Position numbers and translations under genes: made by a program. Below are positions 1 through 64,000 of a DNA stretch of 64,000 bases, in pieces. The stretch is taken from NCBI RefSeq assembly GCF_903933125.1, contig NZ_CAIZIZ010000477.1, forward strand, positions 1 to 64,000, read 5' to 3'. The stretch's first letter is position 1; each line of letters starts with the position of its first letter. Source of the stretch: an uncultured Lamprocystis sp. (GTDB lineage: Bacteria; Pseudomonadota; Gammaproteobacteria; Chromatiales; Chromatiaceae). The notes under the pieces were generated by a model. The model was given only the letters and a program-made list of their open reading frames with translations. It ran no database searches and was not told the DNA's origin.

Positions 1-186
1 ATAAAACACTAATTTTATGGTTTTCCTGAGAGTAAGATGTGCGTACAAATATTTTAGTTGAAGTACTTAGTCGTTACCGCGGGCCACCGAACCCGCCCAA
101 TCAGGCAGCACTTCAAGTCCGGCGCGCGGCAACCGAGGCGTTGACTGTGAAAACGCTCATAACCATCAAAAGCGAGCAAAGGAACC

Positions 187-549
187 ATGGCCATCAGCAT
201 TGCGAAGATCAAGTTCATACTCTTGAAAAGCGGTTTTTCAGAAATGGCGGACAAGAGCAAGCATAAGGAGTTCATCCACACAAGAACAAGCGAAAGCGTC
301 TACTTGAACAAGGCCGAACCGAAGGTCTACTCACACTTGATCGTGCATCCCAGACATCTGAGCGAACGTACGCAACTGATAAACTCTGGCGTCGGCATCG
401 GCAGCAGTAACGATTTTCTATTTGGCGCCGGTTATAGGGCGTTCCCAGAAAGAATCCGCAACGGCACAAAACCCTGCAAGTACGGCGTTCCGTTTGGATT
501 CGATTCAATAGTGAGCTTGAACGCGTTTCTGGGACACATCTTCCCCTAG
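187..549 (+). CDS. hypothetical protein (120 aa)
   Basis: ORF with an RBS-like aaagga before ATG; followed by a stem-loop at 573-595; no recognised family. Confidence 0.4.
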   Translation: MAISIAKIKFILLKSGFSEMADKSKHKEFIHTRTSESVYLNKAEPKVYSHLIVHPRHLSERTQLINSGVGIGSSNDFLFGAGYRAFPERIRNGTKPCKYGVPFGFDSIVSLNAFLGHIFP

Positions 550-572
550 ACACCGTTTCTTAACGCACCGAC

Positions 573-595
573 CACCCGGCAACTCAGGCCGGGTG
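573..595 (+). terminator. stem-loop (possible terminator or attenuator)
   Basis: CACCCGGC-N7-GCCGGGTG between two ORFs; no T-tract follows. Confidence 0.35.
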
Positions 596-624
596 TCAGG
601 TACAACCATCTAGAGAGAGACACA

Positions 625-1104
625 ATGGCCAAGATCATCGGACGGAATGCCTTCAAACGACGTGGCTTGGAACTGCACATCGGCAAGCTCTTTGCGCTGC
701 GTCGTGAACATCACGACGACTCTTTCTTTGAGCCTAGTGGCGCGATTCGTGGATATGCAAGGGAGTATCTGCGCGCTTGGATCCCGATGTGGGAGGGCTA
801 TGAAGCGCCAAGAGCAGCTAAGAAACACTTAAGTGCCACCTTCCTCGGTCATGTTACAGAACGAACTGACTGGGAAAACCCGGAGGAGTTGCTATTTCGT
901 GAGGTCCTTGGAGTCCTTCAAGACGACTACCCGCGCTATTATCTATGCGTGGGAGACGGCGATTTCAGCGAGGCACAAGTGGATGAAATACTTGATGCCT
1001 ACCCCCTGAGCACCGACGTCGTATGGAAAGAAGCCGACGACAACCTGGCGTTTGATAACGTCTATTTTTTCAGCAAGCCTATTATTTCGAGAGGAGAGAT
1101 CTGA
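625..1104 (+). CDS. hypothetical protein, coupled to HNH endonuclease gene
   Basis: ORF of 159 aa; stop/start TGATG overlap with the next ORF at 1102-1106. Confidence 0.6.
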   Translation: MAKIIGRNAFKRRGLELHIGKLFALRREHHDDSFFEPSGAIRGYAREYLRAWIPMWEGYEAPRAAKKHLSATFLGHVTERTDWENPEELLFREVLGVLQDDYPRYYLCVGDGDFSEAQVDEILDAYPLSTDVVWKEADDNLAFDNVYFFSKPIISRGEI

Positions 1105-1955
1105 TGCTAAACGTACGAGATTACGTGAATGAGAACAACTGCCTGATCTCAGTCTCCGCAGAATACAGCCCATTTGACGGAAACCTGACTCCGTACCCCT
1201 ACGTCACAAAAGAGGACAATTTTGCCGTCTCGCTCAGCGGCAAGTCAAACGAGTCCAAGAACCGCGAGTCATTTGAAGAATTCGTCAAACTTCTCGTTAA
1301 TCCGTCAAAGCATCCGTATGCCAAAGTCCGGTGCAAACCTAACTATCCAGGAGTCAAGATTCAAGGGGGACGTCTCGTGAGGGAGCTTAATTGGGAGCCG
1401 CTTCGGCGCAAACTGATCGAGGATGGTTTTGGGTCACTGGTCGGTGAAACCCCATCCAATGTAGTGACCCCGGCGATCGGAGAGGCTATCGGCGCCATCA
1501 GTCCGCCAAAGGCGTCGGGGCATCCAACAGACTACTACACCGTCGATCCTTCCCGTAACGACGAGCGCAAGCGGGTTCTCCGCGAGCAGACAACGCGCCC
1601 AGGTCAGCAGCGCTTTCGCCAATCGATTATCGACCTCCACGGCGAGGCGGTGTGCGGGATATCCGGATGCCGCGTCGTCGAGGTCGTACAAGCCGCGCAC
1701 ATTATGCCCTACCTCGGCGATGAAGATAATCACGTCGCAAACGGACTGCTGCTGCGAGCGGACTTGCATATTCTGTTCGACCGCGACCTGCTCGGTATCG
1801 ATCCCGTCACACTCCAAGTCCACCTGGCCCCGACTGTGCAATGCGATCCGGGATACGCAGCGTTCCACGGTATGACGTTGGGAGTGGCGCACGAAGTCTC
1901 GCGACCAGCCCTCCAAGAACGGTGGAATTGGTACCGAGAGCAACTCGACCATTGA
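1104..1955 (+). CDS. HNH endonuclease domain protein
   Basis: C-terminal CGISGCRVVEVVQAAHIMPYLGDEDNHVANGLLLRADLHILFDRDLLGI resembles the HNH_2 type fold. Confidence 0.8.
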   Translation: MLNVRDYVNENNCLISVSAEYSPFDGNLTPYPYVTKEDNFAVSLSGKSNESKNRESFEEFVKLLVNPSKHPYAKVRCKPNYPGVKIQGGRLVRELNWEPLRRKLIEDGFGSLVGETPSNVVTPAIGEAIGAISPPKASGHPTDYYTVDPSRNDERKRVLREQTTRPGQQRFRQSIIDLHGEAVCGISGCRVVEVVQAAHIMPYLGDEDNHVANGLLLRADLHILFDRDLLGIDPVTLQVHLAPTVQCDPGYAAFHGMTLGVAHEVSRPALQERWNWYREQLDH

Positions 1956-2078
1956 GCGGACAGCTACTCCAGTTCGGATGGGGTATTCGCCCCGTCCGCA
2001 ACCATTTCGCGGAACTCGCGGAGAGCGGCAAGGCCGGGGACAACTTGCGCGGCAAACGCATTCCGGAAGCGCCCGGAG

Positions 2079-2495
2079 TCAGATGATCGAAGCCGTCTTA
2101 GGCCGGCCGCCGCAGCGGCCGTTGGCGTGCGCTGCATCAGCCTTGGCCGTGCTTGTTGTAGCCCTGCCGCCCTGCTTACCGAGCTGGGCCGCCATCCATT
2201 GGCGACTTCCGAGAAACCCTTCCAGCAAAGCGGGCAGGTAAAGGTCAGCATCCAGCGTCGGGAAATGCAGGCCCAAACCGGAGGGGCTGATCTCGATGTG
2301 CGCCAGATCCGCCGGCTGCGCCGCTTCGAGCCCCTGCGCATCCTGCGGGATGAACGACAGCTCGATGCCGGTGGAGAAGGCGATCACCACGCGGCGCAAA
2401 GCCTCGTCGTAGCGAGCGGATATCGCGACCGGGTTGGTCTCGCGGCACTGCATGGCACGGACGTTGGCCTGCTCGAATTCTTCAGCATTGACCAT
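2079..2495 (-). CDS. DUF2442 domain-containing protein
   Basis: Pattern ARYDEALRRVVIAFSTGIELSFIP...LHFPTLDADLYLPALLEG; overlaps the upstream DUF4160-like gene. Confidence 0.7.
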   Translation of the reverse strand: MVNAEEFEQANVRAMQCRETNPVAISARYDEALRRVVIAFSTGIELSFIPQDAQGLEAAQPADLAHIEISPSGLGLHFPTLDADLYLPALLEGFLGSRQWMAAQLGKQGGRATTSTAKADAAHANGRCGGRPKTASII

Positions 2496-2730
2496 GAATT
2501 TCGCTCCAGCGGCTGCAGGCCGTAACCAGTACCGCCGCGATTGCGGCCTTAATGCGGGTCAGCTCTTGCCGCGAGAAACCGTAATTTTCACGCAACTCCG
2601 GCGGACCATCTGGGCAGTGTAGGTTGTAAACCGCCTCGCAGCCTCCGCCGACGACATGAACGTGCGCGGGCCTATGGTCGTTCGGATAGATCACCACGCG
2701 GAGGTGGTCGAGACGCAGGACCGTGGGCAT
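2482..2730 (-). CDS. DUF4160 domain-containing protein
   Basis: MPTVLR...IYPNDHRPAHVHVVGGGCEAVYNL resembles DUF4160; paired with DUF2442. Confidence 0.75.
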   Translation of the reverse strand: MPTVLRLDHLRVVIYPNDHRPAHVHVVGGGCEAVYNLHCPDGPPELRENYGFSRQELTRIKAAIAAVLVTACSRWSEIHGQC

Positions 2731-2820
2731 AGCTACAGTCTATCAAGAACCAAAGCACTTGGGTTGATCCCGCGGGTCGAAAATTACGATGGCATGCGAG
2801 AAGGTTAGCCACAAAATCGG

Positions 2821-2976
2821 GACCTTGATCATCGTTCCGGCCACTGGAGGTCGAGGCTTTAGCCGGTCCGGCGTGCAGGCACCACTGATTTTCTTTAAGA
2901 TCCGGGGAATCGCCACCAGCTGAAGCCTCGACGTCCAGTTGCGGATAGGCCGCTGGCCGGCACGATGATCAAGGCC
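2821..2976. repeat. intergenic element with imperfect terminal inverted repeats (REP/BIME/MITE-like)
   Basis: gaccttgatcatcgttccggcca at the left end is the inverse of tggccggcacgatgatcaaggcc at the right; internal ggaggtcgaggctt/aagcctcgacgtcc is also inverted. Confidence 0.6.
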
Positions 2977-2999
2977 GCGCAATCAACCGAGGCGGCTTC

Positions 3000-3806
3000 T
3001 CATTTCCGGATGATGATCAGGTCATCCTGACTGGGGACTGTCGCTGGATAGTTCAACCCCGGGTAGGTTGAATCCAGGTAATTGGAGATAAAGCCGTCGA
3101 GCCTGATCGTATCGCAAGGGGCCGCGGACAACGGATTGATGAGACACATTCTGAACAGGACAATCAGATCTTCGCGGCTCGGCACCCGGTCCAGCGGGGT
3201 GTCGATGGTATAGATGGTGACTTCCGCTTGTCGACCGGCCAGTGCCTGATAAAAACGCGACTCGTGGCAGCACGCGTGCAAGTCCAGATTTGTCCTCGCT
3301 TCCTCCCGGCGCCCTGCCGCCTTCTGGAACCCGATACCGATCAGCGCCATCGGCGCCGCGGGCTGGTTGAGGATGATCGCCAGATGCCCCCCGGGCTTCA
3401 GCAGGGTGAGTGCCAACCGGATCTTGTCGCGAATATCATCGAGCCCGTTGAAGTGATACAGCACATGCGAGAGTGTCATCAGATCGAATCCCTGAGGATG
3501 ATCAGTGGACACCCGATACCGGGCGGACGCGTCCCAGGGGCACGCATACACATCGCTAAACTTTTTCGCCAGGACATCGCAACAGCGAGGATTTGGCTCC
3601 AGCACCATCAGCTTTTCGGCATAGGGCCGCATCAAGTCCGGCAAATGGCCTTGTCCGGCACCAATATCCAATATGGAAAAGCCGGCGCGATACACGATGG
3701 GTAGCGCGCCCTTGTCCTGCAGTTGCCGAACGGCTTCACTATTTTGAAGTGAATGGCGATGAAACAGGGTGAGCGCTTGCTCAAAAACCTCATAATCCAA
3801 TTGCAT
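3000..3806 (-). CDS. class I SAM-dependent methyltransferase
   Basis: Motif I FSILDIGAGQGHLPDLM and the LKPGGHLAIIL post-motif. Confidence 0.8.
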   Translation of the reverse strand: MQLDYEVFEQALTLFHRHSLQNSEAVRQLQDKGALPIVYRAGFSILDIGAGQGHLPDLMRPYAEKLMVLEPNPRCCDVLAKKFSDVYACPWDASARYRVSTDHPQGFDLMTLSHVLYHFNGLDDIRDKIRLALTLLKPGGHLAIILNQPAAPMALIGIGFQKAAGRREEARTNLDLHACCHESRFYQALAGRQAEVTIYTIDTPLDRVPSREDLIVLFRMCLINPLSAAPCDTIRLDGFISNYLDSTYPGLNYPATVPSQDDLIIIRK

Positions 3807-3845
3807 CTTATTGGCGGTACCAGCTCAGCAAAGAGAACACTGTGC

Positions 3846-3966
3846 GGCCTCGATCAAGATTCCGGCCACCTGGGCTCGTCGGGTGCGTAGTCAGGCCATC
3901 CTGGCCTGATACCGTCAGGGCTGGAAGCCCTGACTACGCACGCCGCTGGCCGGGATTACGATTAAG
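3846..3966. repeat. intergenic element with nested inverted repeats (possible three-way junction)
   Basis: GTGCGTAGTC...GACTACGCAC outer stem enclosing AGGCCA-tcc-TGGCCT and AGGGCT-gga-AGCCCT. Confidence 0.65.
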
Positions 3967-4057
3967 GCCCGCGGTGCGGCGGTTAACGCGGCGAGCGGAA
4001 GCATTCTGTCAAACAACCGCCTGCGACGACCAGCCTACCCGGGAATTGAAACTGAAC

Positions 4058-5560
4058 TCAGGAGTCAAGTACCGGCGACCGCCCCAGACGACCGTCCGGA
4101 TGCCGATAGAGGCGGTCCAGTGTCAAACCCGCGGCATCCTGTAACTCGATATCCAGGGGCATCCGCCCCAGCGCATGGGTGGCACAGGAAAGACAGGGGT
4201 CATAGGCGCGGATGGCCACCTCGATCTGGTTCAAGAGCGGTTCGGTCAGTTCCCGCCCGCTAAGGTAATCGGCGGCCACCTGGCGGATGGCGGTGTTCAT
4301 GGCTTGATTGTTGTTGGTCGTGGAGACGATGAGGTTGGCGCGCGTCACCAGTCCGTCGCCGTCGATTTCATAATGATGAAAGAGCGTGCCGCGAGGAGCC
4401 TCCACGACACCGATGCCCTTGCTGCGCATCGCCCCGCTCAGACGTAAGTCCGTGCCCTGCAGGTCCGGATCCGCAAGCAGTTCGCGGATCAGCTCGGCAC
4501 AGTGCAGCAACTCGATCAGCCTGGCCCAGTGGGTGGCGAGCGCCGCCTGGAGCGGGCGGCCCTCGCCGGCGGCGGCGAAGTCCTGGCGTTCCTGCTCGGC
4601 CAGCGGGGTGTGGAAGCAGTCGCAATTGTTGACGCGGGCAAGCGGCCCTACCCGGTACCAGCCGCACTCCGGCCCCAGTTGGGTCAGGAAAGGGAACTTC
4701 ATGTAGCTCCAGTCCTTGACCTCCTCCTGGATCAGTTGCTCGTAATTGTTGCAGTCCTGGTGATCCATGAGCGTGTCGCCCTGCGGGCCACGCACACGCA
4801 GACCCCCGTCATAGAGTTCGAAGGCCCCGTCCGGTCGGATCAGGCTCAGGGTGTTGGCGTCCACGGCCCCGAACCGATAGTGATACTCGGGGTTACGCAG
4901 GATGATCCGTTTCATCAACTGAACCGCGCCCTCGGCCCAGTTGCACACCTGATCGATATCGGCCTGGAGCAGATCCCGCTCCTGTGCACTCACATGCTTA
5001 TTGATCCCGCCGGGCAGCGCACCGGTACCGTGAACCCGCTTGCCGGCCGTGATGCGGATCACCTCCTGTCCGAACTTACGCAGCAGCACGCCCTGCTTCG
5101 CGATCTCCGGATGATCCTGGATCAGACCGACGATGTTGCGGTGAGCCACCGGGTCGTCGACACCGAACAAGAGGTCCGGGGATGAGAGATGAAAGAAGTT
5201 CAGTGCATGCGATTGCAGCACCTGACCCAGATGCATGAGCCGCCGCACTTTCTCGGCGGTCGGCGTGAGCACATCGACGCCAACCAACTGGTCACAGGCC
5301 TTGGCCGCCGCCAGGTGATGGCTGACCGGGCAGATACCGCACAGACGCTGAACCAGCACCGGCAACTCCCAATAAGGCCGGCCCTGGATGAACCGCTCGA
5401 ACCCGCGAAACTCGACGACATGCAGTCGCGCCTGCCGCACCCGGTTGTCGTCATCCAACAACAGGGTGACCTTGCCGTGCCCCTCGACCCGCGTCAGCGG
5501 CTCGATGCAGACTCGCTTCAAGGTCTCCGGATGGCGGGCGGTTTCGAGTGAATCGGTCAT
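4058..5560 (-). CDS. hoxH: NAD-linked [NiFe] hydrogenase large subunit HoxH
   Basis: N-terminal RLCGICPVSHHLAAAKACD and C-terminal DPCLSCATHALGRMPL Ni-Fe ligand motifs. Confidence 0.92.
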   Translation of the reverse strand: MTDSLETARHPETLKRVCIEPLTRVEGHGKVTLLLDDDNRVRQARLHVVEFRGFERFIQGRPYWELPVLVQRLCGICPVSHHLAAAKACDQLVGVDVLTPTAEKVRRLMHLGQVLQSHALNFFHLSSPDLLFGVDDPVAHRNIVGLIQDHPEIAKQGVLLRKFGQEVIRITAGKRVHGTGALPGGINKHVSAQERDLLQADIDQVCNWAEGAVQLMKRIILRNPEYHYRFGAVDANTLSLIRPDGAFELYDGGLRVRGPQGDTLMDHQDCNNYEQLIQEEVKDWSYMKFPFLTQLGPECGWYRVGPLARVNNCDCFHTPLAEQERQDFAAAGEGRPLQAALATHWARLIELLHCAELIRELLADPDLQGTDLRLSGAMRSKGIGVVEAPRGTLFHHYEIDGDGLVTRANLIVSTTNNNQAMNTAIRQVAADYLSGRELTEPLLNQIEVAIRAYDPCLSCATHALGRMPLDIELQDAAGLTLDRLYRHPDGRLGRSPVLDS

Positions 5561-5578
5561 GGTTAAGCCTGCAGCGCG

Positions 5579-6118
5579 CTAATCGTAATGAATCTGCGTA
5601 TAAGGGAACGCGATCGGCTGCCCCGACAGCCAGGCGGTCAGGAAGGTCCAGAGGGTATCCGCGGAAGGCGGACAGCCGGGCAGAACATAATCGACCTTCA
5701 CGACCTCATGGATGGGATGAACCCGGTCGAGCAGGAGCGGGATTTCCGGGTCGCGCGGAATGCCCGGATGATAGACCCCGACTCCACGCACATAGCTCTC
5801 TTCCAGACACTCACGCAGCGCAAGCGCGTTGCGCATCGCCGGAACTCCGCCGTTGACCGCGCAGGCGCCAACCGCCACCAGGGTCCGGCAGTGTCGGCGG
5901 AACGCGCGCAGGACCTCCAGATTCTCGGTGTTGGCCACCCCGCCCTCGATCAGGCCCAGGTCGCAGTCGCCGACCGTCTTGATATCCGTCAGTGGCGAGC
6001 GGTCGAAGTCGACCAGATCGACCAGTTGCAGGATGCGCTCATCGATGTCCAAGAGCGACGTGTGACAGCCGAAACAGCCGCACAGTGAAGCGGTCGCGAC
6101 GCGAGGTTTGGCGGACAC
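5579..6118 (-). CDS. hoxY: NAD-linked [NiFe] hydrogenase small subunit HoxY (GTG start proposed)
   Basis: VSAKPRVATASLCGCFGCHTSLLDID...GVGACAVNGGVP...LPGCPPS; the listed ORF extends upstream into hoxU, and GTG at 6118 fits the hoxU stop. Confidence 0.88.
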   Translation of the reverse strand: MSAKPRVATASLCGCFGCHTSLLDIDERILQLVDLVDFDRSPLTDIKTVGDCDLGLIEGGVANTENLEVLRAFRRHCRTLVAVGACAVNGGVPAMRNALALRECLEESYVRGVGVYHPGIPRDPEIPLLLDRVHPIHEVVKVDYVLPGCPPSADTLWTFLTAWLSGQPIAFPYTQIHYD

Positions 6119-6119
6119 G

Positions 6120-6836
6120 TCACTCACCTCCCGGCTGAGCACGCAGGTCCCCGACCACGCTGATCGGCGCCTGATCATAGAGTCGTTGACCGATCGGCTG
6201 CTCATAACCGCGATGCTTGGGGAGAATGGCCCCGGTCGGGCAAACCTGGGCGGCGCGGTCGCTCGCGGCGAAGTGCGAGTCACCGAGCAGGCCGCTGGGC
6301 GAGTCGATCACCAGATGGCTCGCCAACCCGCGACCGCTGACGGCAAAGACCCGCTTGTGATCATGATCGCGGCTGGCACGCACGCACAGTTCGCACAGAA
6401 TGCAGCGGTTGAAGTCGATCATGAAATCCGGGTGCGAGGCATCCACCGGACGCTGGGGAAAGAACTGCGGGAAGTGCGGGCTGAGCATCCCGACGTAATA
6501 AGCGACCGCCTGAAGCTGGCAACTGCCGCTGCGCTCGCAGGCCGGGCAGACATGATTGCCCTCGACGAAGAGCATCTGCACGATCGAGCGGCGCGTGGAT
6601 TGAATCGTCTCGGTGTTCGACTCCACCGTCATGCCATCCAGCGCCGCCGTGGTACAGGCGGAGACCAGCCGTCCGCCGACGCCGACCATGCAGACCCGGC
6701 AACTGCCATGGGGTGCATAGTCCGGGTTGTGGCACAGGTGCGGGATATAGATACCGGCGGCCAGCGCCGCATCCATGATGGTCTGGCCGGGAGTGAAGGG
6801 AATCGGCCTGCCATCGAGACTCAGGGTCGTGCTCAT
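6120..6836 (-). CDS. hoxU: hydrogenase diaphorase iron-sulfur subunit HoxU
   Basis: N-terminal 2Fe-2S YIPHLCHNPDYAPHGSCRVC plus CPACERSGSCQLQ and CILCELCVRA cluster motifs. Confidence 0.9.
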   Translation of the reverse strand: MSTTLSLDGRPIPFTPGQTIMDAALAAGIYIPHLCHNPDYAPHGSCRVCMVGVGGRLVSACTTAALDGMTVESNTETIQSTRRSIVQMLFVEGNHVCPACERSGSCQLQAVAYYVGMLSPHFPQFFPQRPVDASHPDFMIDFNRCILCELCVRASRDHDHKRVFAVSGRGLASHLVIDSPSGLLGDSHFAASDRAAQVCPTGAILPKHRGYEQPIGQRLYDQAPISVVGDLRAQPGGE

Positions 6837-8650
6837 GCCTCTTCCTCCACATGATCCGCGACACCGTCGCGGCCGGTGAGGGCCCGCGCGGACGCCAGTG
6901 CGGCATCCAGGTCGAACGACGGGCTGTAGTCGGCGCTGCGCAGACGCCGCCGATAAATCGCGGGGAACTTGTCCAGTGTATTGAGCACATGGTTCGGTGC
7001 CGTGTGCCCGAGGCCGCAGTAACTTGTCTGCCGCATCACCGCGCCGATGTCACGCAACTCCTGAAGATCATGGGCGGACGCCTGACCGGCCGCGACCTTC
7101 TCCACCAGATTCCGCAACAGTGCCGTACCCACCCGACAGGGCGTGCAGAAGCCGCAGGACTCATGAGCGAAGAAGGCGGCAAAGTTGCGGACCAAGTCCA
7201 GCAGGTCGCGCGAACGGTCGAAAATCATGAATGAACCGGCGGTAGGCAGATCCTCGAACGCGAGCAGACGGTCGAATTCAGCCGGCGCCAAGGTGGTCCC
7301 GGCCGCGCCGGACACCTGGACCGCCTGCACCTCCTCCGCCCCGCAGTCGGTCAACACCCGATGCACCGGAGTTCCGAAGGGGTATTCGTAGATTCCGGGC
7401 CGGGCACAGTCACCGCTGACGGACAAGATCTTGCTGCCGGCCGACTGATCCGTGCCCTCACCGCGCAGCCAGTAACCGCCCCATTGGACCACCCGGGCGG
7501 CGGCCAGAAAGGTCTCCACATTGTTGACCACGGTGGGCCGGTCCTGGTAGCCGCTGATCACCGGGAAGGGCGGACGCTTGCGGGTAACGCCGCGCTTACC
7601 CTCCAGCGACTCGATCAGGGCCGACTCCTCACCGCAGATGTAGGCTCCGGCGCCCAGATGAATGGCGATATCGAAATCGAAACCCTGCTGGCCGAGGATG
7701 TCCTTGCCGAGCAGCCCCTCGGCACGGCGGCGCGCCAGGACCGATTCCAGATGCGGCACCAGATAGCGATACTCGCCGCGCAGGTAGAGGAACCCCAGAC
7801 GGGCACCGATCACGCCGGCGCACAGGGTCATCCCCTCGAACACCAGATCGGTATAACTGGTCAGCAAAACCCGATCCTTGAAGGTGCCGGGCTCACCCTC
7901 ATCCGCGTTGCACACAACGAAGCGCGGCACCGTCCGGTCGCCGCCCTCAGCCTCGCGGCAGAAACGCCACTTCAAGGCCGTGGTGAATCCGGCACCGCCG
8001 CGCCCGCGCAGACCCGAGCGCTCCAGTTCAGCCAGCGCCGCATCGGCCCCGCCGTCCAGCAACCGGCGCAGACTCGCCCCGTCGGTCGCCGGATTGCTGA
8101 GCAGGAGCCCGCGACGGCGGATATTGTCCTCCACCCGGAAGAATGCGCCCGGCCAGCGCTCCAGCGGCACGCCCTCCTCCACCAGGTCGGCGATGCGATC
8201 CACCCGCGCCGCGGTCAGCGCGGTCACCGCTTGACCATTGACCAGGAGCGCCGGTCCCTGATCGCACATGCCGGTGCAGGATGTCAGTCCGATCGTCACC
8301 CTTCCATCGGCGCGAGGCGCATCCAATCCCAGACCCAGGCGCTCGGCGAGCAGCCCGACCAGTCGCTGGTTGCCGAGCATCCGATCAGTGATATTGTCCG
8401 AAAACAGGATATCGAAGTCGCCGCGGGGCTGATCGTGCAGAAAGGCATAAAAAGCGACCGCCCCGCGCACCTGGGCGTGCGCCACGTCCAGTGCCGCGGC
8501 CAGGGCATCGACCGCCGTCGGCGGCACCCAGCCGAATTGCTGCTGGACCGCAATCAGGTGCTGGAGCAGATACTCCGGCGCTTGACCATACAAACCGAGC
8601 GACCGGGCGACGAAGGCCTGAACTTTCGAGTCGACGGGTTCGCCCATCAC
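6833..8650 (-). CDS. hoxF: hydrogenase diaphorase flavoprotein HoxF with N-terminal NuoE/HoxE-like domain
   Basis: NuoF-like GRGGAGFTTALKWRF, CNADEGEPGTFKDR, ESCGFCTPCRVG; N-terminal NuoE-like region with CTGMCDQGP. Confidence 0.9.
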   Translation of the reverse strand: MMGEPVDSKVQAFVARSLGLYGQAPEYLLQHLIAVQQQFGWVPPTAVDALAAALDVAHAQVRGAVAFYAFLHDQPRGDFDILFSDNITDRMLGNQRLVGLLAERLGLGLDAPRADGRVTIGLTSCTGMCDQGPALLVNGQAVTALTAARVDRIADLVEEGVPLERWPGAFFRVEDNIRRRGLLLSNPATDGASLRRLLDGGADAALAELERSGLRGRGGAGFTTALKWRFCREAEGGDRTVPRFVVCNADEGEPGTFKDRVLLTSYTDLVFEGMTLCAGVIGARLGFLYLRGEYRYLVPHLESVLARRRAEGLLGKDILGQQGFDFDIAIHLGAGAYICGEESALIESLEGKRGVTRKRPPFPVISGYQDRPTVVNNVETFLAAARVVQWGGYWLRGEGTDQSAGSKILSVSGDCARPGIYEYPFGTPVHRVLTDCGAEEVQAVQVSGAAGTTLAPAEFDRLLAFEDLPTAGSFMIFDRSRDLLDLVRNFAAFFAHESCGFCTPCRVGTALLRNLVEKVAAGQASAHDLQELRDIGAVMRQTSYCGLGHTAPNHVLNTLDKFPAIYRRRLRSADYSPSFDLDAALASARALTGRDGVADHVEEEA

Positions 8651-8746
8651 AGCCTCCAGTGGTTGCGGAATGCGTCGGCGTACTCAGGCGATCCCCAAGA
8701 ATAAAGATCCCGACGGCGCACGCCTGCAAGATCCGTAGAGGCTGTA

Positions 8747-8766
8747 GGGGCGACTTTAGTCGCCCC
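8747..8766. repeat. short inverted repeat in the hoxF/RDD intergenic region
   Basis: Perfect GGGGCGACT-TT-AGTCGCCCC. Confidence 0.6.
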
Positions 8767-8896
8767 CACCCGTCGGTAGACCCTTTCCCGGAAATCACCT
8801 AATAGAGTATAGAACGCCGGTCGCTCTGGCGCCCGGCGGCGCGTCGGGGGACAATCAGGATTCCGATTCTCCCAGTACGACCGGCACCCCGACCCG

Positions 8897-9490
8897 ATGG
8901 ACCCAACACAGCTCGATCATCCAGAGAACACAGATCCCCCTGCGGTGCAGATCGTCTCGTTATGGCGCCGACTCGGCGCCCTGCTCTATGACGGCGTCCT
9001 GCTGTGGGCGCTGCTGATACTCGCCACCATCTGCCTGATCATCCCCTATGATCTGCTCGCCACCCGACCCTATCCCCGCGCGGACTGGCTGTATCGGACC
9101 CTGTTACAGGCGTATCTGCTGGCGGTGATCGCCGGCTTCTACGTCTATTTCTGGACGCACGGCGGGCAGACGCTGGGGATGCGCAGTTGGCGCGTGCGCG
9201 TGGTCCGCGCGGACGGCGGACCGCTGAGCGCCGCCGACGCCCTGCGCCGCTTCGCCTGGGCCGCCCTGAGCCTGCTGCCGCTGGGCCTGGGCCTGTGGTG
9301 GTGCCTGATCGACCGCGAACATCTGGCCTGGCATGACCGGGCCTCGGGGACACGGCTGTTGCTCGCCCGGCCAAAGGCCGCGAACCGCTCAATCAAATCT
9401 GAGCACGATACGGAACGATTGTCTGTTTCTCGTTTTTCGTTGATGTTTCTCAAGCATCAGGTTACGAAAAACAAGGCAAAAAACCAATAA
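8897..9490 (+). CDS. RDD family membrane protein
   Basis: LWRRLGALLYDGVLLWALL...TLGMRSWRVRVV...AWHDRASGTRLL typical of RDD proteins. Confidence 0.8.
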   Translation: MDPTQLDHPENTDPPAVQIVSLWRRLGALLYDGVLLWALLILATICLIIPYDLLATRPYPRADWLYRTLLQAYLLAVIAGFYVYFWTHGGQTLGMRSWRVRVVRADGGPLSAADALRRFAWAALSLLPLGLGLWWCLIDREHLAWHDRASGTRLLLARPKAANRSIKSEHDTERLSVSRFSLMFLKHQVTKNKAKNQ

Positions 9491-9535
9491 CGACGGTTAA
9501 ACCACAGTATTCGCGCCAAGAGCAGGAGCAAGTCC

Positions 9536-11077
9536 ATGAGTTGGGGAGAAGGCTATGTCACCGAGATCGAGTACGCGACGGGCTATTTCGCCAAACTGGC
9601 GCCCCGATTTACGCAAACCGTCCTGACTCTCCAGGGGGTCGAGACCCGCGGCCTGGAGGCCCCGACCTATCTGGAACTGGGTTTCGGCCAAGGCCTGTCA
9701 CTCAACCTGCACGCGGCAGCCAACCGCGGCGAATGGTGGGGTACGGACTTCAACCCCTGTCATGTGCTGGGCGCCGCGACGCTGGCGCAGGCCGCGGGCG
9801 GCGATCTGCATCTGTTGGACGAGAGTTTCGAGCAGTTCGCGCAACGCGAGGACCTGCCGCAGTTCGACATGATCGGGCTGCACGGCATCTGGTCCTGGAT
9901 CAGCGAGCGCAATATCGACAACATCGTCGCGATCCTCGCGCGCCGGCTGAAGCCGGGCGGCACCGTCTATCTGTCCTACAACAACCTGACCGGCTGGGCC
10001 GCCCTGGCGCCCCTGCGGGAACTCCTGGCGCGGCGCCGCATCCTGCTCGGGGCGGCGGCGAACCCGGTGGCCGACATCAAGGACGGACTGCGGTTTGCAC
10101 AGACCCTGGTCGCGGCTCAGGCCCACTATTTCGAGGCCGTCCCGATTGCCAAGACCTGGCTGGAACAGTTGACGAACCAGGATCCCAACTACCTGGTTCA
10201 CGAGTATTTCAACGCCAACTGGAAGCTGATGTCCTTTCCCGAAATCCTGGAGCGGCTGGGCGACGCCAAGCTGGGGTTCGCGGGCACCGCCGATCCACTC
10301 AAGGCCATCGAGGAAGTAGCCCTATCCGACGAGGCCCGCAACCTGATGGCGGGACTGGCCAACAATCCGACACTGCGCGAAATGGTGCTGGACTATTTCA
10401 CCCTGACCCACCTGCGCTCGGACTATTTCCAGCGCGGCGTGCGCGGCATCCCGGCCTGCGATCTCAGCGAACGCCTGGGCGCCTTGCGCTTTATCCCCTG
10501 CGCTGACCCGAGCGCAACCCCGATGAAGGTCAAGACGCAACGCGGCGAGGTCCCACTGAATGAGGCCCTCTATGCACCGCTGATCGAATTGCTGGTGAAA
10601 AACGGCTGCAGCCCGATCACCTTCGCCGAAATCGCCGCGGCGCTGGCCGGTCACGCCAACGAGATCCAACTCCGTAAGATGCTGCTGACGCTGATCGGGA
10701 CCGACCGCCTGGCCCCGGCCCACCCCGCGGACATCACCACCGCGGTGACCGAGCGGACCAGGCGCCTCAACAGCCATCTCCTGGAACGCGGCGGCAAGTG
10801 GTCCGGCGGCAGCCACCTGGCCTCCCCGGTGACTGGCGGGGGCGTGGGTGTGACGGTCCTCGACCAAGCCTTCCTGAACGCCCGGCAGCAAGGTCTGACC
10901 ACACCCCGTGAATGGGCAGACGAGGTTTTGACCCGCCTGGAGGCCGCCGGCAGGCGCATCGTTCACCAGGGAGAGGAACTCACGGATCGCGACCGGACCC
11001 TGGGCTATCTGATCGCCGAGGCTAACAGCCTTGCCGCCGAGCGGCTGCCGATCCTGGCAGGTTTGGGGATCACCTGA
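9536..11077 (+). CDS. methyltransferase with C-terminal methyltransferase-regulatory domain
   Basis: SAM-binding YLELGFGQGLSLNLHAA, RRLKPGGTVYLSYNN, and a long C-terminal region of the regulatory-domain type. Confidence 0.75.
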   Translation: MSWGEGYVTEIEYATGYFAKLAPRFTQTVLTLQGVETRGLEAPTYLELGFGQGLSLNLHAAANRGEWWGTDFNPCHVLGAATLAQAAGGDLHLLDESFEQFAQREDLPQFDMIGLHGIWSWISERNIDNIVAILARRLKPGGTVYLSYNNLTGWAALAPLRELLARRRILLGAAANPVADIKDGLRFAQTLVAAQAHYFEAVPIAKTWLEQLTNQDPNYLVHEYFNANWKLMSFPEILERLGDAKLGFAGTADPLKAIEEVALSDEARNLMAGLANNPTLREMVLDYFTLTHLRSDYFQRGVRGIPACDLSERLGALRFIPCADPSATPMKVKTQRGEVPLNEALYAPLIELLVKNGCSPITFAEIAAALAGHANEIQLRKMLLTLIGTDRLAPAHPADITTAVTERTRRLNSHLLERGGKWSGGSHLASPVTGGGVGVTVLDQAFLNARQQGLTTPREWADEVLTRLEAAGRRIVHQGEELTDRDRTLGYLIAEANSLAAERLPILAGLGIT

Positions 11078-11098
11078 TCGCCCACAGCGGGGGCAGCC

Positions 11099-12169
11099 TC
11101 AGCCCACCCGCCGCAACAGCAACATCGCCGCACCGACGAACAGGAGCGGCGGGGCCAATGCCGCTGCCAGCGGACTCAGACCATAAATGAGCGCGAGATA
11201 GGAAAAGGTGCGACTGATCAGATAATAGACGATGCCGACCATCACCCCGACGAACATCCGTACGCCGGTCCCGCGGCTGCGCGCGGACCCGAGCAGGATG
11301 GGGATGGACACCAGAACCATCGAGAGGGTCAGCAAGGGATAGACCACCTTGCCCCAGAAGATCACCTCATAGTTGCCGGCATCCTGCGCGTTGATGCGCA
11401 TGAAGCGGATGTATTTCCAGAGCCCCCACACCGGCAGGATGCGCGGATCGACGACCACCACCTCGAGGATTCCTGGGTCCAACATGGAATCCCAGCCGGC
11501 GTTCGGGAGGCGTTCGATCCGCACCCCCTCCTGACTGACATGACTGCGCGAAATGCCCTCGAGCACCCATTGACCGTCGACATAGCGCGCGCCCTCGGCG
11601 TAAGTCGCGATCAGGGTTCCCGCGGTATTGTCGACCCGGTAAGTCGAGATGGCGCGCAGACTGGTACCGGACAGAATCTCGCGGATGTTCACATAGGCGC
11701 CGTCGTCGATCGCCCAGAACCCGGAGTCGGTGCTTTGCGCAACCTCACCGGAGAGCGCCGTGCGCTTGAGCTCAAGCCCATGTTGCTCGGCGACCGGAGC
11801 CACCACCTCGCCGACGAACATGGCGATCACGGCCAGCACGATGCCGCCCATGACGCCGGCCCAGGCGATGCGCAAAATCGAGATGCCGGCCGCCCGCATC
11901 GCCACCAGCTCCGAGCGGTTGGCCAGTGCCCCCAAGCCGAGCAAGGCACCGATCAGGGTCGCGATCGGAAACACCTGGTAGGCATAACGCGGCAGCGCGA
12001 GGACCATGAACAGCAGGGCGTCCTGGATGCGATAGCCGGCCGTACCCACTTGCTCCAGCTCATTGGCGAGGATGAAAAATCCCAGCAACGGCAGGAGCAC
12101 CCCCAAGGTCAGCAGGGTGCCGCCGATCACCGCCCCGGCCAGATAGCGATCGAGAATTCCAGGGATCAT
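11099..12169 (-). CDS. lptG: LPS export ABC transporter permease LptG
   Basis: MIPGILDRYLAGAV..., PIATLIGALLGLGALANRSELVAMRAAGIS; divergent from pepA. Confidence 0.85.
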   Translation of the reverse strand: MIPGILDRYLAGAVIGGTLLTLGVLLPLLGFFILANELEQVGTAGYRIQDALLFMVLALPRYAYQVFPIATLIGALLGLGALANRSELVAMRAAGISILRIAWAGVMGGIVLAVIAMFVGEVVAPVAEQHGLELKRTALSGEVAQSTDSGFWAIDDGAYVNIREILSGTSLRAISTYRVDNTAGTLIATYAEGARYVDGQWVLEGISRSHVSQEGVRIERLPNAGWDSMLDPGILEVVVVDPRILPVWGLWKYIRFMRINAQDAGNYEVIFWGKVVYPLLTLSMVLVSIPILLGSARSRGTGVRMFVGVMVGIVYYLISRTFSYLALIYGLSPLAAALAPPLLFVGAAMLLLRRVG

Positions 12170-12272
12170 GTAAAGCTCAACGCGGTGGTAGACTCAGAGC
12201 CCTTAGGATACTCACCCCGATCGCTCAACGCAGACTGATTCAGACCCGATCCGTCCCCCGAGGTACCCGCTG

Positions 12273-13781
12273 ATGGAGTTCAAGATCAAAACCGGCGATC
12301 TCGCCAAACACAAGACCCCCTGCCTGGTGCTGGGTGTCTTCGAGAAACGCAAGCTCGCCGAACCCGCACAGGCCGTTGATCAGGCGAGCGGCGGCCGACT
12401 CACCGAGATCCTCAAGCGGGGCGACCTGGACGGCGAGACCGGCCGCACCCTGATGCTCTACGATGTGCCCGGCATCGCGGCAGAGCGAGTGCTGCTCGTG
12501 GGCTGCGGCAAGCAAAAGGAGTTCACCCGCGCCAACTACCGTCAGGCGCTGGCGGCCTGCGTGGACGTGCTGCAGCGCACCCATGCCGGCGACGCCATGA
12601 GCACCTTGGCCGAGTCGCTTGCGAACGGTCTCACCCCCTATCTGGCGCTACGCGACGCCGTGACCACCACGGCCGACCGGGTCTACCGCTACAGTCAGAC
12701 CAAGGAAGACAAGCAAGCCCCCAAGACGCCGCTGCGCACCCTCACCCTCTGGGTCGCGACCCGGCAGCAGGTCGACACGGCCGAGCAGGCGGTCCGGCAC
12801 GGCGCGGCCATCGCCGCCGGGGTGACGCTCGCCAAGGAACTCGGCAACCTGCCGGGGAATCTCTGCACCCCGTCCTATCTGGCCGATCAGGCGGTGGATC
12901 TGGCCAGCCGCTTCGAGAAGCTGACGGTCGAGGTCTTGGAAGAGGCGCAGATGGAGGAACTGGGCATGGGCGCCCTGCTCTCGGTTTCCCGCGGCAGCCG
13001 ACAACCGGCCAAGCTCATCTGCTTCAAGTACCAGGGCGGCATGGAAGACCAGAAACCGGTCGTGCTGGTCGGCAAGGGATTGACCTTCGACGCCGGCGGC
13101 ATCTCCATCAAGCCGGCCGCCGAAATGGACGAGATGAAGTATGACATGTGCGGCGGTGCCGGGGTCTTCGGCGCCGTCCAGGCGGCCTGCGAACTCGACC
13201 TGCCGCTCAACCTGGTGGGCCTGGTCCCGGCCTCGGAGAACCTGCCGGACGGTGCGGCCAACAAGCCCGGCGATATCATCAAGAGCATGTCGGGCCAGAC
13301 CATCGAGGTCCTCAACACCGACGCCGAGGGCCGCCTGATCCTGTGCGACACCCTCACCTACAGCGAGCGCTTCGACCCCGCGGTGGTGATCGACCTGGCG
13401 ACCCTCACCGGCGCCTGTGTCGTCGCCTTGGGCAAGCACCCTTCCGGGCTCTTTACCGCGGACGACCGACTCGCCCAGGAAATCCAGGACGCCGGTCACG
13501 ACGCCTGGGACCGCGTCTGGCGGATGCCCTTGTGGGAGGACTACCAGACCCAGCTCGACAGCAACTTCGCGGACATGGCCAACATCGGCGGGCGCGATGG
13601 CGGGGCCATTACCGCCGCCTGCTTCCTGTCACGGTATACGAAAAAATACCGCTGGGCGCATCTGGACATCGCCGGCACCGCCTGGCTGACCGGCAAGGAA
13701 AAGGGCGGCACCGGCCGGCCGGTGCCGCTGCTGGTGCAGATCCTGTTGCAGCGTAGCGGCCTGCTCGCGGCGGCCGGCTAG
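12273..13781 (+). CDS. pepA: leucyl aminopeptidase (M17)
   Basis: [31 protein letters not shown] and [14 protein letters not shown] active-site motifs. Confidence 0.95.
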
Positions 13782-14272
13782 CCCGTGATCGGGGACAAAG
13801 CAGATCAGTCGCCGATCAAGGGCAATCGATGGGCCGCCGTTCACGGCACATTCAAGAGCGGATGGCATCCGCAGTTCGGGACACAGTGCGCCCGGCCTCT
13901 GCTTATTGAAGCTCGAACGCCCGATTTTTTGGTACTCTCGTCCAAGCCGCCAAACACAAGGGCGTTGACGCCGAGCGGCTGTCACTGGTAAAAGTCCCCG
14001 GTCCGTAAAATCGGCCGTCGATAGGGATACGTGTTCGGTCGCTTCGTGTGCGTGCGGCCTTGGATAGACGAACAATCGCTATCGGTCCGATGATTGTGGA
14101 GACCCTCGGGTCTGGCGAGGATGCCGTTCGCAAATCGGTATCGCCCAAACAGTAGCCCTGGCATCGCGTCGCGCGCTGCAGAACGCCCGGGACGGCGGAT
14201 CTGGACGAAAGTTATCGCGGGGACTGCTGCCATGATCGCGCCATCCATCAGGGATCCAGGAGAGCAAAGTCG

Positions 14273-14823
14273 ATGGTGCCCCCGCTTTCGCATCGGGTTG
14301 CCGGATGTGTCGAGACGGCGAGCCAGCTGTATCACCGGCTGGTCATCCTCGCGGGTCCACCGCGCTCGGGAAAGACGCGCGCCTTCCGCACGCTCCACGG
14401 ATCGATGGCTTGGCCGATGGTCAATATCAACTTGGCGCTCTCTGAGAGACTGCTGGAGCTAACCTCGCGCCAACGAGCACTCCGCGCCGCTCGGCTGGTC
14501 GACGATATCGTTCGGGAGACTGCCGGGGAGATCGTTCTGCTCGACAACATCGAGATGCTCTTTCATTCCTGCTCGACAACATCGAGATGCTCTTTCATTC
14601 GGAGCTGAAACAGGACCCACTGCGGCTTCTCCAGAGTCTCTCGCGCAACCGTACGATCGTGACGACGTGGCGAGGCGTTTACTCGGGCGCGTCACTCACT
14701 TACGCGGTACCCGATCATTTTGAATATCGGCGCTATGACGATCCACAGGCGCTCATTGTTTCGTCCGTGGGGACTCACCCCGAAATCGGCGGCGAGACGC
14801 TTGCCCAGGAGCATCCGGTTTGA
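14273..14823 (+). pseudogene. brxF: BREX-3 P-loop protein BrxF, frameshifted by a 32-bp tandem duplication
   Basis: ORF 14273-14608 carries LAGPPRSGKTRAF and LLDNIEMLFHS; ORF 14587-14823 continues ELKQDPLRLLQSLSRNRTIVTTW; deleting one 32-bp copy joins them (519 nt, 172 aa). Confidence 0.82.
14537..14600 (+). repeat. perfect 32-bp tandem duplication (2 copies)
   Basis: ctgctcgacaacatcgagatgctctttcattc at 14537-14568 and 14569-14600. Confidence 0.98.
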
Positions 14824-17800
14824 AATACGCGGACCTTATCCAGTTCGACCCCATCGAGACCGTCGTTCAGCTCCGCGAGGCAGATCATGCGGCCAGCGCC
14901 CGCCGCCTGGTCGAGACCTTCGTCATCTCCGAGCGCATGGGCGAGCAGCTCGCAGACCTGGTGTTCCCGCAACTCCAGTTCGACACCCCGGCCGATAGCA
15001 AGGGTCTCCTCGTCGTCGGCAACTACGGTACCGGTAAGTCGCACCTCATGGCGGTGATCTCCGCGATCGCCGAGCACGCCGAGCTGGCCGACGCGGTGAC
15101 CAACCCGGCCGTGGCCGACAAAGCAACGCCGATCGCCGGTCGTTTCTTCGTCATCCGGGCGGAGATCAATTCGTCGATGCCGCTGCGTCAGTTTGTCATG
15201 GAGACGCTTCAGGATCAGCTTGCCGAACAGGGTGCTCACTTCGATGTGCCGCCCGAGGACCAGGTGAAGAATCACAAGGACGTGCTCGCCTCCATGATGG
15301 CTGCGTTCACCGAGCGGTTCCCCGACAAGGGCCTGCTCTTCGTACTCGACGAGCTGCTCGACTACCTCCGCTCCAACCGGGAACAGGAGCTGATGCGCAA
15401 CCTGAACTTCCTCCGCGCGGTCGGAGAGTTCGCCAAAGGCTCGCGCTTCCGCTTCGTCGCCGGCGTCCAGGAGAGCTTGTTCGACAACCCGCGGTTCCAG
15501 TTCGCCGCCGACAGCCTGCGGCGCGTCAAAGACCGCTTCGAGCAGATGCGCATCGCCCGTGAGGATGTGGCTCACGTTGTCGCGGAGCGTCTCCTCAAGA
15601 AAGATGCCAAACAGCAAGCGCTTGTGCGCGAGCATCTGATCAAATTCGCGCCGCTCTATGGCACGATGAACGAGCGAATGGACCAGTTCGTCAGGCTCTA
15701 TCCCGTGCACCCCGCCTATATCGACACCTTCGAGCGCGTCTACGTCGCCGAGAAGCGCGAGGTGCTCAAGACGCTCAGCGCCGCCATCCGCCGCATGCTC
15801 ACCGAGCACGTCCCGGACGACGCGCCCGGCCTCATCGCCTACGACTCGTACTGGCAGAACCTCAAGGACAACGCGTCCTTCCGCTCGGTCCCCGAGATCC
15901 GCGATGTCATCGAGAAGGCCGATGTGCTGGAGGCGCGCATCCAACAAGCCTTCACGCGTCCCCAGTATCGGCCCGCGGCGCTGCGCATCGTCCATGCGTT
16001 GTCCGTGCACCGCCTAACCACCAGCGACATCTTCGCCCCGATCGGCGCGACAGCAGAGGAGCTCCGCGACGACCTCTGTATCCTCCTCCCGCTGCCCGAG
16101 CGCGACGCAGAGTTCCTCAAAACCGTGGTCGAGACCGTCCTGCGGGAGATCGTCAAGACCGTCAGCGGCCAGTTCTTGTCCTTCAACCGAGAGAATGGCC
16201 AGTACTACCTCGATCTGAAGAAGGACATCGACTTCGACTCGCTGATCGAGAAGCGGGCCGAGTCGCTCAGCGACTCCCAACTCGATCGCTACTACTTCGA
16301 CGGGGTCCGCCGCGTCGTCCTGGAAGACCCCGAAGCGCCCCCCTACGTGTCCGGCTACCGCATCTGGGAGCACGAGATCGAATGGCGGGAACACAGGGCC
16401 GGCCGGAGCGGCTATCTCTTCTTCGGCGCGCCGAACGAGCGCTCGACGGCTCAGCCGGCACGCGACTTCTACATCTATTTCATTCAGCCGTTCGAGGCCC
16501 CCTATTTCAAGGACGAGCGCAAGCCCGACGAGGTGTTCTTCCGACTCGCCCAGCGGGACGAGGAATTCGACCACGCACTCAGGCTCTACGCCGGTGCCCG
16601 GGAGCTCTCCGCCTCGGCCTCGGGCGGGAACAAAAAGAACTACGACGACAAGGCGGGCGCGCATCTGCGGACCATGACCCGCTGGCTGCAAGAGAAGCTT
16701 ACGACCGCCTATGAGGTTACCTGTCAGGGGAAGACAGGGTCCCTCGGCGAGCTGCTCCAGACGCTCTTCGCCCGCGCGCCGTCACGGGGCGGCGTACGCG
16801 ACTATATCGACGTGGCGGCCGCCGTGTCCCTGTCCCCGCACTTCGCGGATCAGGCCCGCCACTATCCGATCTTCGACACGCCCATCACCCGGGCCAACCG
16901 GGGGCAGGCCGCCCAGGATGCGCTCCGCTGGATCGCCGGCAGCGTCAAGAGCAAGCTGGGCGCGTCGATCCTTGATGCCCTCGAGATGCTCGACGGCGAC
17001 CAGCTCCGGCCAAGGAAGTCCCGCTATGCCAAGCACATCGTCGAGCAGCTCGGCACCAAGGGTGAGGGCCAAGTGCTGAACCGCTCCGAGCTGGTGCAGG
17101 AAGAGGCAGGCGTCGAGTACTGGACCCGTTTCCGGCTGGAGCCGGAATTTCTCGCCGTCGTCCTGGCCGGACTGGTTCACAGCGGCGATCTGGTGCTGAG
17201 CATCACGGGGAAGAAGATCGACGCCGGCGCCATCGACCAGTTCGCGAAGGCCCCCATCGACGATATCGCCCGGTTCAAGCATGTCGAGCGCCCCCGCGAC
17301 CTACCCCTTGGCGCGCTGCAGGAGCTGTTCGACCTGTTTGGGGTGCCCAAGGGTCTGATCGTCAACCCCGCGAATCGCGACGACGCGGTCACGCAGCTGC
17401 AGATCAAAGTGGCGGAGCTGGTCAACAAGGTCGTCCTTGCCCACGCTCGTGTGGGGGACATGATCCTCTGGGGAAAGCCCATCCTCGCCGAGCAGGAGCA
17501 GGCAGAGTGGCGCAAGCGCCTCAACGACCTGAAGCGATTCCTGGAGTCGCTCCAGGCATTTAACACCGCGGGGAAACTCAAGAGCTTCCCGCACGATGTC
17601 GCCGCCATTCAGGCTCAGGAATCCGGACTCGCGCTGGTGCGCGAGGTCGAGGACCTGGTCGAACTGGTCCAGCAGGTTGGCCCAACGACATCGTATCTGG
17701 GGAAGGCGGAAGCCGTACTTCAGGCGGGCCATCCCTGGGTTGACCAAATGCGCGAGCGACGCGGCGAGCTGATGGCCAAGATCACGAGCCCGAAGCACCG

Positions 17801-18518
17801 CGCAGACCCCAGCTTCCAGCGCTCGCTCGGCCAGGCATTGGCGGAGCTCAAGACCGCCTATCGGGATGCCTACCTGGCCAGTCACGCCCAGGCCCGCCTT
17901 GGCGCCACCGACGACCAGCGCAAGGCGCGGCTTGCCCAGGACCCCCGTCTCAAGCAGGTCCAGCCGTTGTCCACCGTGGAGATGATGCCGGCGCAGCAGC
18001 TGCGGGACTTCCAGAACGCACTGTTCGGGCTCAAGACCTGCTTCGGTCTGACGAAGCCGGACCTCGACGCGGACCCGATCTGTCCCCACTGCTCGTTCCG
18101 GCCGGTCGAGGAGCCGTTCGCGGGGACCAAGGCGGGCGACCGGATCGCGGAGCTGGACCGCGACCTCGACGACATGGTGCAGAGCTGGACCGGCACGCTG
18201 CTCGGCAACCTTCAGGATCCGACCGTCGCGGGGGACATCGACCTCCTGGGCGCCGGCGAGGGCCGGGACGCGGTCGATGCCTTCTTGAATGAAAAGCGGC
18301 TTCCGGACCCCGTGAGCCCGGCCTTCGTGAAGGCGCTTGCCGAGATCCTGAGCGGTCTCGAAAAGCTGGTGGTCAACGAGACACGGCTGCGCGCAGCCCT
18401 TACCGGGGGCGGAATCCCTTGCACCATCAACGAGTTTAAGGATCGATTCGAGAGCTACATTACCGGCCTGACCAAGGGCAAAGAAGCCTCCCGGGTGCGT
18501 ATCGTCGTAGAGAAGTAG
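14820..18518 (+). CDS. brxC: BREX-3 large ATPase BrxC (DUF6079-like)
   Basis: 1232 aa; Walker A GNYGTGKSHLM, Walker B LLFVLDELLDYL; TTG start overlaps the brxF stop. Confidence 0.82.
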   Translation: MKYADLIQFDPIETVVQLREADHAASARRLVETFVISERMGEQLADLVFPQLQFDTPADSKGLLVVGNYGTGKSHLMAVISAIAEHAELADAVTNPAVADKATPIAGRFFVIRAEINSSMPLRQFVMETLQDQLAEQGAHFDVPPEDQVKNHKDVLASMMAAFTERFPDKGLLFVLDELLDYLRSNREQELMRNLNFLRAVGEFAKGSRFRFVAGVQESLFDNPRFQFAADSLRRVKDRFEQMRIAREDVAHVVAERLLKKDAKQQALVREHLIKFAPLYGTMNERMDQFVRLYPVHPAYIDTFERVYVAEKREVLKTLSAAIRRMLTEHVPDDAPGLIAYDSYWQNLKDNASFRSVPEIRDVIEKADVLEARIQQAFTRPQYRPAALRIVHALSVHRLTTSDIFAPIGATAEELRDDLCILLPLPERDAEFLKTVVETVLREIVKTVSGQFLSFNRENGQYYLDLKKDIDFDSLIEKRAESLSDSQLDRYYFDGVRRVVLEDPEAPPYVSGYRIWEHEIEWREHRAGRSGYLFFGAPNERSTAQPARDFYIYFIQPFEAPYFKDERKPDEVFFRLAQRDEEFDHALRLYAGARELSASASGGNKKNYDDKAGAHLRTMTRWLQEKLTTAYEVTCQGKTGSLGELLQTLFARAPSRGGVRDYIDVAAAVSLSPHFADQARHYPIFDTPITRANRGQAAQDALRWIAGSVKSKLGASILDALEMLDGDQLRPRKSRYAKHIVEQLGTKGEGQVLNRSELVQEEAGVEYWTRFRLEPEFLAVVLAGLVHSGDLVLSITGKKIDAGAIDQFAKAPIDDIARFKHVERPRDLPLGALQELFDLFGVPKGLIVNPANRDDAVTQLQIKVAELVNKVVLAHARVGDMILWGKPILAEQEQAEWRKRLNDLKRFLESLQAFNTAGKLKSFPHDVAAIQAQESGLALVREVEDLVELVQQVGPTTSYLGKAEAVLQAGHPWVDQMRERRGELMAKITSPKHRADPSFQRSLGQALAELKTAYRDAYLASHAQARLGATDDQRKARLAQDPRLKQVQPLSTVEMMPAQQLRDFQNALFGLKTCFGLTKPDLDADPICPHCSFRPVEEPFAGTKAGDRIAELDRDLDDMVQSWTGTLLGNLQDPTVAGDIDLLGAGEGRDAVDAFLNEKRLPDPVSPAFVKALAEILSGLEKLVVNETRLRAALTGGGIPCTINEFKDRFESYITGLTKGKEASRVRIVVEK

Positions 18519-18527
18519 AGGCCAGCG

Positions 18528-19619
18528 ATGGACCGAGAGACCCTGCTCGACTTCGACGCCAAGCTCGTCGACAGCGCTGGGCCCGGCGACCTCGACGCCG
18601 ACTCCCTGAACTGGCTGCGGGCGCGGGTTCGTTCGCCGATCGGCGCGACGGACTGGGCCAAGCTGTCCGACCAGGAATGGCTCCAACGACTCGGACTGAT
18701 GCGGGGCGACCGCCTGACGCGTGCGGCGCTCTTGCTGTGCGGAGACATGGGTCCGCTCAGCTTCGTCAACCCAACCCCGCGCGTCGACTTTCGACGCATG
18801 AACTACCCCTCCACCGACCCCGTTCACGAGGAGCGCTGGAGCGACCGCGAGGTGGTCGACGGCAACATCGTGCAGGCGCTGCGCCTGCTCCTCGACCGCT
18901 TTGAGCGCCTCGTCCCCAACCCCTTCGCCCTTGAGGTCGACGGCTTCACCCGTCGCGCCGTCGGCCCACACTTGGCACCGCTGCGCGAGGCCCTCGTCAA
19001 CCTGCTGGTCCACCAGGACCACGGCGACCACCGCATCGCGCGCGTGCTCTGGTACTCGGACAAAATTCTTTTCGAGAACCCCGGGGACTCCCTCGTGCCG
19101 CTGCAGGAACTGCTCGCCGGCGGTGCGACCGATTGCCGCAACCCGACGGTTCAGCGGGCCATGCGCATGGCGCAGCTCGCCGAGCAAGCCGGCAGCGGAG
19201 TTGTGGGGCTGTGCGAACGCTGGGAGGGACTCACCGGCCAAGTCCCGGTCATCGCGAACGACCCCGCGGGCAAGACCTACGCCATCGAACTCCCGTGGCC
19301 GCAGGAACAAGCGACCGAACGGGTCACCCCGCAAGTGACCCTGCAAGTACCCCCGCAAGTGACCCAGCAAGTCAGCCAACTTGTGGAAGCACTCGATGGG
19401 GAGATGACTCGGGGCGATCTGCTGGAGCGCCTGGGGCTCAAGGATCGCATGCACTTCGTATCCGCCTACCTGACACCGGCTCTCGATTTCGGCGTCGTCG
19501 AGATGACCATTCCTGACAAACCGCGCAGCTCGCGGCAGAAATACCGCCTTACCGAGAGCGGCAGGGTACTCGCCCAGCAGCTTTCCAACCAGCCAAGAGA
19601 GCGGGAGGAGCCGAAATGA
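18528..19619 (+). CDS. RecG-C-terminal/GHKL-like ATP-binding transcriptional-regulator-type protein
   Basis: LREALVNLLVHQDH...ILFENPGD...CRNPTVQRAM...AEQAGSGVV; then VTPQVTLQVPPQVTQQV linker and wHTH tail. Confidence 0.7.
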   Translation: MDRETLLDFDAKLVDSAGPGDLDADSLNWLRARVRSPIGATDWAKLSDQEWLQRLGLMRGDRLTRAALLLCGDMGPLSFVNPTPRVDFRRMNYPSTDPVHEERWSDREVVDGNIVQALRLLLDRFERLVPNPFALEVDGFTRRAVGPHLAPLREALVNLLVHQDHGDHRIARVLWYSDKILFENPGDSLVPLQELLAGGATDCRNPTVQRAMRMAQLAEQAGSGVVGLCERWEGLTGQVPVIANDPAGKTYAIELPWPQEQATERVTPQVTLQVPPQVTQQVSQLVEALDGEMTRGDLLERLGLKDRMHFVSAYLTPALDFGVVEMTIPDKPRSSRQKYRLTESGRVLAQQLSNQPREREEPK

Positions 19620-19783
19620 CGGCCTGGCAAAGTGAGACGGGTATTACCGACCCCGCTAACGTTGGCGGGCTTGCCTGCCCGATCGGCGAGCGTGAGGCGC
19701 ACTTTCGGGGCATCGTTTGCGATATAGCCAAGCGAAAGGACGGCTCGCGCGTGTGCGTCCCAGCGGACACGCGACATGGTTAA
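19616..19783 (+). CDS. 55-aa small ORF MTAWQSETGITDPANVGGLACPIGEREAHFRGIVCDIAKRKDGSRVCVPADTRHG
   Basis: Not in the supplied track; ATGA overlap with the upstream gene and 8-bp overlap with the downstream gene. Confidence 0.5.
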   Translation: MTAWQSETGITDPANVGGLACPIGEREAHFRGIVCDIAKRKDGSRVCVPADTRHG

Positions 19784-21500
19784 AGTGATCGCCGATCAGT
19801 GGCCGTTGCGCCGAGGGAGCCTCATCTACCCTATGCCCGTCGCGATCGCTTGCGGTCGGGTGCTGCGCGCAAGAACGGCCGCAGAGCGCGTCAACGCCAG
19901 CCTCAAGGCAGCAGAGGTGCTCACGCGGTACCTCGCTGCGGTTGCGGTAGCCTCCTTCGCGTCCCGGAACGACGAGGCGGAAGCCAAGCTCAGCGAGCTG
20001 AGCGGCAAGTTGTCTTTCGGCCACTTTCTAAGGACGGTGCAGGAGGTGGCCGGTGCCAAGGGAAATCACCCCGCAGCACCACTGCTGGCGCAAGGATTCA
20101 AAACGACCAAGCGGAACAACCTACGCGGCAAGACGGACGCCGCGCTGGTCGCGCTGCTCGAACTGCGCAATGGCGACGGGCACGACCTGCGCAACCTGGA
20201 CGAGGCGAAGGCCATCGCGATTGAGGCGACCGCCGCGCCCGTAAGTGAACTCTTGGCAGCTCTCGACGGTGTAGACGCCATCCTATCGAAGCCACTTTTT
20301 GTCGTTGAAAACCAGGAATGGACGCGTGACGCGCTCATCCTACATCGCCTCGTGTTGATGGGGGAGTCAGATCCCACGCCGGAATCCATAAAGGTCAACC
20401 TCGGGGCGGGCGTCGGAGAGACCCATGTCCCGTACATCGCCATCAATAGTATTTGCCTTCAGCTTCCCCCTTGGCTGCTGTGGGGTATAGACCGCGAGCG
20501 CCAAAACTTCTCGCTGCTCTTCCTCGACGCTGTGGATGGCGCGCGAACTCGGTACCGTACGCTCGACGGTGGTACACAATATCACGATGACGGCCTAGCT
20601 AGCTCGGTTCGCGAACTCTGCTCCGGGAGCAATCGGGCGCCCGACATGGTCGTTCTTCTGGATGGCCGACACCTCGCGAACGAGTGGGGAGAAACCCGCA
20701 ACCGCATCGAGGAAAGCGGTCGACGGGAAGCTGGACGCATCGATTGGCACGCCTTCGACACGGCGACTGTGCGCTGGTACGCCGCGCGTTTGGGCCCCGA
20801 TGCCGCTGATCCTCATGCACTCATCCGAGAGCGGCTCCTCGACGGTCGCTTCTTGGTCGAGCCGGACGAGTTGCGGCAAATCCGGTTGCTCTTCGGTACA
20901 CCGGCGGCGGTTCGCGGTGAACTGCAGCGAGCCGTGTTGGACCTGCGGGTCATCGAACCCAAGACGATGCGACCTGCAAAAGATAAGCGAGACACCGTCG
21001 AGTCGGCGAACCTCATTCAGGCACTCATGCGGGCCGTGCGCTTCTTCGCGGAGCAAACCGGCCTGAAGGATGTGGATCTCGAAGACCTCAGCAAGACTGA
21101 AGGCACGATCGACTACCTCACGCTACGCGAGATCTTCGTCAACCAGACTATCCATCAAGACTACCGAGATTCAAGCGCAGCCGCCCAGATCGAGATCCAC
21201 CCAGACAGGGTGACCGTATTCAACACGGGCTACTCGCTCGTGCCGACGGACAAACTTCTCGACGGGGGCAAGAGCCAATCGCGCAACCCCCTTATCGCGC
21301 GGGCGCTGCGCTTGATCGGGTTCGCCGAGATCTCGGGCTCCGGCATCCGCGCCGTGCACCGTGCCTGCCAGCAGGCGCACCGGCGAGCGCCGACCTTCGA
21401 GAGCAAAAAGGACACCAACACCTTCTCGCTGACCCTCCATTGGTCCGAAGGTGCGGCGGACATCGACGCCTACTGGCAGACGCTGGTCGGCCGCATCTAA
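19776..21500 (+). CDS. N-terminal HEPN-like + C-terminal GHKL-type ATP-binding protein
   Basis: N-terminal RNGDGH (R-x4-H) at 20166-20183; C-terminal LREIFVNQTIHQDYRDSS...VFNTGYS...QSRNPLIARALRLIGFAEISGSGI. Confidence 0.65.
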   Translation: MVKVIADQWPLRRGSLIYPMPVAIACGRVLRARTAAERVNASLKAAEVLTRYLAAVAVASFASRNDEAEAKLSELSGKLSFGHFLRTVQEVAGAKGNHPAAPLLAQGFKTTKRNNLRGKTDAALVALLELRNGDGHDLRNLDEAKAIAIEATAAPVSELLAALDGVDAILSKPLFVVENQEWTRDALILHRLVLMGESDPTPESIKVNLGAGVGETHVPYIAINSICLQLPPWLLWGIDRERQNFSLLFLDAVDGARTRYRTLDGGTQYHDDGLASSVRELCSGSNRAPDMVVLLDGRHLANEWGETRNRIEESGRREAGRIDWHAFDTATVRWYAARLGPDAADPHALIRERLLDGRFLVEPDELRQIRLLFGTPAAVRGELQRAVLDLRVIEPKTMRPAKDKRDTVESANLIQALMRAVRFFAEQTGLKDVDLEDLSKTEGTIDYLTLREIFVNQTIHQDYRDSSAAAQIEIHPDRVTVFNTGYSLVPTDKLLDGGKSQSRNPLIARALRLIGFAEISGSGIRAVHRACQQAHRRAPTFESKKDTNTFSLTLHWSEGAADIDAYWQTLVGRI

Positions 21501-21694
21501 CGGGAAAGCAGGCCGCCGTTCTGAACGCAATCGCCGAAGCTGCGAGCGTTACGGTCCCTCTTATCGAGTCTTCGACAGGGCTGAACACGGATGACCTCGC
21601 CGAGGCACTCGATTACCTCCTGCTTCAGGTCCTGGTCGAGCAGGACGAGTCGAACTACCGCCTGGCGCAGCACATCAGAGAGAAGTTGGGATGA
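21440..21694 (+). CDS. winged-helix-like small protein or frameshifted C-terminal domain of the preceding protein (start uncertain)
   Basis: LTGKQAAVLNAIAEAASVTVPLIESSTGLNTDDLAEALDYLLLQVLVEQDESNYRLAQHI; stop overlaps pglX ATG (ATGA). Confidence 0.55.
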   Translation: MVRRCGGHRRLLADAGRPHLTGKQAAVLNAIAEAASVTVPLIESSTGLNTDDLAEALDYLLLQVLVEQDESNYRLAQHIREKLG

Positions 21695-24495
21695 ACAATC
21701 AGCAGGATCTTGCTTTCGAATCGCGGCAACCGGCCAACGGTCCCGTCGAGTGTCTTGGGATGACCTTCGAGAGCGATGAGGCTCGGCGGTCGCACTTCCT
21801 TGGGCTGCTCCAGGAGAGACTCCAAGATCCAGAGTTTCGCAGGACACCCGGCTTCCCACAGGGGAGCGACGAGGCCATCCTGCGGATGTCCGATCCACCC
21901 TTCTACACGGCCTGCCCGAACCCGTTCCTTAAGGACTTCATCCGGGTCTACGGAAAACCGTACGACCCGGACGAGCACTACGAGCGCGAGCCCTTCGCCG
22001 TCGATGTCAGCGTCGGCAAAACCGATCAGCTTTACAAGGCGCATGGCTATCACACCAAGGTGCCCCACCTCGCCATCGTCCCATCCATCCTTCACTACAC
22101 GCGACCCGGAGATCTCGTCCTCGACGGCTTCTGCGGCTCGGGCATGACGGGGCTCGCCGTGCAGTGGTGCGGGACCGCTCCAGCTAGCTACCGCCAGCAG
22201 GTCGAAGTAGAGTGGAAAGCTGCCGGGCACCCCAACCCCGAATGGGGCGCTCGGAAGGTCGTCCTGAACGATCTTGGCCCTGCCGCGTCGTTCATTGCTG
22301 CGGGGTACAACCTACCTTTCGATGCGGAGCGCTTCGAGCAGGAGGCAGAGCGGATACTGAACGAAGTCAGCGATGAACTCGGATGGATGTACGAGTGTTT
22401 GCATACGGATGGCAAGACGAAGGGGCGCCTTAACTACACGGTCTGGAGCGAAGTCTTCTCGTGTCCGCAGTGTGCCAAAGAGGTCAACTTTGTTGAGGAG
22501 GCTTTCGATAAAGCGTCCGGAGATACCAGCAGTAAGTTTCCTTGCCCGCACTGTAAGATCGAACTCACGAAGAAGCGTCTCGATCGGCTTTACGTTACTC
22601 ATTACGACCAAGCGATCGGCGTCGTCGTAAAGGTCCCAAAGCGTACGCCTGTGCTCCTCAACTACAACGTGGGAGCGAAAACGCATCAGCGTGCTCCTTC
22701 GCAGGCGGACATTGATCTACTCGCAAGGATCGAAGAGCTGGCGTTGCCGCCGGACGTTCCGACTTCCGCTCTACCGTACATGCACATGACGCACGAGCGT
22801 GCCCGGATGGATCTGGTTGGCGTCACCCACGTGCACCATTTCTTTATTCCTCGCGCTGCTCACGCGGTCGCAGCCCTCTGGCGTAAGACAAATGCGGTGC
22901 CAGATCGGAGTCTCCGACGCATGCTGCTCTGGTTCATGGAGCAAGCAATCTGGGGGATTTCTCTCCTCAACCGATATAAGGAGAAGCAGTTCGGCCGGAT
23001 TGGTGGGTCTCAGGTCAACAACTACATGTCTGGAATCTACTACATCTCCTCCGTCATCGGAGAATGCAGTCCGTGGTACATCCTGCACGAAGCGACGAAG
23101 CGCTCTACTAAGTTAAGCCGCCTTGCAACATCATTTCTTCAGGCTCCAGCGGTTGACGGGCGTGCAATCATCCAAACCGGTGACTGCGCATCGATTCCGA
23201 CGCCCGATGCATGCATCGACTACATCTTCACCGACCCGCCATTCGGCGAGAATATTTATTACGCGGATCTGAATTTCCTGGTGGAATCATGGCATGGCGT
23301 GATGACGGATTCGGCAAATGAGGCCATCGTCGATCAGGCCAAACGAAAGGGCGTCCATGAGTATCAAGCGCTGATGCGACGCTGCTTCGAGGAATACCAC
23401 CGCGTCCTCAAGCCCGGTCGCTGGATGACCGTTGTCTTCAGCAATTCCAGCAATGCCATTTGGCGCGCGATCCAGGAAGCCATGGGAACAGCGGGCTTTG
23501 TGGTCGCCGACATGCGAACCCTCGACAAGCAGCAGCTCGCTTATAAGCAAGTCATCGGTCACTCCGTTAAGCAAGATCTCATCATCACGGCCTACAAGCC
23601 GACCGAGATGCTCGCGCATCGATTTGAGCTGGGCCAAGCCACCGCCGAAGGCGCCTGGGCATTCATCAAGGAGCATCTGGGAAACGTCCCGTTGTTCGTT
23701 GGGCGCTCTACGGCGAGCGAGGTGGTTGCCGAGCGCACCGCGCAGATGCTGCTCGACCGGATGACCGCCTTCCATGTACAGCGCCACTTACATGTGCCGC
23801 TCTCCAGTCCGGAATTCCTCCAGGGTCTCGCGCAGCGCTTTCCCGAGCGTGACGGGATGTACTTCCTACCAGATCAGGTGGCGGACTACGACCGCAAGCG
23901 CACGAGCGTCAGCGAACTGCGCCAGCTCAGTCTCTTCGTCAACGACGAGGCCAGCGCCATTCAGTGGGTGCGCCAACAGTTGCAGGACAAGCCGCAGAGC
24001 TTTCGGGACCTCACTCCGCAGTACATGCGCGAGCTTCAGGCTTGGGCGCAGCACGAGACGACGGTCGAGCTGAAGGTCATCCTCGATCAGAGCTTCCTTC
24101 ACTACGATGGCCGGGGCCCGGTCCCGAGCCAGATCCACCGCTACCTCTCTACTAATTACAAAGACCTACGCAACATCGACAAGGAAGACCCGAAATTGAT
24201 CGAGAAGGCCCGTGATCGCTGGTATGTGCCCGACCCGAGCAAGCAGGCGGAGCGCGAGGCCATCCGAGAGAAAGCACTGCTGCGGGAGTTCGAGGAGTAC
24301 AAGACAAGCACCCAGCGCAAGCTCCAACTCTTTCGCACCGAGGCGGTACGCGTCGGCTTCAAGGCGTGTTGGCAGGAGCGCGACTACGACACCATCGTGA
24401 AGGTTGCGGAGAAGCTCCCCGAAGCGGTGCTCCAGGAGGACGAGAAGCTGCTCATGTATTACGACAACGCGCTGACGCGGTTGGGGGATGACTGA
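21691..24495 (+). CDS. pglX: BREX-3 adenine-specific DNA methyltransferase PglXI
   Basis: LDGFCGSGMTGLAVQW SAM motif, IFTDPPFGENIYYADL catalytic motif, zinc-ribbon-like CPQC...CPHC. Confidence 0.85.
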   Translation: MNNQQDLAFESRQPANGPVECLGMTFESDEARRSHFLGLLQERLQDPEFRRTPGFPQGSDEAILRMSDPPFYTACPNPFLKDFIRVYGKPYDPDEHYEREPFAVDVSVGKTDQLYKAHGYHTKVPHLAIVPSILHYTRPGDLVLDGFCGSGMTGLAVQWCGTAPASYRQQVEVEWKAAGHPNPEWGARKVVLNDLGPAASFIAAGYNLPFDAERFEQEAERILNEVSDELGWMYECLHTDGKTKGRLNYTVWSEVFSCPQCAKEVNFVEEAFDKASGDTSSKFPCPHCKIELTKKRLDRLYVTHYDQAIGVVVKVPKRTPVLLNYNVGAKTHQRAPSQADIDLLARIEELALPPDVPTSALPYMHMTHERARMDLVGVTHVHHFFIPRAAHAVAALWRKTNAVPDRSLRRMLLWFMEQAIWGISLLNRYKEKQFGRIGGSQVNNYMSGIYYISSVIGECSPWYILHEATKRSTKLSRLATSFLQAPAVDGRAIIQTGDCASIPTPDACIDYIFTDPPFGENIYYADLNFLVESWHGVMTDSANEAIVDQAKRKGVHEYQALMRRCFEEYHRVLKPGRWMTVVFSNSSNAIWRAIQEAMGTAGFVVADMRTLDKQQLAYKQVIGHSVKQDLIITAYKPTEMLAHRFELGQATAEGAWAFIKEHLGNVPLFVGRSTASEVVAERTAQMLLDRMTAFHVQRHLHVPLSSPEFLQGLAQRFPERDGMYFLPDQVADYDRKRTSVSELRQLSLFVNDEASAIQWVRQQLQDKPQSFRDLTPQYMRELQAWAQHETTVELKVILDQSFLHYDGRGPVPSQIHRYLSTNYKDLRNIDKEDPKLIEKARDRWYVPDPSKQAEREAIREKALLREFEEYKTSTQRKLQLFRTEAVRVGFKACWQERDYDTIVKVAEKLPEAVLQEDEKLLMYYDNALTRLGDD

Positions 24496-24899
24496 TGCCG
24501 GACCCATCGACTTGCGAGGCGTGGCTGGGCGTTGCCCGGGAGCGCGGACTCGACGCAAAATCGATGCTGCCTTCGCGAGCGACGTCCGTCGGTCCCGTCT
24601 ACATGGCGGGTTACGCGGTCGAGTCTGCGCTGAAAGCATACCTACAGGCAAGAGGAATCCCCCGCCCGACCTCAGGATCTGCGGGTCATGATCTACGTGC
24701 GCTTTGGAAGGCCAGCGGTTTGCAGCTACGTGACCTCCGCGACTCGGATGGAAGTGCTACCTTCTTCATCGATGAGTGGACGACCGCGCTTCGGTACGAG
24801 GCCCGGCCAGCGAGCGGCCAGCGGGACTCGCAGAAGCTCATCGACGGGGCAGGACGGCTCGTCGGATTCGTCACGGGATTGATTAGGAGGAGCTCGTGA
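24495..24899 (+). CDS. HEPN domain-containing protein
   Basis: YMAGYAVESALKAYLQARGI...GHDLRALWKASG typical HEPN helices; TGATG and GTGA junctions to its neighbours. Confidence 0.7.
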   Translation: MPDPSTCEAWLGVARERGLDAKSMLPSRATSVGPVYMAGYAVESALKAYLQARGIPRPTSGSAGHDLRALWKASGLQLRDLRDSDGSATFFIDEWTTALRYEARPASGQRDSQKLIDGAGRLVGFVTGLIRRSS

Positions 24900-27517
24900 A
24901 CAGCCAAGACATCAAGACGGCACTTCGACAGCGCTTCCAGGACCTCGGCTGGGACGCAGAGGAGCCTGACATCAAGATCCAGCGCGACCCTTACCGTGGC
25001 TGGAACATCGCCATCATCTCGACGCAGTTCGTTGGCATCGGACAACCCGAGCGACGTCAAGTCTTAATGCTTGCCCTCGCTGGCGTTGAGTTGGCATGGT
25101 TAGACCTTCTGACCCCAGAGGAGGTGGAGTGGGCAGGGCCCCTCCCAGGAGACCTAGAGCCGGAACAGCTTCCCCTGTGGCCGGAAGCCCTGGCTCGCGG
25201 GTCCCTGGAGCAGACACCCTCGATCCTGCTCGCATCCGATCTCGATGAGGACTTGGCGCCACCGCTCGTCGCCACATTTTACTCGTTGCGGGGGGGCGTC
25301 GGCCGGTCGACAGCGCTCGCGCATACTGCACGGATATTGGCGGCGAGGCGCAAGAAGGTGGTTTGCGTCGATATGGACCTCGAGGCCCCAGCACTCCCGA
25401 TTCTTCTTGGTTGCGATGCCGAACTCAGGGCAGACCAAGGCGTCGTCGACATCCTGATGACGCTGGACCAAGGCGCAACCCCGGACTACGCCGCTCACAT
25501 CCTGCCCGCGCCGGGCAGCGACGGACTCTTCGTGGTGCCTGCGGGGCGGATCAGCGCGGACTATGCGCGCAAGCTGCGATTCGTGAACCCAGGGGCTTGG
25601 TATCGCGAGGAGCGCAATCCGTTGCAGGACATGATGGAGGGCCTAAAGAGCCTGCTGCCGTTTCGCCCGGACGCAATCCTTCTCGACGCCCGCACCGGGA
25701 TCACGGACCTCAGCGGGCCCCTGCTCTTTGACTTGGCCGACATCGCGGTCATCGTGTTCTTCCCACACCCGCAAACGCTCTCGGGAACCGAGCTGCTCGC
25801 CCGGAGCATCCTCCGAGCGACCACCGGGCGCTCTATCGGCAATGGTCAGCGCCTGGTACCAGAGGTGCGATTCCTCGTCTCTCCGATTCCGGCGACCACC
25901 GCGCCGGAGCTGAAGAGACGATACATGCATCGGCCCCTGGAATGGATCAGCGGATGGCTGGAGGATTTCAATGACGCGCGTCAGCAAGGTGGCCTTGACC
26001 CGGTCGACGCCAACGACATCACGCACTTTGTACAGTATCGCGAGGATCTCGCCACGAGTGATTCCGTCGTAGGGTTCCGGGCGACGCTCGACGCCTTCGA
26101 GCCTGTCGCCGACTGGCTGCAGCGCTTCCTGCGCAGTGCCGGCGAAGCGCAGGCAGACTCGTCAGTGAAGGCGGCCAAGCCCCAAGTGCTGGCAGATCTG
26201 GACTTCTCGGCCGGCACGGCCGAAGAGCAGGCGGGACTTCTCGAAAGCTTCGTACGAACTGAAAGTGTCGACGAAGCGCTCTCCATGGATATTCCACTCG
26301 TGCTGGGTCGGAAAGGAACGGGGAAGACCGCCCTGTTTCGCTTCCTGCTGGAGCGTGGGGCGCCCCGCGCCGTGGCAGTTCACGCGCCGAGAGCCTTGAG
26401 CGCGGACCGACAGTGGCAGCTGACCCCGGACGGCTTCGCAGCAGCAGAGGAAGTGATCGCGCGCGGCGGCATCGGCTGGCGGCACTTTTGGACGCTGTAC
26501 GCGGCAATTGCCCTCGACGCCCGGGCGGACGCTGACAACGCCGCGGTGCGTCCGGCCTATCTCGCGGACAACGATTTCTCAGGTCAAGGCGCGATCATCG
26601 ATGCACTCGAACGAACCCGCGCCACCAGCCGGGGGGCTCTCGACATCCACGATTGGCTGCGTCGAATCGACGCTGCGGTCGATGCTGAAACGCTGATGCT
26701 TTTCGATGGTCTCGACACCGGCTTCGGCAGCACGGCGGAGGAGCGCGAGCGGCGTCGGCGGAGCATCGAGGGACTGTTCGAAGCCTGGATGGACGTAGGA
26801 CAGGGGCTTGCGAGCCTGCGATTCAAGATCATGCTTCGCGAGGATATTTGGCGACAAGTCAACTTCGCGAACAAGAGCCATCTTTACGGCAAGACGGTTC
26901 CCCTGAAATGGTCGAACCAAACGAGCTTTCTCAAAGTGGTGATGAAGCAGGCGATGCGCGCCGAGAGCTTCAGAAAGCTGCCATTCATCGCGAGCGTTGC
27001 TGGCGAGCCGGTCGACCGGTGGTCGGATGATGTGGTCTACCAGGCATGGAACCTGCTCGTCGGCGAGCGAATGAAGGGAGGACAGACGACCTTCACGCGC
27101 AATTGGGTGTGGAATCGGCTTGCGGACGCCAATGAGGACCATTTCCCTCGTTATCTACTGCAGTTGTTTCGGGAGGCAGTGGCGTGGGAGCGGCGAGAAG
27201 AGCGCAGGTCACGCTATGAGCGGAGCTTTGTCCGGCCGCGCGCACTCACAGAGCCCTTGGTGAGCGTTTCAGAGCAGGCCGTCGTGGCCCTGCAAGAGGA
27301 GTTCCTCGAGCTCGACCCCCTGTTCAAGGCGCTCCGGCAGGCTGGACGGACGCCGATCGACGCAGCAATGCTTGAACCGTATCGAGAGCTCATTCCACTT
27401 GCTCGCGAGGTAGGGTTACTTGGCGTTTACGAAGAGAGCGCCGACGAGGTCATCCGCTTCAAGATTCCTGATCTCTACCGCCTTGGTCTGAAGATGACGC
27501 GCAAGGGTCAAGCTTGA
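24896..27517 (+). CDS. two-P-loop ATPase: BolA-like N-terminus, MinD/ParA-like KGGVGR-variant domain, and a second AAA-type P-loop
   Basis: SLRGGVGRSTALAHTARILA...VVCVDMDLEAPAL and LGRKGTGKTALFRFLLE with LMLFDGLDTGF; GTG start. Confidence 0.72.
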   Translation: MNSQDIKTALRQRFQDLGWDAEEPDIKIQRDPYRGWNIAIISTQFVGIGQPERRQVLMLALAGVELAWLDLLTPEEVEWAGPLPGDLEPEQLPLWPEALARGSLEQTPSILLASDLDEDLAPPLVATFYSLRGGVGRSTALAHTARILAARRKKVVCVDMDLEAPALPILLGCDAELRADQGVVDILMTLDQGATPDYAAHILPAPGSDGLFVVPAGRISADYARKLRFVNPGAWYREERNPLQDMMEGLKSLLPFRPDAILLDARTGITDLSGPLLFDLADIAVIVFFPHPQTLSGTELLARSILRATTGRSIGNGQRLVPEVRFLVSPIPATTAPELKRRYMHRPLEWISGWLEDFNDARQQGGLDPVDANDITHFVQYREDLATSDSVVGFRATLDAFEPVADWLQRFLRSAGEAQADSSVKAAKPQVLADLDFSAGTAEEQAGLLESFVRTESVDEALSMDIPLVLGRKGTGKTALFRFLLERGAPRAVAVHAPRALSADRQWQLTPDGFAAAEEVIARGGIGWRHFWTLYAAIALDARADADNAAVRPAYLADNDFSGQGAIIDALERTRATSRGALDIHDWLRRIDAAVDAETLMLFDGLDTGFGSTAEERERRRRSIEGLFEAWMDVGQGLASLRFKIMLREDIWRQVNFANKSHLYGKTVPLKWSNQTSFLKVVMKQAMRAESFRKLPFIASVAGEPVDRWSDDVVYQAWNLLVGERMKGGQTTFTRNWVWNRLADANEDHFPRYLLQLFREAVAWERREERRSRYERSFVRPRALTEPLVSVSEQAVVALQEEFLELDPLFKALRQAGRTPIDAAMLEPYRELIPLAREVGLLGVYEESADEVIRFKIPDLYRLGLKMTRKGQA

Positions 27518-27560
27518 TGTCACGCGACCGCGATGCGCAGCGCGTGACCCGGTGTAGGTC

Positions 27561-30386
27561 ATGACGCCGGGCGACTGGTACTACAGCCCCGACCACGATG
27601 AGCCCGCCCGGGTCATCGGGGTGGACGTCGTATGGGGGGAAGAGACCGCCCAGGTCTGGCTGGCCCGGCGGGATGCCGTGGTGCGCCTGCATCGAAGTCG
27701 CTTGCAGCCACTCGCCGAGACTGCCGGTCCGTCGCTCGACCAGCTCTGCTACGTCGCCGCCGCGGCCCGCATCCTGGATGCGCTAGAGCGCGATGCCCTG
27801 ATTGCCCCGCTCGAAGGGTCGGTCATCCCGTTGCCGCACCAGCTCTACGCGCTCCAGCGGGCGATGGCGGGGGACCGGGTCCGGTACCTGCTCGCCGACG
27901 AGGTGGGCCTGGGAAAAACCATCGAGGCGGGCCTCATTCTGCGCGAGCTGAAAGTCCGCGGCCTTGCCAGGCGCATCCTGGTGGTCGCACCGGCGGGGCT
28001 CACGAGCCAGTGGGTCAGCGAGATGAAGACCCACTTCAGCGAAAACTTCCGGCTGGTTCAGCCCGGCAATTTTCAGGCGTGGCGCCAGGTGGCAGGGGTC
28101 GACGAGACCGAGAACCTCTGGCGCCTGTACGACCAGGTGGTCTGCCCGCTGGACTCCATCAAGCCCATGGACGCCCGCCGCGGCTGGTCGCGGGAGCAGG
28201 TGGCCCGCTACAACCGCGAACGCTTCGAGGATCTGGTCTCCGCCGGCTGGGACCTGATCATCGTCGACGAGGCGCATCGGCTCGGGGGCAGCTCGGAGCA
28301 GGTGGCGCGTTATCGGCTCGGCGAAGCCCTGGCCCAGGCGTCACCCTACCTGCTGCTGCTCTCGGCGACTCCGCACCAGGGCAAGACCGACGCCTTCCGC
28401 CGCCTGGTGGGCTTCCTCGACGCCGACGCCCTGCCCGACGACGAGTCGGTCACGCGGGACAACGTGGCGCCCTATGTCATCCGGACCGAGAAGCGATGTG
28501 CCATTGATGCCGAGGGGAAACCGTTGTTCCGCCCGCGTTATACCCAGATCGTCTCGGTGGCCTGGGAGGCCGCGCGCCAGGAGCAGCGCGCACTCTACGA
28601 GGCAGTGACCGAATACGTCCGCGAAGGCTACAACCAGGCGGTGCGCGATAAGCGGACGGCCATCGGGTTCCTGATGATCCTGATGCAGCGCCTGGTGACA
28701 TCCAGCACCACGGCAATCCGCACGGCCCTTGAGCGCCGCCTTAAGGTGCTGGAGCTGCCTTCCGGACAGCTTTCTTTGTTCGGGGAGGATGTGGACGATG
28801 AATGGGTCGAGCTCGACGGCCAGGGCCTGATGGAGTCGCTGCTTCAGAGTAGGCTCGCGGGCCTGAAGAACGAGCGGGCCGAGGTCGAGCTGCTGCTGTC
28901 CGCCGCCCGCCGCTGCGAGGCCCGGGCGCCGGATGGGAAGTCGGAGGCGCTTCTGGCCTGGATTCAGAGGCTGCAACGCGAGGAAAACGACCCGGCACTC
29001 AAGGTGCTCGTCTTCACCGAGTTCATCCCCACCCAGACGATGCTCGCCGACTTTCTGGGGCAGCGCGGGTACACGGTTGCGTGCCTGAACGGATCGATGG
29101 ATCTTGATGCGCGCAAGTCCGTGCAGCGAGCCTTCGCGGGGGAAGCCCAGGTGCTGATCTCCACCGATGCCGGCGGCGAGGGGCTCAACCTCCAGTTCTG
29201 CCACGTCATCGTGAACTACGACCTGCCGTGGAACCCGATGAAGATCGAGCAGCGGATCGGCCGCGTCGACCGCATCGGGCAGAAGCACATCGTTCGGGCG
29301 CTCAACTTCGCCCTTGAAGACACCGTCGAGCTTCGCGTAAGGGAGGTGCTGGAGGAGAAGCTGCAACGCATCCTCGAAGAGTTCGGCGTGGACAAACTCT
29401 CTGATGTACTCGACTCCGAGGAGGGCGGACTGGACTTCGAGAGGCTCTATGTCGAGGCGGTGCTCTCGCCCGAGGAGGCGGAGGCTCGGGCCGAGGCGCT
29501 GGCGGACTCCATCCGGGCTCGGGCGCGTTCGGCTCGCGAAGGTGCTTCCGTACTGAGCGCAACGGAAGCGCTCGATCCCTCGGCCGCTCAGAAAGTGGCG
29601 GGCCACCAGATGCCGTATTGGACGGAGCGCATGACGGTGTCGTGGCTGCAAAACCAGGCGACCCGGGGCGCCCGGGTCCGGTTGCGCTCCCCGGGCGTCT
29701 ACGATCTCACCTGGCCCGACGGGCGGGAGATCGCTTCCGCATCGTTCGCCCGCTCGGCGGCGGACGATCCCGGCAAGACCCTGCTCACCATCGAGGATCC
29801 CAATGTCCGGGGACTGACCATGCGGATACCGCCCTACGCCCCGGGTCTGCCCGTGGCGCGGATCGTCGTCCCCGGCGTATCGGACAAGGTCAGCGGCTTC
29901 TGGTCATTGTGGCGCATCGGGCTGTCGACGTTCGACGGCCGCGAGCAACGCGCGATGCCGATCTTCGTGACCGGGGAGGGGCAGGCCCTTGGTCCAACGG
30001 CGCGGGCTGTCTGGGACCGGATCGTCGAGCTGGGCGACGGTCTTGAGCTGCTGGCAGCTCCGGCATCGACCGGTGAACGCATCGATTGCGCCTTCGAGCA
30101 GGCGCGTGCGGCGGCCGAACAGCAGGGTAAGACGGTTTTCAACGAACTGATCCAGCGGCACCGAGAACGCATCGGGCAGGAGACCAGGAAGATGACCAAC
30201 GCATTTGCAGCGCGCCGCCGGGCAATCGAGCGGCTCGGCTTGCCGGAGGTACGAGGCTTCCGCCTGGCCCAGCTCGCCCAGGAGGAGGCGGGCTGGCGAC
30301 GGGATCTTGCGCAGCGGGAGCATGGCCTGCCGGACCTGACCCCCCTCCTGTTGGTCGCGGTCGCGCGGACCGGAGATGCGCCATGA
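27561..30386 (+). CDS. brxHII: BREX-3 SNF2/HepA-type helicase BrxHII
   Basis: LADEVGLGKTIEAGLIL, IIVDEAHRL, STDAGGEGLNLQFCHVIVNYDLPWNPMKIEQRIGRVDRIGQ. Confidence 0.85.
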   Translation: MTPGDWYYSPDHDEPARVIGVDVVWGEETAQVWLARRDAVVRLHRSRLQPLAETAGPSLDQLCYVAAAARILDALERDALIAPLEGSVIPLPHQLYALQRAMAGDRVRYLLADEVGLGKTIEAGLILRELKVRGLARRILVVAPAGLTSQWVSEMKTHFSENFRLVQPGNFQAWRQVAGVDETENLWRLYDQVVCPLDSIKPMDARRGWSREQVARYNRERFEDLVSAGWDLIIVDEAHRLGGSSEQVARYRLGEALAQASPYLLLLSATPHQGKTDAFRRLVGFLDADALPDDESVTRDNVAPYVIRTEKRCAIDAEGKPLFRPRYTQIVSVAWEAARQEQRALYEAVTEYVREGYNQAVRDKRTAIGFLMILMQRLVTSSTTAIRTALERRLKVLELPSGQLSLFGEDVDDEWVELDGQGLMESLLQSRLAGLKNERAEVELLLSAARRCEARAPDGKSEALLAWIQRLQREENDPALKVLVFTEFIPTQTMLADFLGQRGYTVACLNGSMDLDARKSVQRAFAGEAQVLISTDAGGEGLNLQFCHVIVNYDLPWNPMKIEQRIGRVDRIGQKHIVRALNFALEDTVELRVREVLEEKLQRILEEFGVDKLSDVLDSEEGGLDFERLYVEAVLSPEEAEARAEALADSIRARARSAREGASVLSATEALDPSAAQKVAGHQMPYWTERMTVSWLQNQATRGARVRLRSPGVYDLTWPDGREIASASFARSAADDPGKTLLTIEDPNVRGLTMRIPPYAPGLPVARIVVPGVSDKVSGFWSLWRIGLSTFDGREQRAMPIFVTGEGQALGPTARAVWDRIVELGDGLELLAAPASTGERIDCAFEQARAAAEQQGKTVFNELIQRHRERIGQETRKMTNAFAARRRAIERLGLPEVRGFRLAQLAQEEAGWRRDLAQREHGLPDLTPLLLVAVARTGDAP

Positions 30387-32413
30387 CAGAGCGAACCGGA
30401 GGATGGCGGGCCCCGATCCTTCAGCACTTCAGTGCAGCGAGCGCGGCGGCAGGGCGGCTCACGATCGTAAGCGACCCGGACGCGCTGCTCACCGAGCCCG
30501 GGGTAGTCGAGCGCCTCGGAGAGAGCGGCTTCGAACTGATCGGGTTCGGCGATCCGGTCGCTTTCCGGTACGCCTACGAGACCCGGTTTCGCCAGCACTG
30601 GGACCGAGGCGAAGCCACACATCTGGTGGTGGTCATCCGAACCAGCCACAGCGACTTGAGGCAGGTCCCCCACGACTTGCTTCAAGATGCCCGTGAGAAC
30701 GGACGGGTGTTGTCATTCAGCCTCGTTCACCTCTTCCCGATGCTGGCGCCGAACATCGTCGCCGAGTTGGACCCGCAGCACTTCGACGCCCTTGCCAAGG
30801 CGCTCGCGAAGGTCGCCCCGGGCAGCCTCGGAACGAACGCCACCCGCGACTTCATCCTGCGGCACGTCTTCGAGATCGCCCCAGAGCTGATCAAGCAACC
30901 TGCCGATCTGCTGCGTGTTCTACTGCGCCGGCATTACCGCTCGCGGATCATTCCTCCAAGCCTCGACGAGCGTTTCGTCGAACTACTGAGGCAGGATCCG
31001 GTTTGGCAAAGCTGGCCTCTCGACCGGATCGTGCCGGATCGGGATGCCTTCCTGGCCTTCCTCTCGGAGCGCTGGCCGCACTTCCTCATCGCAAAGGGGC
31101 TCGATGTCGTCCCCGGTCGCGAGCCGGCCGCGCCGAGCATACTCGGGCCGGGGGTCCTGCCGTTCGACCATGACGATGTCCGCGTCTACATGGACAACCT
31201 GTTCGCGGACGGTATCCTTGAGCCGACCCCAGCGGTGCGGCCCATTGCAGACGATCGGTGGTTCGGGGTCGGTATCGCGGATTCGCCGGCATCGAGCCTC
31301 GAAAGCCGATTTCGCCATCTTCTGGAAGAGCTTGGCACGACGATTCCCAAGGCTGACGAGGCCACCCACGAACAGTGGCAGGAATTCAGCCTGCGCTGGG
31401 GAACCTGGGTACGTCTGCGCTGGCAGACTGAGCCGAACCGTGACGCCACGAGCGAAGCGGAGGCCGAGGCGCTTGCGCTTGCTGTGCAGGCCGCGTTCTC
31501 GACCTGGCTGTTGCGGCGATTCGCTCCGATGTCGTCGCTCCCCTACTTGCCGCGGCCGGTGCTGGGACATCACGTTCCCCATTACCTTGCGCACCACCTC
31601 GGGCAGCCCGGCACCGAACGCATCGCGCTGCTTGTGATCGATGGAATGGCCATTGACCAGTGGCACATCCTTCGCGATTCGCTGGACGGACTGCGTGTTG
31701 AGGAGCACGCAATCTTCAGCTGGATCCCGACGCTCACGCAGATCGGACGCCAGGCCATCTTCTCCGGCCGAATCCCGCTCGAATTCGCGGCCAGCATTGA
31801 CGGCACACACCGTGAGCAAAAGCACTGGTCGAGCTTCTGGCAGGACCGCGGACTCGGCGAGCGCGTGGTGCGCTACCTGAAGCCGCAGGGTCATAAGGAG
31901 TCTTTCCAGTCGCTGGCGGACGGCATCCTTGGTGCGGCGGATGACAACATGGTGCGCGTCATCGGGGCCGTGATCGGCATGATCGACCAGAGCATGCACC
32001 AGGTCGGCCTGGGCACCCCGGGCCTGCACGGGCTGGTCGAGGTGTGGTCCCGCACCAAGCAGCTCGCGGGTTTGGTCGACGCCTTGCTGCAGCGAGGATT
32101 CGCGGTATTCGTCACGGCGGACCACGGCAACGTGTTCGGGCGCGGATTCGGAAAGCCGGATGTCGGGCTCACCGCCGAGCAGCGGGGCGAACGGGCCCAT
32201 ATCTTCCGAAACCAAGACTTTAGGAGCAACACGATGCCGCACTTCCCTTCCGCCATTGCGTGGCCGCAGATTGGGCTGCCGCAAGACTATTTCCCCCTAA
32301 TCGCACCTTATGGCGCGTGCTTCATGCCCGTCGGAACGGAGTCCGTGAGCCATGGGGGAATCGCACTCGAAGAGGTGATGGTTCCCTTCGTTCGCGTTGC
32401 GGAGAAGCGATGA
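30383..32413 (+). CDS. pglZ: BREX-3 phosphatase PglZ
   Basis: ALLVIDGMAIDQWHIL...WIPTLTQIGRQAIFSG...VTADHGNV alkaline-phosphatase-superfamily motifs; ATGA overlap with brxHII. Confidence 0.85.
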   Translation: MTERTGGWRAPILQHFSAASAAAGRLTIVSDPDALLTEPGVVERLGESGFELIGFGDPVAFRYAYETRFRQHWDRGEATHLVVVIRTSHSDLRQVPHDLLQDARENGRVLSFSLVHLFPMLAPNIVAELDPQHFDALAKALAKVAPGSLGTNATRDFILRHVFEIAPELIKQPADLLRVLLRRHYRSRIIPPSLDERFVELLRQDPVWQSWPLDRIVPDRDAFLAFLSERWPHFLIAKGLDVVPGREPAAPSILGPGVLPFDHDDVRVYMDNLFADGILEPTPAVRPIADDRWFGVGIADSPASSLESRFRHLLEELGTTIPKADEATHEQWQEFSLRWGTWVRLRWQTEPNRDATSEAEAEALALAVQAAFSTWLLRRFAPMSSLPYLPRPVLGHHVPHYLAHHLGQPGTERIALLVIDGMAIDQWHILRDSLDGLRVEEHAIFSWIPTLTQIGRQAIFSGRIPLEFAASIDGTHREQKHWSSFWQDRGLGERVVRYLKPQGHKESFQSLADGILGAADDNMVRVIGAVIGMIDQSMHQVGLGTPGLHGLVEVWSRTKQLAGLVDALLQRGFAVFVTADHGNVFGRGFGKPDVGLTAEQRGERAHIFRNQDFRSNTMPHFPSAIAWPQIGLPQDYFPLIAPYGACFMPVGTESVSHGGIALEEVMVPFVRVAEKR

Positions 32414-33138
32414 CACGGCGGGCGAGCATCGGTTTCGACCGGCGCATCGATTTGGACTGGCTCGACGCCGCCGCGGCTCAGGCGGCCGCCGGGGCACCAC
32501 CAGAGGCGATGCGAACACATCTGTCGAACCTGCTCAATGACGTGCTTAAAGGAGACACCGCCCGCGGCAAGACCGTTACGGTCTTGAGCCACATATGGGG
32601 AGCGGTTCCGGAAGACGCGGCGGCCCTGCACGGCCGGGCCAGCGCGGAGCTTTGCCGCTGCACGCCCGAGGAGCGGCTCGCCCTGCATTGGGCGATGATG
32701 CTGGGCACCTATCCGATCTTCTCGGACGTCACAGCGGCAGCTGGTCGCCTGCTCATGCTCCAGGGCCAGTTCACGCTCGCGCACCTGACCCGAAGGCTCG
32801 TGGATGCCTGGGGAGAGCGCTCGACGCTGGAGCGCGCAGTGCAACGCATCGTGCGCTCGATGATCCAATGGGAGGCGTTGCGGGACACCGCGACACGGGG
32901 GATGTACGAAAAGGCAACGGTCCACCGAAAGGTAGGCCCTGCAGTGAGCAAGGTGCTCATCGAGGCACTGCTGTTGGACGCCGAGGAGACATCCATTCCG
33001 TTTGCCCAGCTCGTCGGGCACCCTGCGCTTTTCCCCTTCGATCTCGACCTGAGCGCAGGACAAATCCGTGACGCACCTCATTTCAGGGTGCATCGGCAGG
33101 GGCTCGACAGCGATGTCGTCGAAGTTGGCCCAAAGTAA
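32410..33138 (+). CDS. brxA: BREX protein BrxA (DUF1819-like)
   Basis: ATG at 32410 overlaps the pglZ stop; position and content as expected for the terminal BREX-3 gene. Confidence 0.75.
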   Translation: MTRRASIGFDRRIDLDWLDAAAAQAAAGAPPEAMRTHLSNLLNDVLKGDTARGKTVTVLSHIWGAVPEDAAALHGRASAELCRCTPEERLALHWAMMLGTYPIFSDVTAAAGRLLMLQGQFTLAHLTRRLVDAWGERSTLERAVQRIVRSMIQWEALRDTATRGMYEKATVHRKVGPAVSKVLIEALLLDAEETSIPFAQLVGHPALFPFDLDLSAGQIRDAPHFRVHRQGLDSDVVEVGPK

Positions 33139-33162
33139 GCGAAGCTGCTACGAGGTGCAGGA

Positions 33163-35391
33163 TCAGGTTTCGCGATCCGCCCGATGATCGAGCATCCGCC
33201 CCACGACGCCGCGCAGGCGTTCGATCAATGCCGCCCGGCCACTGGCCTGGAAAAGTTCCACCAACTCGCCCACCGGCCGCAGTTGGGCGGTGGCGGCGGC
33301 CAGCAAGGCGGCCTCGTCCGCGGTCACGTGACCGCAGCGCAGGGCAGACCCCAGCCATTGACCGGTGGCCGCGGCAAGCGCGGGCAGTGCGGCCTCCAGG
33401 GTTCGATGCCCGGCGGTGAACGACTGTAACTCCGATTGCTGCTCCGATTGCTGGTTAGGGTCCGCGCTCCGCGGCGGCCTGTCGGAGCTCGGCGTTGCGG
33501 CGATCACGGCCGCGGCAACCGCGGGGTCGAGGCGGCGCAATGGACCCGGCAGCAAGACCGGGAGCCGCGCCTCCAACCGCCGACCGGCCGCGCCGAGGAA
33601 GGCCGCGCCCGACCGGCTGACGCGGCGCAGCATCACCAGCGCGTGCTCTGCGCTCGCGGCATTGCGGCTCAGACCGATCTGCACCGGACGGTAGCCGCCA
33701 GCGGACCAGAAGCCGATCAGGCCCGGGGTGGCCCCGAAACTGGTGCCCACAAGATCGATCCCCTCCCCTCGCGCGGCGCGATAGAGCCCGCGCAGCAGTC
33801 GGCGGCCCAGACCCCGACGCGCCAGCGCCGGGTGTACGGCGATGCGCACCACCCGCAGGTAACGCAGCCGCGGGGCCTCCAAGAGGCCACCATGTGCGGA
33901 AAGTGTCTGCGGCAGCAGGTGACCCCGCGGTCGGCGGCGGCCGTCATAAACCGCCTGGAGCAAGTCCGGATCGGTCATGCCCCCCTCGGCCACGGCGATC
34001 AGAGTCCCCGCGACCAACCCCTGATGGCGCAGCACCAGGACGCGCACGCCGGGTCCGTCGAGCAACAGCCGCAGATCGAGCGGCCGGGTCTGGTAATGCG
34101 CGAGGACCAGCAGCCCGAAGACCTGCCCGAGCAGGGCGTCATCCACCGCCAAGGCGTCGCGATTCAGCCGCTCGGGCTGCCAGACGGCGGGATCGATCGA
34201 TTCCAGGTCAGCGGTGCCGGCAGTGGCGGCATCCAGCAACAGGGCGCGAAACACCAGTGACTCCAAGGGGTCGTCGGCAGCCCAGCGAATCGGTGACTCC
34301 AGGGTCAGGCCCCGCCATTGGGGCGTCAAGCGGTCCAGGGTCTCGCGAAAGCGCAAGTCGAAACCGCGACCGGTCCCCTCATAACCGTGAACCGTGGTCG
34401 CGAAGACCACGCGTGAATACTGTTCCAGCAACGCGGTGAGCAGCGGGGCGGGGATGCCGGCCGCTTCATCCACCAGCAGCAGATCCGCGTCCGGATGCGC
34501 CTCACGGCAGGCATCGGGTGCCATGAAGACGATGGCCCGATCACCCGCGCGCAACCCGCTGCCGTCCGGTCGCGACCCCGACCAGGCCAGGGCCGCGTGG
34601 CGAAACAGGGCGTCGCACGACGCGCGGTTGGGTGCCGTCACCAGAATGCGATAGGGCCGCGCCGCGGCGGCCCCGGTCTCCGGAGCGAGCAATTGGGCGG
34701 CGGCGAGCCCCAGCGCCGCGCTTTTACCGCGCCCGCGGTGCGCGGTGAGCACCAGCGGCCGGCGGGGACGGCCGCGCGCGTGCCGCAGGATCGCCTCAAT
34801 GGCCTGCTGCTGATCAGGGGTCGCCGGGCGAGCGAGGTCTGCCGCCGGCCAGGGGATGTTAATCGCCGTATCGTTGACGCATGGAAACGGCGAGTCCGTG
34901 ACCGAACCGGCAGCACCGTCCCGTTGCGTGCGGATCACCACACCTGACTGGCGACTCAATACCCGGACCAGACGCGCGATGAAGCGACAGCCCGCGGCAT
35001 CGGCACCCAGCGGCCATGGTGCGATGCGCCCCGCCTGGGGATCCGGCAAACTGGGCCAGCCGTCAAACGGCGGGGTGAGGAGCACCAGGAGACGGCCCCC
35101 GCGCAGGGTCCCGGTGACTGCGCCAAAGCCGTCCGGATCAAATCCGGACCAGGCGTCATAGATGAGCAGACCACACTCACCGCCAAGCAGACGCGTCGCC
35201 GCTGCCAGAGGACGAACCCCTGGGTCGAGCGGACGATCGGAAATCCAGAACACCGGGCTCTCGCGTCCAACCGCCGCGACCACGGCGCGCGCCGCGGCAG
35301 CCGTCCAGTCCGGATCGCCACTGAGCACCAGGGTGAGTCGATGCCGCGGCGCCCGGGCTTCGACCAGCGATCGGGACGCCGGGATAGCCAC
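33163..35391 (-). CDS. tmcA: tRNA(Met) cytidine acetyltransferase TmcA (GTG start proposed)
   Basis: Walker A LTAHRGRGKSAALGLA, LLVDEAAGIP, C-terminal GNAT acetyltransferase; listed ORF runs into ccoS, GTG at 35391 is more plausible. Confidence 0.88.
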   Translation of the reverse strand: MAIPASRSLVEARAPRHRLTLVLSGDPDWTAAAARAVVAAVGRESPVFWISDRPLDPGVRPLAAATRLLGGECGLLIYDAWSGFDPDGFGAVTGTLRGGRLLVLLTPPFDGWPSLPDPQAGRIAPWPLGADAAGCRFIARLVRVLSRQSGVVIRTQRDGAAGSVTDSPFPCVNDTAINIPWPAADLARPATPDQQQAIEAILRHARGRPRRPLVLTAHRGRGKSAALGLAAAQLLAPETGAAAARPYRILVTAPNRASCDALFRHAALAWSGSRPDGSGLRAGDRAIVFMAPDACREAHPDADLLLVDEAAGIPAPLLTALLEQYSRVVFATTVHGYEGTGRGFDLRFRETLDRLTPQWRGLTLESPIRWAADDPLESLVFRALLLDAATAGTADLESIDPAVWQPERLNRDALAVDDALLGQVFGLLVLAHYQTRPLDLRLLLDGPGVRVLVLRHQGLVAGTLIAVAEGGMTDPDLLQAVYDGRRRPRGHLLPQTLSAHGGLLEAPRLRYLRVVRIAVHPALARRGLGRRLLRGLYRAARGEGIDLVGTSFGATPGLIGFWSAGGYRPVQIGLSRNAASAEHALVMLRRVSRSGAAFLGAAGRRLEARLPVLLPGPLRRLDPAVAAAVIAATPSSDRPPRSADPNQQSEQQSELQSFTAGHRTLEAALPALAAATGQWLGSALRCGHVTADEAALLAAATAQLRPVGELVELFQASGRAALIERLRGVVGRMLDHRADRET

Positions 35392-35398
35392 GACGATG

Positions 35399-35638
35399 TT
35401 ATGACCGCGCCTTTGGTTCCTGTTCTCCGCGGATGTCGGGCGTCGGCGTGGGCGGCGGCGGTTCCGGATCGGCGTCCGGGAAGCGGCGCGGATCCACCTC
35501 GTCCTCATCCATGAGAATGCGCCGACCGTCGCCATCCAGGTCATCGAACTGGCCGTTACGAGCCGCCCAAAACAACACGGCGACCGCGACCAACCCGAGC
35601 GCGAGCATTCCGGGAATCAAACCGTAGATGACGTCCAT
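35399..35638 (-). CDS. ccoS: cbb3-type oxidase assembly protein CcoS
   Basis: Single TM, then FWAARNGQFDDLDGDGRRILMDED. Confidence 0.88.
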   Translation of the reverse strand: MDVIYGLIPGMLALGLVAVAVLFWAARNGQFDDLDGDGRRILMDEDEVDPRRFPDADPEPPPPTPTPDIRGEQEPKARS

Positions 35639-35740
35639 TCGCTATCCTATTAATACGTTAAACCGCGCCAGCTCCGGCAATCGTCGCGTCTGCCGAGGCT
35701 GATCGTATCCAGCAACATCGCATACCGCGCCGGGCGCGGT

Positions 35741-38275
35741 TTAGTTGAACATGCCGCGAATCCGCGCCGAGTTGCCGATCACCGCCAGTGAACTGATCGG
35801 CATGGCGATCGCGGCGATCAGGGGCGTGATGACGGCGGCCATCGCCAGCGGCACCATGATCAGGTTATACACGAGCGAGATGGCGATATTCTGCCGGATG
35901 GTCCGCAGCGTCCGCCGGGACAACTCGGCGGCTTCGAGTACCCGCTCCAAGGTGTCGGACATGAGGACGATATCCGCGCTGGCGATCGAGACATCGGTCC
36001 CGCTGCCCATGGCGATGCCGACGTCCGCGCGCACCAGGGCCGGCGCGTCGTTGACCCCGTCACCGACCATGGCAACCCGCTGTCCAGCGGCCTGCAACCG
36101 CGCGATCACCTGGTCCTTGTCCGCCGGCAGAACCTCGGCGATGACCTCGACATCGCCCACTGCGGCAGCGATCCGGCGAGCGACGGCCAGTCGGTCACCG
36201 GTCAGCAGGGTCACCCGGATACCCTGGGCGCGCATCCGCCCGACGACCTCGGCCGCCCCCGGCCGCAGCCGATCCTCGGTGGCCAGGACCAGGGTTCCCA
36301 GACCCGCGACCGCGCAGTGAATCAGACCGGCGTCCGCCAGCCAGTTCAGGTCATTCGTGCCATCGTCGACCGGGCTCGCCCCAAGACCCTGCCGGTCCAG
36401 CCACTCGGCGGTGCCGACCGCCACCAGGACCCCGGCGACGTGACCGCGGATACCCTGACCGGGGACCACCTCGACCGCAGCGCAGTGAATCCCATCGAGC
36501 CCGATTTCGGCACGCGCGCACAGGTCCAGTACGGCCGCCGCCGCCGGATGCTCGGAGAGTCGCTCCAGGGCGCCGACCTGCCGCAACAGCGACCGCTGCG
36601 CGGCGCTGAAATCCAGCCCGTCCGCGTCCAGCCGCCACCACGGACTGGAACCAACCCGCCACCCGGTCACCTCAGGCCGCCCCAACGTCAGGGTACCGGT
36701 CTTGTCGAAAACGAAGTGATCGATGTCCGACAAGCGCTCCAGCACGGCGCCGTTCTTGACCAGGATACCGCGTGCGGCGCCCAGACCGGAGGCCACGGCC
36801 ACCGCCATCGGGGTCGCCATGCCGAAGGCGCAAGGACAGGTGATGATCAACACCGAGGTCCCGGCCATGAGGGCGATCTCGATGCCCACGCCGACCCAGA
36901 GGATGAAAGTCAGAGCGCCGAGCCCCAGGGTGAGCGCGACGAACCAGGGCACGATGCGGTCGGCCAAACGCTGGATGGGCGCACGGCTGGACTGGGCATC
37001 CTCCACCAGACGGATGATGCGCCCCAGGGCAGTGTCGCGGAGCGTCGCCGTGGCGCACACCCGCAAGACCCCGGCGCGATTGATGGTGCCGGCGGACACC
37101 GCGGCACCCGCCGTTTTGGGCACCGGCCGGGACTCCCCGGTCAACATGGACTCATCGACCTCGCTGGTGCCGTCGATGACCTCCCCGTCCACCGGCACCC
37201 GCTCACCGGGCCGGACCAGCACCAGATCCCCCAGCGCGACCGAGCGCAGCGGGACCACGCTCTCGGTCCCGTCGCGCACGACCGTCGCCACCTTGGGCTG
37301 AAGGTCCAGCAGTCGCTGGGTCGAGGCCACCGCCTCGCGCTTGGACAGACCCTCCAGAAAGCGCCCAACCAGGATCACGAACAGGAAGTTGACCACCGTG
37401 TCCCAGTAGACCTCGCCGGTGCGGGTGCCGCTGACTGTCACGTAGCATGAATAGCACCAGGTGATCGTGGCCCCGACGGCGATCGGCAGATCCATGCTGA
37501 GGTGCCCGGAGCGCAGCCCCCGCCAGGCACCCTGGTAGAAAGGATAGCCCGAGTAGAGGAGCGTGGGAGTGGCGAGCAGCAGACCGATCCAGTGAAAGAG
37601 CCCGCGAAACTCGCCCTGATCCGCGCCGCTGTACAGCGCGATGGAGATCCACAGCAGGTTCATCATCGCGAACCCGGCCCAGGCCATGCGATAGAGCAGA
37701 TTCCGGCCCTGACGCCGCAGAGCACCCTCGGCCGACTCCGGATCGAAGGGCACCGCAGCATAGCCGATCGCACCCAGGCGCCCCAGAATGCGCGAGAGTT
37801 GGATGCGCCCGTTGTCCCAGCGCACGCGCAGCCGCCGCCCGGTCAGATTGACCCGCGCCTCTTCCACCCCCGGCAGCGTCTTGAGCCCGTTCTCGATCAG
37901 CCAGACACAGGCGGCGCAGTGGATCCCTTCCACCAGCAGATTGATCTCCCGATCCGCGCGGGCGGTGTCGACAAACTCCTCCTGCACCGCATCCAGATCA
38001 TAGAGCGCCAAATCCCGCGGCAACTCCGGCGGCGGACCCAGCGGCTCACCCGCGGTGGTGCGGCGATAGAAGCCCTCCAGTCCGGCGGCATGGATCGCCT
38101 CGCAGACCGCCTTACAGCCGGTACAGCAAAACGCCTGAGCGTGGCCGCGGATGACGGCGTGCGCATCCGTTGCCGGATTCAGCGGTAAACCGCAGTGAAA
38201 GCACCCGGTCCGAGACGCGTCGTCAGGCGACTGGAGCGCAATCCCGGCTGCCGTAACCGAGACCGGATCGGACAC
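35741..38275 (-). CDS. ccoI: copper-translocating P-type ATPase CcoI/FixI
   Basis: HMA GIHCAACVWLIENGL, CPCAFGMATP, DKTGTLTLG, GDGVNDAPAL. Confidence 0.92.
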   Translation of the reverse strand: MSDPVSVTAAGIALQSPDDASRTGCFHCGLPLNPATDAHAVIRGHAQAFCCTGCKAVCEAIHAAGLEGFYRRTTAGEPLGPPPELPRDLALYDLDAVQEEFVDTARADREINLLVEGIHCAACVWLIENGLKTLPGVEEARVNLTGRRLRVRWDNGRIQLSRILGRLGAIGYAAVPFDPESAEGALRRQGRNLLYRMAWAGFAMMNLLWISIALYSGADQGEFRGLFHWIGLLLATPTLLYSGYPFYQGAWRGLRSGHLSMDLPIAVGATITWCYSCYVTVSGTRTGEVYWDTVVNFLFVILVGRFLEGLSKREAVASTQRLLDLQPKVATVVRDGTESVVPLRSVALGDLVLVRPGERVPVDGEVIDGTSEVDESMLTGESRPVPKTAGAAVSAGTINRAGVLRVCATATLRDTALGRIIRLVEDAQSSRAPIQRLADRIVPWFVALTLGLGALTFILWVGVGIEIALMAGTSVLIITCPCAFGMATPMAVAVASGLGAARGILVKNGAVLERLSDIDHFVFDKTGTLTLGRPEVTGWRVGSSPWWRLDADGLDFSAAQRSLLRQVGALERLSEHPAAAAVLDLCARAEIGLDGIHCAAVEVVPGQGIRGHVAGVLVAVGTAEWLDRQGLGASPVDDGTNDLNWLADAGLIHCAVAGLGTLVLATEDRLRPGAAEVVGRMRAQGIRVTLLTGDRLAVARRIAAAVGDVEVIAEVLPADKDQVIARLQAAGQRVAMVGDGVNDAPALVRADVGIAMGSGTDVSIASADIVLMSDTLERVLEAAELSRRTLRTIRQNIAISLVYNLIMVPLAMAAVITPLIAAIAMPISSLAVIGNSARIRGMFN

Positions 38276-38312
38276 CGCGTTACCCCCAACCGAGCGCCGG
38301 ATCGACGTCGTC

Positions 38313-38849
38313 CTAGTTTTCCGGGCGATCGGGACGGGTCACGATGATCGCATCGCCGGTGGTGAACTCATCCTCGCCCTGGCGCACGGCAATCAGGCCG
38401 TCCCAGGCGCCGAACAGCGGAAACACGACCTGGGCCGCGTAGCGTCCCGGCCCCTCGGCCGTCATCGGCGCCGAAAAGTCCCGCGACTTGTCCGAGGGCC
38501 GGTAGGCGAAGAAGGTGACCTCATCGGGCGTCACCGGCTGACCGACCTTGTCCACCAGGACAACCCGGATGGTCGCAGGCTCCCCCGGCCTGAGGTCGTC
38601 GGGAAAGTCCGTGCGCATGGTCCAGCCCGGGTCTTTCGCCAGACGGGAGACCAGCGTCTGTTCATAGTGCTGCCCACGATTGTAAAAGTCTTCACTGACC
38701 AGGCCCGGATTGGTCGAGACGGCCAAATAGACCATGGTCAGATTGACCCCCAACACCACAACGATCAGGCCGATCCAGCCAAGGACCCACGGATTGCGCC
38801 AGGGCGAATTGGACCTGTTGGCCGTTACGGATGACTGCATCGAATTCAC
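38313..38849 (-). CDS. ccoH: FixH/CcoH family protein
   Basis: Single TM; SEDFYNRGQHYEQTL and domain architecture; between ccoG and ccoI. Confidence 0.85.
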   Translation of the reverse strand: MNSMQSSVTANRSNSPWRNPWVLGWIGLIVVVLGVNLTMVYLAVSTNPGLVSEDFYNRGQHYEQTLVSRLAKDPGWTMRTDFPDDLRPGEPATIRVVLVDKVGQPVTPDEVTFFAYRPSDKSRDFSAPMTAEGPGRYAAQVVFPLFGAWDGLIAVRQGEDEFTTGDAIIVTRPDRPEN

Positions 38850-38886
38850 TCTCCTGACGACTGATTACATTGACCGGCCAGCTGGA

Positions 38887-40320
38887 TCAGCGGTCCGGCC
38901 CGACAAAGACGCTGGTCCGCTCGGACTCGACCACCAGACCGTCCGACCGGGTCGCCTCCACCCGGAAGCGGATCGGCTCCTGCGCCTTTTTCAGATGGCG
39001 CTTCGGCACCTTGACGAAGACCATCGCGGGCGTCACCCCGCCGGCGTGAATGACCACCGGCGCTTCGGCCCCGATTAGTTTCAAGCCCTCCGGCCCAGAG
39101 ACACTGATTCGCACCGCAAGTTCCTCCGGCATCTTATTGAGCATCTTGAGTGTGTATTTATTCTGGATCGAGCCGTCACTCAAGGTGACGAACAGCGGGG
39201 CACGCTCATGCAGCACCTTGAGATCAATGGCATCCAGCGCGGACATCCCGTAGAAGATGCCGGACAGGGCGACCGCCAGGATGGTCGCATAGACCCAGAC
39301 CCGCGGACGCTTCAGCAGCGCCTTGGGGGCCTGTCCGGCGAACTCGTCCAGCGAGGCGTACCGGATGAGACCGCGCGGCCGGCCCACTTTCTCCATCACC
39401 TCGTCGCACGCGTCGATGCACAGGGCGCAGGTGATGCAGCCCTCCTGCTGCCCCTGACGGATATCGATGCCGGTCGGGCAAACCGCGACACACTGATTGC
39501 AGTCGACGCAGTCGCCGTTGGTCCGGGAGGCCGCCGTCTCGCCCTTGTTGACCCTGCCGCGCGGTTCACCGCGGCGCTCGTCATAGGTAGGGACAATGGT
39601 CGTCTTGTCGAGCATGACCCCTTGAATGCGGGCGTAGGGACAGAGCCAGAAACAGGTCTGTTCGCGCAGGTAGCCGGCCAGGACGTAGGTGCCGACCGTG
39701 AACAGCGCGACTGAGATATAGGCCGCGCTGTTCGCCTCCCCGAGGAAAAACGCACCCCACAGACCGGGGGCATCGGTGAACCAGGCCACGAAGCTGAAAC
39801 CGGTAAAGAAGCCGATCAGAATCCACAACAGATGCTTGGTGAGCTTGGTGCGCACCTTCGCGCGACTCCAAGGCTCCTGATCGAGCTTGCGCCGCTGGGG
39901 CGGTGTTCCCTCCAGCCGCTCCTCGATCCAGGTGAAAATATCGGTCCACACCGTCTGAAAGCAGAAGAAGCCGCACCACACACGCCCGACCAAGGCCGTC
40001 GCCACCGCGAGCAAGATCGCGAAAAAGAGCAACAGCAGCGACAGCATCCAGAAATCCTGGGGCAGGATGGTCACGCCGAAGAGGTGATACTGACGGTTAG
40101 GGATATCGAACAAAACCGCCTGGCGCCCGTCCCAACGCAGATAGGGACCCAGAAAGAAGATCAGCCAGACGCTCGCCGTCACCCACTTGATGGTGCGCCA
40201 GCGCCCACGGATGCGCTTGGCATGGATGGTCTCGCCGCCGGTATTGACGTGCCAGTGCTCGGCCTCGTCGTAAAGCGCGTCGACAGCGGCCTGATGCTGA
40301 CGTGTGTCACTCATACTCAC
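38887..40320 (-). CDS. ccoG: cbb3 oxidase accessory ferredoxin-type protein CcoG/RdxA
   Basis: CVDCNQCVAVCPTGIDIRQGQQEGCITCALCIDACDEVM. Confidence 0.92.
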   Translation of the reverse strand: MSMSDTRQHQAAVDALYDEAEHWHVNTGGETIHAKRIRGRWRTIKWVTASVWLIFFLGPYLRWDGRQAVLFDIPNRQYHLFGVTILPQDFWMLSLLLLFFAILLAVATALVGRVWCGFFCFQTVWTDIFTWIEERLEGTPPQRRKLDQEPWSRAKVRTKLTKHLLWILIGFFTGFSFVAWFTDAPGLWGAFFLGEANSAAYISVALFTVGTYVLAGYLREQTCFWLCPYARIQGVMLDKTTIVPTYDERRGEPRGRVNKGETAASRTNGDCVDCNQCVAVCPTGIDIRQGQQEGCITCALCIDACDEVMEKVGRPRGLIRYASLDEFAGQAPKALLKRPRVWVYATILAVALSGIFYGMSALDAIDLKVLHERAPLFVTLSDGSIQNKYTLKMLNKMPEELAVRISVSGPEGLKLIGAEAPVVIHAGGVTPAMVFVKVPKRHLKKAQEPIRFRVEATRSDGLVVESERTSVFVGPDR

Positions 40321-40536
40321 GGAACAACTCCTGAACCCGACCTATGCCGAATACGTGCCAGGTCTCTCCACGGCGGGGACGAACAACTGAACTTCCGCGG
40401 GCGGGGGCGGATCATCGTAGCGTCCCGGCAACCTTAAGCCCATGTCTTTTCGCAATGATATACCCTTGATCCGGAGAAGACCCCAGACAGAAAAAGGGGG
40501 ACATCGGCCCCCGGATAGGGTATCGCCGGAGCGCCG

Positions 40537-40692
40537 CTAGGGCTTCTGATGCTTATGGGCCGCGGCATCCTGCTTGATAAGTGCCGCGACCTTGAAGGCC
40601 AGAAAGGTGATGATGACGACGGCCATCACGACCATCAGGATGGACATCCAGGCGACCGGATCCCAATTCATCAGGTTGGAAACAACATTCAT
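40537..40692 (-). CDS. 51-aa single-TM small protein MNVVSNLMNWDPVAWMSILMVVMAVVIITFLAFKVAALIKQDAAAHKHQKP
   Basis: Read directly from the minus strand; below the track length cut-off; between ccoP and ccoG. Confidence 0.65.
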   Translation of the reverse strand: MNVVSNLMNWDPVAWMSILMVVMAVVIITFLAFKVAALIKQDAAAHKHQKP

Positions 40693-40776
40693 GACAACTC
40701 CCCTCTCCGCGCTGTATGGCCGGCGGACGGCGCTGCTGTTGCCGCCCGCCGGAGTCGTCCACGCCGCCGACTCGAC

Positions 40777-41691
40777 CTATTGGCCGCCACCGAACTCGTG
40801 GACATAGACGACGAGCTTCTTGATTTCCTCAGGCCCCAACTTCGCCACACCACCACGGGTCGCGTCCGGCCCCCAAACCGGCATCACGGCATCGCGCGTC
40901 CCCGGAACATTGGGCTGATTGACCCCGTAGAGAATCGTGTGTTTGGCACTCTCGAAGCCGCCCGGCTCGAAGCGCCAGATCCCGTCCGCGAGATTGGCTG
41001 CACCGACCGAAACGAACTCACCGTTCGGCAGGTCGACCACGTGTCCGTTCGCCTTCTCGCCATGGCAGGCGGTGCAGCCCTTGCTCTTGAACAACGCCCA
41101 ACCCTCCGGGCTCCCACCGGCCCCGGCCGTCTCGTTCATCTGCACGGCCCAATTGGCTAGGGTGTCCACCTCGACCGGGGCAAGGATCTTCTCGTGGGCC
41201 GTCATCACCCCCTTGCGCCCGCCCGCGATGGATTCCTGGATCTTGGCCGTGGTGCCGCCGTACAGCCAGTCGTCATCAGCCAGGACCGGAAAACCGGGAT
41301 TACCCGCCCCGCCGCTGCCGTGACAGGCCCGGCAGTTATCGCCAAACAGCACCTTGGCGGAAGCCAGGGTGTATTCCTTGAGCCCGGGGTCGGCGATGAT
41401 CTGATCGGCCGTCATCCCTGCCAGCTTTTCTTCGAACTGGGCGCGCTTCGCCGTGATCTGCGCCACGCCCTCGGCATACTCCTTCATCTGGCTCCAGCCG
41501 AGCACGCCTTGGGTCGGCTCCTGACCGATCGGCCACATCGGGTAGAGAATCGCATAGCCGATCCAGAAGGCGACGGAGGCCCAGAACGCCAGCATCCACC
41601 ACCGCGGCGGCGGGTTCTTCAACTCACGCAGGTTGTCGTCCCAGACATGCCCCGTGTTGTTTTCGCCGGGGAAGGGGTTATTTTCCGCCAT
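40777..41691 (-). CDS. ccoP: cbb3-type cytochrome c oxidase subunit CcoP
   Basis: Two CxxCH motifs, CRACHGSGG and CTACHGEKA. Confidence 0.93.
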   Translation of the reverse strand: MAENNPFPGENNTGHVWDDNLRELKNPPPRWWMLAFWASVAFWIGYAILYPMWPIGQEPTQGVLGWSQMKEYAEGVAQITAKRAQFEEKLAGMTADQIIADPGLKEYTLASAKVLFGDNCRACHGSGGAGNPGFPVLADDDWLYGGTTAKIQESIAGGRKGVMTAHEKILAPVEVDTLANWAVQMNETAGAGGSPEGWALFKSKGCTACHGEKANGHVVDLPNGEFVSVGAANLADGIWRFEPGGFESAKHTILYGVNQPNVPGTRDAVMPVWGPDATRGGVAKLGPEEIKKLVVYVHEFGGGQ

Positions 41692-41893
41692 CTTTGTCTC
41701 CGCTGAACTCGTTGTCCTCTTCGAACGGGATGTACTTGCGGGCTTCGAGCCGCTCCCGGTTCTTGGGACGGAATACCTGGAAGTAGGCCACGACCATGAG
41801 CAGGAAGATGACGACGGTCAGGATCATGCCGATCCAGTCGTTGGTCGTCATCGCCTGCCAGTCGGTATGAAAATACTCGCTGAGGCTATTCAC
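41678..41893 (-). CDS. ccoQ: cbb3-type oxidase subunit CcoQ
   Basis: Short single-TM protein with [21 protein letters not shown]; start uncertain within the listed ORF 41678-41932. Confidence 0.75.
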
Positions 41894-42632
41894 GATAGGC
41901 CTTCGCCTCATCCAGCTTGGCCATGGTACCAAGCACCTGGAGGTAGGTCACCAGCGCATCCATCTCAGTCTTTCCTTTGACGACCTCCGGCGCTTTCTCG
42001 ATGTCGGCGTCCGCATAGGGAACGCCGATGAGTCGCAGGCCGCTCATATGCCTGCGCATCCGCTTGCCATTGACATAGCTTTCATCCAGCCAGGGATAGG
42101 CAGGCATCACCGACTCCGGCACCAGGTTCTGGGGCCGGCGCAAATGCTGGCGGTGCCAGTCGTTCGAATACTTGCCGCCCACCCGCGCGAGATCCGGGCC
42201 AGTGCGCTTGGAACCCCACTGCATCGGGTGATCGAACATCGACTCCGAGGCCAGCGAGTAGTGACCGTAACGCTCCTTCTCATCACGGAACGGCCGCACC
42301 ATCTGCGAATGACAAAGGTAACAGCCCTCACGCTGGTAGATGTCCCGGCCGGCCAATTCCAGTGCGGTGTAGGGACGGACACCATCGCCCGGCTGCCAGT
42401 TCCACACCTGCTTCCCCGCCTCATCCACGGCGACGATGGGCTCGATGCCCGCCTTAGGCCAGACGATCTCCGGGAACTTATTATGCTCCATGGTGTTCTT
42501 CATGAAGAACAGCGGCACGATCTCGACCAGACCACCGACGGCCAAGGCCAGGCCGAGAAAGAACAGGAGACCCCAGATGTTGATCTCCATCCATTCCTGA
42601 AAGCTCTTCGCTTTGACTTTGCGATCAGCCAT
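41886..42632 (-). CDS. ccoO: cbb3-type cytochrome c oxidase subunit CcoO
   Basis: [28 protein letters not shown]. Confidence 0.94.
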
Positions 42633-42659
42633 GTCTCTAAAACTCCAGTAGGTGGTTGA

Positions 42660-44093
42660 TCAGGCGGGCGCCGGAACGCTGCGCGCCCGCACCAGGCTGC
42701 CGTCAGCGGCCGACTTGCGCAGGGTCATCAACACGTTGAACAGCATCACGATCGCACCGGCCAGGAAAATGGCGCCGCCGATGGCCCGCATCGCGTAGTA
42801 GGGGTGCATGGCATCCACCGATTCGACGAAGGTATAGGCCAAGGTGCCGTACTCATCATAGGCGCGCCACATCAGCCCCTGCATGATGCCGGACACCCAC
42901 ATGGCGACGATATACACCACGGTGCCAATGGTCGCGGTCCAGAAGTGGAAGTTGACCAGCCGCTCGGAAAACATCTCGGTGTGGAACAGGCGCGGCATCA
43001 GGTGATAGATAGCGCCGATGGAGATACCGGCCACCCAGCCGAGCGCGCCGGAGTGAACATGACCGATGGTCCAGTCGGTGTAGTGCGACAGTGCGTTGAC
43101 CGTCTTGAGTGCCATAACCGGGCCTTCGAAAGTGGACATGGCGTAGAAGGCCAGGGCCATGATCAGGAAGCGCAGGACATAGTCGGTGCGCAGGCGGTCC
43201 CAGGCGCCGGACAGTGTCATCATGCCGTTCACCGCGCCGCCCCAGGAGGGGATGATCATCGCGATCGAGACCGCCGCTCCCAGAGACCCGGTCCAATCAG
43301 GCAGCGCGGTATACTGAAGGTGATGGGCGCCAAGCCAGACATAGCCGAACATCAAGGCCCAGAAGTGGATGACCGAGAGTCGGTAGGAGTAGATCGGGCG
43401 GCCGGCCTGCTTCGGCACGAAGTAATACATGATCCCGAGGAAGCCGGCAGTCAGATAAAAGCCGACGGCATTATGACCCCACCACCACTGGATCATGGCG
43501 TCCTGGACACCGGAGAACAGCGAGTAGGATTTGAACAACCCGACCGGGATAGCCAGGCTGTTGACCACGTGCAGATAGACGATCATCACCATCATGCCGA
43601 GGAAGAACCAATTCGACACATAGATGTGCGAGGTCTTGCGTACCGCGATGGTCATGATGAAATTGAAGGTGAACGAGAGCCAGACGACGGCGATCAGGAT
43701 ATCGATCGGCCATTCAAGTTCGGCGTATTCCTTGGACTCGGTGAGACCCAGCGGGAGGGTGATGACGGCCAGCAGGATCACGGTGTTCCAGCCCCAGAAG
43801 ACGAACCAGGCGAGCTTGTCGCTCCACAGACGCACACCGCACGTACGCTGCACGGTGTAAAAAGCGGTCGCCATCAGCGTACAGCCGCCGAAGGCGAAGA
43901 TGACCGCGTTGGTATGGACCGGACGCAACCGTCCGAACGAGATGTAGGGACTGTCGAAGTTGAGGAACGGCCACGCCAGTTCCGAGGCAATATAGACACC
44001 GACCGAGGCACCGACCACCAAGTAGACGGCTGCCATGACGGTGAACCAGCGTACAACATCGAAGTTGTACTTCTGCTCCAATCCGGATTCCAT
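42660..44093 (-). CDS. ccoN: cbb3-type cytochrome c oxidase subunit CcoN
   Basis: Haem-copper oxidase subunit I motifs [39 protein letters not shown]. Confidence 0.95.
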
Positions 44094-44301
44094 AAACCCT
44101 CCAGGGATTCTTTAGAAAAGCGAAGAAGGACACCAGGCGATCCAGCCTAACTTCTGTGCGCCTCAATCCCCAGGCGTAGCCTCAGCAATCAGACTGGATT
44201 GGACCTGGAAAGTCAACAGTGACAAGACAAACGGCACAGTTGACCGCGTGATTTGCCGCAACGGTTGTTGATCTGGATTCAGTGCGGCGAACACCAGGCG
44301 G

Positions 44302-45378
44302 CTACTTGAAAAACGACTCAATCGAGAAACCTTCCTTCTCGAGGATGTCGCGCAGACGCCGGAGCGCGTCCATCTGGATCTGGCGCACCCGTTCACGCGT
44401 CACACCGAGTTCCTGAGCGACGCGTTCCAGCGTCGCGTTCTCGTAGCCGTGCAGCCCGAATCGCCGTTCGACCACCTCGCGCTGCTTCTCGTTGAGCTTG
44501 CCCAGCCAATGCTCAAGATTGGATTGGATATCCTCGTCCTGGATCCGGTCGGTCGGGTCGTCCGCGGACTCGTCCTCGAGCATGTCCACCAGCGGTTTGT
44601 CCACGTCCTTGCTGAACGGGGTGTCGACCGAGGTAATCCGCTCGTTGAGACCGAGCATCCGCTTGACCTCGTGGATCGGCCGGTCCAGCAACACGGCGAT
44701 ATCCTCGGTCGTGGGCTCATGATCAAGCCGCTGCGCGAGTTTTCGCGCGGCCTTGAGATAGATGTTGATCTCCTTGACCACATGGATCGGCAGACGCACG
44801 GTGCGCGTCTGGTTCATGATCGCCCGCTCGATGGTCTGGCGGATCCACCAAGTGGCGTAGGTTGAGAAGCGAAACCCGCGTTCCGGATCGAATTTTTCCA
44901 CCGCGCGGATGAGACCGAGGTTGCCTTCCTCGATCAAGTCCAGCAGCGGCAGCCCGCGGTTGAGGTAACGACGTGCGATCTTCACGACCAGACGCAGGTT
45001 GCTCACGATCATGCGCTGGCGCGAGGTGTTGTCGCCGCGCTGGGCGAGACGCGCAAAGTACACTTCTTCCTCAGCGGTCAGCAAGCGCGACTCGCCAATC
45101 TCGTTTAAGTAGATCCGGGTGGCGTCGAAGTCGCCCTCGCTGGACAGAAAGCGCTCGCTGACCGGCCCGGCCCCTTCCTCGTCGACCGGCTCTTCGACCG
45201 GCTCGACCGGCTCGGCGTCATCAATGATCTCGCTGATCTCATCCGGGTCCCCATCAAGCAGAATCAGAGACTCGCTGTCCGGGTCGATATCGGAATCGAG
45301 AATCTCGGGCTCAATGATCTCGAGGTCGACCCGCTCGGCCGCAACGATCTCGGTGTCCTCGGTGCTTAACATCCACAT
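44302..45378 (-). CDS. rpoS: RNA polymerase sigma factor RpoS
   Basis: Sigma-70 regions; [34 protein letters not shown]; synteny with nlpD-pcm-surE. Confidence 0.93.
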
Positions 45379-45402
45379 CTCCCTCCGTCCGCTCAGACGG
45401 TG

Positions 45403-46329
45403 TTACTCGCGCGGGGGCAGGTAGAGAATCGGATTGACCGAGGCACCGTTACGGCGTACCTCAAAATGCAGCAGGTAGGCCCCTTCCGGTCCCTCGCCAC
45501 ACTCCGACACCGCCTGGCCGCGCTTGACGCTGTCTCCTTCCTTGACGAACAGCCGACGGTTGAAGCCGTACGCGCTGAGATAGTTCTTGTTGTGTTTGAC
45601 GATGATAAGGTTGCCATAACCCTTGAGTCCACTACCGCTATAGACCACCTGGCCGGAAGCCGCCGCCCGCACCTCCTCGCCTGACCGACAACTGATGCGC
45701 AACCCCTGGCGGGCGGGGTCGCCGGCCCGAAAGCCCTGTACGATCGCCCCTGACAACGGCCACGCCCAGGCGACACCAGAATCTTTCGTGCGACTCCCCG
45801 GGGTCGGCGCCGCGGCGGCCGCCGCACCCGACGCTGTGCGGGATTTTGGCTGAGCCACCTTTGACACAGCGCGCGCCGCGCCAACCCGCGCCCTCCCCGA
45901 CGAACGGCCCGACGGCGCCACCCGCAGCAGCTTGCCGGCAAAAACGGTGTAAGGGGGCTTGAGGGCGTTCCAGCGAATCAGGTTCTTCGTGCTGACATGG
46001 CGCTTGGCGGCGATCTCACTCAGGCTATCGCCCTTGCGCACCAGATAATAACCCTTGGGGACTGGCCCCTTTCCCGACCAACCCCCGACCGGCGCGGGAC
46101 CAGTAGACCCGCATCCCGCCAAGACCAGGGTCATCAGCCCCAGGATGAATCCAAGCAACAGCCTGGACAGGTGCCTCGACCTGGCACGGCCGCCGCGACA
46201 CGACCGCCAACCGTTGGCCCGGCAGCCCTTGAAGCAGAGGTCAAAGCCGAGTTCGTCCACCACGGGGCACCCCAGCGTCCGACCAGACGGCACGCGGGCT
46301 GGACGCGCGACCCACGCCGGGGTACTCAC
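45403..46329 (-). CDS. nlpD: NlpD-like lipoprotein, LysM + M23 domains (start uncertain)
   Basis: Lipobox TLVLAGC, LysM YYLVRKGDSLSEIAAKRHVSTKNLIRWN, M23 tail. Confidence 0.88.
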   Translation of the reverse strand: MSTPAWVARPARVPSGRTLGCPVVDELGFDLCFKGCRANGWRSCRGGRARSRHLSRLLLGFILGLMTLVLAGCGSTGPAPVGGWSGKGPVPKGYYLVRKGDSLSEIAAKRHVSTKNLIRWNALKPPYTVFAGKLLRVAPSGRSSGRARVGAARAVSKVAQPKSRTASGAAAAAAPTPGSRTKDSGVAWAWPLSGAIVQGFRAGDPARQGLRISCRSGEEVRAAASGQVVYSGSGLKGYGNLIIVKHNKNYLSAYGFNRRLFVKEGDSVKRGQAVSECGEGPEGAYLLHFEVRRNGASVNPILYLPPRE

Positions 46330-46353
46330 GGCGAAACAACCCGCGGGAAACGC

Positions 46354-47016
46354 TCATGCAACCCCCCCCAGCAAAGGCACAAAGCTGACCGGCTCCAGTA
46401 CTTGCTGCGCAAACCCACCCGGCACCCGGGTCACCCGCACCAGCGCCTGGCGATCACCTTCGCCCATCGGCAACACCAGGCAACCCGTGGGCGCCAATTG
46501 GTCGGCCAGGGCGCGCGGCACCGCCCGCGGCGCGGCGGTCACCAGGATCCCGTCATAGGGCGCATACTCGGGCCATCCCAGGAAACCGTCGCCGTGCCGG
46601 AAGCGCACATTGCGCACCTGCAAAAGTCTCAGGCACGCCTGAGCCCGGACTTGCAGTGATTGGATGCGCTCGATGCTATACACCCGCCGCACCAGGGCAG
46701 CAAGGACCGCTGTCTGGAAACCCGACCCGGTTCCGACTTCCAACACCGTATGCATCGGTCCGGCCGCCAACAGCGCCTGGGTCATCCGCGCGACCATGTA
46801 GGGCTGGGAGATCGTCTGGCCGTGGCCGATGGGCAGGGGCGAGTCCTCGTAGGCACGACTCGCCAGGGCCTCATCGACAAACAAGTGCCGCGGCAAATCG
46901 CGCATCACCCGCAACACGGCGGGGTCGGTAATCCCGGCCTCGCTCAATCGCGTGATCAAGCGCTCCCGGGTGCGCAGGGAGGTCATCCCGATCCCGATAT
47001 GACTCAGATTCGACAT
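46354..47016 (-). CDS. pcm: protein-L-isoaspartate O-methyltransferase
   Basis: [16 protein letters not shown]; proposed start 47016 with TGATG overlap to surE. Confidence 0.9.
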
Positions 47017-47765
47017 CAACGGCCGAAACGCAGCCACTGCCCGAGCGACTCCAGGGCGGCATGGCGGGTCAAATCCACCTGCAGCGGGGTGATGGACACG
47101 AAACCGGCCCGTACCGCGTGAAAGTCGGTCCCCGGCCCCGCATCCGCCTCAGGCCCCGCCGGACCGACCCAATAAATGGCCCGGCCACGCGGGTCCTTGG
47201 ACGCCACCACCGCCTCAGCCTTGTGGCGGTGACCCAACCGGGTCGCCAAAAACCCCTGCAGTTCCTCATAGGGTCGATCCGGGACGTTGACGTTGAGGAT
47301 CAGATTGGAATCCAGGGGATCGGAACGCAACCGCTCCACCAGCAGGCACGCCACCCGTACCGCGGTCGACAGATGCAGAGGCTCGCGTGAGTCCATCGAT
47401 ACGGCGATGGCCGGCAGCCCGAGGAAGCGCCCCTCGGTCGCCGCAGCGACGGTTCCCGAGTACAGCACGTCGTCGCCCAGATTGGCACCGTGGTTGATCC
47501 CGGCGACCACAATGTCCGGTTCGCGGTCGAGCAAGCCGGTGATCGCCAGATGGACACAATCGGTCGGGGTACCGTCCACGCGGATAAAGCCGTTGCTCAT
47601 CGTGCTGGCGCGCAACGGCACATCCAGGGTCAGTGAATTACTGGCGCCGCTGCGGTCGCGTTCCGGGGCCACCACCACCACTTGACCAAGATGGGCGAGC
47701 CCGGCGGCCAACGCGAGCAAACCCGGAGACTGGTAACCGTCGTCATTGCTGACCAGGATCTTCAT
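47016..47765 (-). CDS. surE: 5'/3'-nucleotidase SurE
   Basis: [20 protein letters not shown]; start corrected from the listed ORF. Confidence 0.94.
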
Positions 47766-48026
47766 CGGACTGATGGCCGTGTGGGGGAGAAAAAGCGGAC
47801 GAACCAGACGATGATACTGGAAAGGGCCGTCGCGGGCATCGTCGCACGGCGACACACCGTACCGGAGCCGCCGCGGCCAGCGAGGCCAGCGAGGCCAGGC
47901 GCTTGATTGTTTGGCTGACGATGCGCTATGTCGCTCTATCTCAATGGAAATCATTTAATTCGGCAGTCGCCGCCCGCCGCTGACCAGTATACTCCCGACC
48001 TGACCCGCGCCGAGACGAGACCGACG

Positions 48027-48599
48027 ATGAAAAAGCAAGTCCCCCCGGCTGACCTGGCGCTGTTTCATGAGCAGGTTCAGGACGCGCAGCCGCTCCGCGA
48101 GGAAGGCATCGAGCCCTATCGGCGGCGCCCCCCGCCCATCCCCCGACCGCGCCCGCTGGAACTGCCGGAAGATGCGGGTGTCACCCTGTCCGAATCCGAG
48201 GTCGAAACCCACGAGTTCCTGTCCTTCGCACGCCCCGGCGTCCAGCAGCGCGTGCTGGCCGACCTGCGCCGGGGTGCCATCGAGGTCGGGCTGGAAGTCG
48301 ATCTGCACGGACTGACAGTCGAGGTCGCGCGGCGTGTCCTCGCCGAGTTCCTGATCGCGTGCGGACAGCGCCGGGTGCGGTGCGCCCGGATCATCCATGG
48401 CAAGGGCATCCGCTCCTCCAGTGCTCAACCGGTGCTCAAACAGAAGGTCAACTACTGGCTGCGCCTCCACGAAGAAGTGCTCGCCTTCTGCTCCGCGACA
48501 CGCGGTGACGGCGGCACCGGCGCCGTCTACTGTCTGTTGCGCAACCCCAATAAGGCCAAACGGCCGTCGGGAAGAACCGCCCCGGCAGGGCGCCCATAA
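48027..48599 (+). CDS. Smr domain-containing protein
   Basis: VDLHGLTVEVARRVLAEFL...RCARIIHGKGIRS. Confidence 0.85.
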   Translation: MKKQVPPADLALFHEQVQDAQPLREEGIEPYRRRPPPIPRPRPLELPEDAGVTLSESEVETHEFLSFARPGVQQRVLADLRRGAIEVGLEVDLHGLTVEVARRVLAEFLIACGQRRVRCARIIHGKGIRSSSAQPVLKQKVNYWLRLHEEVLAFCSATRGDGGTGAVYCLLRNPNKAKRPSGRTAPAGRP

Positions 48600-48718
48600 C
48601 GACCAGCGACCCGAGACCCAGCCGTTGGAATCACAGGTTGACATTTTCCCCGGCGGGTTCATGATTTAGGCGAACAGGTGACTCGGCGTCCGCGCCACCG
48701 CCGAAACCGAGGTGCGCT

Positions 48719-49051
48719 ATGCGTTACATTCCCGTGTTATTGATGAGTCTGCTTGTGGCCGGCCCGGCCCAAGCACTGCGCTGCGGCAACACCATCGTTT
48801 CTGAGGGCGATGACACCTATCAGTTGACCCAGCGGTGCGGGCAGCCGACAACCGTCGAGCGGATCGACGCCCCGACGGTTAACCAAATGGTGTATGATGT
48901 CTGGGGACGCCCGGCAGGCTACATGCCGGTGTCGGTCGGCGATAGCTATGAGATCTGGGTCTATAACTTCGGTCCCCAGCGGTTCGTCGCCAGAATCACG
49001 GTCAAGAACGCCCGAATCTTCAAAATTGATGAGGCCGGTTACGGCCACTGA
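48719..49051 (+). CDS. DUF2845 domain-containing secreted protein
   Basis: Signal peptide then LRCGNTIVSEGDDTYQLTQRCGQPT. Confidence 0.75.
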   Translation: MRYIPVLLMSLLVAGPAQALRCGNTIVSEGDDTYQLTQRCGQPTTVERIDAPTVNQMVYDVWGRPAGYMPVSVGDSYEIWVYNFGPQRFVARITVKNARIFKIDEAGYGH

Positions 49052-49100
49052 GAATCGCGGGGGAGCCGCTGCGGGTCAGGTGTCTGCATGGAGCACCCGC

Positions 49101-51701
49101 TCAGACCCGTTGCCAGTTCGCGTTTGCCACACGCCGGTAGACGGCGCCATCGTCGCCGATGCGCAGCACATGCAGCCAGCCATTCTCCACCAACTGCCGC
49201 ACCAGTTCGTGCCGCGCGATGATGTCGTCCATGGCCGCCTCCGGCGCCTCGATGAACACACTGAGGCGCAGCGGTTCGTGCATCCAGCGCTTGCCGTCAT
49301 GCAGCGACTGCAGCGGCAGGCCCACGCGCAGATCGCCGCCATTGCCTTCAAGCACGCCGATGGCACCGCCAACGACGTTGTGCAGCACCTTGTTGCCGCT
49401 GCCAAAGCGCGCATTGTCCACCACCGAGCCGTAGTACTGCATGTTGATCCAGTTCGCTACCACCATGGGCGCGGTCATGATCAGCTCCAAGATGGCGAAG
49501 TCGTCATCGTTGTTCCAGACATACTCGTGCAGGAAAGCGCGGCCTCCCAGGTCGATTCCAGCGGTTCGCGTACGCGGCGCGGCGATGAACGCGGCGTTGT
49601 TGGCCAGCGCCCATTCCGGGCGGACCTGCGACCAGTCGCGGCTGCGCCGGCGCACATTGGCTTCCACGCCATGATCCGTCAGGCCCGCGATGCCCAGCAG
49701 CGGCGCACGCTGCATGCGCGTCAAATCGGCGGCCTGGGCCAGCCACTGGCGTAACTGCGCGAGATCGGGCGCCAGCGCCGGGGGTATGTCGTCGGTGTCG
49801 AACAGGCACACCTCGTTGGTGATGGTGTCATGCAGGCCCGCGAGAAACCAGGTGTCCTCGGGGATGACGATGCCGCGCGCGATCAGTCCGCGGCGCGCCG
49901 CGGGCTGGTTGAGCAGTGCGGCCACCACGCGCGCGCTGGCCTCGCCGGTCTGGCCCGCGCAGGCACCGCAGTCGAGGCTCGTGGCATGGGGATTATTGAC
50001 CGTGCTGCTGCCGTGTCCCGCCAGCAGCACCAGGCGCGCGAAATTGCCGGTCATGGTCATGGCGCGCAGGATGCGTTCGGCCTGCGCGGCCCAGTCCGCC
50101 TCCGGGATGCCCGAGTCCGCATGATGCCCGCAGCGCTGCGACTGCGGCGCGGGTGCTAAGGCCGGTGCGATGCGCTCGCCGTCCGGTCTGACCAGCCCTT
50201 GGGTGGCGGGCTCCGGAACCAGTCGGTGCCCGCCGAAACGGTTGCTGCGCAGCATGGAAGCAAACATCCGTTCCGCGGCCTCGACGAAGGCGAAGCCGTC
50301 GCCCTGCTTGCCCAGCCCCTGCGTGGCCGGATCGGGAACCGGCCGGCTCCAGCCGAAACTGTCGCTGAGCAGCTTCGGCGCATACATCAGTCCCGCGGCT
50401 TCAACAAAGGAGAAACAGGACGAGGCCGAGAGCTTGAAACCCTTCCACGCCTTGGCCAGGCCGATGCGTTCGCGGCGCTTGGCCGACAGTCCGGCGTCGC
50501 CGTCCTTCACCTGTTCATAGATGCGATAGTCGGGATTGAAGATCACTGGCACATGCGAGCGTCCGCCATCCGCGCCCAGCGGCACGTATTCGATGAAGAT
50601 GCCGAAGAAGCCGGCAAAGCCCAGCGTCTGCACCGCGGGTGCCACGATCTCCAGGGAACGGCGGAACACCTCCGAGCGCACGTCGATGCAGAACGCGGCC
50701 TGCACCGCCGGGCGCACGGCGGGCGCGGTTGGCGATGCCTGGCTGTGTATCCCCGCGATCACGCTGCGCTGAAATCCGATTTCCATCGCGTTGAGTAAGA
50801 TGCGATCAATCTCCGCCGCGGCCTGACGCTTGGCGGACGGCGGGCGCATGCTGGCGGCCAGCATCGCGCGCCAGCGCGCCACCAACGCCGCGCTGCTTTT
50901 TTCCCTGAACAGCAGCACATCCCACACCAGTCTGATCGCCAGCAGATCGACGATCGAATCGTCGCGCTGTCCGCCCAGTTCCGCCTGCCAGCGCAGATAG
51001 CCCGCCCAGGCCGCCCAGCCGCCGACGCTGAGCAGCGCCGCGTGCAGATAATGCTCCACCGCCGCGTCCGGTACCCCCAGCTCAGCGAGGGCCAAGGCAA
51101 TGGCGGCACGTGGCTCCGCCGGCAACCGGGCAACGGCCTCCCGGAAACCGCCCAGTCCCATCATCGCCGGGCTGCGGTCGATCCCGGCCGCTTTGCGCCA
51201 GGATGCGTACAGGGGCAAATCCCGCCAGGACATGCTGACGATGGCCTGGCCGAGGTCGAAATAGGCCGCGCAATGCAGGCTGATGCGCTCAGTGACGAAG
51301 CTGGTCCAGATCCCGCCCTCGACGCGGTCGAGCACGTCGCTCACCGCGGCGATGCCCAGCTTCGGCTGCGGCACCTCGGTGGCAAGCGCCCGCTCCACCG
51401 CGGCGGGGTCGAGCTGGCTGCCGCAGTCCCCGATGGCCTGTTCGATATCCTCGCGGGTGATGCGACCTGTTGCGAGCTGTTCCCGGTAGTAGGCACGCGG
51501 CATGTACAAACTGCTGCCAATGACGCGCGCCAACCTGTCGGAGGCGTCCTGAAAGCTGTGGTCGCGCAGGCCAAAGAAGGGGTTCACCGCAACGAAGTGC
51601 TGCAGCGGCCACAGCGGCGCGATGCGCGCGCAGGCGGCATCAATGCGGCGGTCGAACTCGGCCGCGGATTCCTCGACGAGGGCGGTGTCGGTGATGTTCA
51701 T
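49101..51701 (-). CDS. dabA: inorganic-carbon accumulation protein DabA (DUF2309)
   Basis: APLWPLQHFVAVNPFFGL, FCIDVRSEVFRRSLE, GCGACAGQTG-like ASLDCGACAGQTGEASARVVAALLN. Confidence 0.9.
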   Translation of the reverse strand: MNITDTALVEESAAEFDRRIDAACARIAPLWPLQHFVAVNPFFGLRDHSFQDASDRLARVIGSSLYMPRAYYREQLATGRITREDIEQAIGDCGSQLDPAAVERALATEVPQPKLGIAAVSDVLDRVEGGIWTSFVTERISLHCAAYFDLGQAIVSMSWRDLPLYASWRKAAGIDRSPAMMGLGGFREAVARLPAEPRAAIALALAELGVPDAAVEHYLHAALLSVGGWAAWAGYLRWQAELGGQRDDSIVDLLAIRLVWDVLLFREKSSAALVARWRAMLAASMRPPSAKRQAAAEIDRILLNAMEIGFQRSVIAGIHSQASPTAPAVRPAVQAAFCIDVRSEVFRRSLEIVAPAVQTLGFAGFFGIFIEYVPLGADGGRSHVPVIFNPDYRIYEQVKDGDAGLSAKRRERIGLAKAWKGFKLSASSCFSFVEAAGLMYAPKLLSDSFGWSRPVPDPATQGLGKQGDGFAFVEAAERMFASMLRSNRFGGHRLVPEPATQGLVRPDGERIAPALAPAPQSQRCGHHADSGIPEADWAAQAERILRAMTMTGNFARLVLLAGHGSSTVNNPHATSLDCGACAGQTGEASARVVAALLNQPAARRGLIARGIVIPEDTWFLAGLHDTITNEVCLFDTDDIPPALAPDLAQLRQWLAQAADLTRMQRAPLLGIAGLTDHGVEANVRRRSRDWSQVRPEWALANNAAFIAAPRTRTAGIDLGGRAFLHEYVWNNDDDFAILELIMTAPMVVANWINMQYYGSVVDNARFGSGNKVLHNVVGGAIGVLEGNGGDLRVGLPLQSLHDGKRWMHEPLRLSVFIEAPEAAMDDIIARHELVRQLVENGWLHVLRIGDDGAVYRRVANANWQRV
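50176..50416 (-). repeat. intragenic 120-bp tandem repeat in dabA (40-aa repeat)
   Basis: FSFVEAAGLMYAPKLLSDSFGWSRPVPDPATQGL followed by FAFVEAAERMFASMLRSNRFGGHRLVPEPATQGL. Confidence 0.88.
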
Positions 51702-51703
51702 GC

Positions 51704-53332
51704 TCAGGCTCCCTGGTGGTAGGCGGGTTGATGGGGGGCGGGCCAGACACGCTGCAAGAGCCGGGTGATGTAAACGTCGATATAGAGCCCGTTGTAGAGA
51801 TGCATGTACAGGGTGTCGCGCAAGTTCGAACGCGCGCCCTTGATGAACTGTTGCATCACCAGCAGTCCGACAAACGCGGCGATGGTCAGCGGCACCAGTC
51901 CGGACGGTAAGGCGCTCGCCGTGTCGCGCAGCGGCGGCAGGCTGCCAGCCAGGGCGTGATCAAACAACTGGTGCAGGGCGAAGTAGGCGCCGCACAACAG
52001 GGCACTGAGAGCGACGGCACGCCGCAGGGCGGCCCCGTTGCCGAACAGGGTCGCCGTCTGCAGCATGAGCTGGCTCACCGCGATGGCGACGATGGCGCCG
52101 GCAGCGATCAGGGCGGGCTGCTGTTCCCAGGGCATGCCGAACGCGGCACCCAAGACCACCGCCAAGATGCCCGCGATGACCAGCCCGAGGAGCAGTTGCA
52201 CCGGCTGGAAGGCCTTTGGCGCGTAGCGGATGATCGGCGCACGGAAGGCATCGACGCCGCTGCCGGAGGCGAGGAAGGCATGCGCCTTGTACAACGAGTG
52301 CGCAACGAGGTGCAGCATGGCCAGGCTGAACAGGCCGAGACCGCACTCCAGCAGCATGAAGCCCATCTGGGCCGTGGTGGACCAGGCGAGCGACACCTTG
52401 ATGCTGGTCTGCGTCAGCATCACCAGCGAGGCCAGCGTCAAGGTCACCAGCCCGATGGTCGCCAGCGCGGCCAGCGCCGTTGCGGAGTGCGACACGATCG
52501 GGCTCATGCGGATGATGAGGAAGGCGCCGGCATTGACGATGCCCGCATGCAGCAGGGCGGACACCGGCGTGGGCGCCTCCATCACCTGAATCAGCCAGCC
52601 GTGGAAGGGGAACTGAGCCGACTTGAGCGCAGCGCTCAGCACCACCAGCAGACTGGCGACCTGCAGCCCCGCTGACAGCGGGCCGTCCATGGTGGCCATG
52701 TGTTCGAAGATCTCATTGAACTCCAGGGTGTGCAGCGACGAGCCGATCAGTAACACCGCCAGCAGCAGGGTTGCATCCCCGATGCGGCTGGCGATGAACT
52801 TCTTGTGCGCCGCCAGCACGGCGGCAGAGCGCTCGCGATAGAACATCAGCAGCTGATGCAGGCACAGGCTGGTGGCGATCCACGCCAGCGCGAACATCAG
52901 CAAGTTGCCGGACACGATCAGCGTCAGGATCGACGCCAGCGTCAGTGTCAGCCACTTGTGGAAACGGCCCTGGTTCGGATCGCCGTCGAGATAGTTGCGC
53001 GCGTAGCGCGACACGATGGCACCGACGAATGACACCAACAGCAGCATGATCACGGTGACGCTGTTGAGGTAGGTGCCGATGGTAAAGGCGCCGATGTCGC
53101 CGGGCAGGGGGATGGAGAACAGTGTCCATGCCTGGGTCGTGCCGTCGAACAGGTATATGACCGCCGCCGCCAGGGTGCCGGTAAACGCCAGCCAGGCGGC
53201 ACCTCCGTTCAGCCGCGCCATCAGGTGCGGGCGGGTATTTGCCAGGCTTGCCGGCGTGAGGCCAACCAGCCAAAGCAACACGGGTGCAAACAAGATCAGG
53301 ACTGGGATGGGCAAGCTCAGTGTCGGTAGCAT
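51704..53332 (-). CDS. dabB: proton-conducting transporter DabB (NADH-quinone oxidoreductase L-like)
   Basis: PFHGWLIQVMEAPTPVSALLHAGIVNAGAFLIIR; proposed ATG at 53332. Confidence 0.88.
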   Translation of the reverse strand: MLPTLSLPIPVLILFAPVLLWLVGLTPASLANTRPHLMARLNGGAAWLAFTGTLAAAVIYLFDGTTQAWTLFSIPLPGDIGAFTIGTYLNSVTVIMLLLVSFVGAIVSRYARNYLDGDPNQGRFHKWLTLTLASILTLIVSGNLLMFALAWIATSLCLHQLLMFYRERSAAVLAAHKKFIASRIGDATLLLAVLLIGSSLHTLEFNEIFEHMATMDGPLSAGLQVASLLVVLSAALKSAQFPFHGWLIQVMEAPTPVSALLHAGIVNAGAFLIIRMSPIVSHSATALAALATIGLVTLTLASLVMLTQTSIKVSLAWSTTAQMGFMLLECGLGLFSLAMLHLVAHSLYKAHAFLASGSGVDAFRAPIIRYAPKAFQPVQLLLGLVIAGILAVVLGAAFGMPWEQQPALIAAGAIVAIAVSQLMLQTATLFGNGAALRRAVALSALLCGAYFALHQLFDHALAGSLPPLRDTASALPSGLVPLTIAAFVGLLVMQQFIKGARSNLRDTLYMHLYNGLYIDVYITRLLQRVWPAPHQPAYHQGA

Positions 53333-53426
53333 GGCCGGACTTCTCCTGGGTTGATGAGCGGGATGTCGTCTGGACGTCTTACCCTGGAGTCTAGGGAATC
53401 GTTGACAAAAAAAATAATGAATCGTT

Positions 53427-53442
53427 ATCATGAAAATGATAG
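53427..53442. promoter_or_regulatory. palindromic LysR-type operator candidate
   Basis: TATCAT-GAAA-ATGATA in the dabB/lysR intergenic region. Confidence 0.5.
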
Positions 53443-53448
53443 CCTTTA

Positions 53449-53464
53449 GGTAATACATTACCTG
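53449..53464. promoter_or_regulatory. second palindrome in the dabB/lysR intergenic region
   Basis: AGGTAAT-AC-ATTACCT. Confidence 0.5.
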
Positions 53465-53475
53465 AGGGCCGTCTG

Positions 53476-54384
53476 ATGATGCATGTCAGCCTGCGCCAGC
53501 TGCGGACCTTCGAGGCCGTGGCGCGACTGAAGGGTTTTTCCCGCGCGGCGGAGGAACTTCACGTCACGCAACCGACGGTGTCGAAGCAGATTCGCCTGTT
53601 GCATGGGGAGGTGGGGTTGCCCTTGCTGGAGCAGATCGGCAAGAAAGTCTTTCTGACCGAGGCCGGGGAGCAGCTCTACGCCACCTGCGCCGACTGGTTG
53701 GAGACCTGGGGGCGCTTTGAACAGACCGTCGCCGACCTCAAGGGCGTGAAACAGGGCCGGCTGAGAATCGCGGCGGTGACAACCACGAAATACTTCATGC
53801 CGCGGCTCCTGGGTCCCTTCTGTGCGCAGTATCCGGGCATCGACATCGCACTGGAGGTGATCAACCGCGACCGCCTGCTGGAACGTCTTGCGCGCAACCA
53901 GGACGATCTATACGTCATGGGTGTACCGCCGGAGCGGCTGGATATCGAGCGTGAGCCCTTTATGGAGAATCCGCTGGTGCTGCTGGCGCCCGCGTCTCAC
54001 GCGATGGCGCACCGCAAGCACATTCCGTTTTCGGATCTGGCGAATGAACCCTTCATCGTGCGCGAACGCGGCTCCGGCACGCGGCTCACCATCGAACGTG
54101 TGTTTCAGGAACAGAAGATACCCCTGAAAATAAGAATGGAATTGGGTAGCAATGAAGCGATCAAGCAGGCCGTCGCCGGCGGACTGGGCTTGGCGCTATT
54201 GTCCCAGAGCACGCTGAGTCTCGACCCGAGTCAAAAGGACGTCACCATCCTCGATGTCGAGGGGTTTCCGATCAAACGCTCCTGGTACCTGGTGCGGCCG
54301 CGCGACAAGCAGCTATCGGTGGTTGCAAAGGCGTTTCTCGATTTTCTGCGCGCTCACGTGCAACTGCTTGCGCCACGGCGCTGA
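53476..54384 (+). CDS. LysR family regulator, CbbR-like
   Basis: LRQLRTFEAVARLKGFSRAAEELHVTQPTVSKQIRLLHGEVGLPLLEQIGKKVFLT. Confidence 0.88.
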   Translation: MMHVSLRQLRTFEAVARLKGFSRAAEELHVTQPTVSKQIRLLHGEVGLPLLEQIGKKVFLTEAGEQLYATCADWLETWGRFEQTVADLKGVKQGRLRIAAVTTTKYFMPRLLGPFCAQYPGIDIALEVINRDRLLERLARNQDDLYVMGVPPERLDIEREPFMENPLVLLAPASHAMAHRKHIPFSDLANEPFIVRERGSGTRLTIERVFQEQKIPLKIRMELGSNEAIKQAVAGGLGLALLSQSTLSLDPSQKDVTILDVEGFPIKRSWYLVRPRDKQLSVVAKAFLDFLRAHVQLLAPRR

Positions 54385-54499
54385 GGCTGACACGACCGGA
54401 AGGATGATCAAGGCCGAAGGCTTGGATCTGAGGCGGCACCGCTCCCACAAGGCCCCGACACCGGGTCCGCGTGGATGACAAGCGTTGCTGGGGCGCTCA

Positions 54500-55561
54500 T
54501 CACTGCATCAGATCCACCATGATACCACGGGCGGCCAGCGCCTCGCGACGCGCGGCGAGGTAACGCTGAAAGCTCGGCTGAGCGATGTAGGCGCCGGTCG
54601 CCACATAGTCGAGGGCGCCGTGAATGTGGAATGACTTCAGGTATCCCTCGACACGAAAGACCTCGCGACCCGCGGCATCGAAAAAGACCAGGCTTGGGGT
54701 GTACTTGATACCCAATTCCGCGGCCCAGTCACGTGCCGTCAACTCACGTCCGTCCGGGGTCTGTACCGGTGCTTTTGAATAGGCATCAAGGATTGCGCCG
54801 TCGAAGCCGCTCAACGAGTAGGCGACTGCCTCCTTGCGCAAGGTGATCTGATGCAACTCATCGCACTCCTTGCAGACCGGCTGCTCGAACATCACCACCA
54901 GCGGGCGGGAGGAGGTATCCCGGTTGTGCGCCAAGCGGAGCGGATGCGGCAGAAATCCACCCTCGTCGTGCAGCTGACCCGTCGCCGCCGTGGGCGCCCG
55001 CCCGGCGAGGAAGTCCGCGAAACCCTTCCCCATCTGTTCCTGCCGCTCCGCGGCATAGGCCAGGGCCGCCGCAAACTGATGCGGCGGAAAATAGCCGTCG
55101 ATGCGCAAGATCACCTGACCGCCCTCATCCAAAAACAATAGGGTCGGGGTAAACTGAACCTTGAGACCAGCACCGAACTGCTTCTCGGTCGTCGGCTCCC
55201 CCGAAAAACCGGTGACTTCCCGATCACCCCACAGATTGATCGCGACCAGATCGAAGCGCTGACGCGCCAGCGCCTCCGTGGTCCTGTCGCCGAATCCCTC
55301 GCGCAACAACTTGGCGCAGTAGGGACAGCCGTCTTGATAGAAATAGAGGATGACACGCTTGCCGGCCGCGGCGGCCTCGGCCACGTCCTCGCGAATGTCG
55401 AGAAATGAATTCTTGAACCAGTCGGGCCGCTCCTGCTCGCTCGGGATCAAGGGCACCGAATCGGCAGACCCGGACCGCGCTGGGGCCGCCGCGGCGGATG
55501 GAGCCAGCGTCAAAGACTGGCCTAAGAGCAGCGTCACCAGGAAGACAATGAACCGGAACAT
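54500..55561 (-). CDS. tandem thioredoxin-fold protein (SoxW-like)
   Basis: Two thioredoxin-like halves, with YFYQDGCPYCAKLL and MFEQPVCKECDEL; signal peptide. Confidence 0.75.
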   Translation of the reverse strand: MFRFIVFLVTLLLGQSLTLAPSAAAAPARSGSADSVPLIPSEQERPDWFKNSFLDIREDVAEAAAAGKRVILYFYQDGCPYCAKLLREGFGDRTTEALARQRFDLVAINLWGDREVTGFSGEPTTEKQFGAGLKVQFTPTLLFLDEGGQVILRIDGYFPPHQFAAALAYAAERQEQMGKGFADFLAGRAPTAATGQLHDEGGFLPHPLRLAHNRDTSSRPLVVMFEQPVCKECDELHQITLRKEAVAYSLSGFDGAILDAYSKAPVQTPDGRELTARDWAAELGIKYTPSLVFFDAAGREVFRVEGYLKSFHIHGALDYVATGAYIAQPSFQRYLAARREALAARGIMVDLMQ

Positions 55562-55920
55562 GACACTCTCCAACGGAAAAGCCTGCATCGATCAGCGCCG
55601 GGAACCTACCCGACTTATAGTTGAGAACAGTCGTGAACGCAACGGCACCAGTCATCCTGGACGCGGCGCGGCCAGTCGAGGTCGCGCCACGGACTCACAC
55701 AGCACAACACGAAACGCAATGCACGCCGTTCTTCTTGGCGCATTCTAAGGGATACCGCAGCACCAAACCGACATCACTCGGACACAAAACAGTCAATTTC
55801 ATCTGGTACCCTTCAATCATCGCTGCAACGCGTCAGTAGTCACAGTCCAAGCGTTGCAAGGTCGATCACAACATCGCATTCGACGATGACCTTTGCCCTC
55901 ACTCTAAAGAAAGGTAACCG

Positions 55921-57423
55921 ATGAAAAAATCACTAGTCGGCGTTGCTGTTCGCCAAGTGCTCTCCGCCGCTCTCATTGCGTCGTACTCGCTCGGCGTGCT
56001 CGCCGATCCAGTTCCGAGAGAAGCGAAGCACATCATTCTTCTCATTGGCGACGGCATGAACATCGAACATGAAATTGCCGCCAGCCGTTATCTGTTCGGC
56101 AATGATTTCGACCTGTCGTTCCACAATCTGCCCTACCAGGGTAACCAGTCGACCTGGGACGTCAGTACCTATAAATACTGGTCCGGCGGGACCTACGACC
56201 CAAGAGCCATTGCACCCACCCTCGGATATGATCCGGCGCAGGGCGGCAAAGCCCCCTATCCGCTGAGACCCGAACGGCCCGGCGCCGAGGCCTACCTCAA
56301 AGCCAAGGCGACCGACTCGGCCTCCGCGGCAACCGCCTGGGCCTCCGGCTACAAGACCGATGACGGCAATCTCAGTTGGCTGCCGGGAGACCCCGACACC
56401 GGCGGCAACCGCACTGGCGACGGTTCGCTCAAGACCATTGCCGAACACCTGCGCGAGCGCAAAGATTACGCCATCGGCGTCGTCAGCACAGTGCCCTTCA
56501 CCCATGCCACCCCGGCCGCTTTCGTCAGCCACAACAAGAGCCGCAACAATTACGGCGCAATCGGACACGAGATCCTCACGACAGTCAAGCCCGATGTGGT
56601 CATCGGCGGCGGCCATCCTGGTTACGACGGTTCGCCGACCCATAACTACATCGCTGCTGAAGATTACGACAACCTGAAGAACGGCGTCTACGCAGACGAG
56701 TATGTGTTTGTTGAGCGCACTGCCGGGGTTGACGGCGGCTTAAGCCTGCTCACGGGAGCCCAGCAAGCCGTTGCTGAAGGCAAGAAGCTGTTCGGACTCT
56801 TCGGTAAGGAAGGGGACGGCAACTTCGAGTCGCTGAAGCCCAACGACCTGCCCGCCACGCCCACGGTGACTCAGGCGACCCGGGAGAACCCCACCTATAC
56901 GGAAGCCACACTGGCGGCACTGAAAGTGCTGAGCCAGGATCCGGATGGCTTCTTCCTGATGGCAGAACAGGGCGATATCGACTGGGCCAACCACGCCAAC
57001 GACTTTCAGCGGATGGTCGGTACCATTAAGGATCTGCACGATGGCGTCCAGGCCGTCATCGACTTCGTCAATCAGCCGAACGACGACATTGATTGGCGCA
57101 ATACGTTGCTGATCGTGACCTCCGACCATAGCAACAATTACATGCGCAACCGCACGGTGCTGGGCGCCGGTGACCTGCCGGAGCAAACCCCGAACTGCAT
57201 GGGTACGCCATGTTATCCGGGAGGTGAAGTCACCTTCGGCACCACTGGCCATACCAACGAGTTGACCCGTATTTATGCGATGGGCGCCGGCTCGCGGCGC
57301 TTTGAGTGGCATGAACTCCAGTGGTACCCCGGAACCCGTATCCTGGACAATACGCAGGTCTTCCGGGTGATGATGGAGGCCGCCGGCGTACCCCAGGTCT
57401 CGCCCCTGCGGATCCGCAAATAA
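55921..57423 (+). CDS. alkaline phosphatase
   Basis: Signal peptide; IILLIGDGMNIEHE, ATDSASAATAWASGYKT, VTSDHSNN. Confidence 0.88.
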   Translation: MKKSLVGVAVRQVLSAALIASYSLGVLADPVPREAKHIILLIGDGMNIEHEIAASRYLFGNDFDLSFHNLPYQGNQSTWDVSTYKYWSGGTYDPRAIAPTLGYDPAQGGKAPYPLRPERPGAEAYLKAKATDSASAATAWASGYKTDDGNLSWLPGDPDTGGNRTGDGSLKTIAEHLRERKDYAIGVVSTVPFTHATPAAFVSHNKSRNNYGAIGHEILTTVKPDVVIGGGHPGYDGSPTHNYIAAEDYDNLKNGVYADEYVFVERTAGVDGGLSLLTGAQQAVAEGKKLFGLFGKEGDGNFESLKPNDLPATPTVTQATRENPTYTEATLAALKVLSQDPDGFFLMAEQGDIDWANHANDFQRMVGTIKDLHDGVQAVIDFVNQPNDDIDWRNTLLIVTSDHSNNYMRNRTVLGAGDLPEQTPNCMGTPCYPGGEVTFGTTGHTNELTRIYAMGAGSRRFEWHELQWYPGTRILDNTQVFRVMMEAAGVPQVSPLRIRK

Positions 57424-57433
57424 TTGCGTGATT

Positions 57434-57459
57434 TCCGGGGCGGGACGCCCCGCCCCGGA
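57434..57459. terminator. strong GC hairpin between convergent genes (bidirectional terminator candidate)
   Basis: TCCGGGGCGGG-ACGC-CCCGCCCCGGA. Confidence 0.6.
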
Positions 57460-57501
57460 TTCTCAAGCTGATTGCTGACCGCGATTTACGGGATCAGTCC
57501 G

Positions 57502-59622
57502 TCAGCCCGGTTGACCCGGGTGTTCAGCATCCGGCGCCGCCGGCAGTTCGACCCGGAACTCGGCCCCCGGCTCCCGATTGACTACCTCCACCCGCCCGCC
57601 CATGGCCTGCAACAGGCGCTCGACCAAAGCCAACCCGATACCGGTACCCGGAATCGCACGCCGCGCGGCGTCCTCCCCGCGATAAAAGAGTTGAAACACC
57701 TGCCGCAGCGCGGCCCGCGGCACGCCGGGTCCGAAATCGCGGACAGCCACCCGCACCCAACCCGCGCGCGGGCACACGCACCGGATCTCAACGATCTTCG
57801 GTTCGGCCTGCGCGGCGAACTTGAGCGCGTTATCCACCAGGTTAATCAGGATTTGCACAAAGGCATCCGGGTCCGCCTGGACCAACCCCGGCGCCTCACA
57901 CTCCAGCACCAACGCGAACCCCGCGCGCTCCACCTGGGCGGTCACCCGCTCCAGCACCAGATCCATCAGCGTCGTGAGCGGCACAGCCGCAGGCGACACG
58001 CTGAGCGCATCCCGGTCGATTCGCGACAGGGTGAGCACATTGGCGATCAGTCGGGACAGCCGCTCACTCTCTTCCTGGATGTAGCGGTAATAGACCTGCC
58101 GACGGTCCGCGTCCGCGAAGCCGGTCCGCAGCAACTCCGCATAGAGCCGGATCGACGTCAACGGGGTCTTGAGTTCGTGGCTCACGGCGGAGACGAACGC
58201 CTGCTGCTGACGAACCAAGCCGATCTGCTGCTGGCCCAGCCGATCCATGAACCAGGTTCCGGCCACCAGCACCAGGGTCAGCAAACCGGCCACCCAGCCG
58301 ATCACCGCCGCACCCGGCGGCACCGGCAGGCGGCCGACACTGAAGATCAACTCCAATCCGCCGAAGGGTTCGCGCGGCCGGGTCCGATAAAGCAGCGCAC
58401 CGGACAGCTCGCGAACGCTGGAGATAGACCCCCGCTCCTGCCGGGCGCGAAAGGCGGCGAGGACCTCATCGCGAAAGGCAACGATCAGATCGGTGGTCAA
58501 CGCCAGTCCGGTCGCCTGGAAAGGCTCACCCATGAGGCCGGCCAGGAACGGCCCCTGCTCGATGAGCAACCCCTGGATGATCCGCGCACCGCCCTGATGC
58601 ACGGCGCGAAAGAGCACGAAGTGCCCGCTGCCGAGCAGCCCCAGCGTCAGCGGTTCCACGGTGCTGGCGAAGAGCCTGACGGTTGACGCCGCACCCACGT
58701 CGCTGCGTTGGGCGGCCAGGTCCGCAGCGGCTGGCGCATCTTGCACTCCCTCCCGCCGTGGTGCGTTGACGGCAGCCGCGGCCGACGAGCGTTCGCGCGA
58801 CGCCGCATCCGCACGCGGCGCCGGCTCGCCCGCCGTGCGGGCCGGGGCGGCCCGTTTCGCCAGGGCAGCGTCCAGCGCAAGCGCTTCCACCGGCCCGAGG
58901 CCTTGAACGGCGGGGGCCGACGGCGCCACCCCGTCATCGGCCTCGATCTTGGCCTTGTCCGTGGCGGACCTGCGGTTCGCATATCGGGACTCGCCCAACG
59001 CATCGAAGGCCTGTTGGGAGAGCCGCTCACGCGCTGCGGCGACCTTCGCCGGCGCGGGGGACAGCGCCGCCTGCTCCGGGTTCTGCACCTGAACCGGAAC
59101 ACGCCCTCGTTCGACCAGGCGATTGCCGATCAGCACCCCTTCGATCCGCGCCGCCGCCGCCTGGCGCCGCGCGAGTTCCGCGGGGTCGATTCCATAGCGC
59201 GTCGGCGCGCTCGCACCCTCCGGCACCAGCGGCGTGCTGAAGTCGCCCTGCTCGCCCACCTGAAACCAGCCAATCAGACCGGGAATATCGGCTTGGATCG
59301 GGAGTTGCGCGAGCGGTGAGCGCTGCACACCCGGGCGCTCCGGGTCACCGGTCATAAACCCATAGTCCGTGACCGGCCGCGCATCCTCGGCCCGGGCGAT
59401 CTCGCCTAAACGCTGGTCCACCCGCGCCGCCAGTTCAGCGGCGGCGACCTGCTGTTGCCTGAAGGACTCCCATTTGAGCTGATCATAGGCTTTGTAGACC
59501 AGCACGGCGCTGGGCAGGGCCAGGGCGAGGAAAAAGAGCCCGAGCCAGAGGCGCAAGCGCAGGCGCTGCCGGTCGAAGCCCTGACCCCTCATCCGCGCAG
59601 CACCATCATGACGCCTCCCCAT
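57502..59622 (-). CDS. sensor histidine kinase with large Ala-rich extracytoplasmic region (start 59622 or 59592)
   Basis: Two TM segments, AFVSAVSHELKTPLTSIRLYAELL H-box, HATPase NLVDNALKFA. Confidence 0.85.
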   Translation of the reverse strand: MGRRHDGAARMRGQGFDRQRLRLRLWLGLFFLALALPSAVLVYKAYDQLKWESFRQQQVAAAELAARVDQRLGEIARAEDARPVTDYGFMTGDPERPGVQRSPLAQLPIQADIPGLIGWFQVGEQGDFSTPLVPEGASAPTRYGIDPAELARRQAAAARIEGVLIGNRLVERGRVPVQVQNPEQAALSPAPAKVAAARERLSQQAFDALGESRYANRRSATDKAKIEADDGVAPSAPAVQGLGPVEALALDAALAKRAAPARTAGEPAPRADAASRERSSAAAAVNAPRREGVQDAPAAADLAAQRSDVGAASTVRLFASTVEPLTLGLLGSGHFVLFRAVHQGGARIIQGLLIEQGPFLAGLMGEPFQATGLALTTDLIVAFRDEVLAAFRARQERGSISSVRELSGALLYRTRPREPFGGLELIFSVGRLPVPPGAAVIGWVAGLLTLVLVAGTWFMDRLGQQQIGLVRQQQAFVSAVSHELKTPLTSIRLYAELLRTGFADADRRQVYYRYIQEESERLSRLIANVLTLSRIDRDALSVSPAAVPLTTLMDLVLERVTAQVERAGFALVLECEAPGLVQADPDAFVQILINLVDNALKFAAQAEPKIVEIRCVCPRAGWVRVAVRDFGPGVPRAALRQVFQLFYRGEDAARRAIPGTGIGLALVERLLQAMGGRVEVVNREPGAEFRVELPAAPDAEHPGQPG

Positions 59623-60322
59623 CCGATCCAACCAGCAGCCGGTACCCGACCCCCCGCACCGTAAGGAGGACCCGGGGATCCGCCGGGTCCGTCTCAAGCT
59701 TGCGGCGCAGCTTGGCGATATGAATGTCCACCGTGCGGGTCTCGATTCCGCAGCCACGCGAGTAGCCCCAAACCTTGGTCAACAATTCATCGCGTGACAC
59801 CGGGCGCTCGCCATGGGCGGCCAGATACTGGATGATTGCCACCTCCCGACGGGTAAAAGGAATCTGCACCGCACCACGGCACCCGACCAGATTGGCCGTA
59901 TCCAGCGTCAGGTCACCCAACCGCAGACTTGGCGCCCCGGCTAACGCACCCTGACTGCGCCGCAGCACCGCCTGCACCCGCAGCACCAATTCAGTGATCG
60001 AGAACGGCTTGGCGACATAGTCATCCGCGCCGAGCTTGAGCCCGCGAATGATGTCCTCGTCCGCCCCGCGGGCCGTCAGTATGATAATGGGCTGAGCGCG
60101 ATCCACCGCCCGTACCCGGTCGCAAATGGCGAAGCCGTCCAGTCCGGGCAACATCAGATCCAGCAAGATCAGGTCGAAGGTCCCCGAGAGCGCCAGAGTG
60201 AGCCCGGTGGGTCCATCCGCGGCGGACTCGACCGCGAACCCGTGAAAGACGAACAAGTCGGTCAGACCGACCCGGATCGGCTCTTCGTCCTCAATGATCA
60301 ACAGGCGCTGGCGTTTCGACAT
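59606..60322 (-). CDS. OmpR-family response regulator
   Basis: Receiver LLIIEDEEPIRVGLTDLF...LILLDLMLPGLDG and winged-helix DNA-binding domain. Confidence 0.92.
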   Translation of the reverse strand: MSKRQRLLIIEDEEPIRVGLTDLFVFHGFAVESAADGPTGLTLALSGTFDLILLDLMLPGLDGFAICDRVRAVDRAQPIIILTARGADEDIIRGLKLGADDYVAKPFSITELVLRVQAVLRRSQGALAGAPSLRLGDLTLDTANLVGCRGAVQIPFTRREVAIIQYLAAHGERPVSRDELLTKVWGYSRGCGIETRTVDIHIAKLRRKLETDPADPRVLLTVRGVGYRLLVGSDGEAS

Positions 60323-60394
60323 GGGCAGATCATGAGCGATGCGTGATGAGTGATGTAACGATGCAAGAACACGTTATACCCAATCGTTTTCGTT

Positions 60395-60649
60395 GTCGTT
60401 GTCGTTGTCGTTGTCGTAATCGAGTTTACGATACCCGCGAGGATTCTATCGCAGCGCGTCGTTTCGCTGTCCGAGCGTTGCAAGCAGCGCAACGATGCGT
60501 GGGGCCCAGGCGTGGCAAACGCAGCCTTTCAAACGGTTGGCGGCCTTGTAGGCGCAAGCGAAGTCGCGAGTCGAATCCCGATCGACAGCGGACTGCTCAT
60601 GCCCACATAGCATCGCTACTCCGATTACGACAACGACAACGACAACGAC
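60395..60649. repeat. inverted (GTCGTT)n microsatellite pair flanking a ~200-bp intergenic segment
   Basis: 28-bp perfect inverted repeat GTCGTTGTCGTTGTCGTTGTCGTAATCG at 60395-60422 and 60622-60649. Confidence 0.85.
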
Positions 60650-60848
60650 CGGAACGCACCCACCCCGCGACCGAGACGATGATCAAGGTCCGCAAACCAC
60701 CGTTTAAGCATCGGCCGCCAGTCGTCTTCTTTCCGTAAACTGCTTGTAAAACCCTTGCCTTCGGTTTTACACCGTCATGCCTGACCGAGCCGCCCGCCCC
60801 GCTCTAGACTGCAATCAGACCGAATGCAGATCCCCTGGAGGTGACGAC

Positions 60849-61409
60849 ATGGCACTCATGACCCGGCTGGCGCGTCTGGTACGCGCCGATCTCAACGCCA
60901 TCCTCGACCGGCTGGAGGCACCCGAGTTGGTGCTCGCCCAATCCGTGCGGGAGATGGAACAGGCGCTCGACCAAGAGCGGCGCACCCTGGCCGGAATGGA
61001 CCGGGAACTCGAACGGCTCGCGCGGCGCGACCAGGCGCTCGCCGAGGAAGAGACCCGCACCATGGACGCCCTGGCCGAGGGCCTGGCCGAGGGCCGTGAA
61101 GCCCTGGCTCGCCCGCTGATCCGCCGCCGACTGGAGTCAGGCCGTCGCCGCACCGCCATCCAGAGACAGCGCGTCGAACGCACCGCCGAGCGGGATCGAC
61201 TGGCACAACGGCTCGCGGCCCACGCCAGTCGCTTGGACGACCTGCGCGCCCGCGCCGATCGCTGGCTGGCGGACACCGGCCCGACCGGGGACGAGCGATC
61301 ACCGAACTGGGAGCTGGACCCGGTGCAGTCGGACGCGGACACCGGCATCTCGGACGCGGAGGTCGAACTGGAACTGCTGCGGCTGCGCCGCCGGGAGGTG
61401 ACCCCATGA
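60849..61409 (+). CDS. PspA/IM30 family protein
   Basis: MALMTRLARLVRADLNAILDRLEAPELVLAQSVREMEQAL coiled-coil; RBS ctggaggtgacgac before ATG. Confidence 0.78.
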   Translation: MALMTRLARLVRADLNAILDRLEAPELVLAQSVREMEQALDQERRTLAGMDRELERLARRDQALAEEETRTMDALAEGLAEGREALARPLIRRRLESGRRRTAIQRQRVERTAERDRLAQRLAAHASRLDDLRARADRWLADTGPTGDERSPNWELDPVQSDADTGISDAEVELELLRLRRREVTP

Positions 61410-61969
61410 ACCGCCCGACCTTCCTCGAAGGCGCACTGGTTGCACTCATCGCCGCCTTCGCCGCCGCGGTATTCTCCAGCGGCCTGGGTCTGTTCGTCCC
61501 GACCCGCGAAGCCCTGGCCCTGACCATCACCGCCCTGGGTCTGGGCTACCTGCTCTACCTGCTCGCCCGCAGTGGCGAGCGCGCCGGCCGGGTGGTCATC
61601 CTGCTCGCCTGGGTGCCGGTCACCGCCGCCGCGCTGGCGCTGGCCCCTGGTATCTGGCCACAGGTCCTGATGCAACTCGGGCTGGTATGGCTGGTCCGCG
61701 TCTGGTGCTTTCAGGGGACCCCGACCGCCGCACTGCTCGACCTGGGCCTGATCCTGACCGGTGCCGTCGTCGCCCTCTGGGCCGGCAGTCACAGCGGCAG
61801 CCTGTTCTTGACGGTCTGGAGTCTGCTGCTGGTCCAGGCCCTGTTCGGCGCCATCCCGACCCGACCAGGGCATCCAGCCGGCAGCGGCGTTGGTCCGGCC
61901 AACGCACCGGACCCTTTCGACCTGGCGCGACGGTCGGCCGAGTGGGCCTTACGGCGGATCGCGCGGTAA
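61406..61969 (+). CDS. multi-pass membrane protein
   Basis: Several hydrophobic segments; ATGA overlap with the PspA-like gene. Confidence 0.65.
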   Translation: MNRPTFLEGALVALIAAFAAAVFSSGLGLFVPTREALALTITALGLGYLLYLLARSGERAGRVVILLAWVPVTAAALALAPGIWPQVLMQLGLVWLVRVWCFQGTPTAALLDLGLILTGAVVALWAGSHSGSLFLTVWSLLLVQALFGAIPTRPGHPAGSGVGPANAPDPFDLARRSAEWALRRIAR

Positions 61970-62005
61970 TGCCCACCATATGAATCAATGTCAACGGAGC
62001 CAATC

Positions 62006-63211
62006 ATGAACACCAAGCTCATCAGTCTCGCACTCTTTGGCCTCACGGCCGCCGCCGTCACGGCGTATCCCGCCTTGACGCAGACACCACAAGCCCAGGT
62101 CGACGGTCAACACCCCGCCATCGTCCTCCCTAAACCTGAGCAGCGCCCAGTGGTTGAGGCCGTCTTCGTGCTGGACACCACCGGCAGCATGGGCGGGCTG
62201 ATCCAGGCGGCTAAGGATAAGGTCTGGTCCATCGCCTCCACCCTCGCCTCCGCGCAACCGGCGCCGCAGGTGCGCATGGGCCTGGTCGCCTACCGTGATC
62301 GCGGCGACGACTATGTGACTCGGGTCATTGACCTGTCACCCGATCTGGACCAGATCCAGGCCGCGTTGTTCCAGTTCCAGGCGCAGGGTGGCGGGGACGG
62401 TCCCGAAAGCGTCAATCAGGCGCTGCATGAGGCCGTCACGCGGATCGGTTGGAGCCGGGACCCGGCCGTCTATCGGGTGGTCTTCCTGGTCGGCGACGCC
62501 CCGCCCCATCAGGATTACCCCAACGATGTCCCCTATACCCAAACCCTGGCGGAAGCCGGCCGCCGCGGCATCCGCGTCAACACGATCCAGTGCGGCCAAC
62601 AATCGGACACCCGCGGCGAATGGCAGCGCATCGCTCAACTTGGCAACGGCGGTTACTTTCAGGTCGATCAGGCCGGCAGTGCCGTCGCCATCGCCACACC
62701 CTATGATGCTCCGCTGGCCAAGCTGTCGGCCGAGTTGGACGGCACGCGACTCTATTACGGCAGCGCCGCCGAACGCTCCAAACGCAACGAGAAAGTCGAC
62801 GCGGCCAAGGCCGTTCAGGCGGCCTCCGCGCCTGCCGTGCTGGCCCGGCGTGCCGAGTTTGTCGCATCTGAGAGCGGCGCCTCCAGCCTGCTTGGCGACC
62901 AGGAACTGGTGGAGGCCGTGACCAGCGGCCGCGTGGACCTGGACACACTGCAACCGGAACAACTGCCCCAGCCACTCGCCGAGTTGAACAGCGATGCCCG
63001 GGCGCGGCTGGTCAAAGAGACGGCGCAGCGGCGAGACGCCTTGCGCACCCAGATCCAGGACATCTCGGCCAAACGCGCCGCCTACCTCAAGCAAGAGGTG
63101 CAAGCCGCCGGCGGCGCCGAGGACTCCCTGGATCACCAGGTCTGGAACGCGGTGCGCAAACAGGGGGCTGATGCTGGCCTGAGTTATGGCGCTGGCGGGC
63201 CAAAATATTGA
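62006..63211 (+). CDS. von Willebrand factor A domain secreted protein
   Basis: Signal peptide; VFVLDTTGSMGGLIQAAKDK (MIDAS DxTxS), VGLVAYRDRGDDY. Confidence 0.85.
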   Translation: MNTKLISLALFGLTAAAVTAYPALTQTPQAQVDGQHPAIVLPKPEQRPVVEAVFVLDTTGSMGGLIQAAKDKVWSIASTLASAQPAPQVRMGLVAYRDRGDDYVTRVIDLSPDLDQIQAALFQFQAQGGGDGPESVNQALHEAVTRIGWSRDPAVYRVVFLVGDAPPHQDYPNDVPYTQTLAEAGRRGIRVNTIQCGQQSDTRGEWQRIAQLGNGGYFQVDQAGSAVAIATPYDAPLAKLSAELDGTRLYYGSAAERSKRNEKVDAAKAVQAASAPAVLARRAEFVASESGASSLLGDQELVEAVTSGRVDLDTLQPEQLPQPLAELNSDARARLVKETAQRRDALRTQIQDISAKRAAYLKQEVQAAGGAEDSLDHQVWNAVRKQGADAGLSYGAGGPKY

Positions 63212-63259
63212 AAATAGCCAACGATTACCCCCCACCCTCAACCACCGGGAGCGAACCGG

Positions 63260-63745
63260 ATGTTTCGAGCCTATTTCGGCGGCCTGCGAACCGGCCGCCT
63301 CGGCCGCCTGCCCTTCCTGGGGTTTCTGCTCTTGCTCTCCGTCCTGTTCGTCCTGTATGGACTCGGGATTGCCTTCGGTGTTGGCCTGGCCGAACAGCTG
63401 ATCCGCATGGACCTATCGGCCGCTCCGGGCGATCTGCTGGAACAGATCGACGTGACGGCACTGGCCCTGCTGGGGCCGCTGTTCCTTGTCTTCGGCTTTG
63501 CGAAGGCGAATCTGCTCGCCAAGCGGATCCGCGACATGGGCCTGCCGGGTTGGTGGACACTGCTGGTGATCGCTCTGGCCGCCGCCGGACTGGGTTCCGC
63601 CATGCACGCGAGCGACGTGCCCCTGCGCGAGAGCTACCCGATTCATGCAGTGATCAGCGGCCTCCTTTCCCTCGGCCTGCTGCTGATTCCCAGCGGGCTG
63701 TTCCACCCCCGGCCCCACGCCACGGGCCCTTCCCAGCCCTGTTGA
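63260..63745 (+). CDS. DUF805-like membrane protein
   Basis: YFGGLRTGRLGRLPFLGFLLLLSVLF and AKRIRDMGLPGWWTLLVI typical of DUF805. Confidence 0.75.
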   Translation: MFRAYFGGLRTGRLGRLPFLGFLLLLSVLFVLYGLGIAFGVGLAEQLIRMDLSAAPGDLLEQIDVTALALLGPLFLVFGFAKANLLAKRIRDMGLPGWWTLLVIALAAAGLGSAMHASDVPLRESYPIHAVISGLLSLGLLLIPSGLFHPRPHATGPSQPC

Positions 63746-63770
63746 CACCGATATGTGGTTTCCGACTGTT

Positions 63771-63796
63771 CTTCTCGGTAGAGAAGTCTTTTTTTT
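63771..63796 (+). terminator. rho-independent terminator candidate
   Basis: CTTCTC-GGTA-GAGAAG followed by tcttttttttc. Confidence 0.6.
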
Positions 63797-64000
63797 CGGT
63801 CAACCAAAAAAAGAGGAGTCACCACTATGAAAACCCCAGCCATGATGCATACTTGAAAGGTCTGGCTACGCTGTCAGCGCAAGCAGCAGAGCATTGCCTA
63901 TAATTAATATTCGGCAACGGACCGGATATTCCTGATGCTGCGGCGGGTCAAATGAAGTGACCGAGAGTCGGTTCTGTTCTGATGACCTTTCACAATCGGA

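Follow-up and report, generated by a model that had tools for sequence, protein, structure and literature searches.

Accessory genes described in BREX loci

Genes lie between pglX and pglZ in about 7,000 of about 9,000 genomes, and in about 5,000 of 7,000 loci these genes are unassigned (PMC11341690). Cargo at this position includes BrxU and PARIS (AriA/AriB) (PMC11341690), and methylation does not require the PARIS genes that Salmonella carries there (PMC9009780, PMC11341690). For HEPN and Schlafen-HK-wHTH RNases encoded within BREX core loci, a role as backup suicidal effectors has been proposed (Rakesh and Krishnan 2026, PMC12839542); in the main text of that paper we found no SIMIBI/ParA-type partner, no CBASS and no rule on pglX-flanking positions. 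HEPN–ParA/Soj dyads of the MAE_18760 family are covered in PMC3710099. Published precedents thus exist for HEPN and Schlafen effectors of BREX loci (PMC12839542), for accessory genes located between pglX and pglZ (PMC11341690) and for HEPN–ParA dyads (PMC3710099); the cassette pair described below and the rule for cargo position in BREX-3 look new. The earlier note on this DNA would have counted as refuted if its accessory genes were already documented as a standard BREX-3 variant, and because this class of accessory gene has been published for BREX, that is in part the case.

A BREX-3 operon interrupted on both sides of pglX

We analysed a stretch of 64,000 nt (the window, meaning its whole length), in which the genes studied lie within 14273-33138:

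14273..14823, + strand: brxF, frameshifted (N-terminal part 14273-14608, C-terminal part 14587-14823; PADLOC BrxF)
14537..14600, no strand: perfect tandem duplication, 2 x 32 bp (TRF, 100% matches, 0% indels)
14820..18518, + strand: brxC (DUF6079), 1232 aa, intact (PF19557 1539 bits, PADLOC BrxC 1742 bits)
18528..19619, + strand: gene A, slot 1, HATPase_c_4 and Fic-like_C wHTH, 363 aa (Pfam PF13749, PF21247)
19616..19783, + strand: B, 55 aa, brxC 3'-end remnant (blastp; DNA alignment against shuffles)
19776..21694, + strand: gene C, slot 1, HEPN-like (Ex3R, RX4H), unknown middle, HATPase_c_4, wHTH (PF13749; orthologue in locus L017)
21691..24495, + strand: pglX (PglXI methyltransferase), 934 aa (PADLOC PglXI 1320 bits)
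24495..24899, + strand: gene D, slot 2, HEPN protein, 134 aa (PF05168 1.3e-5, above cut-off)
24896..27517, + strand: gene E, slot 2, KGGVGR SIMIBI ATPase and Sll1717-family P-loop ATPase, 873 aa (NF047398, NF047389)
27561..30386, + strand: brxHII helicase, 941 aa (PADLOC BrxHI|BrxHII profile 1354 bits)
30383..32413, + strand: pglZ, 676 aa (PADLOC PglZ 714 bits)
32410..33138, + strand: brxA, its start at 32410 overlapping the pglZ stop (PADLOC BrxA 214 bits)

PADLOC returned the order brxF–brxC–[insert]–pglX–[insert]–brxHII–pglZ–brxA, with BrxC (DUF6079), PglXI, BrxHII, PglZ and BrxA arranged as in BREX type 3. All six core genes are present in canonical order, and the window differs from the described type by two cassettes and by a brxF that is frameshifted as assembled. 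The backbone with interruptions at brxC–pglX and pglX–brxHII proposed in the earlier note is real, as judged from the PADLOC scores and the sequence junctions, and every overlap that it gave was verified in the window: A/B at 19616-19619, B/C at 19776-19783 and wHTH/pglX at 21691-21694, then, in slot 2, pglX/D at 24495 and D/E at 24896-24899. A search for internal sigma-70-like promoters in the operon found none above chance, which is weak evidence, and no Rfam element was found in 13-34 kb.

The frame of brxF is shifted because of the 32-bp tandem duplication, one frame matching PADLOC BrxF residues 1-98 and a second frame residues 95-154. BrxF is intact in the related loci L017 and L119 and is not intact in the window as assembled; the duplication may be an assembly error.

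Cargo occupies the junctions flanking pglX

In a survey of 32 BREX-3 loci, counting as extra any DNA of more than 300 nt, extra DNA was present at the brxC–pglX junction in 28 of 32 and at pglX–brxHII in 14 of 22 loci, and at none of 69 other core junctions (brxF–brxC, 0 of 27; brxHII–pglZ, 0 of 19; pglZ–brxA, 0 of 23). It is therefore well supported, within the loci sampled, that BREX-3 cargo is placed only at the junctions flanking pglX. This position rule, together with a named recurrent cassette, provides testable candidates among unassigned BREX cargo and permits asking whether the restriction system itself is what the cargo guards.

The close backbone relatives L017 and L020 (brxC 86-87% identical) have 10-13 nt between pglX and brxHII, and the slot-2 insertion points are clean when compared with these loci and L018, all without slot-2 cargo. 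In L119, the nearest cargo-bearing relative, slot 2 holds a CBASS-type pair, a SMODS/AGS_C nucleotidyltransferase (with a PDB nucleotidyltransferase match) and a SLATT_4 effector. AAA_21/AAA_15 ATPases lie 3' of pglX in L120, L121 and L083, accompanied in L121 by an RNA ligase, and elsewhere in BREX-3 the pglX-flanking positions carry OLD/AAA_15 ATPase pairs, Schlafen-type genes or the CBASS-type pair. BREX-3 cargo is interchangeable. A search of E. coli with brxC from Klebsiella, at the sensitivity of megablast, found no BREX-3.

Slot 1 carries a truncated gene and a recombination scar

The earlier note had treated the accessory genes as one module. A single coherent insert is ruled out: slots 1 and 2 hold two unrelated cassettes with separate relatives and histories. 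Two of the six genes that had been counted are a scar (B) and a severed domain (the wHTH ORF).

Gene A aligns with the 621-aa slot-1 protein of L085 (46% identity over 9-257), and its wHTH is 60% identical to a remnant in L119. It lacks the N-terminal Schlafen/AlbA-type half present in its relatives, to which the N terminus of C is unrelated, so that neither gene has that RNase domain. A PDB sequence search with A matched only the Fic C-terminal wHTH.

The 55-aa ORF B resembles the BrxC C terminus of relatives (blastp, E=1e-7 for L018 and 4e-6 for L017), with just 2e-4 against the window's own BrxC. Its DNA alignment to L017 scores 69, against a maximum of 40 among 200 shuffles. Because it occupies the place that the brxC 3' end takes ahead of gene C in relatives, B is a decayed second copy of that end, a recombination scar rather than an independent gene; a small regulatory gene, which we also considered, is ruled out by the alignment.

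For gene C, L017 encodes a fused orthologue of 642 aa with 69% identity, in which C and the wHTH ORF share one frame, as they also do in L018. The window is 1 nt short near 21491-21500, which breaks the C frame relative to these loci. Sequence comparison thus indicates that the wHTH ORF, formerly listed as its own gene, is the C terminus of a 574-aa protein severed by a 1-nt frameshift; its fusion to C in relatives rules out a separate gene. Near the N terminus of C, E47..R51 and R131..H136 are invariant in 4 homologues and fit the Ex3[KR] and RX4-6H motifs. Even with the threshold relaxed to E=5, Pfam gave no HEPN match for this region, and hhalign lent HEPN no support. The AF2 model of C (pLDDT 36) was unusable, a PDB sequence search returned nothing and no copy of C was found in viral contigs. 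The HEPN label given to both genes accordingly holds for D through Pfam and for C at motif level only.

Slot 2 pairs a HEPN protein with a two-P-loop ATPase

D matches PF05168 with 25.7 bits (cut-off 22). An alignment of 11 homologues shows conservation of Ex3K, of the histidine in GH..L and of the arginine in LRY, with the canonical RX4-6H active site absent. An alternative HEPN active site has been described for AbiV/AF0298 (PMC3710099), and D keeps Ex3K, H and R in the same way; D may nevertheless be non-catalytic. The leading Foldseek matches were HEPN structures, 4nqf and, at rank 6, 2hsb, with an E-value that is not significant (0.13, probability 0.96), weakly suggesting a HEPN fold.

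E, a two-P-loop ATPase in the earlier note, combines KGGVGR SIMIBI and Sll1717-family P-loop domains, which score 157 bits (NF047398) and 113 bits (NF047389), both above cut-off, with motifs conserved among homologues. The SIMIBI P-loop lysine is replaced by Arg in all E homologues compared, and MinD was the only match in a PDB sequence search.

The same three domain families make up PDC-M28 (A/B/C), a PADLOC candidate library entry without a described function, and D–E combines all of them (E against PDC-M28B 2.6e-26 and PDC-M28C 1.7e-19; D weakly, 0.022; the C145 orthologue of D, 4.1e-6); in the window, B and C are fused into one protein. We found no literature on Sll1717, KGGVGR or PDC-M28. 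PARIS likewise places accessory defence genes between pglX and pglZ, but consists of an OLD-type ABC ATPase and a TOPRIM (or DUF4435) nuclease, domains absent from D and E, whereas the window has SIMIBI and Sll1717 ATPases and HEPN. The BREX effectors in the main text of PMC12839542 are standalone HEPN or HEPN-MNT, whereas D has a SIMIBI/ParA-type partner. The MAE_18760 dyad also joins a HEPN gene to an adjacent SIMIBI-type ATPase gene; its HEPN retains the RX4-6H that D lacks, E has a second P-loop domain, and the available part of PMC3710099 gave no description of a restriction-locus setting for it. PrrC and RloC, the anticodon nucleases of type I restriction, follow the same logic of a HEPN RNase and NTPase tied to restriction (PMC3710099), but show no sequence relationship that we could find to D–E, differ in ATPase class and contain a fused HEPN, which D is not.

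D–E recurs beside methylation-based restriction genes

D–E recurs at 45-51% identity in or beside several restriction-type loci. In the same genome, it lies between two pglX pieces of a BREX-1-like locus, with Fic, a layout repeated in G062. It also occurs at the remains of a BREX-3 operon adjoining a type I restriction gene (G141, where D looks frameshifted) and 3' of a type IIG methylase in a helicase/type IIG-methylase locus (G826); in G093, E alone stands beside DUF1156/DUF3780 genes, with D not found there. There are only six close loci, of which two are orthologous within one genus. Among 219 genomes from the G913 phylum no further D–E was found, and the sample from the order of G826 comprised only 5 genomes. 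More distant HEPN/ATPase pairs in the same genome and relatives are located elsewhere, one near an apparent CRISPR array.

Phage or plasmid carriage of D–E was considered and rejected: no phage record and no viral contig contained it, and plasmids gave one distant full-length match (Nostoc, 30%, near hsdR).

A possible guard of restriction

Our preferred reading, with a probability of roughly 0.45, is that a BREX-3 operon acquired the two cassettes in two permissive slots beside pglX, and that D–E serves as an abortive-infection backup that guards restriction based on methylation, in the manner of PARIS or PrrC. In slot 1, C (HEPN-like/HATPase_c_4/wHTH) would stand in place of the usual Schlafen/HATPase_c_4/wHTH protein, and A would be a head-less relative that arrived by recombination between two BREX-3 operons, leaving scar B. 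In slot 2, we infer that D is an RNase and E its sensor or antitoxin, with inhibition of restriction as the trigger. The HEPN RNase-like D and its two-P-loop partner would be produced at low level via the pglX transcript and translational coupling, with E, as sensor or switch ATPase, keeping D inactive. Once a cell is infected, or its restriction machinery is inhibited by a phage product, the nucleotide or binding state of E might change, and D, released or activated, would cut RNA and stop the cell before phage is made.

The BREX backbone with an added RNase/abortive-infection arm, as put forward in the earlier note, survives in part. Inserts missing in L017 and L020, other cargo at these positions and the HEPN features favour it; the division into two unrelated cassettes, the scar and severed domain, and the frameshifted brxF do not. 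A wider and less likely version would add D–E to PARIS and PrrC/RloC as a third class of guard over restriction, one that is portable, an RNase/ATPase sensing phage inhibition of methylation-based restriction systems, here BREX-1-like, BREX-3, DUF1156/DUF3780 and type IIG/helicase loci.

D–E could instead be a toxin–antitoxin-like addiction module, a hitch-hiker that stabilizes the BREX operon and has no phage-sensing role. HEPN and ParA/Soj dyads have been proposed as toxin–antitoxin pairs (PMC3710099), in Salmonella BREX neither methylation nor defence against the phages tested needs the PARIS pair, and the D/E overlap is tight. We regard this as unlikely, as the close D–E clade sits in or beside restriction-type loci with no free modules, and E is far larger than a typical antitoxin and has two P-loop domains, as in sensor ATPases. 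Still less probable is that the accessory genes serve this BREX variant as functional components or regulators, with A and C acting on transcription through HATPase/wHTH and D–E as a remodelling ATPase: although HATPase/wHTH-type genes are very common in slot 1 and wHTH domains can bind DNA, BREX-3 is complete without cargo in L034 and L135, L017 and L020 have no cargo in slot 2, and one cargo type can take the place of another.

The window has frameshifts in both brxF and C, which we count against a guard; the operon may therefore be partly decayed. That the cassette region is decaying junk in an inactive operon, its genes without present function, fits the brxF duplication, the 1-nt loss in C, the head-less A and scar B but is similarly improbable, as the perfect duplication and the missing base may have arisen recently or be errors of the draft assembly, D and E remain unbroken and keep their catalytic-type motifs, and codon-position GC bias is still present in A, C, D and E.

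Two junctions of the BREX-3 operon carry extra genes

The window contains a type 3 BREX operon with two breaks in its gene order, as the earlier note described: one at the brxC–pglX junction (slot 1), the other at the pglX–brxHII junction (slot 2). We put the probability of this architecture at about 0.9.

14273–33138, + strand: BREX-3 operon brxF–brxC–pglX–brxHII–pglZ–brxA, order read from the window
14537–14600: tandem duplication within brxF (32 bp, perfect), disrupting the reading frame

Re-reading the sequence bore out all of the gene overlaps reported earlier. The core order is likewise present, but brxF is split by the duplication, which could reflect phase-variable slippage, decay or assembly error; since the assembly is a 589-contig draft, this frameshift and the one in protein C (below) are possibly assembly errors.

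We surveyed 32 BREX-3 loci, scoring a gap of more than 300 nt as extra DNA. Such gaps occurred at brxC–pglX in 28/32 loci and at pglX–brxHII in 14/22, counts that do not prove a gene in every locus and of which the slot-2 rate is especially sampling-dependent, because 20 of the 32 loci belong to the window's own family and the twelve outside it gave only 3/10 there (10/12 at brxC–pglX). None was seen at brxF–brxC (0/27), brxHII–pglZ (0/19) or pglZ–brxA (0/23). Cargo varies among relatives, including one (L119) with a brxC 80% identical to that of the window, and further loci carry AAA_21/AAA_15 ATPases with small partners.

L119, 7043–8975: CBASS-type pair between pglX and brxHII (slot 2) of a BREX-3 operon, made up of a SMODS/AGS_C nucleotidyltransferase (PDB match) and a SLATT_4 effector
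L121, 8802–11547: AAA_15 ATPase, 176-aa protein and RNA ligase in slot 2 of a BREX-3

Slot 1 holds a HEPN-like/HATPase_c_4 protein and a probable recombination scar

The wHTH ORF previously listed as a separate gene is the last domain of C, since the two form a single 642-aa frame in the C-bearing relative L017 and the window is short of 1 nt near 21491–21500. Full-length C relatives (65–71% identity; Candidatus Accumulibacter, two Acidobacteria and one deltaproteobacterium) turned up in BREX-3 loci alone, where they adjoin the brxC 3' end in every case and precede pglX wherever the contig continues; A and B are absent from slot 1 of all these loci. At C's position, other BREX-3 loci (on Roseomonas and Roseicitreum plasmids, and L079, L080 and L083–L085) have a Schlafen-type 'RNA-binding domain' protein, which shares the HATPase_c_4/wHTH half with C and differs at the N-terminus. 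A (363 aa) aligns with the C-terminal part of these Schlafen-type proteins (46% to L085).

G000:C387:1–12000 (L025): second BREX-3 locus of the window's genome; its slot 1 carries a Schlafen-type gene

The description of C as HEPN-like/GHKL held for its HATPase_c_4 half and for its N-terminal motifs, with invariant Ex3R and RX4H residues of the type carried by HEPN RNases (PMC3710099), but the HEPN label stays at motif level because the fold found no confirmation in profile, hhalign or structure tests.

The 55-aa ORF B, formerly counted as a gene of the accessory module, instead matches the BrxC C-terminus (L018, 1e-7; L017, 4e-6; the window's own BrxC, 2e-4), and its DNA aligns to L017 with a score of 69 (shuffles, at most 40). 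It adjoins the start of C, as the end of brxC does in L017, L018 and L020. B is best read as a scar, which a brxC–A segment would have left on recombining into a brxC–C operon.

Slot 2 holds a HEPN–ATPase pair that recurs in or near other restriction loci

Slot 2 contains the predicted HEPN protein (D, 134 aa) directly before the predicted two-P-loop ATPase (E, 873 aa), which combines a KGGVGR SIMIBI domain with an Sll1717-family domain; together they match the PADLOC candidate system PDC-M28. Their insertion point corresponds to the ~10–13 nt between pglX stop and brxHII start in L017, L018 and L020, from which D–E is absent (the L019 contig stops short of slot 2). Across eleven aligned D homologues Ex3K, one histidine and one arginine are kept, with a deviating, probably frameshifted copy in L069, and RX4–6H is not conserved; PMC3710099 describes this pattern as an alternative active site of AbiV and AF0298 proteins. 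Walker A and B of E's second P-loop domain are kept in ten homologues. In the stretch separating E from brxHII (27518–27560) we noted, by eye only, an inverted repeat, GTCACGCG...CGCGTGAC.

Close D–E relatives are rare (45–51% identity). Each is located within or close to a methylation-based restriction locus, but the sample is small and includes two orthologous loci from a single genus. On contig C145, Fic, D and E in that order separate the first part of pglX from the second; brxC comes before this group, and pglZ and then brxL after it. The locus in genome G062 has the same layout. In G826, D–E immediately follows the 3' end of a type IIG methylase with a helicase alongside; in G093, E adjoins DUF1156 methylase and DUF3780 genes and D is not detectable. 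More distant HEPN/ATPase pairs occur in other settings.

G000:C145:5000–24999 (L021): second D–E copy of the window's genome, in a BREX-1-like locus
L069, 6982–15525: BREX-3 remnant of G141 (pglX end, D–E, pglZ, brxA), adjoining a type I restriction gene; D apparently frameshifted
L073, 7644–15350: more distant HEPN/KGGVGR-ATPase pair adjoining an apparent CRISPR array

Relation to published systems and possible role

The principle of backup cargo in BREX is already known, because HEPN and Schlafen-HK-wHTH nucleases within BREX loci are described as backup effectors in PMC12839542, roughly 7000 of 9000 genomes have genes between pglX and pglZ, PARIS and BrxU included (PMC11341690), the Salmonella pair is not needed for methylation (PMC9009780), and PMC3710099 describes both HEPN–ParA dyads and Pgl operons that contain HEPN proteins. 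In the main text of PMC12839542 we found neither a SIMIBI/ParA partner nor CBASS, nor a rule on position. To this the present analysis adds the identity and recurrence of D–E, a HEPN-like N-terminus in place of the Schlafen head, and a BREX-3 pattern of two cargo slots.

The most likely mechanism, to which we give slightly below even odds, is that E acts as a sensor or restraining ATPase and that D, as an RNase, would halt an infected cell whose restriction has failed or been blocked; we infer the RNase activity of D, its control by E and the trigger from sequence. Slot 1 may work in a similar way.
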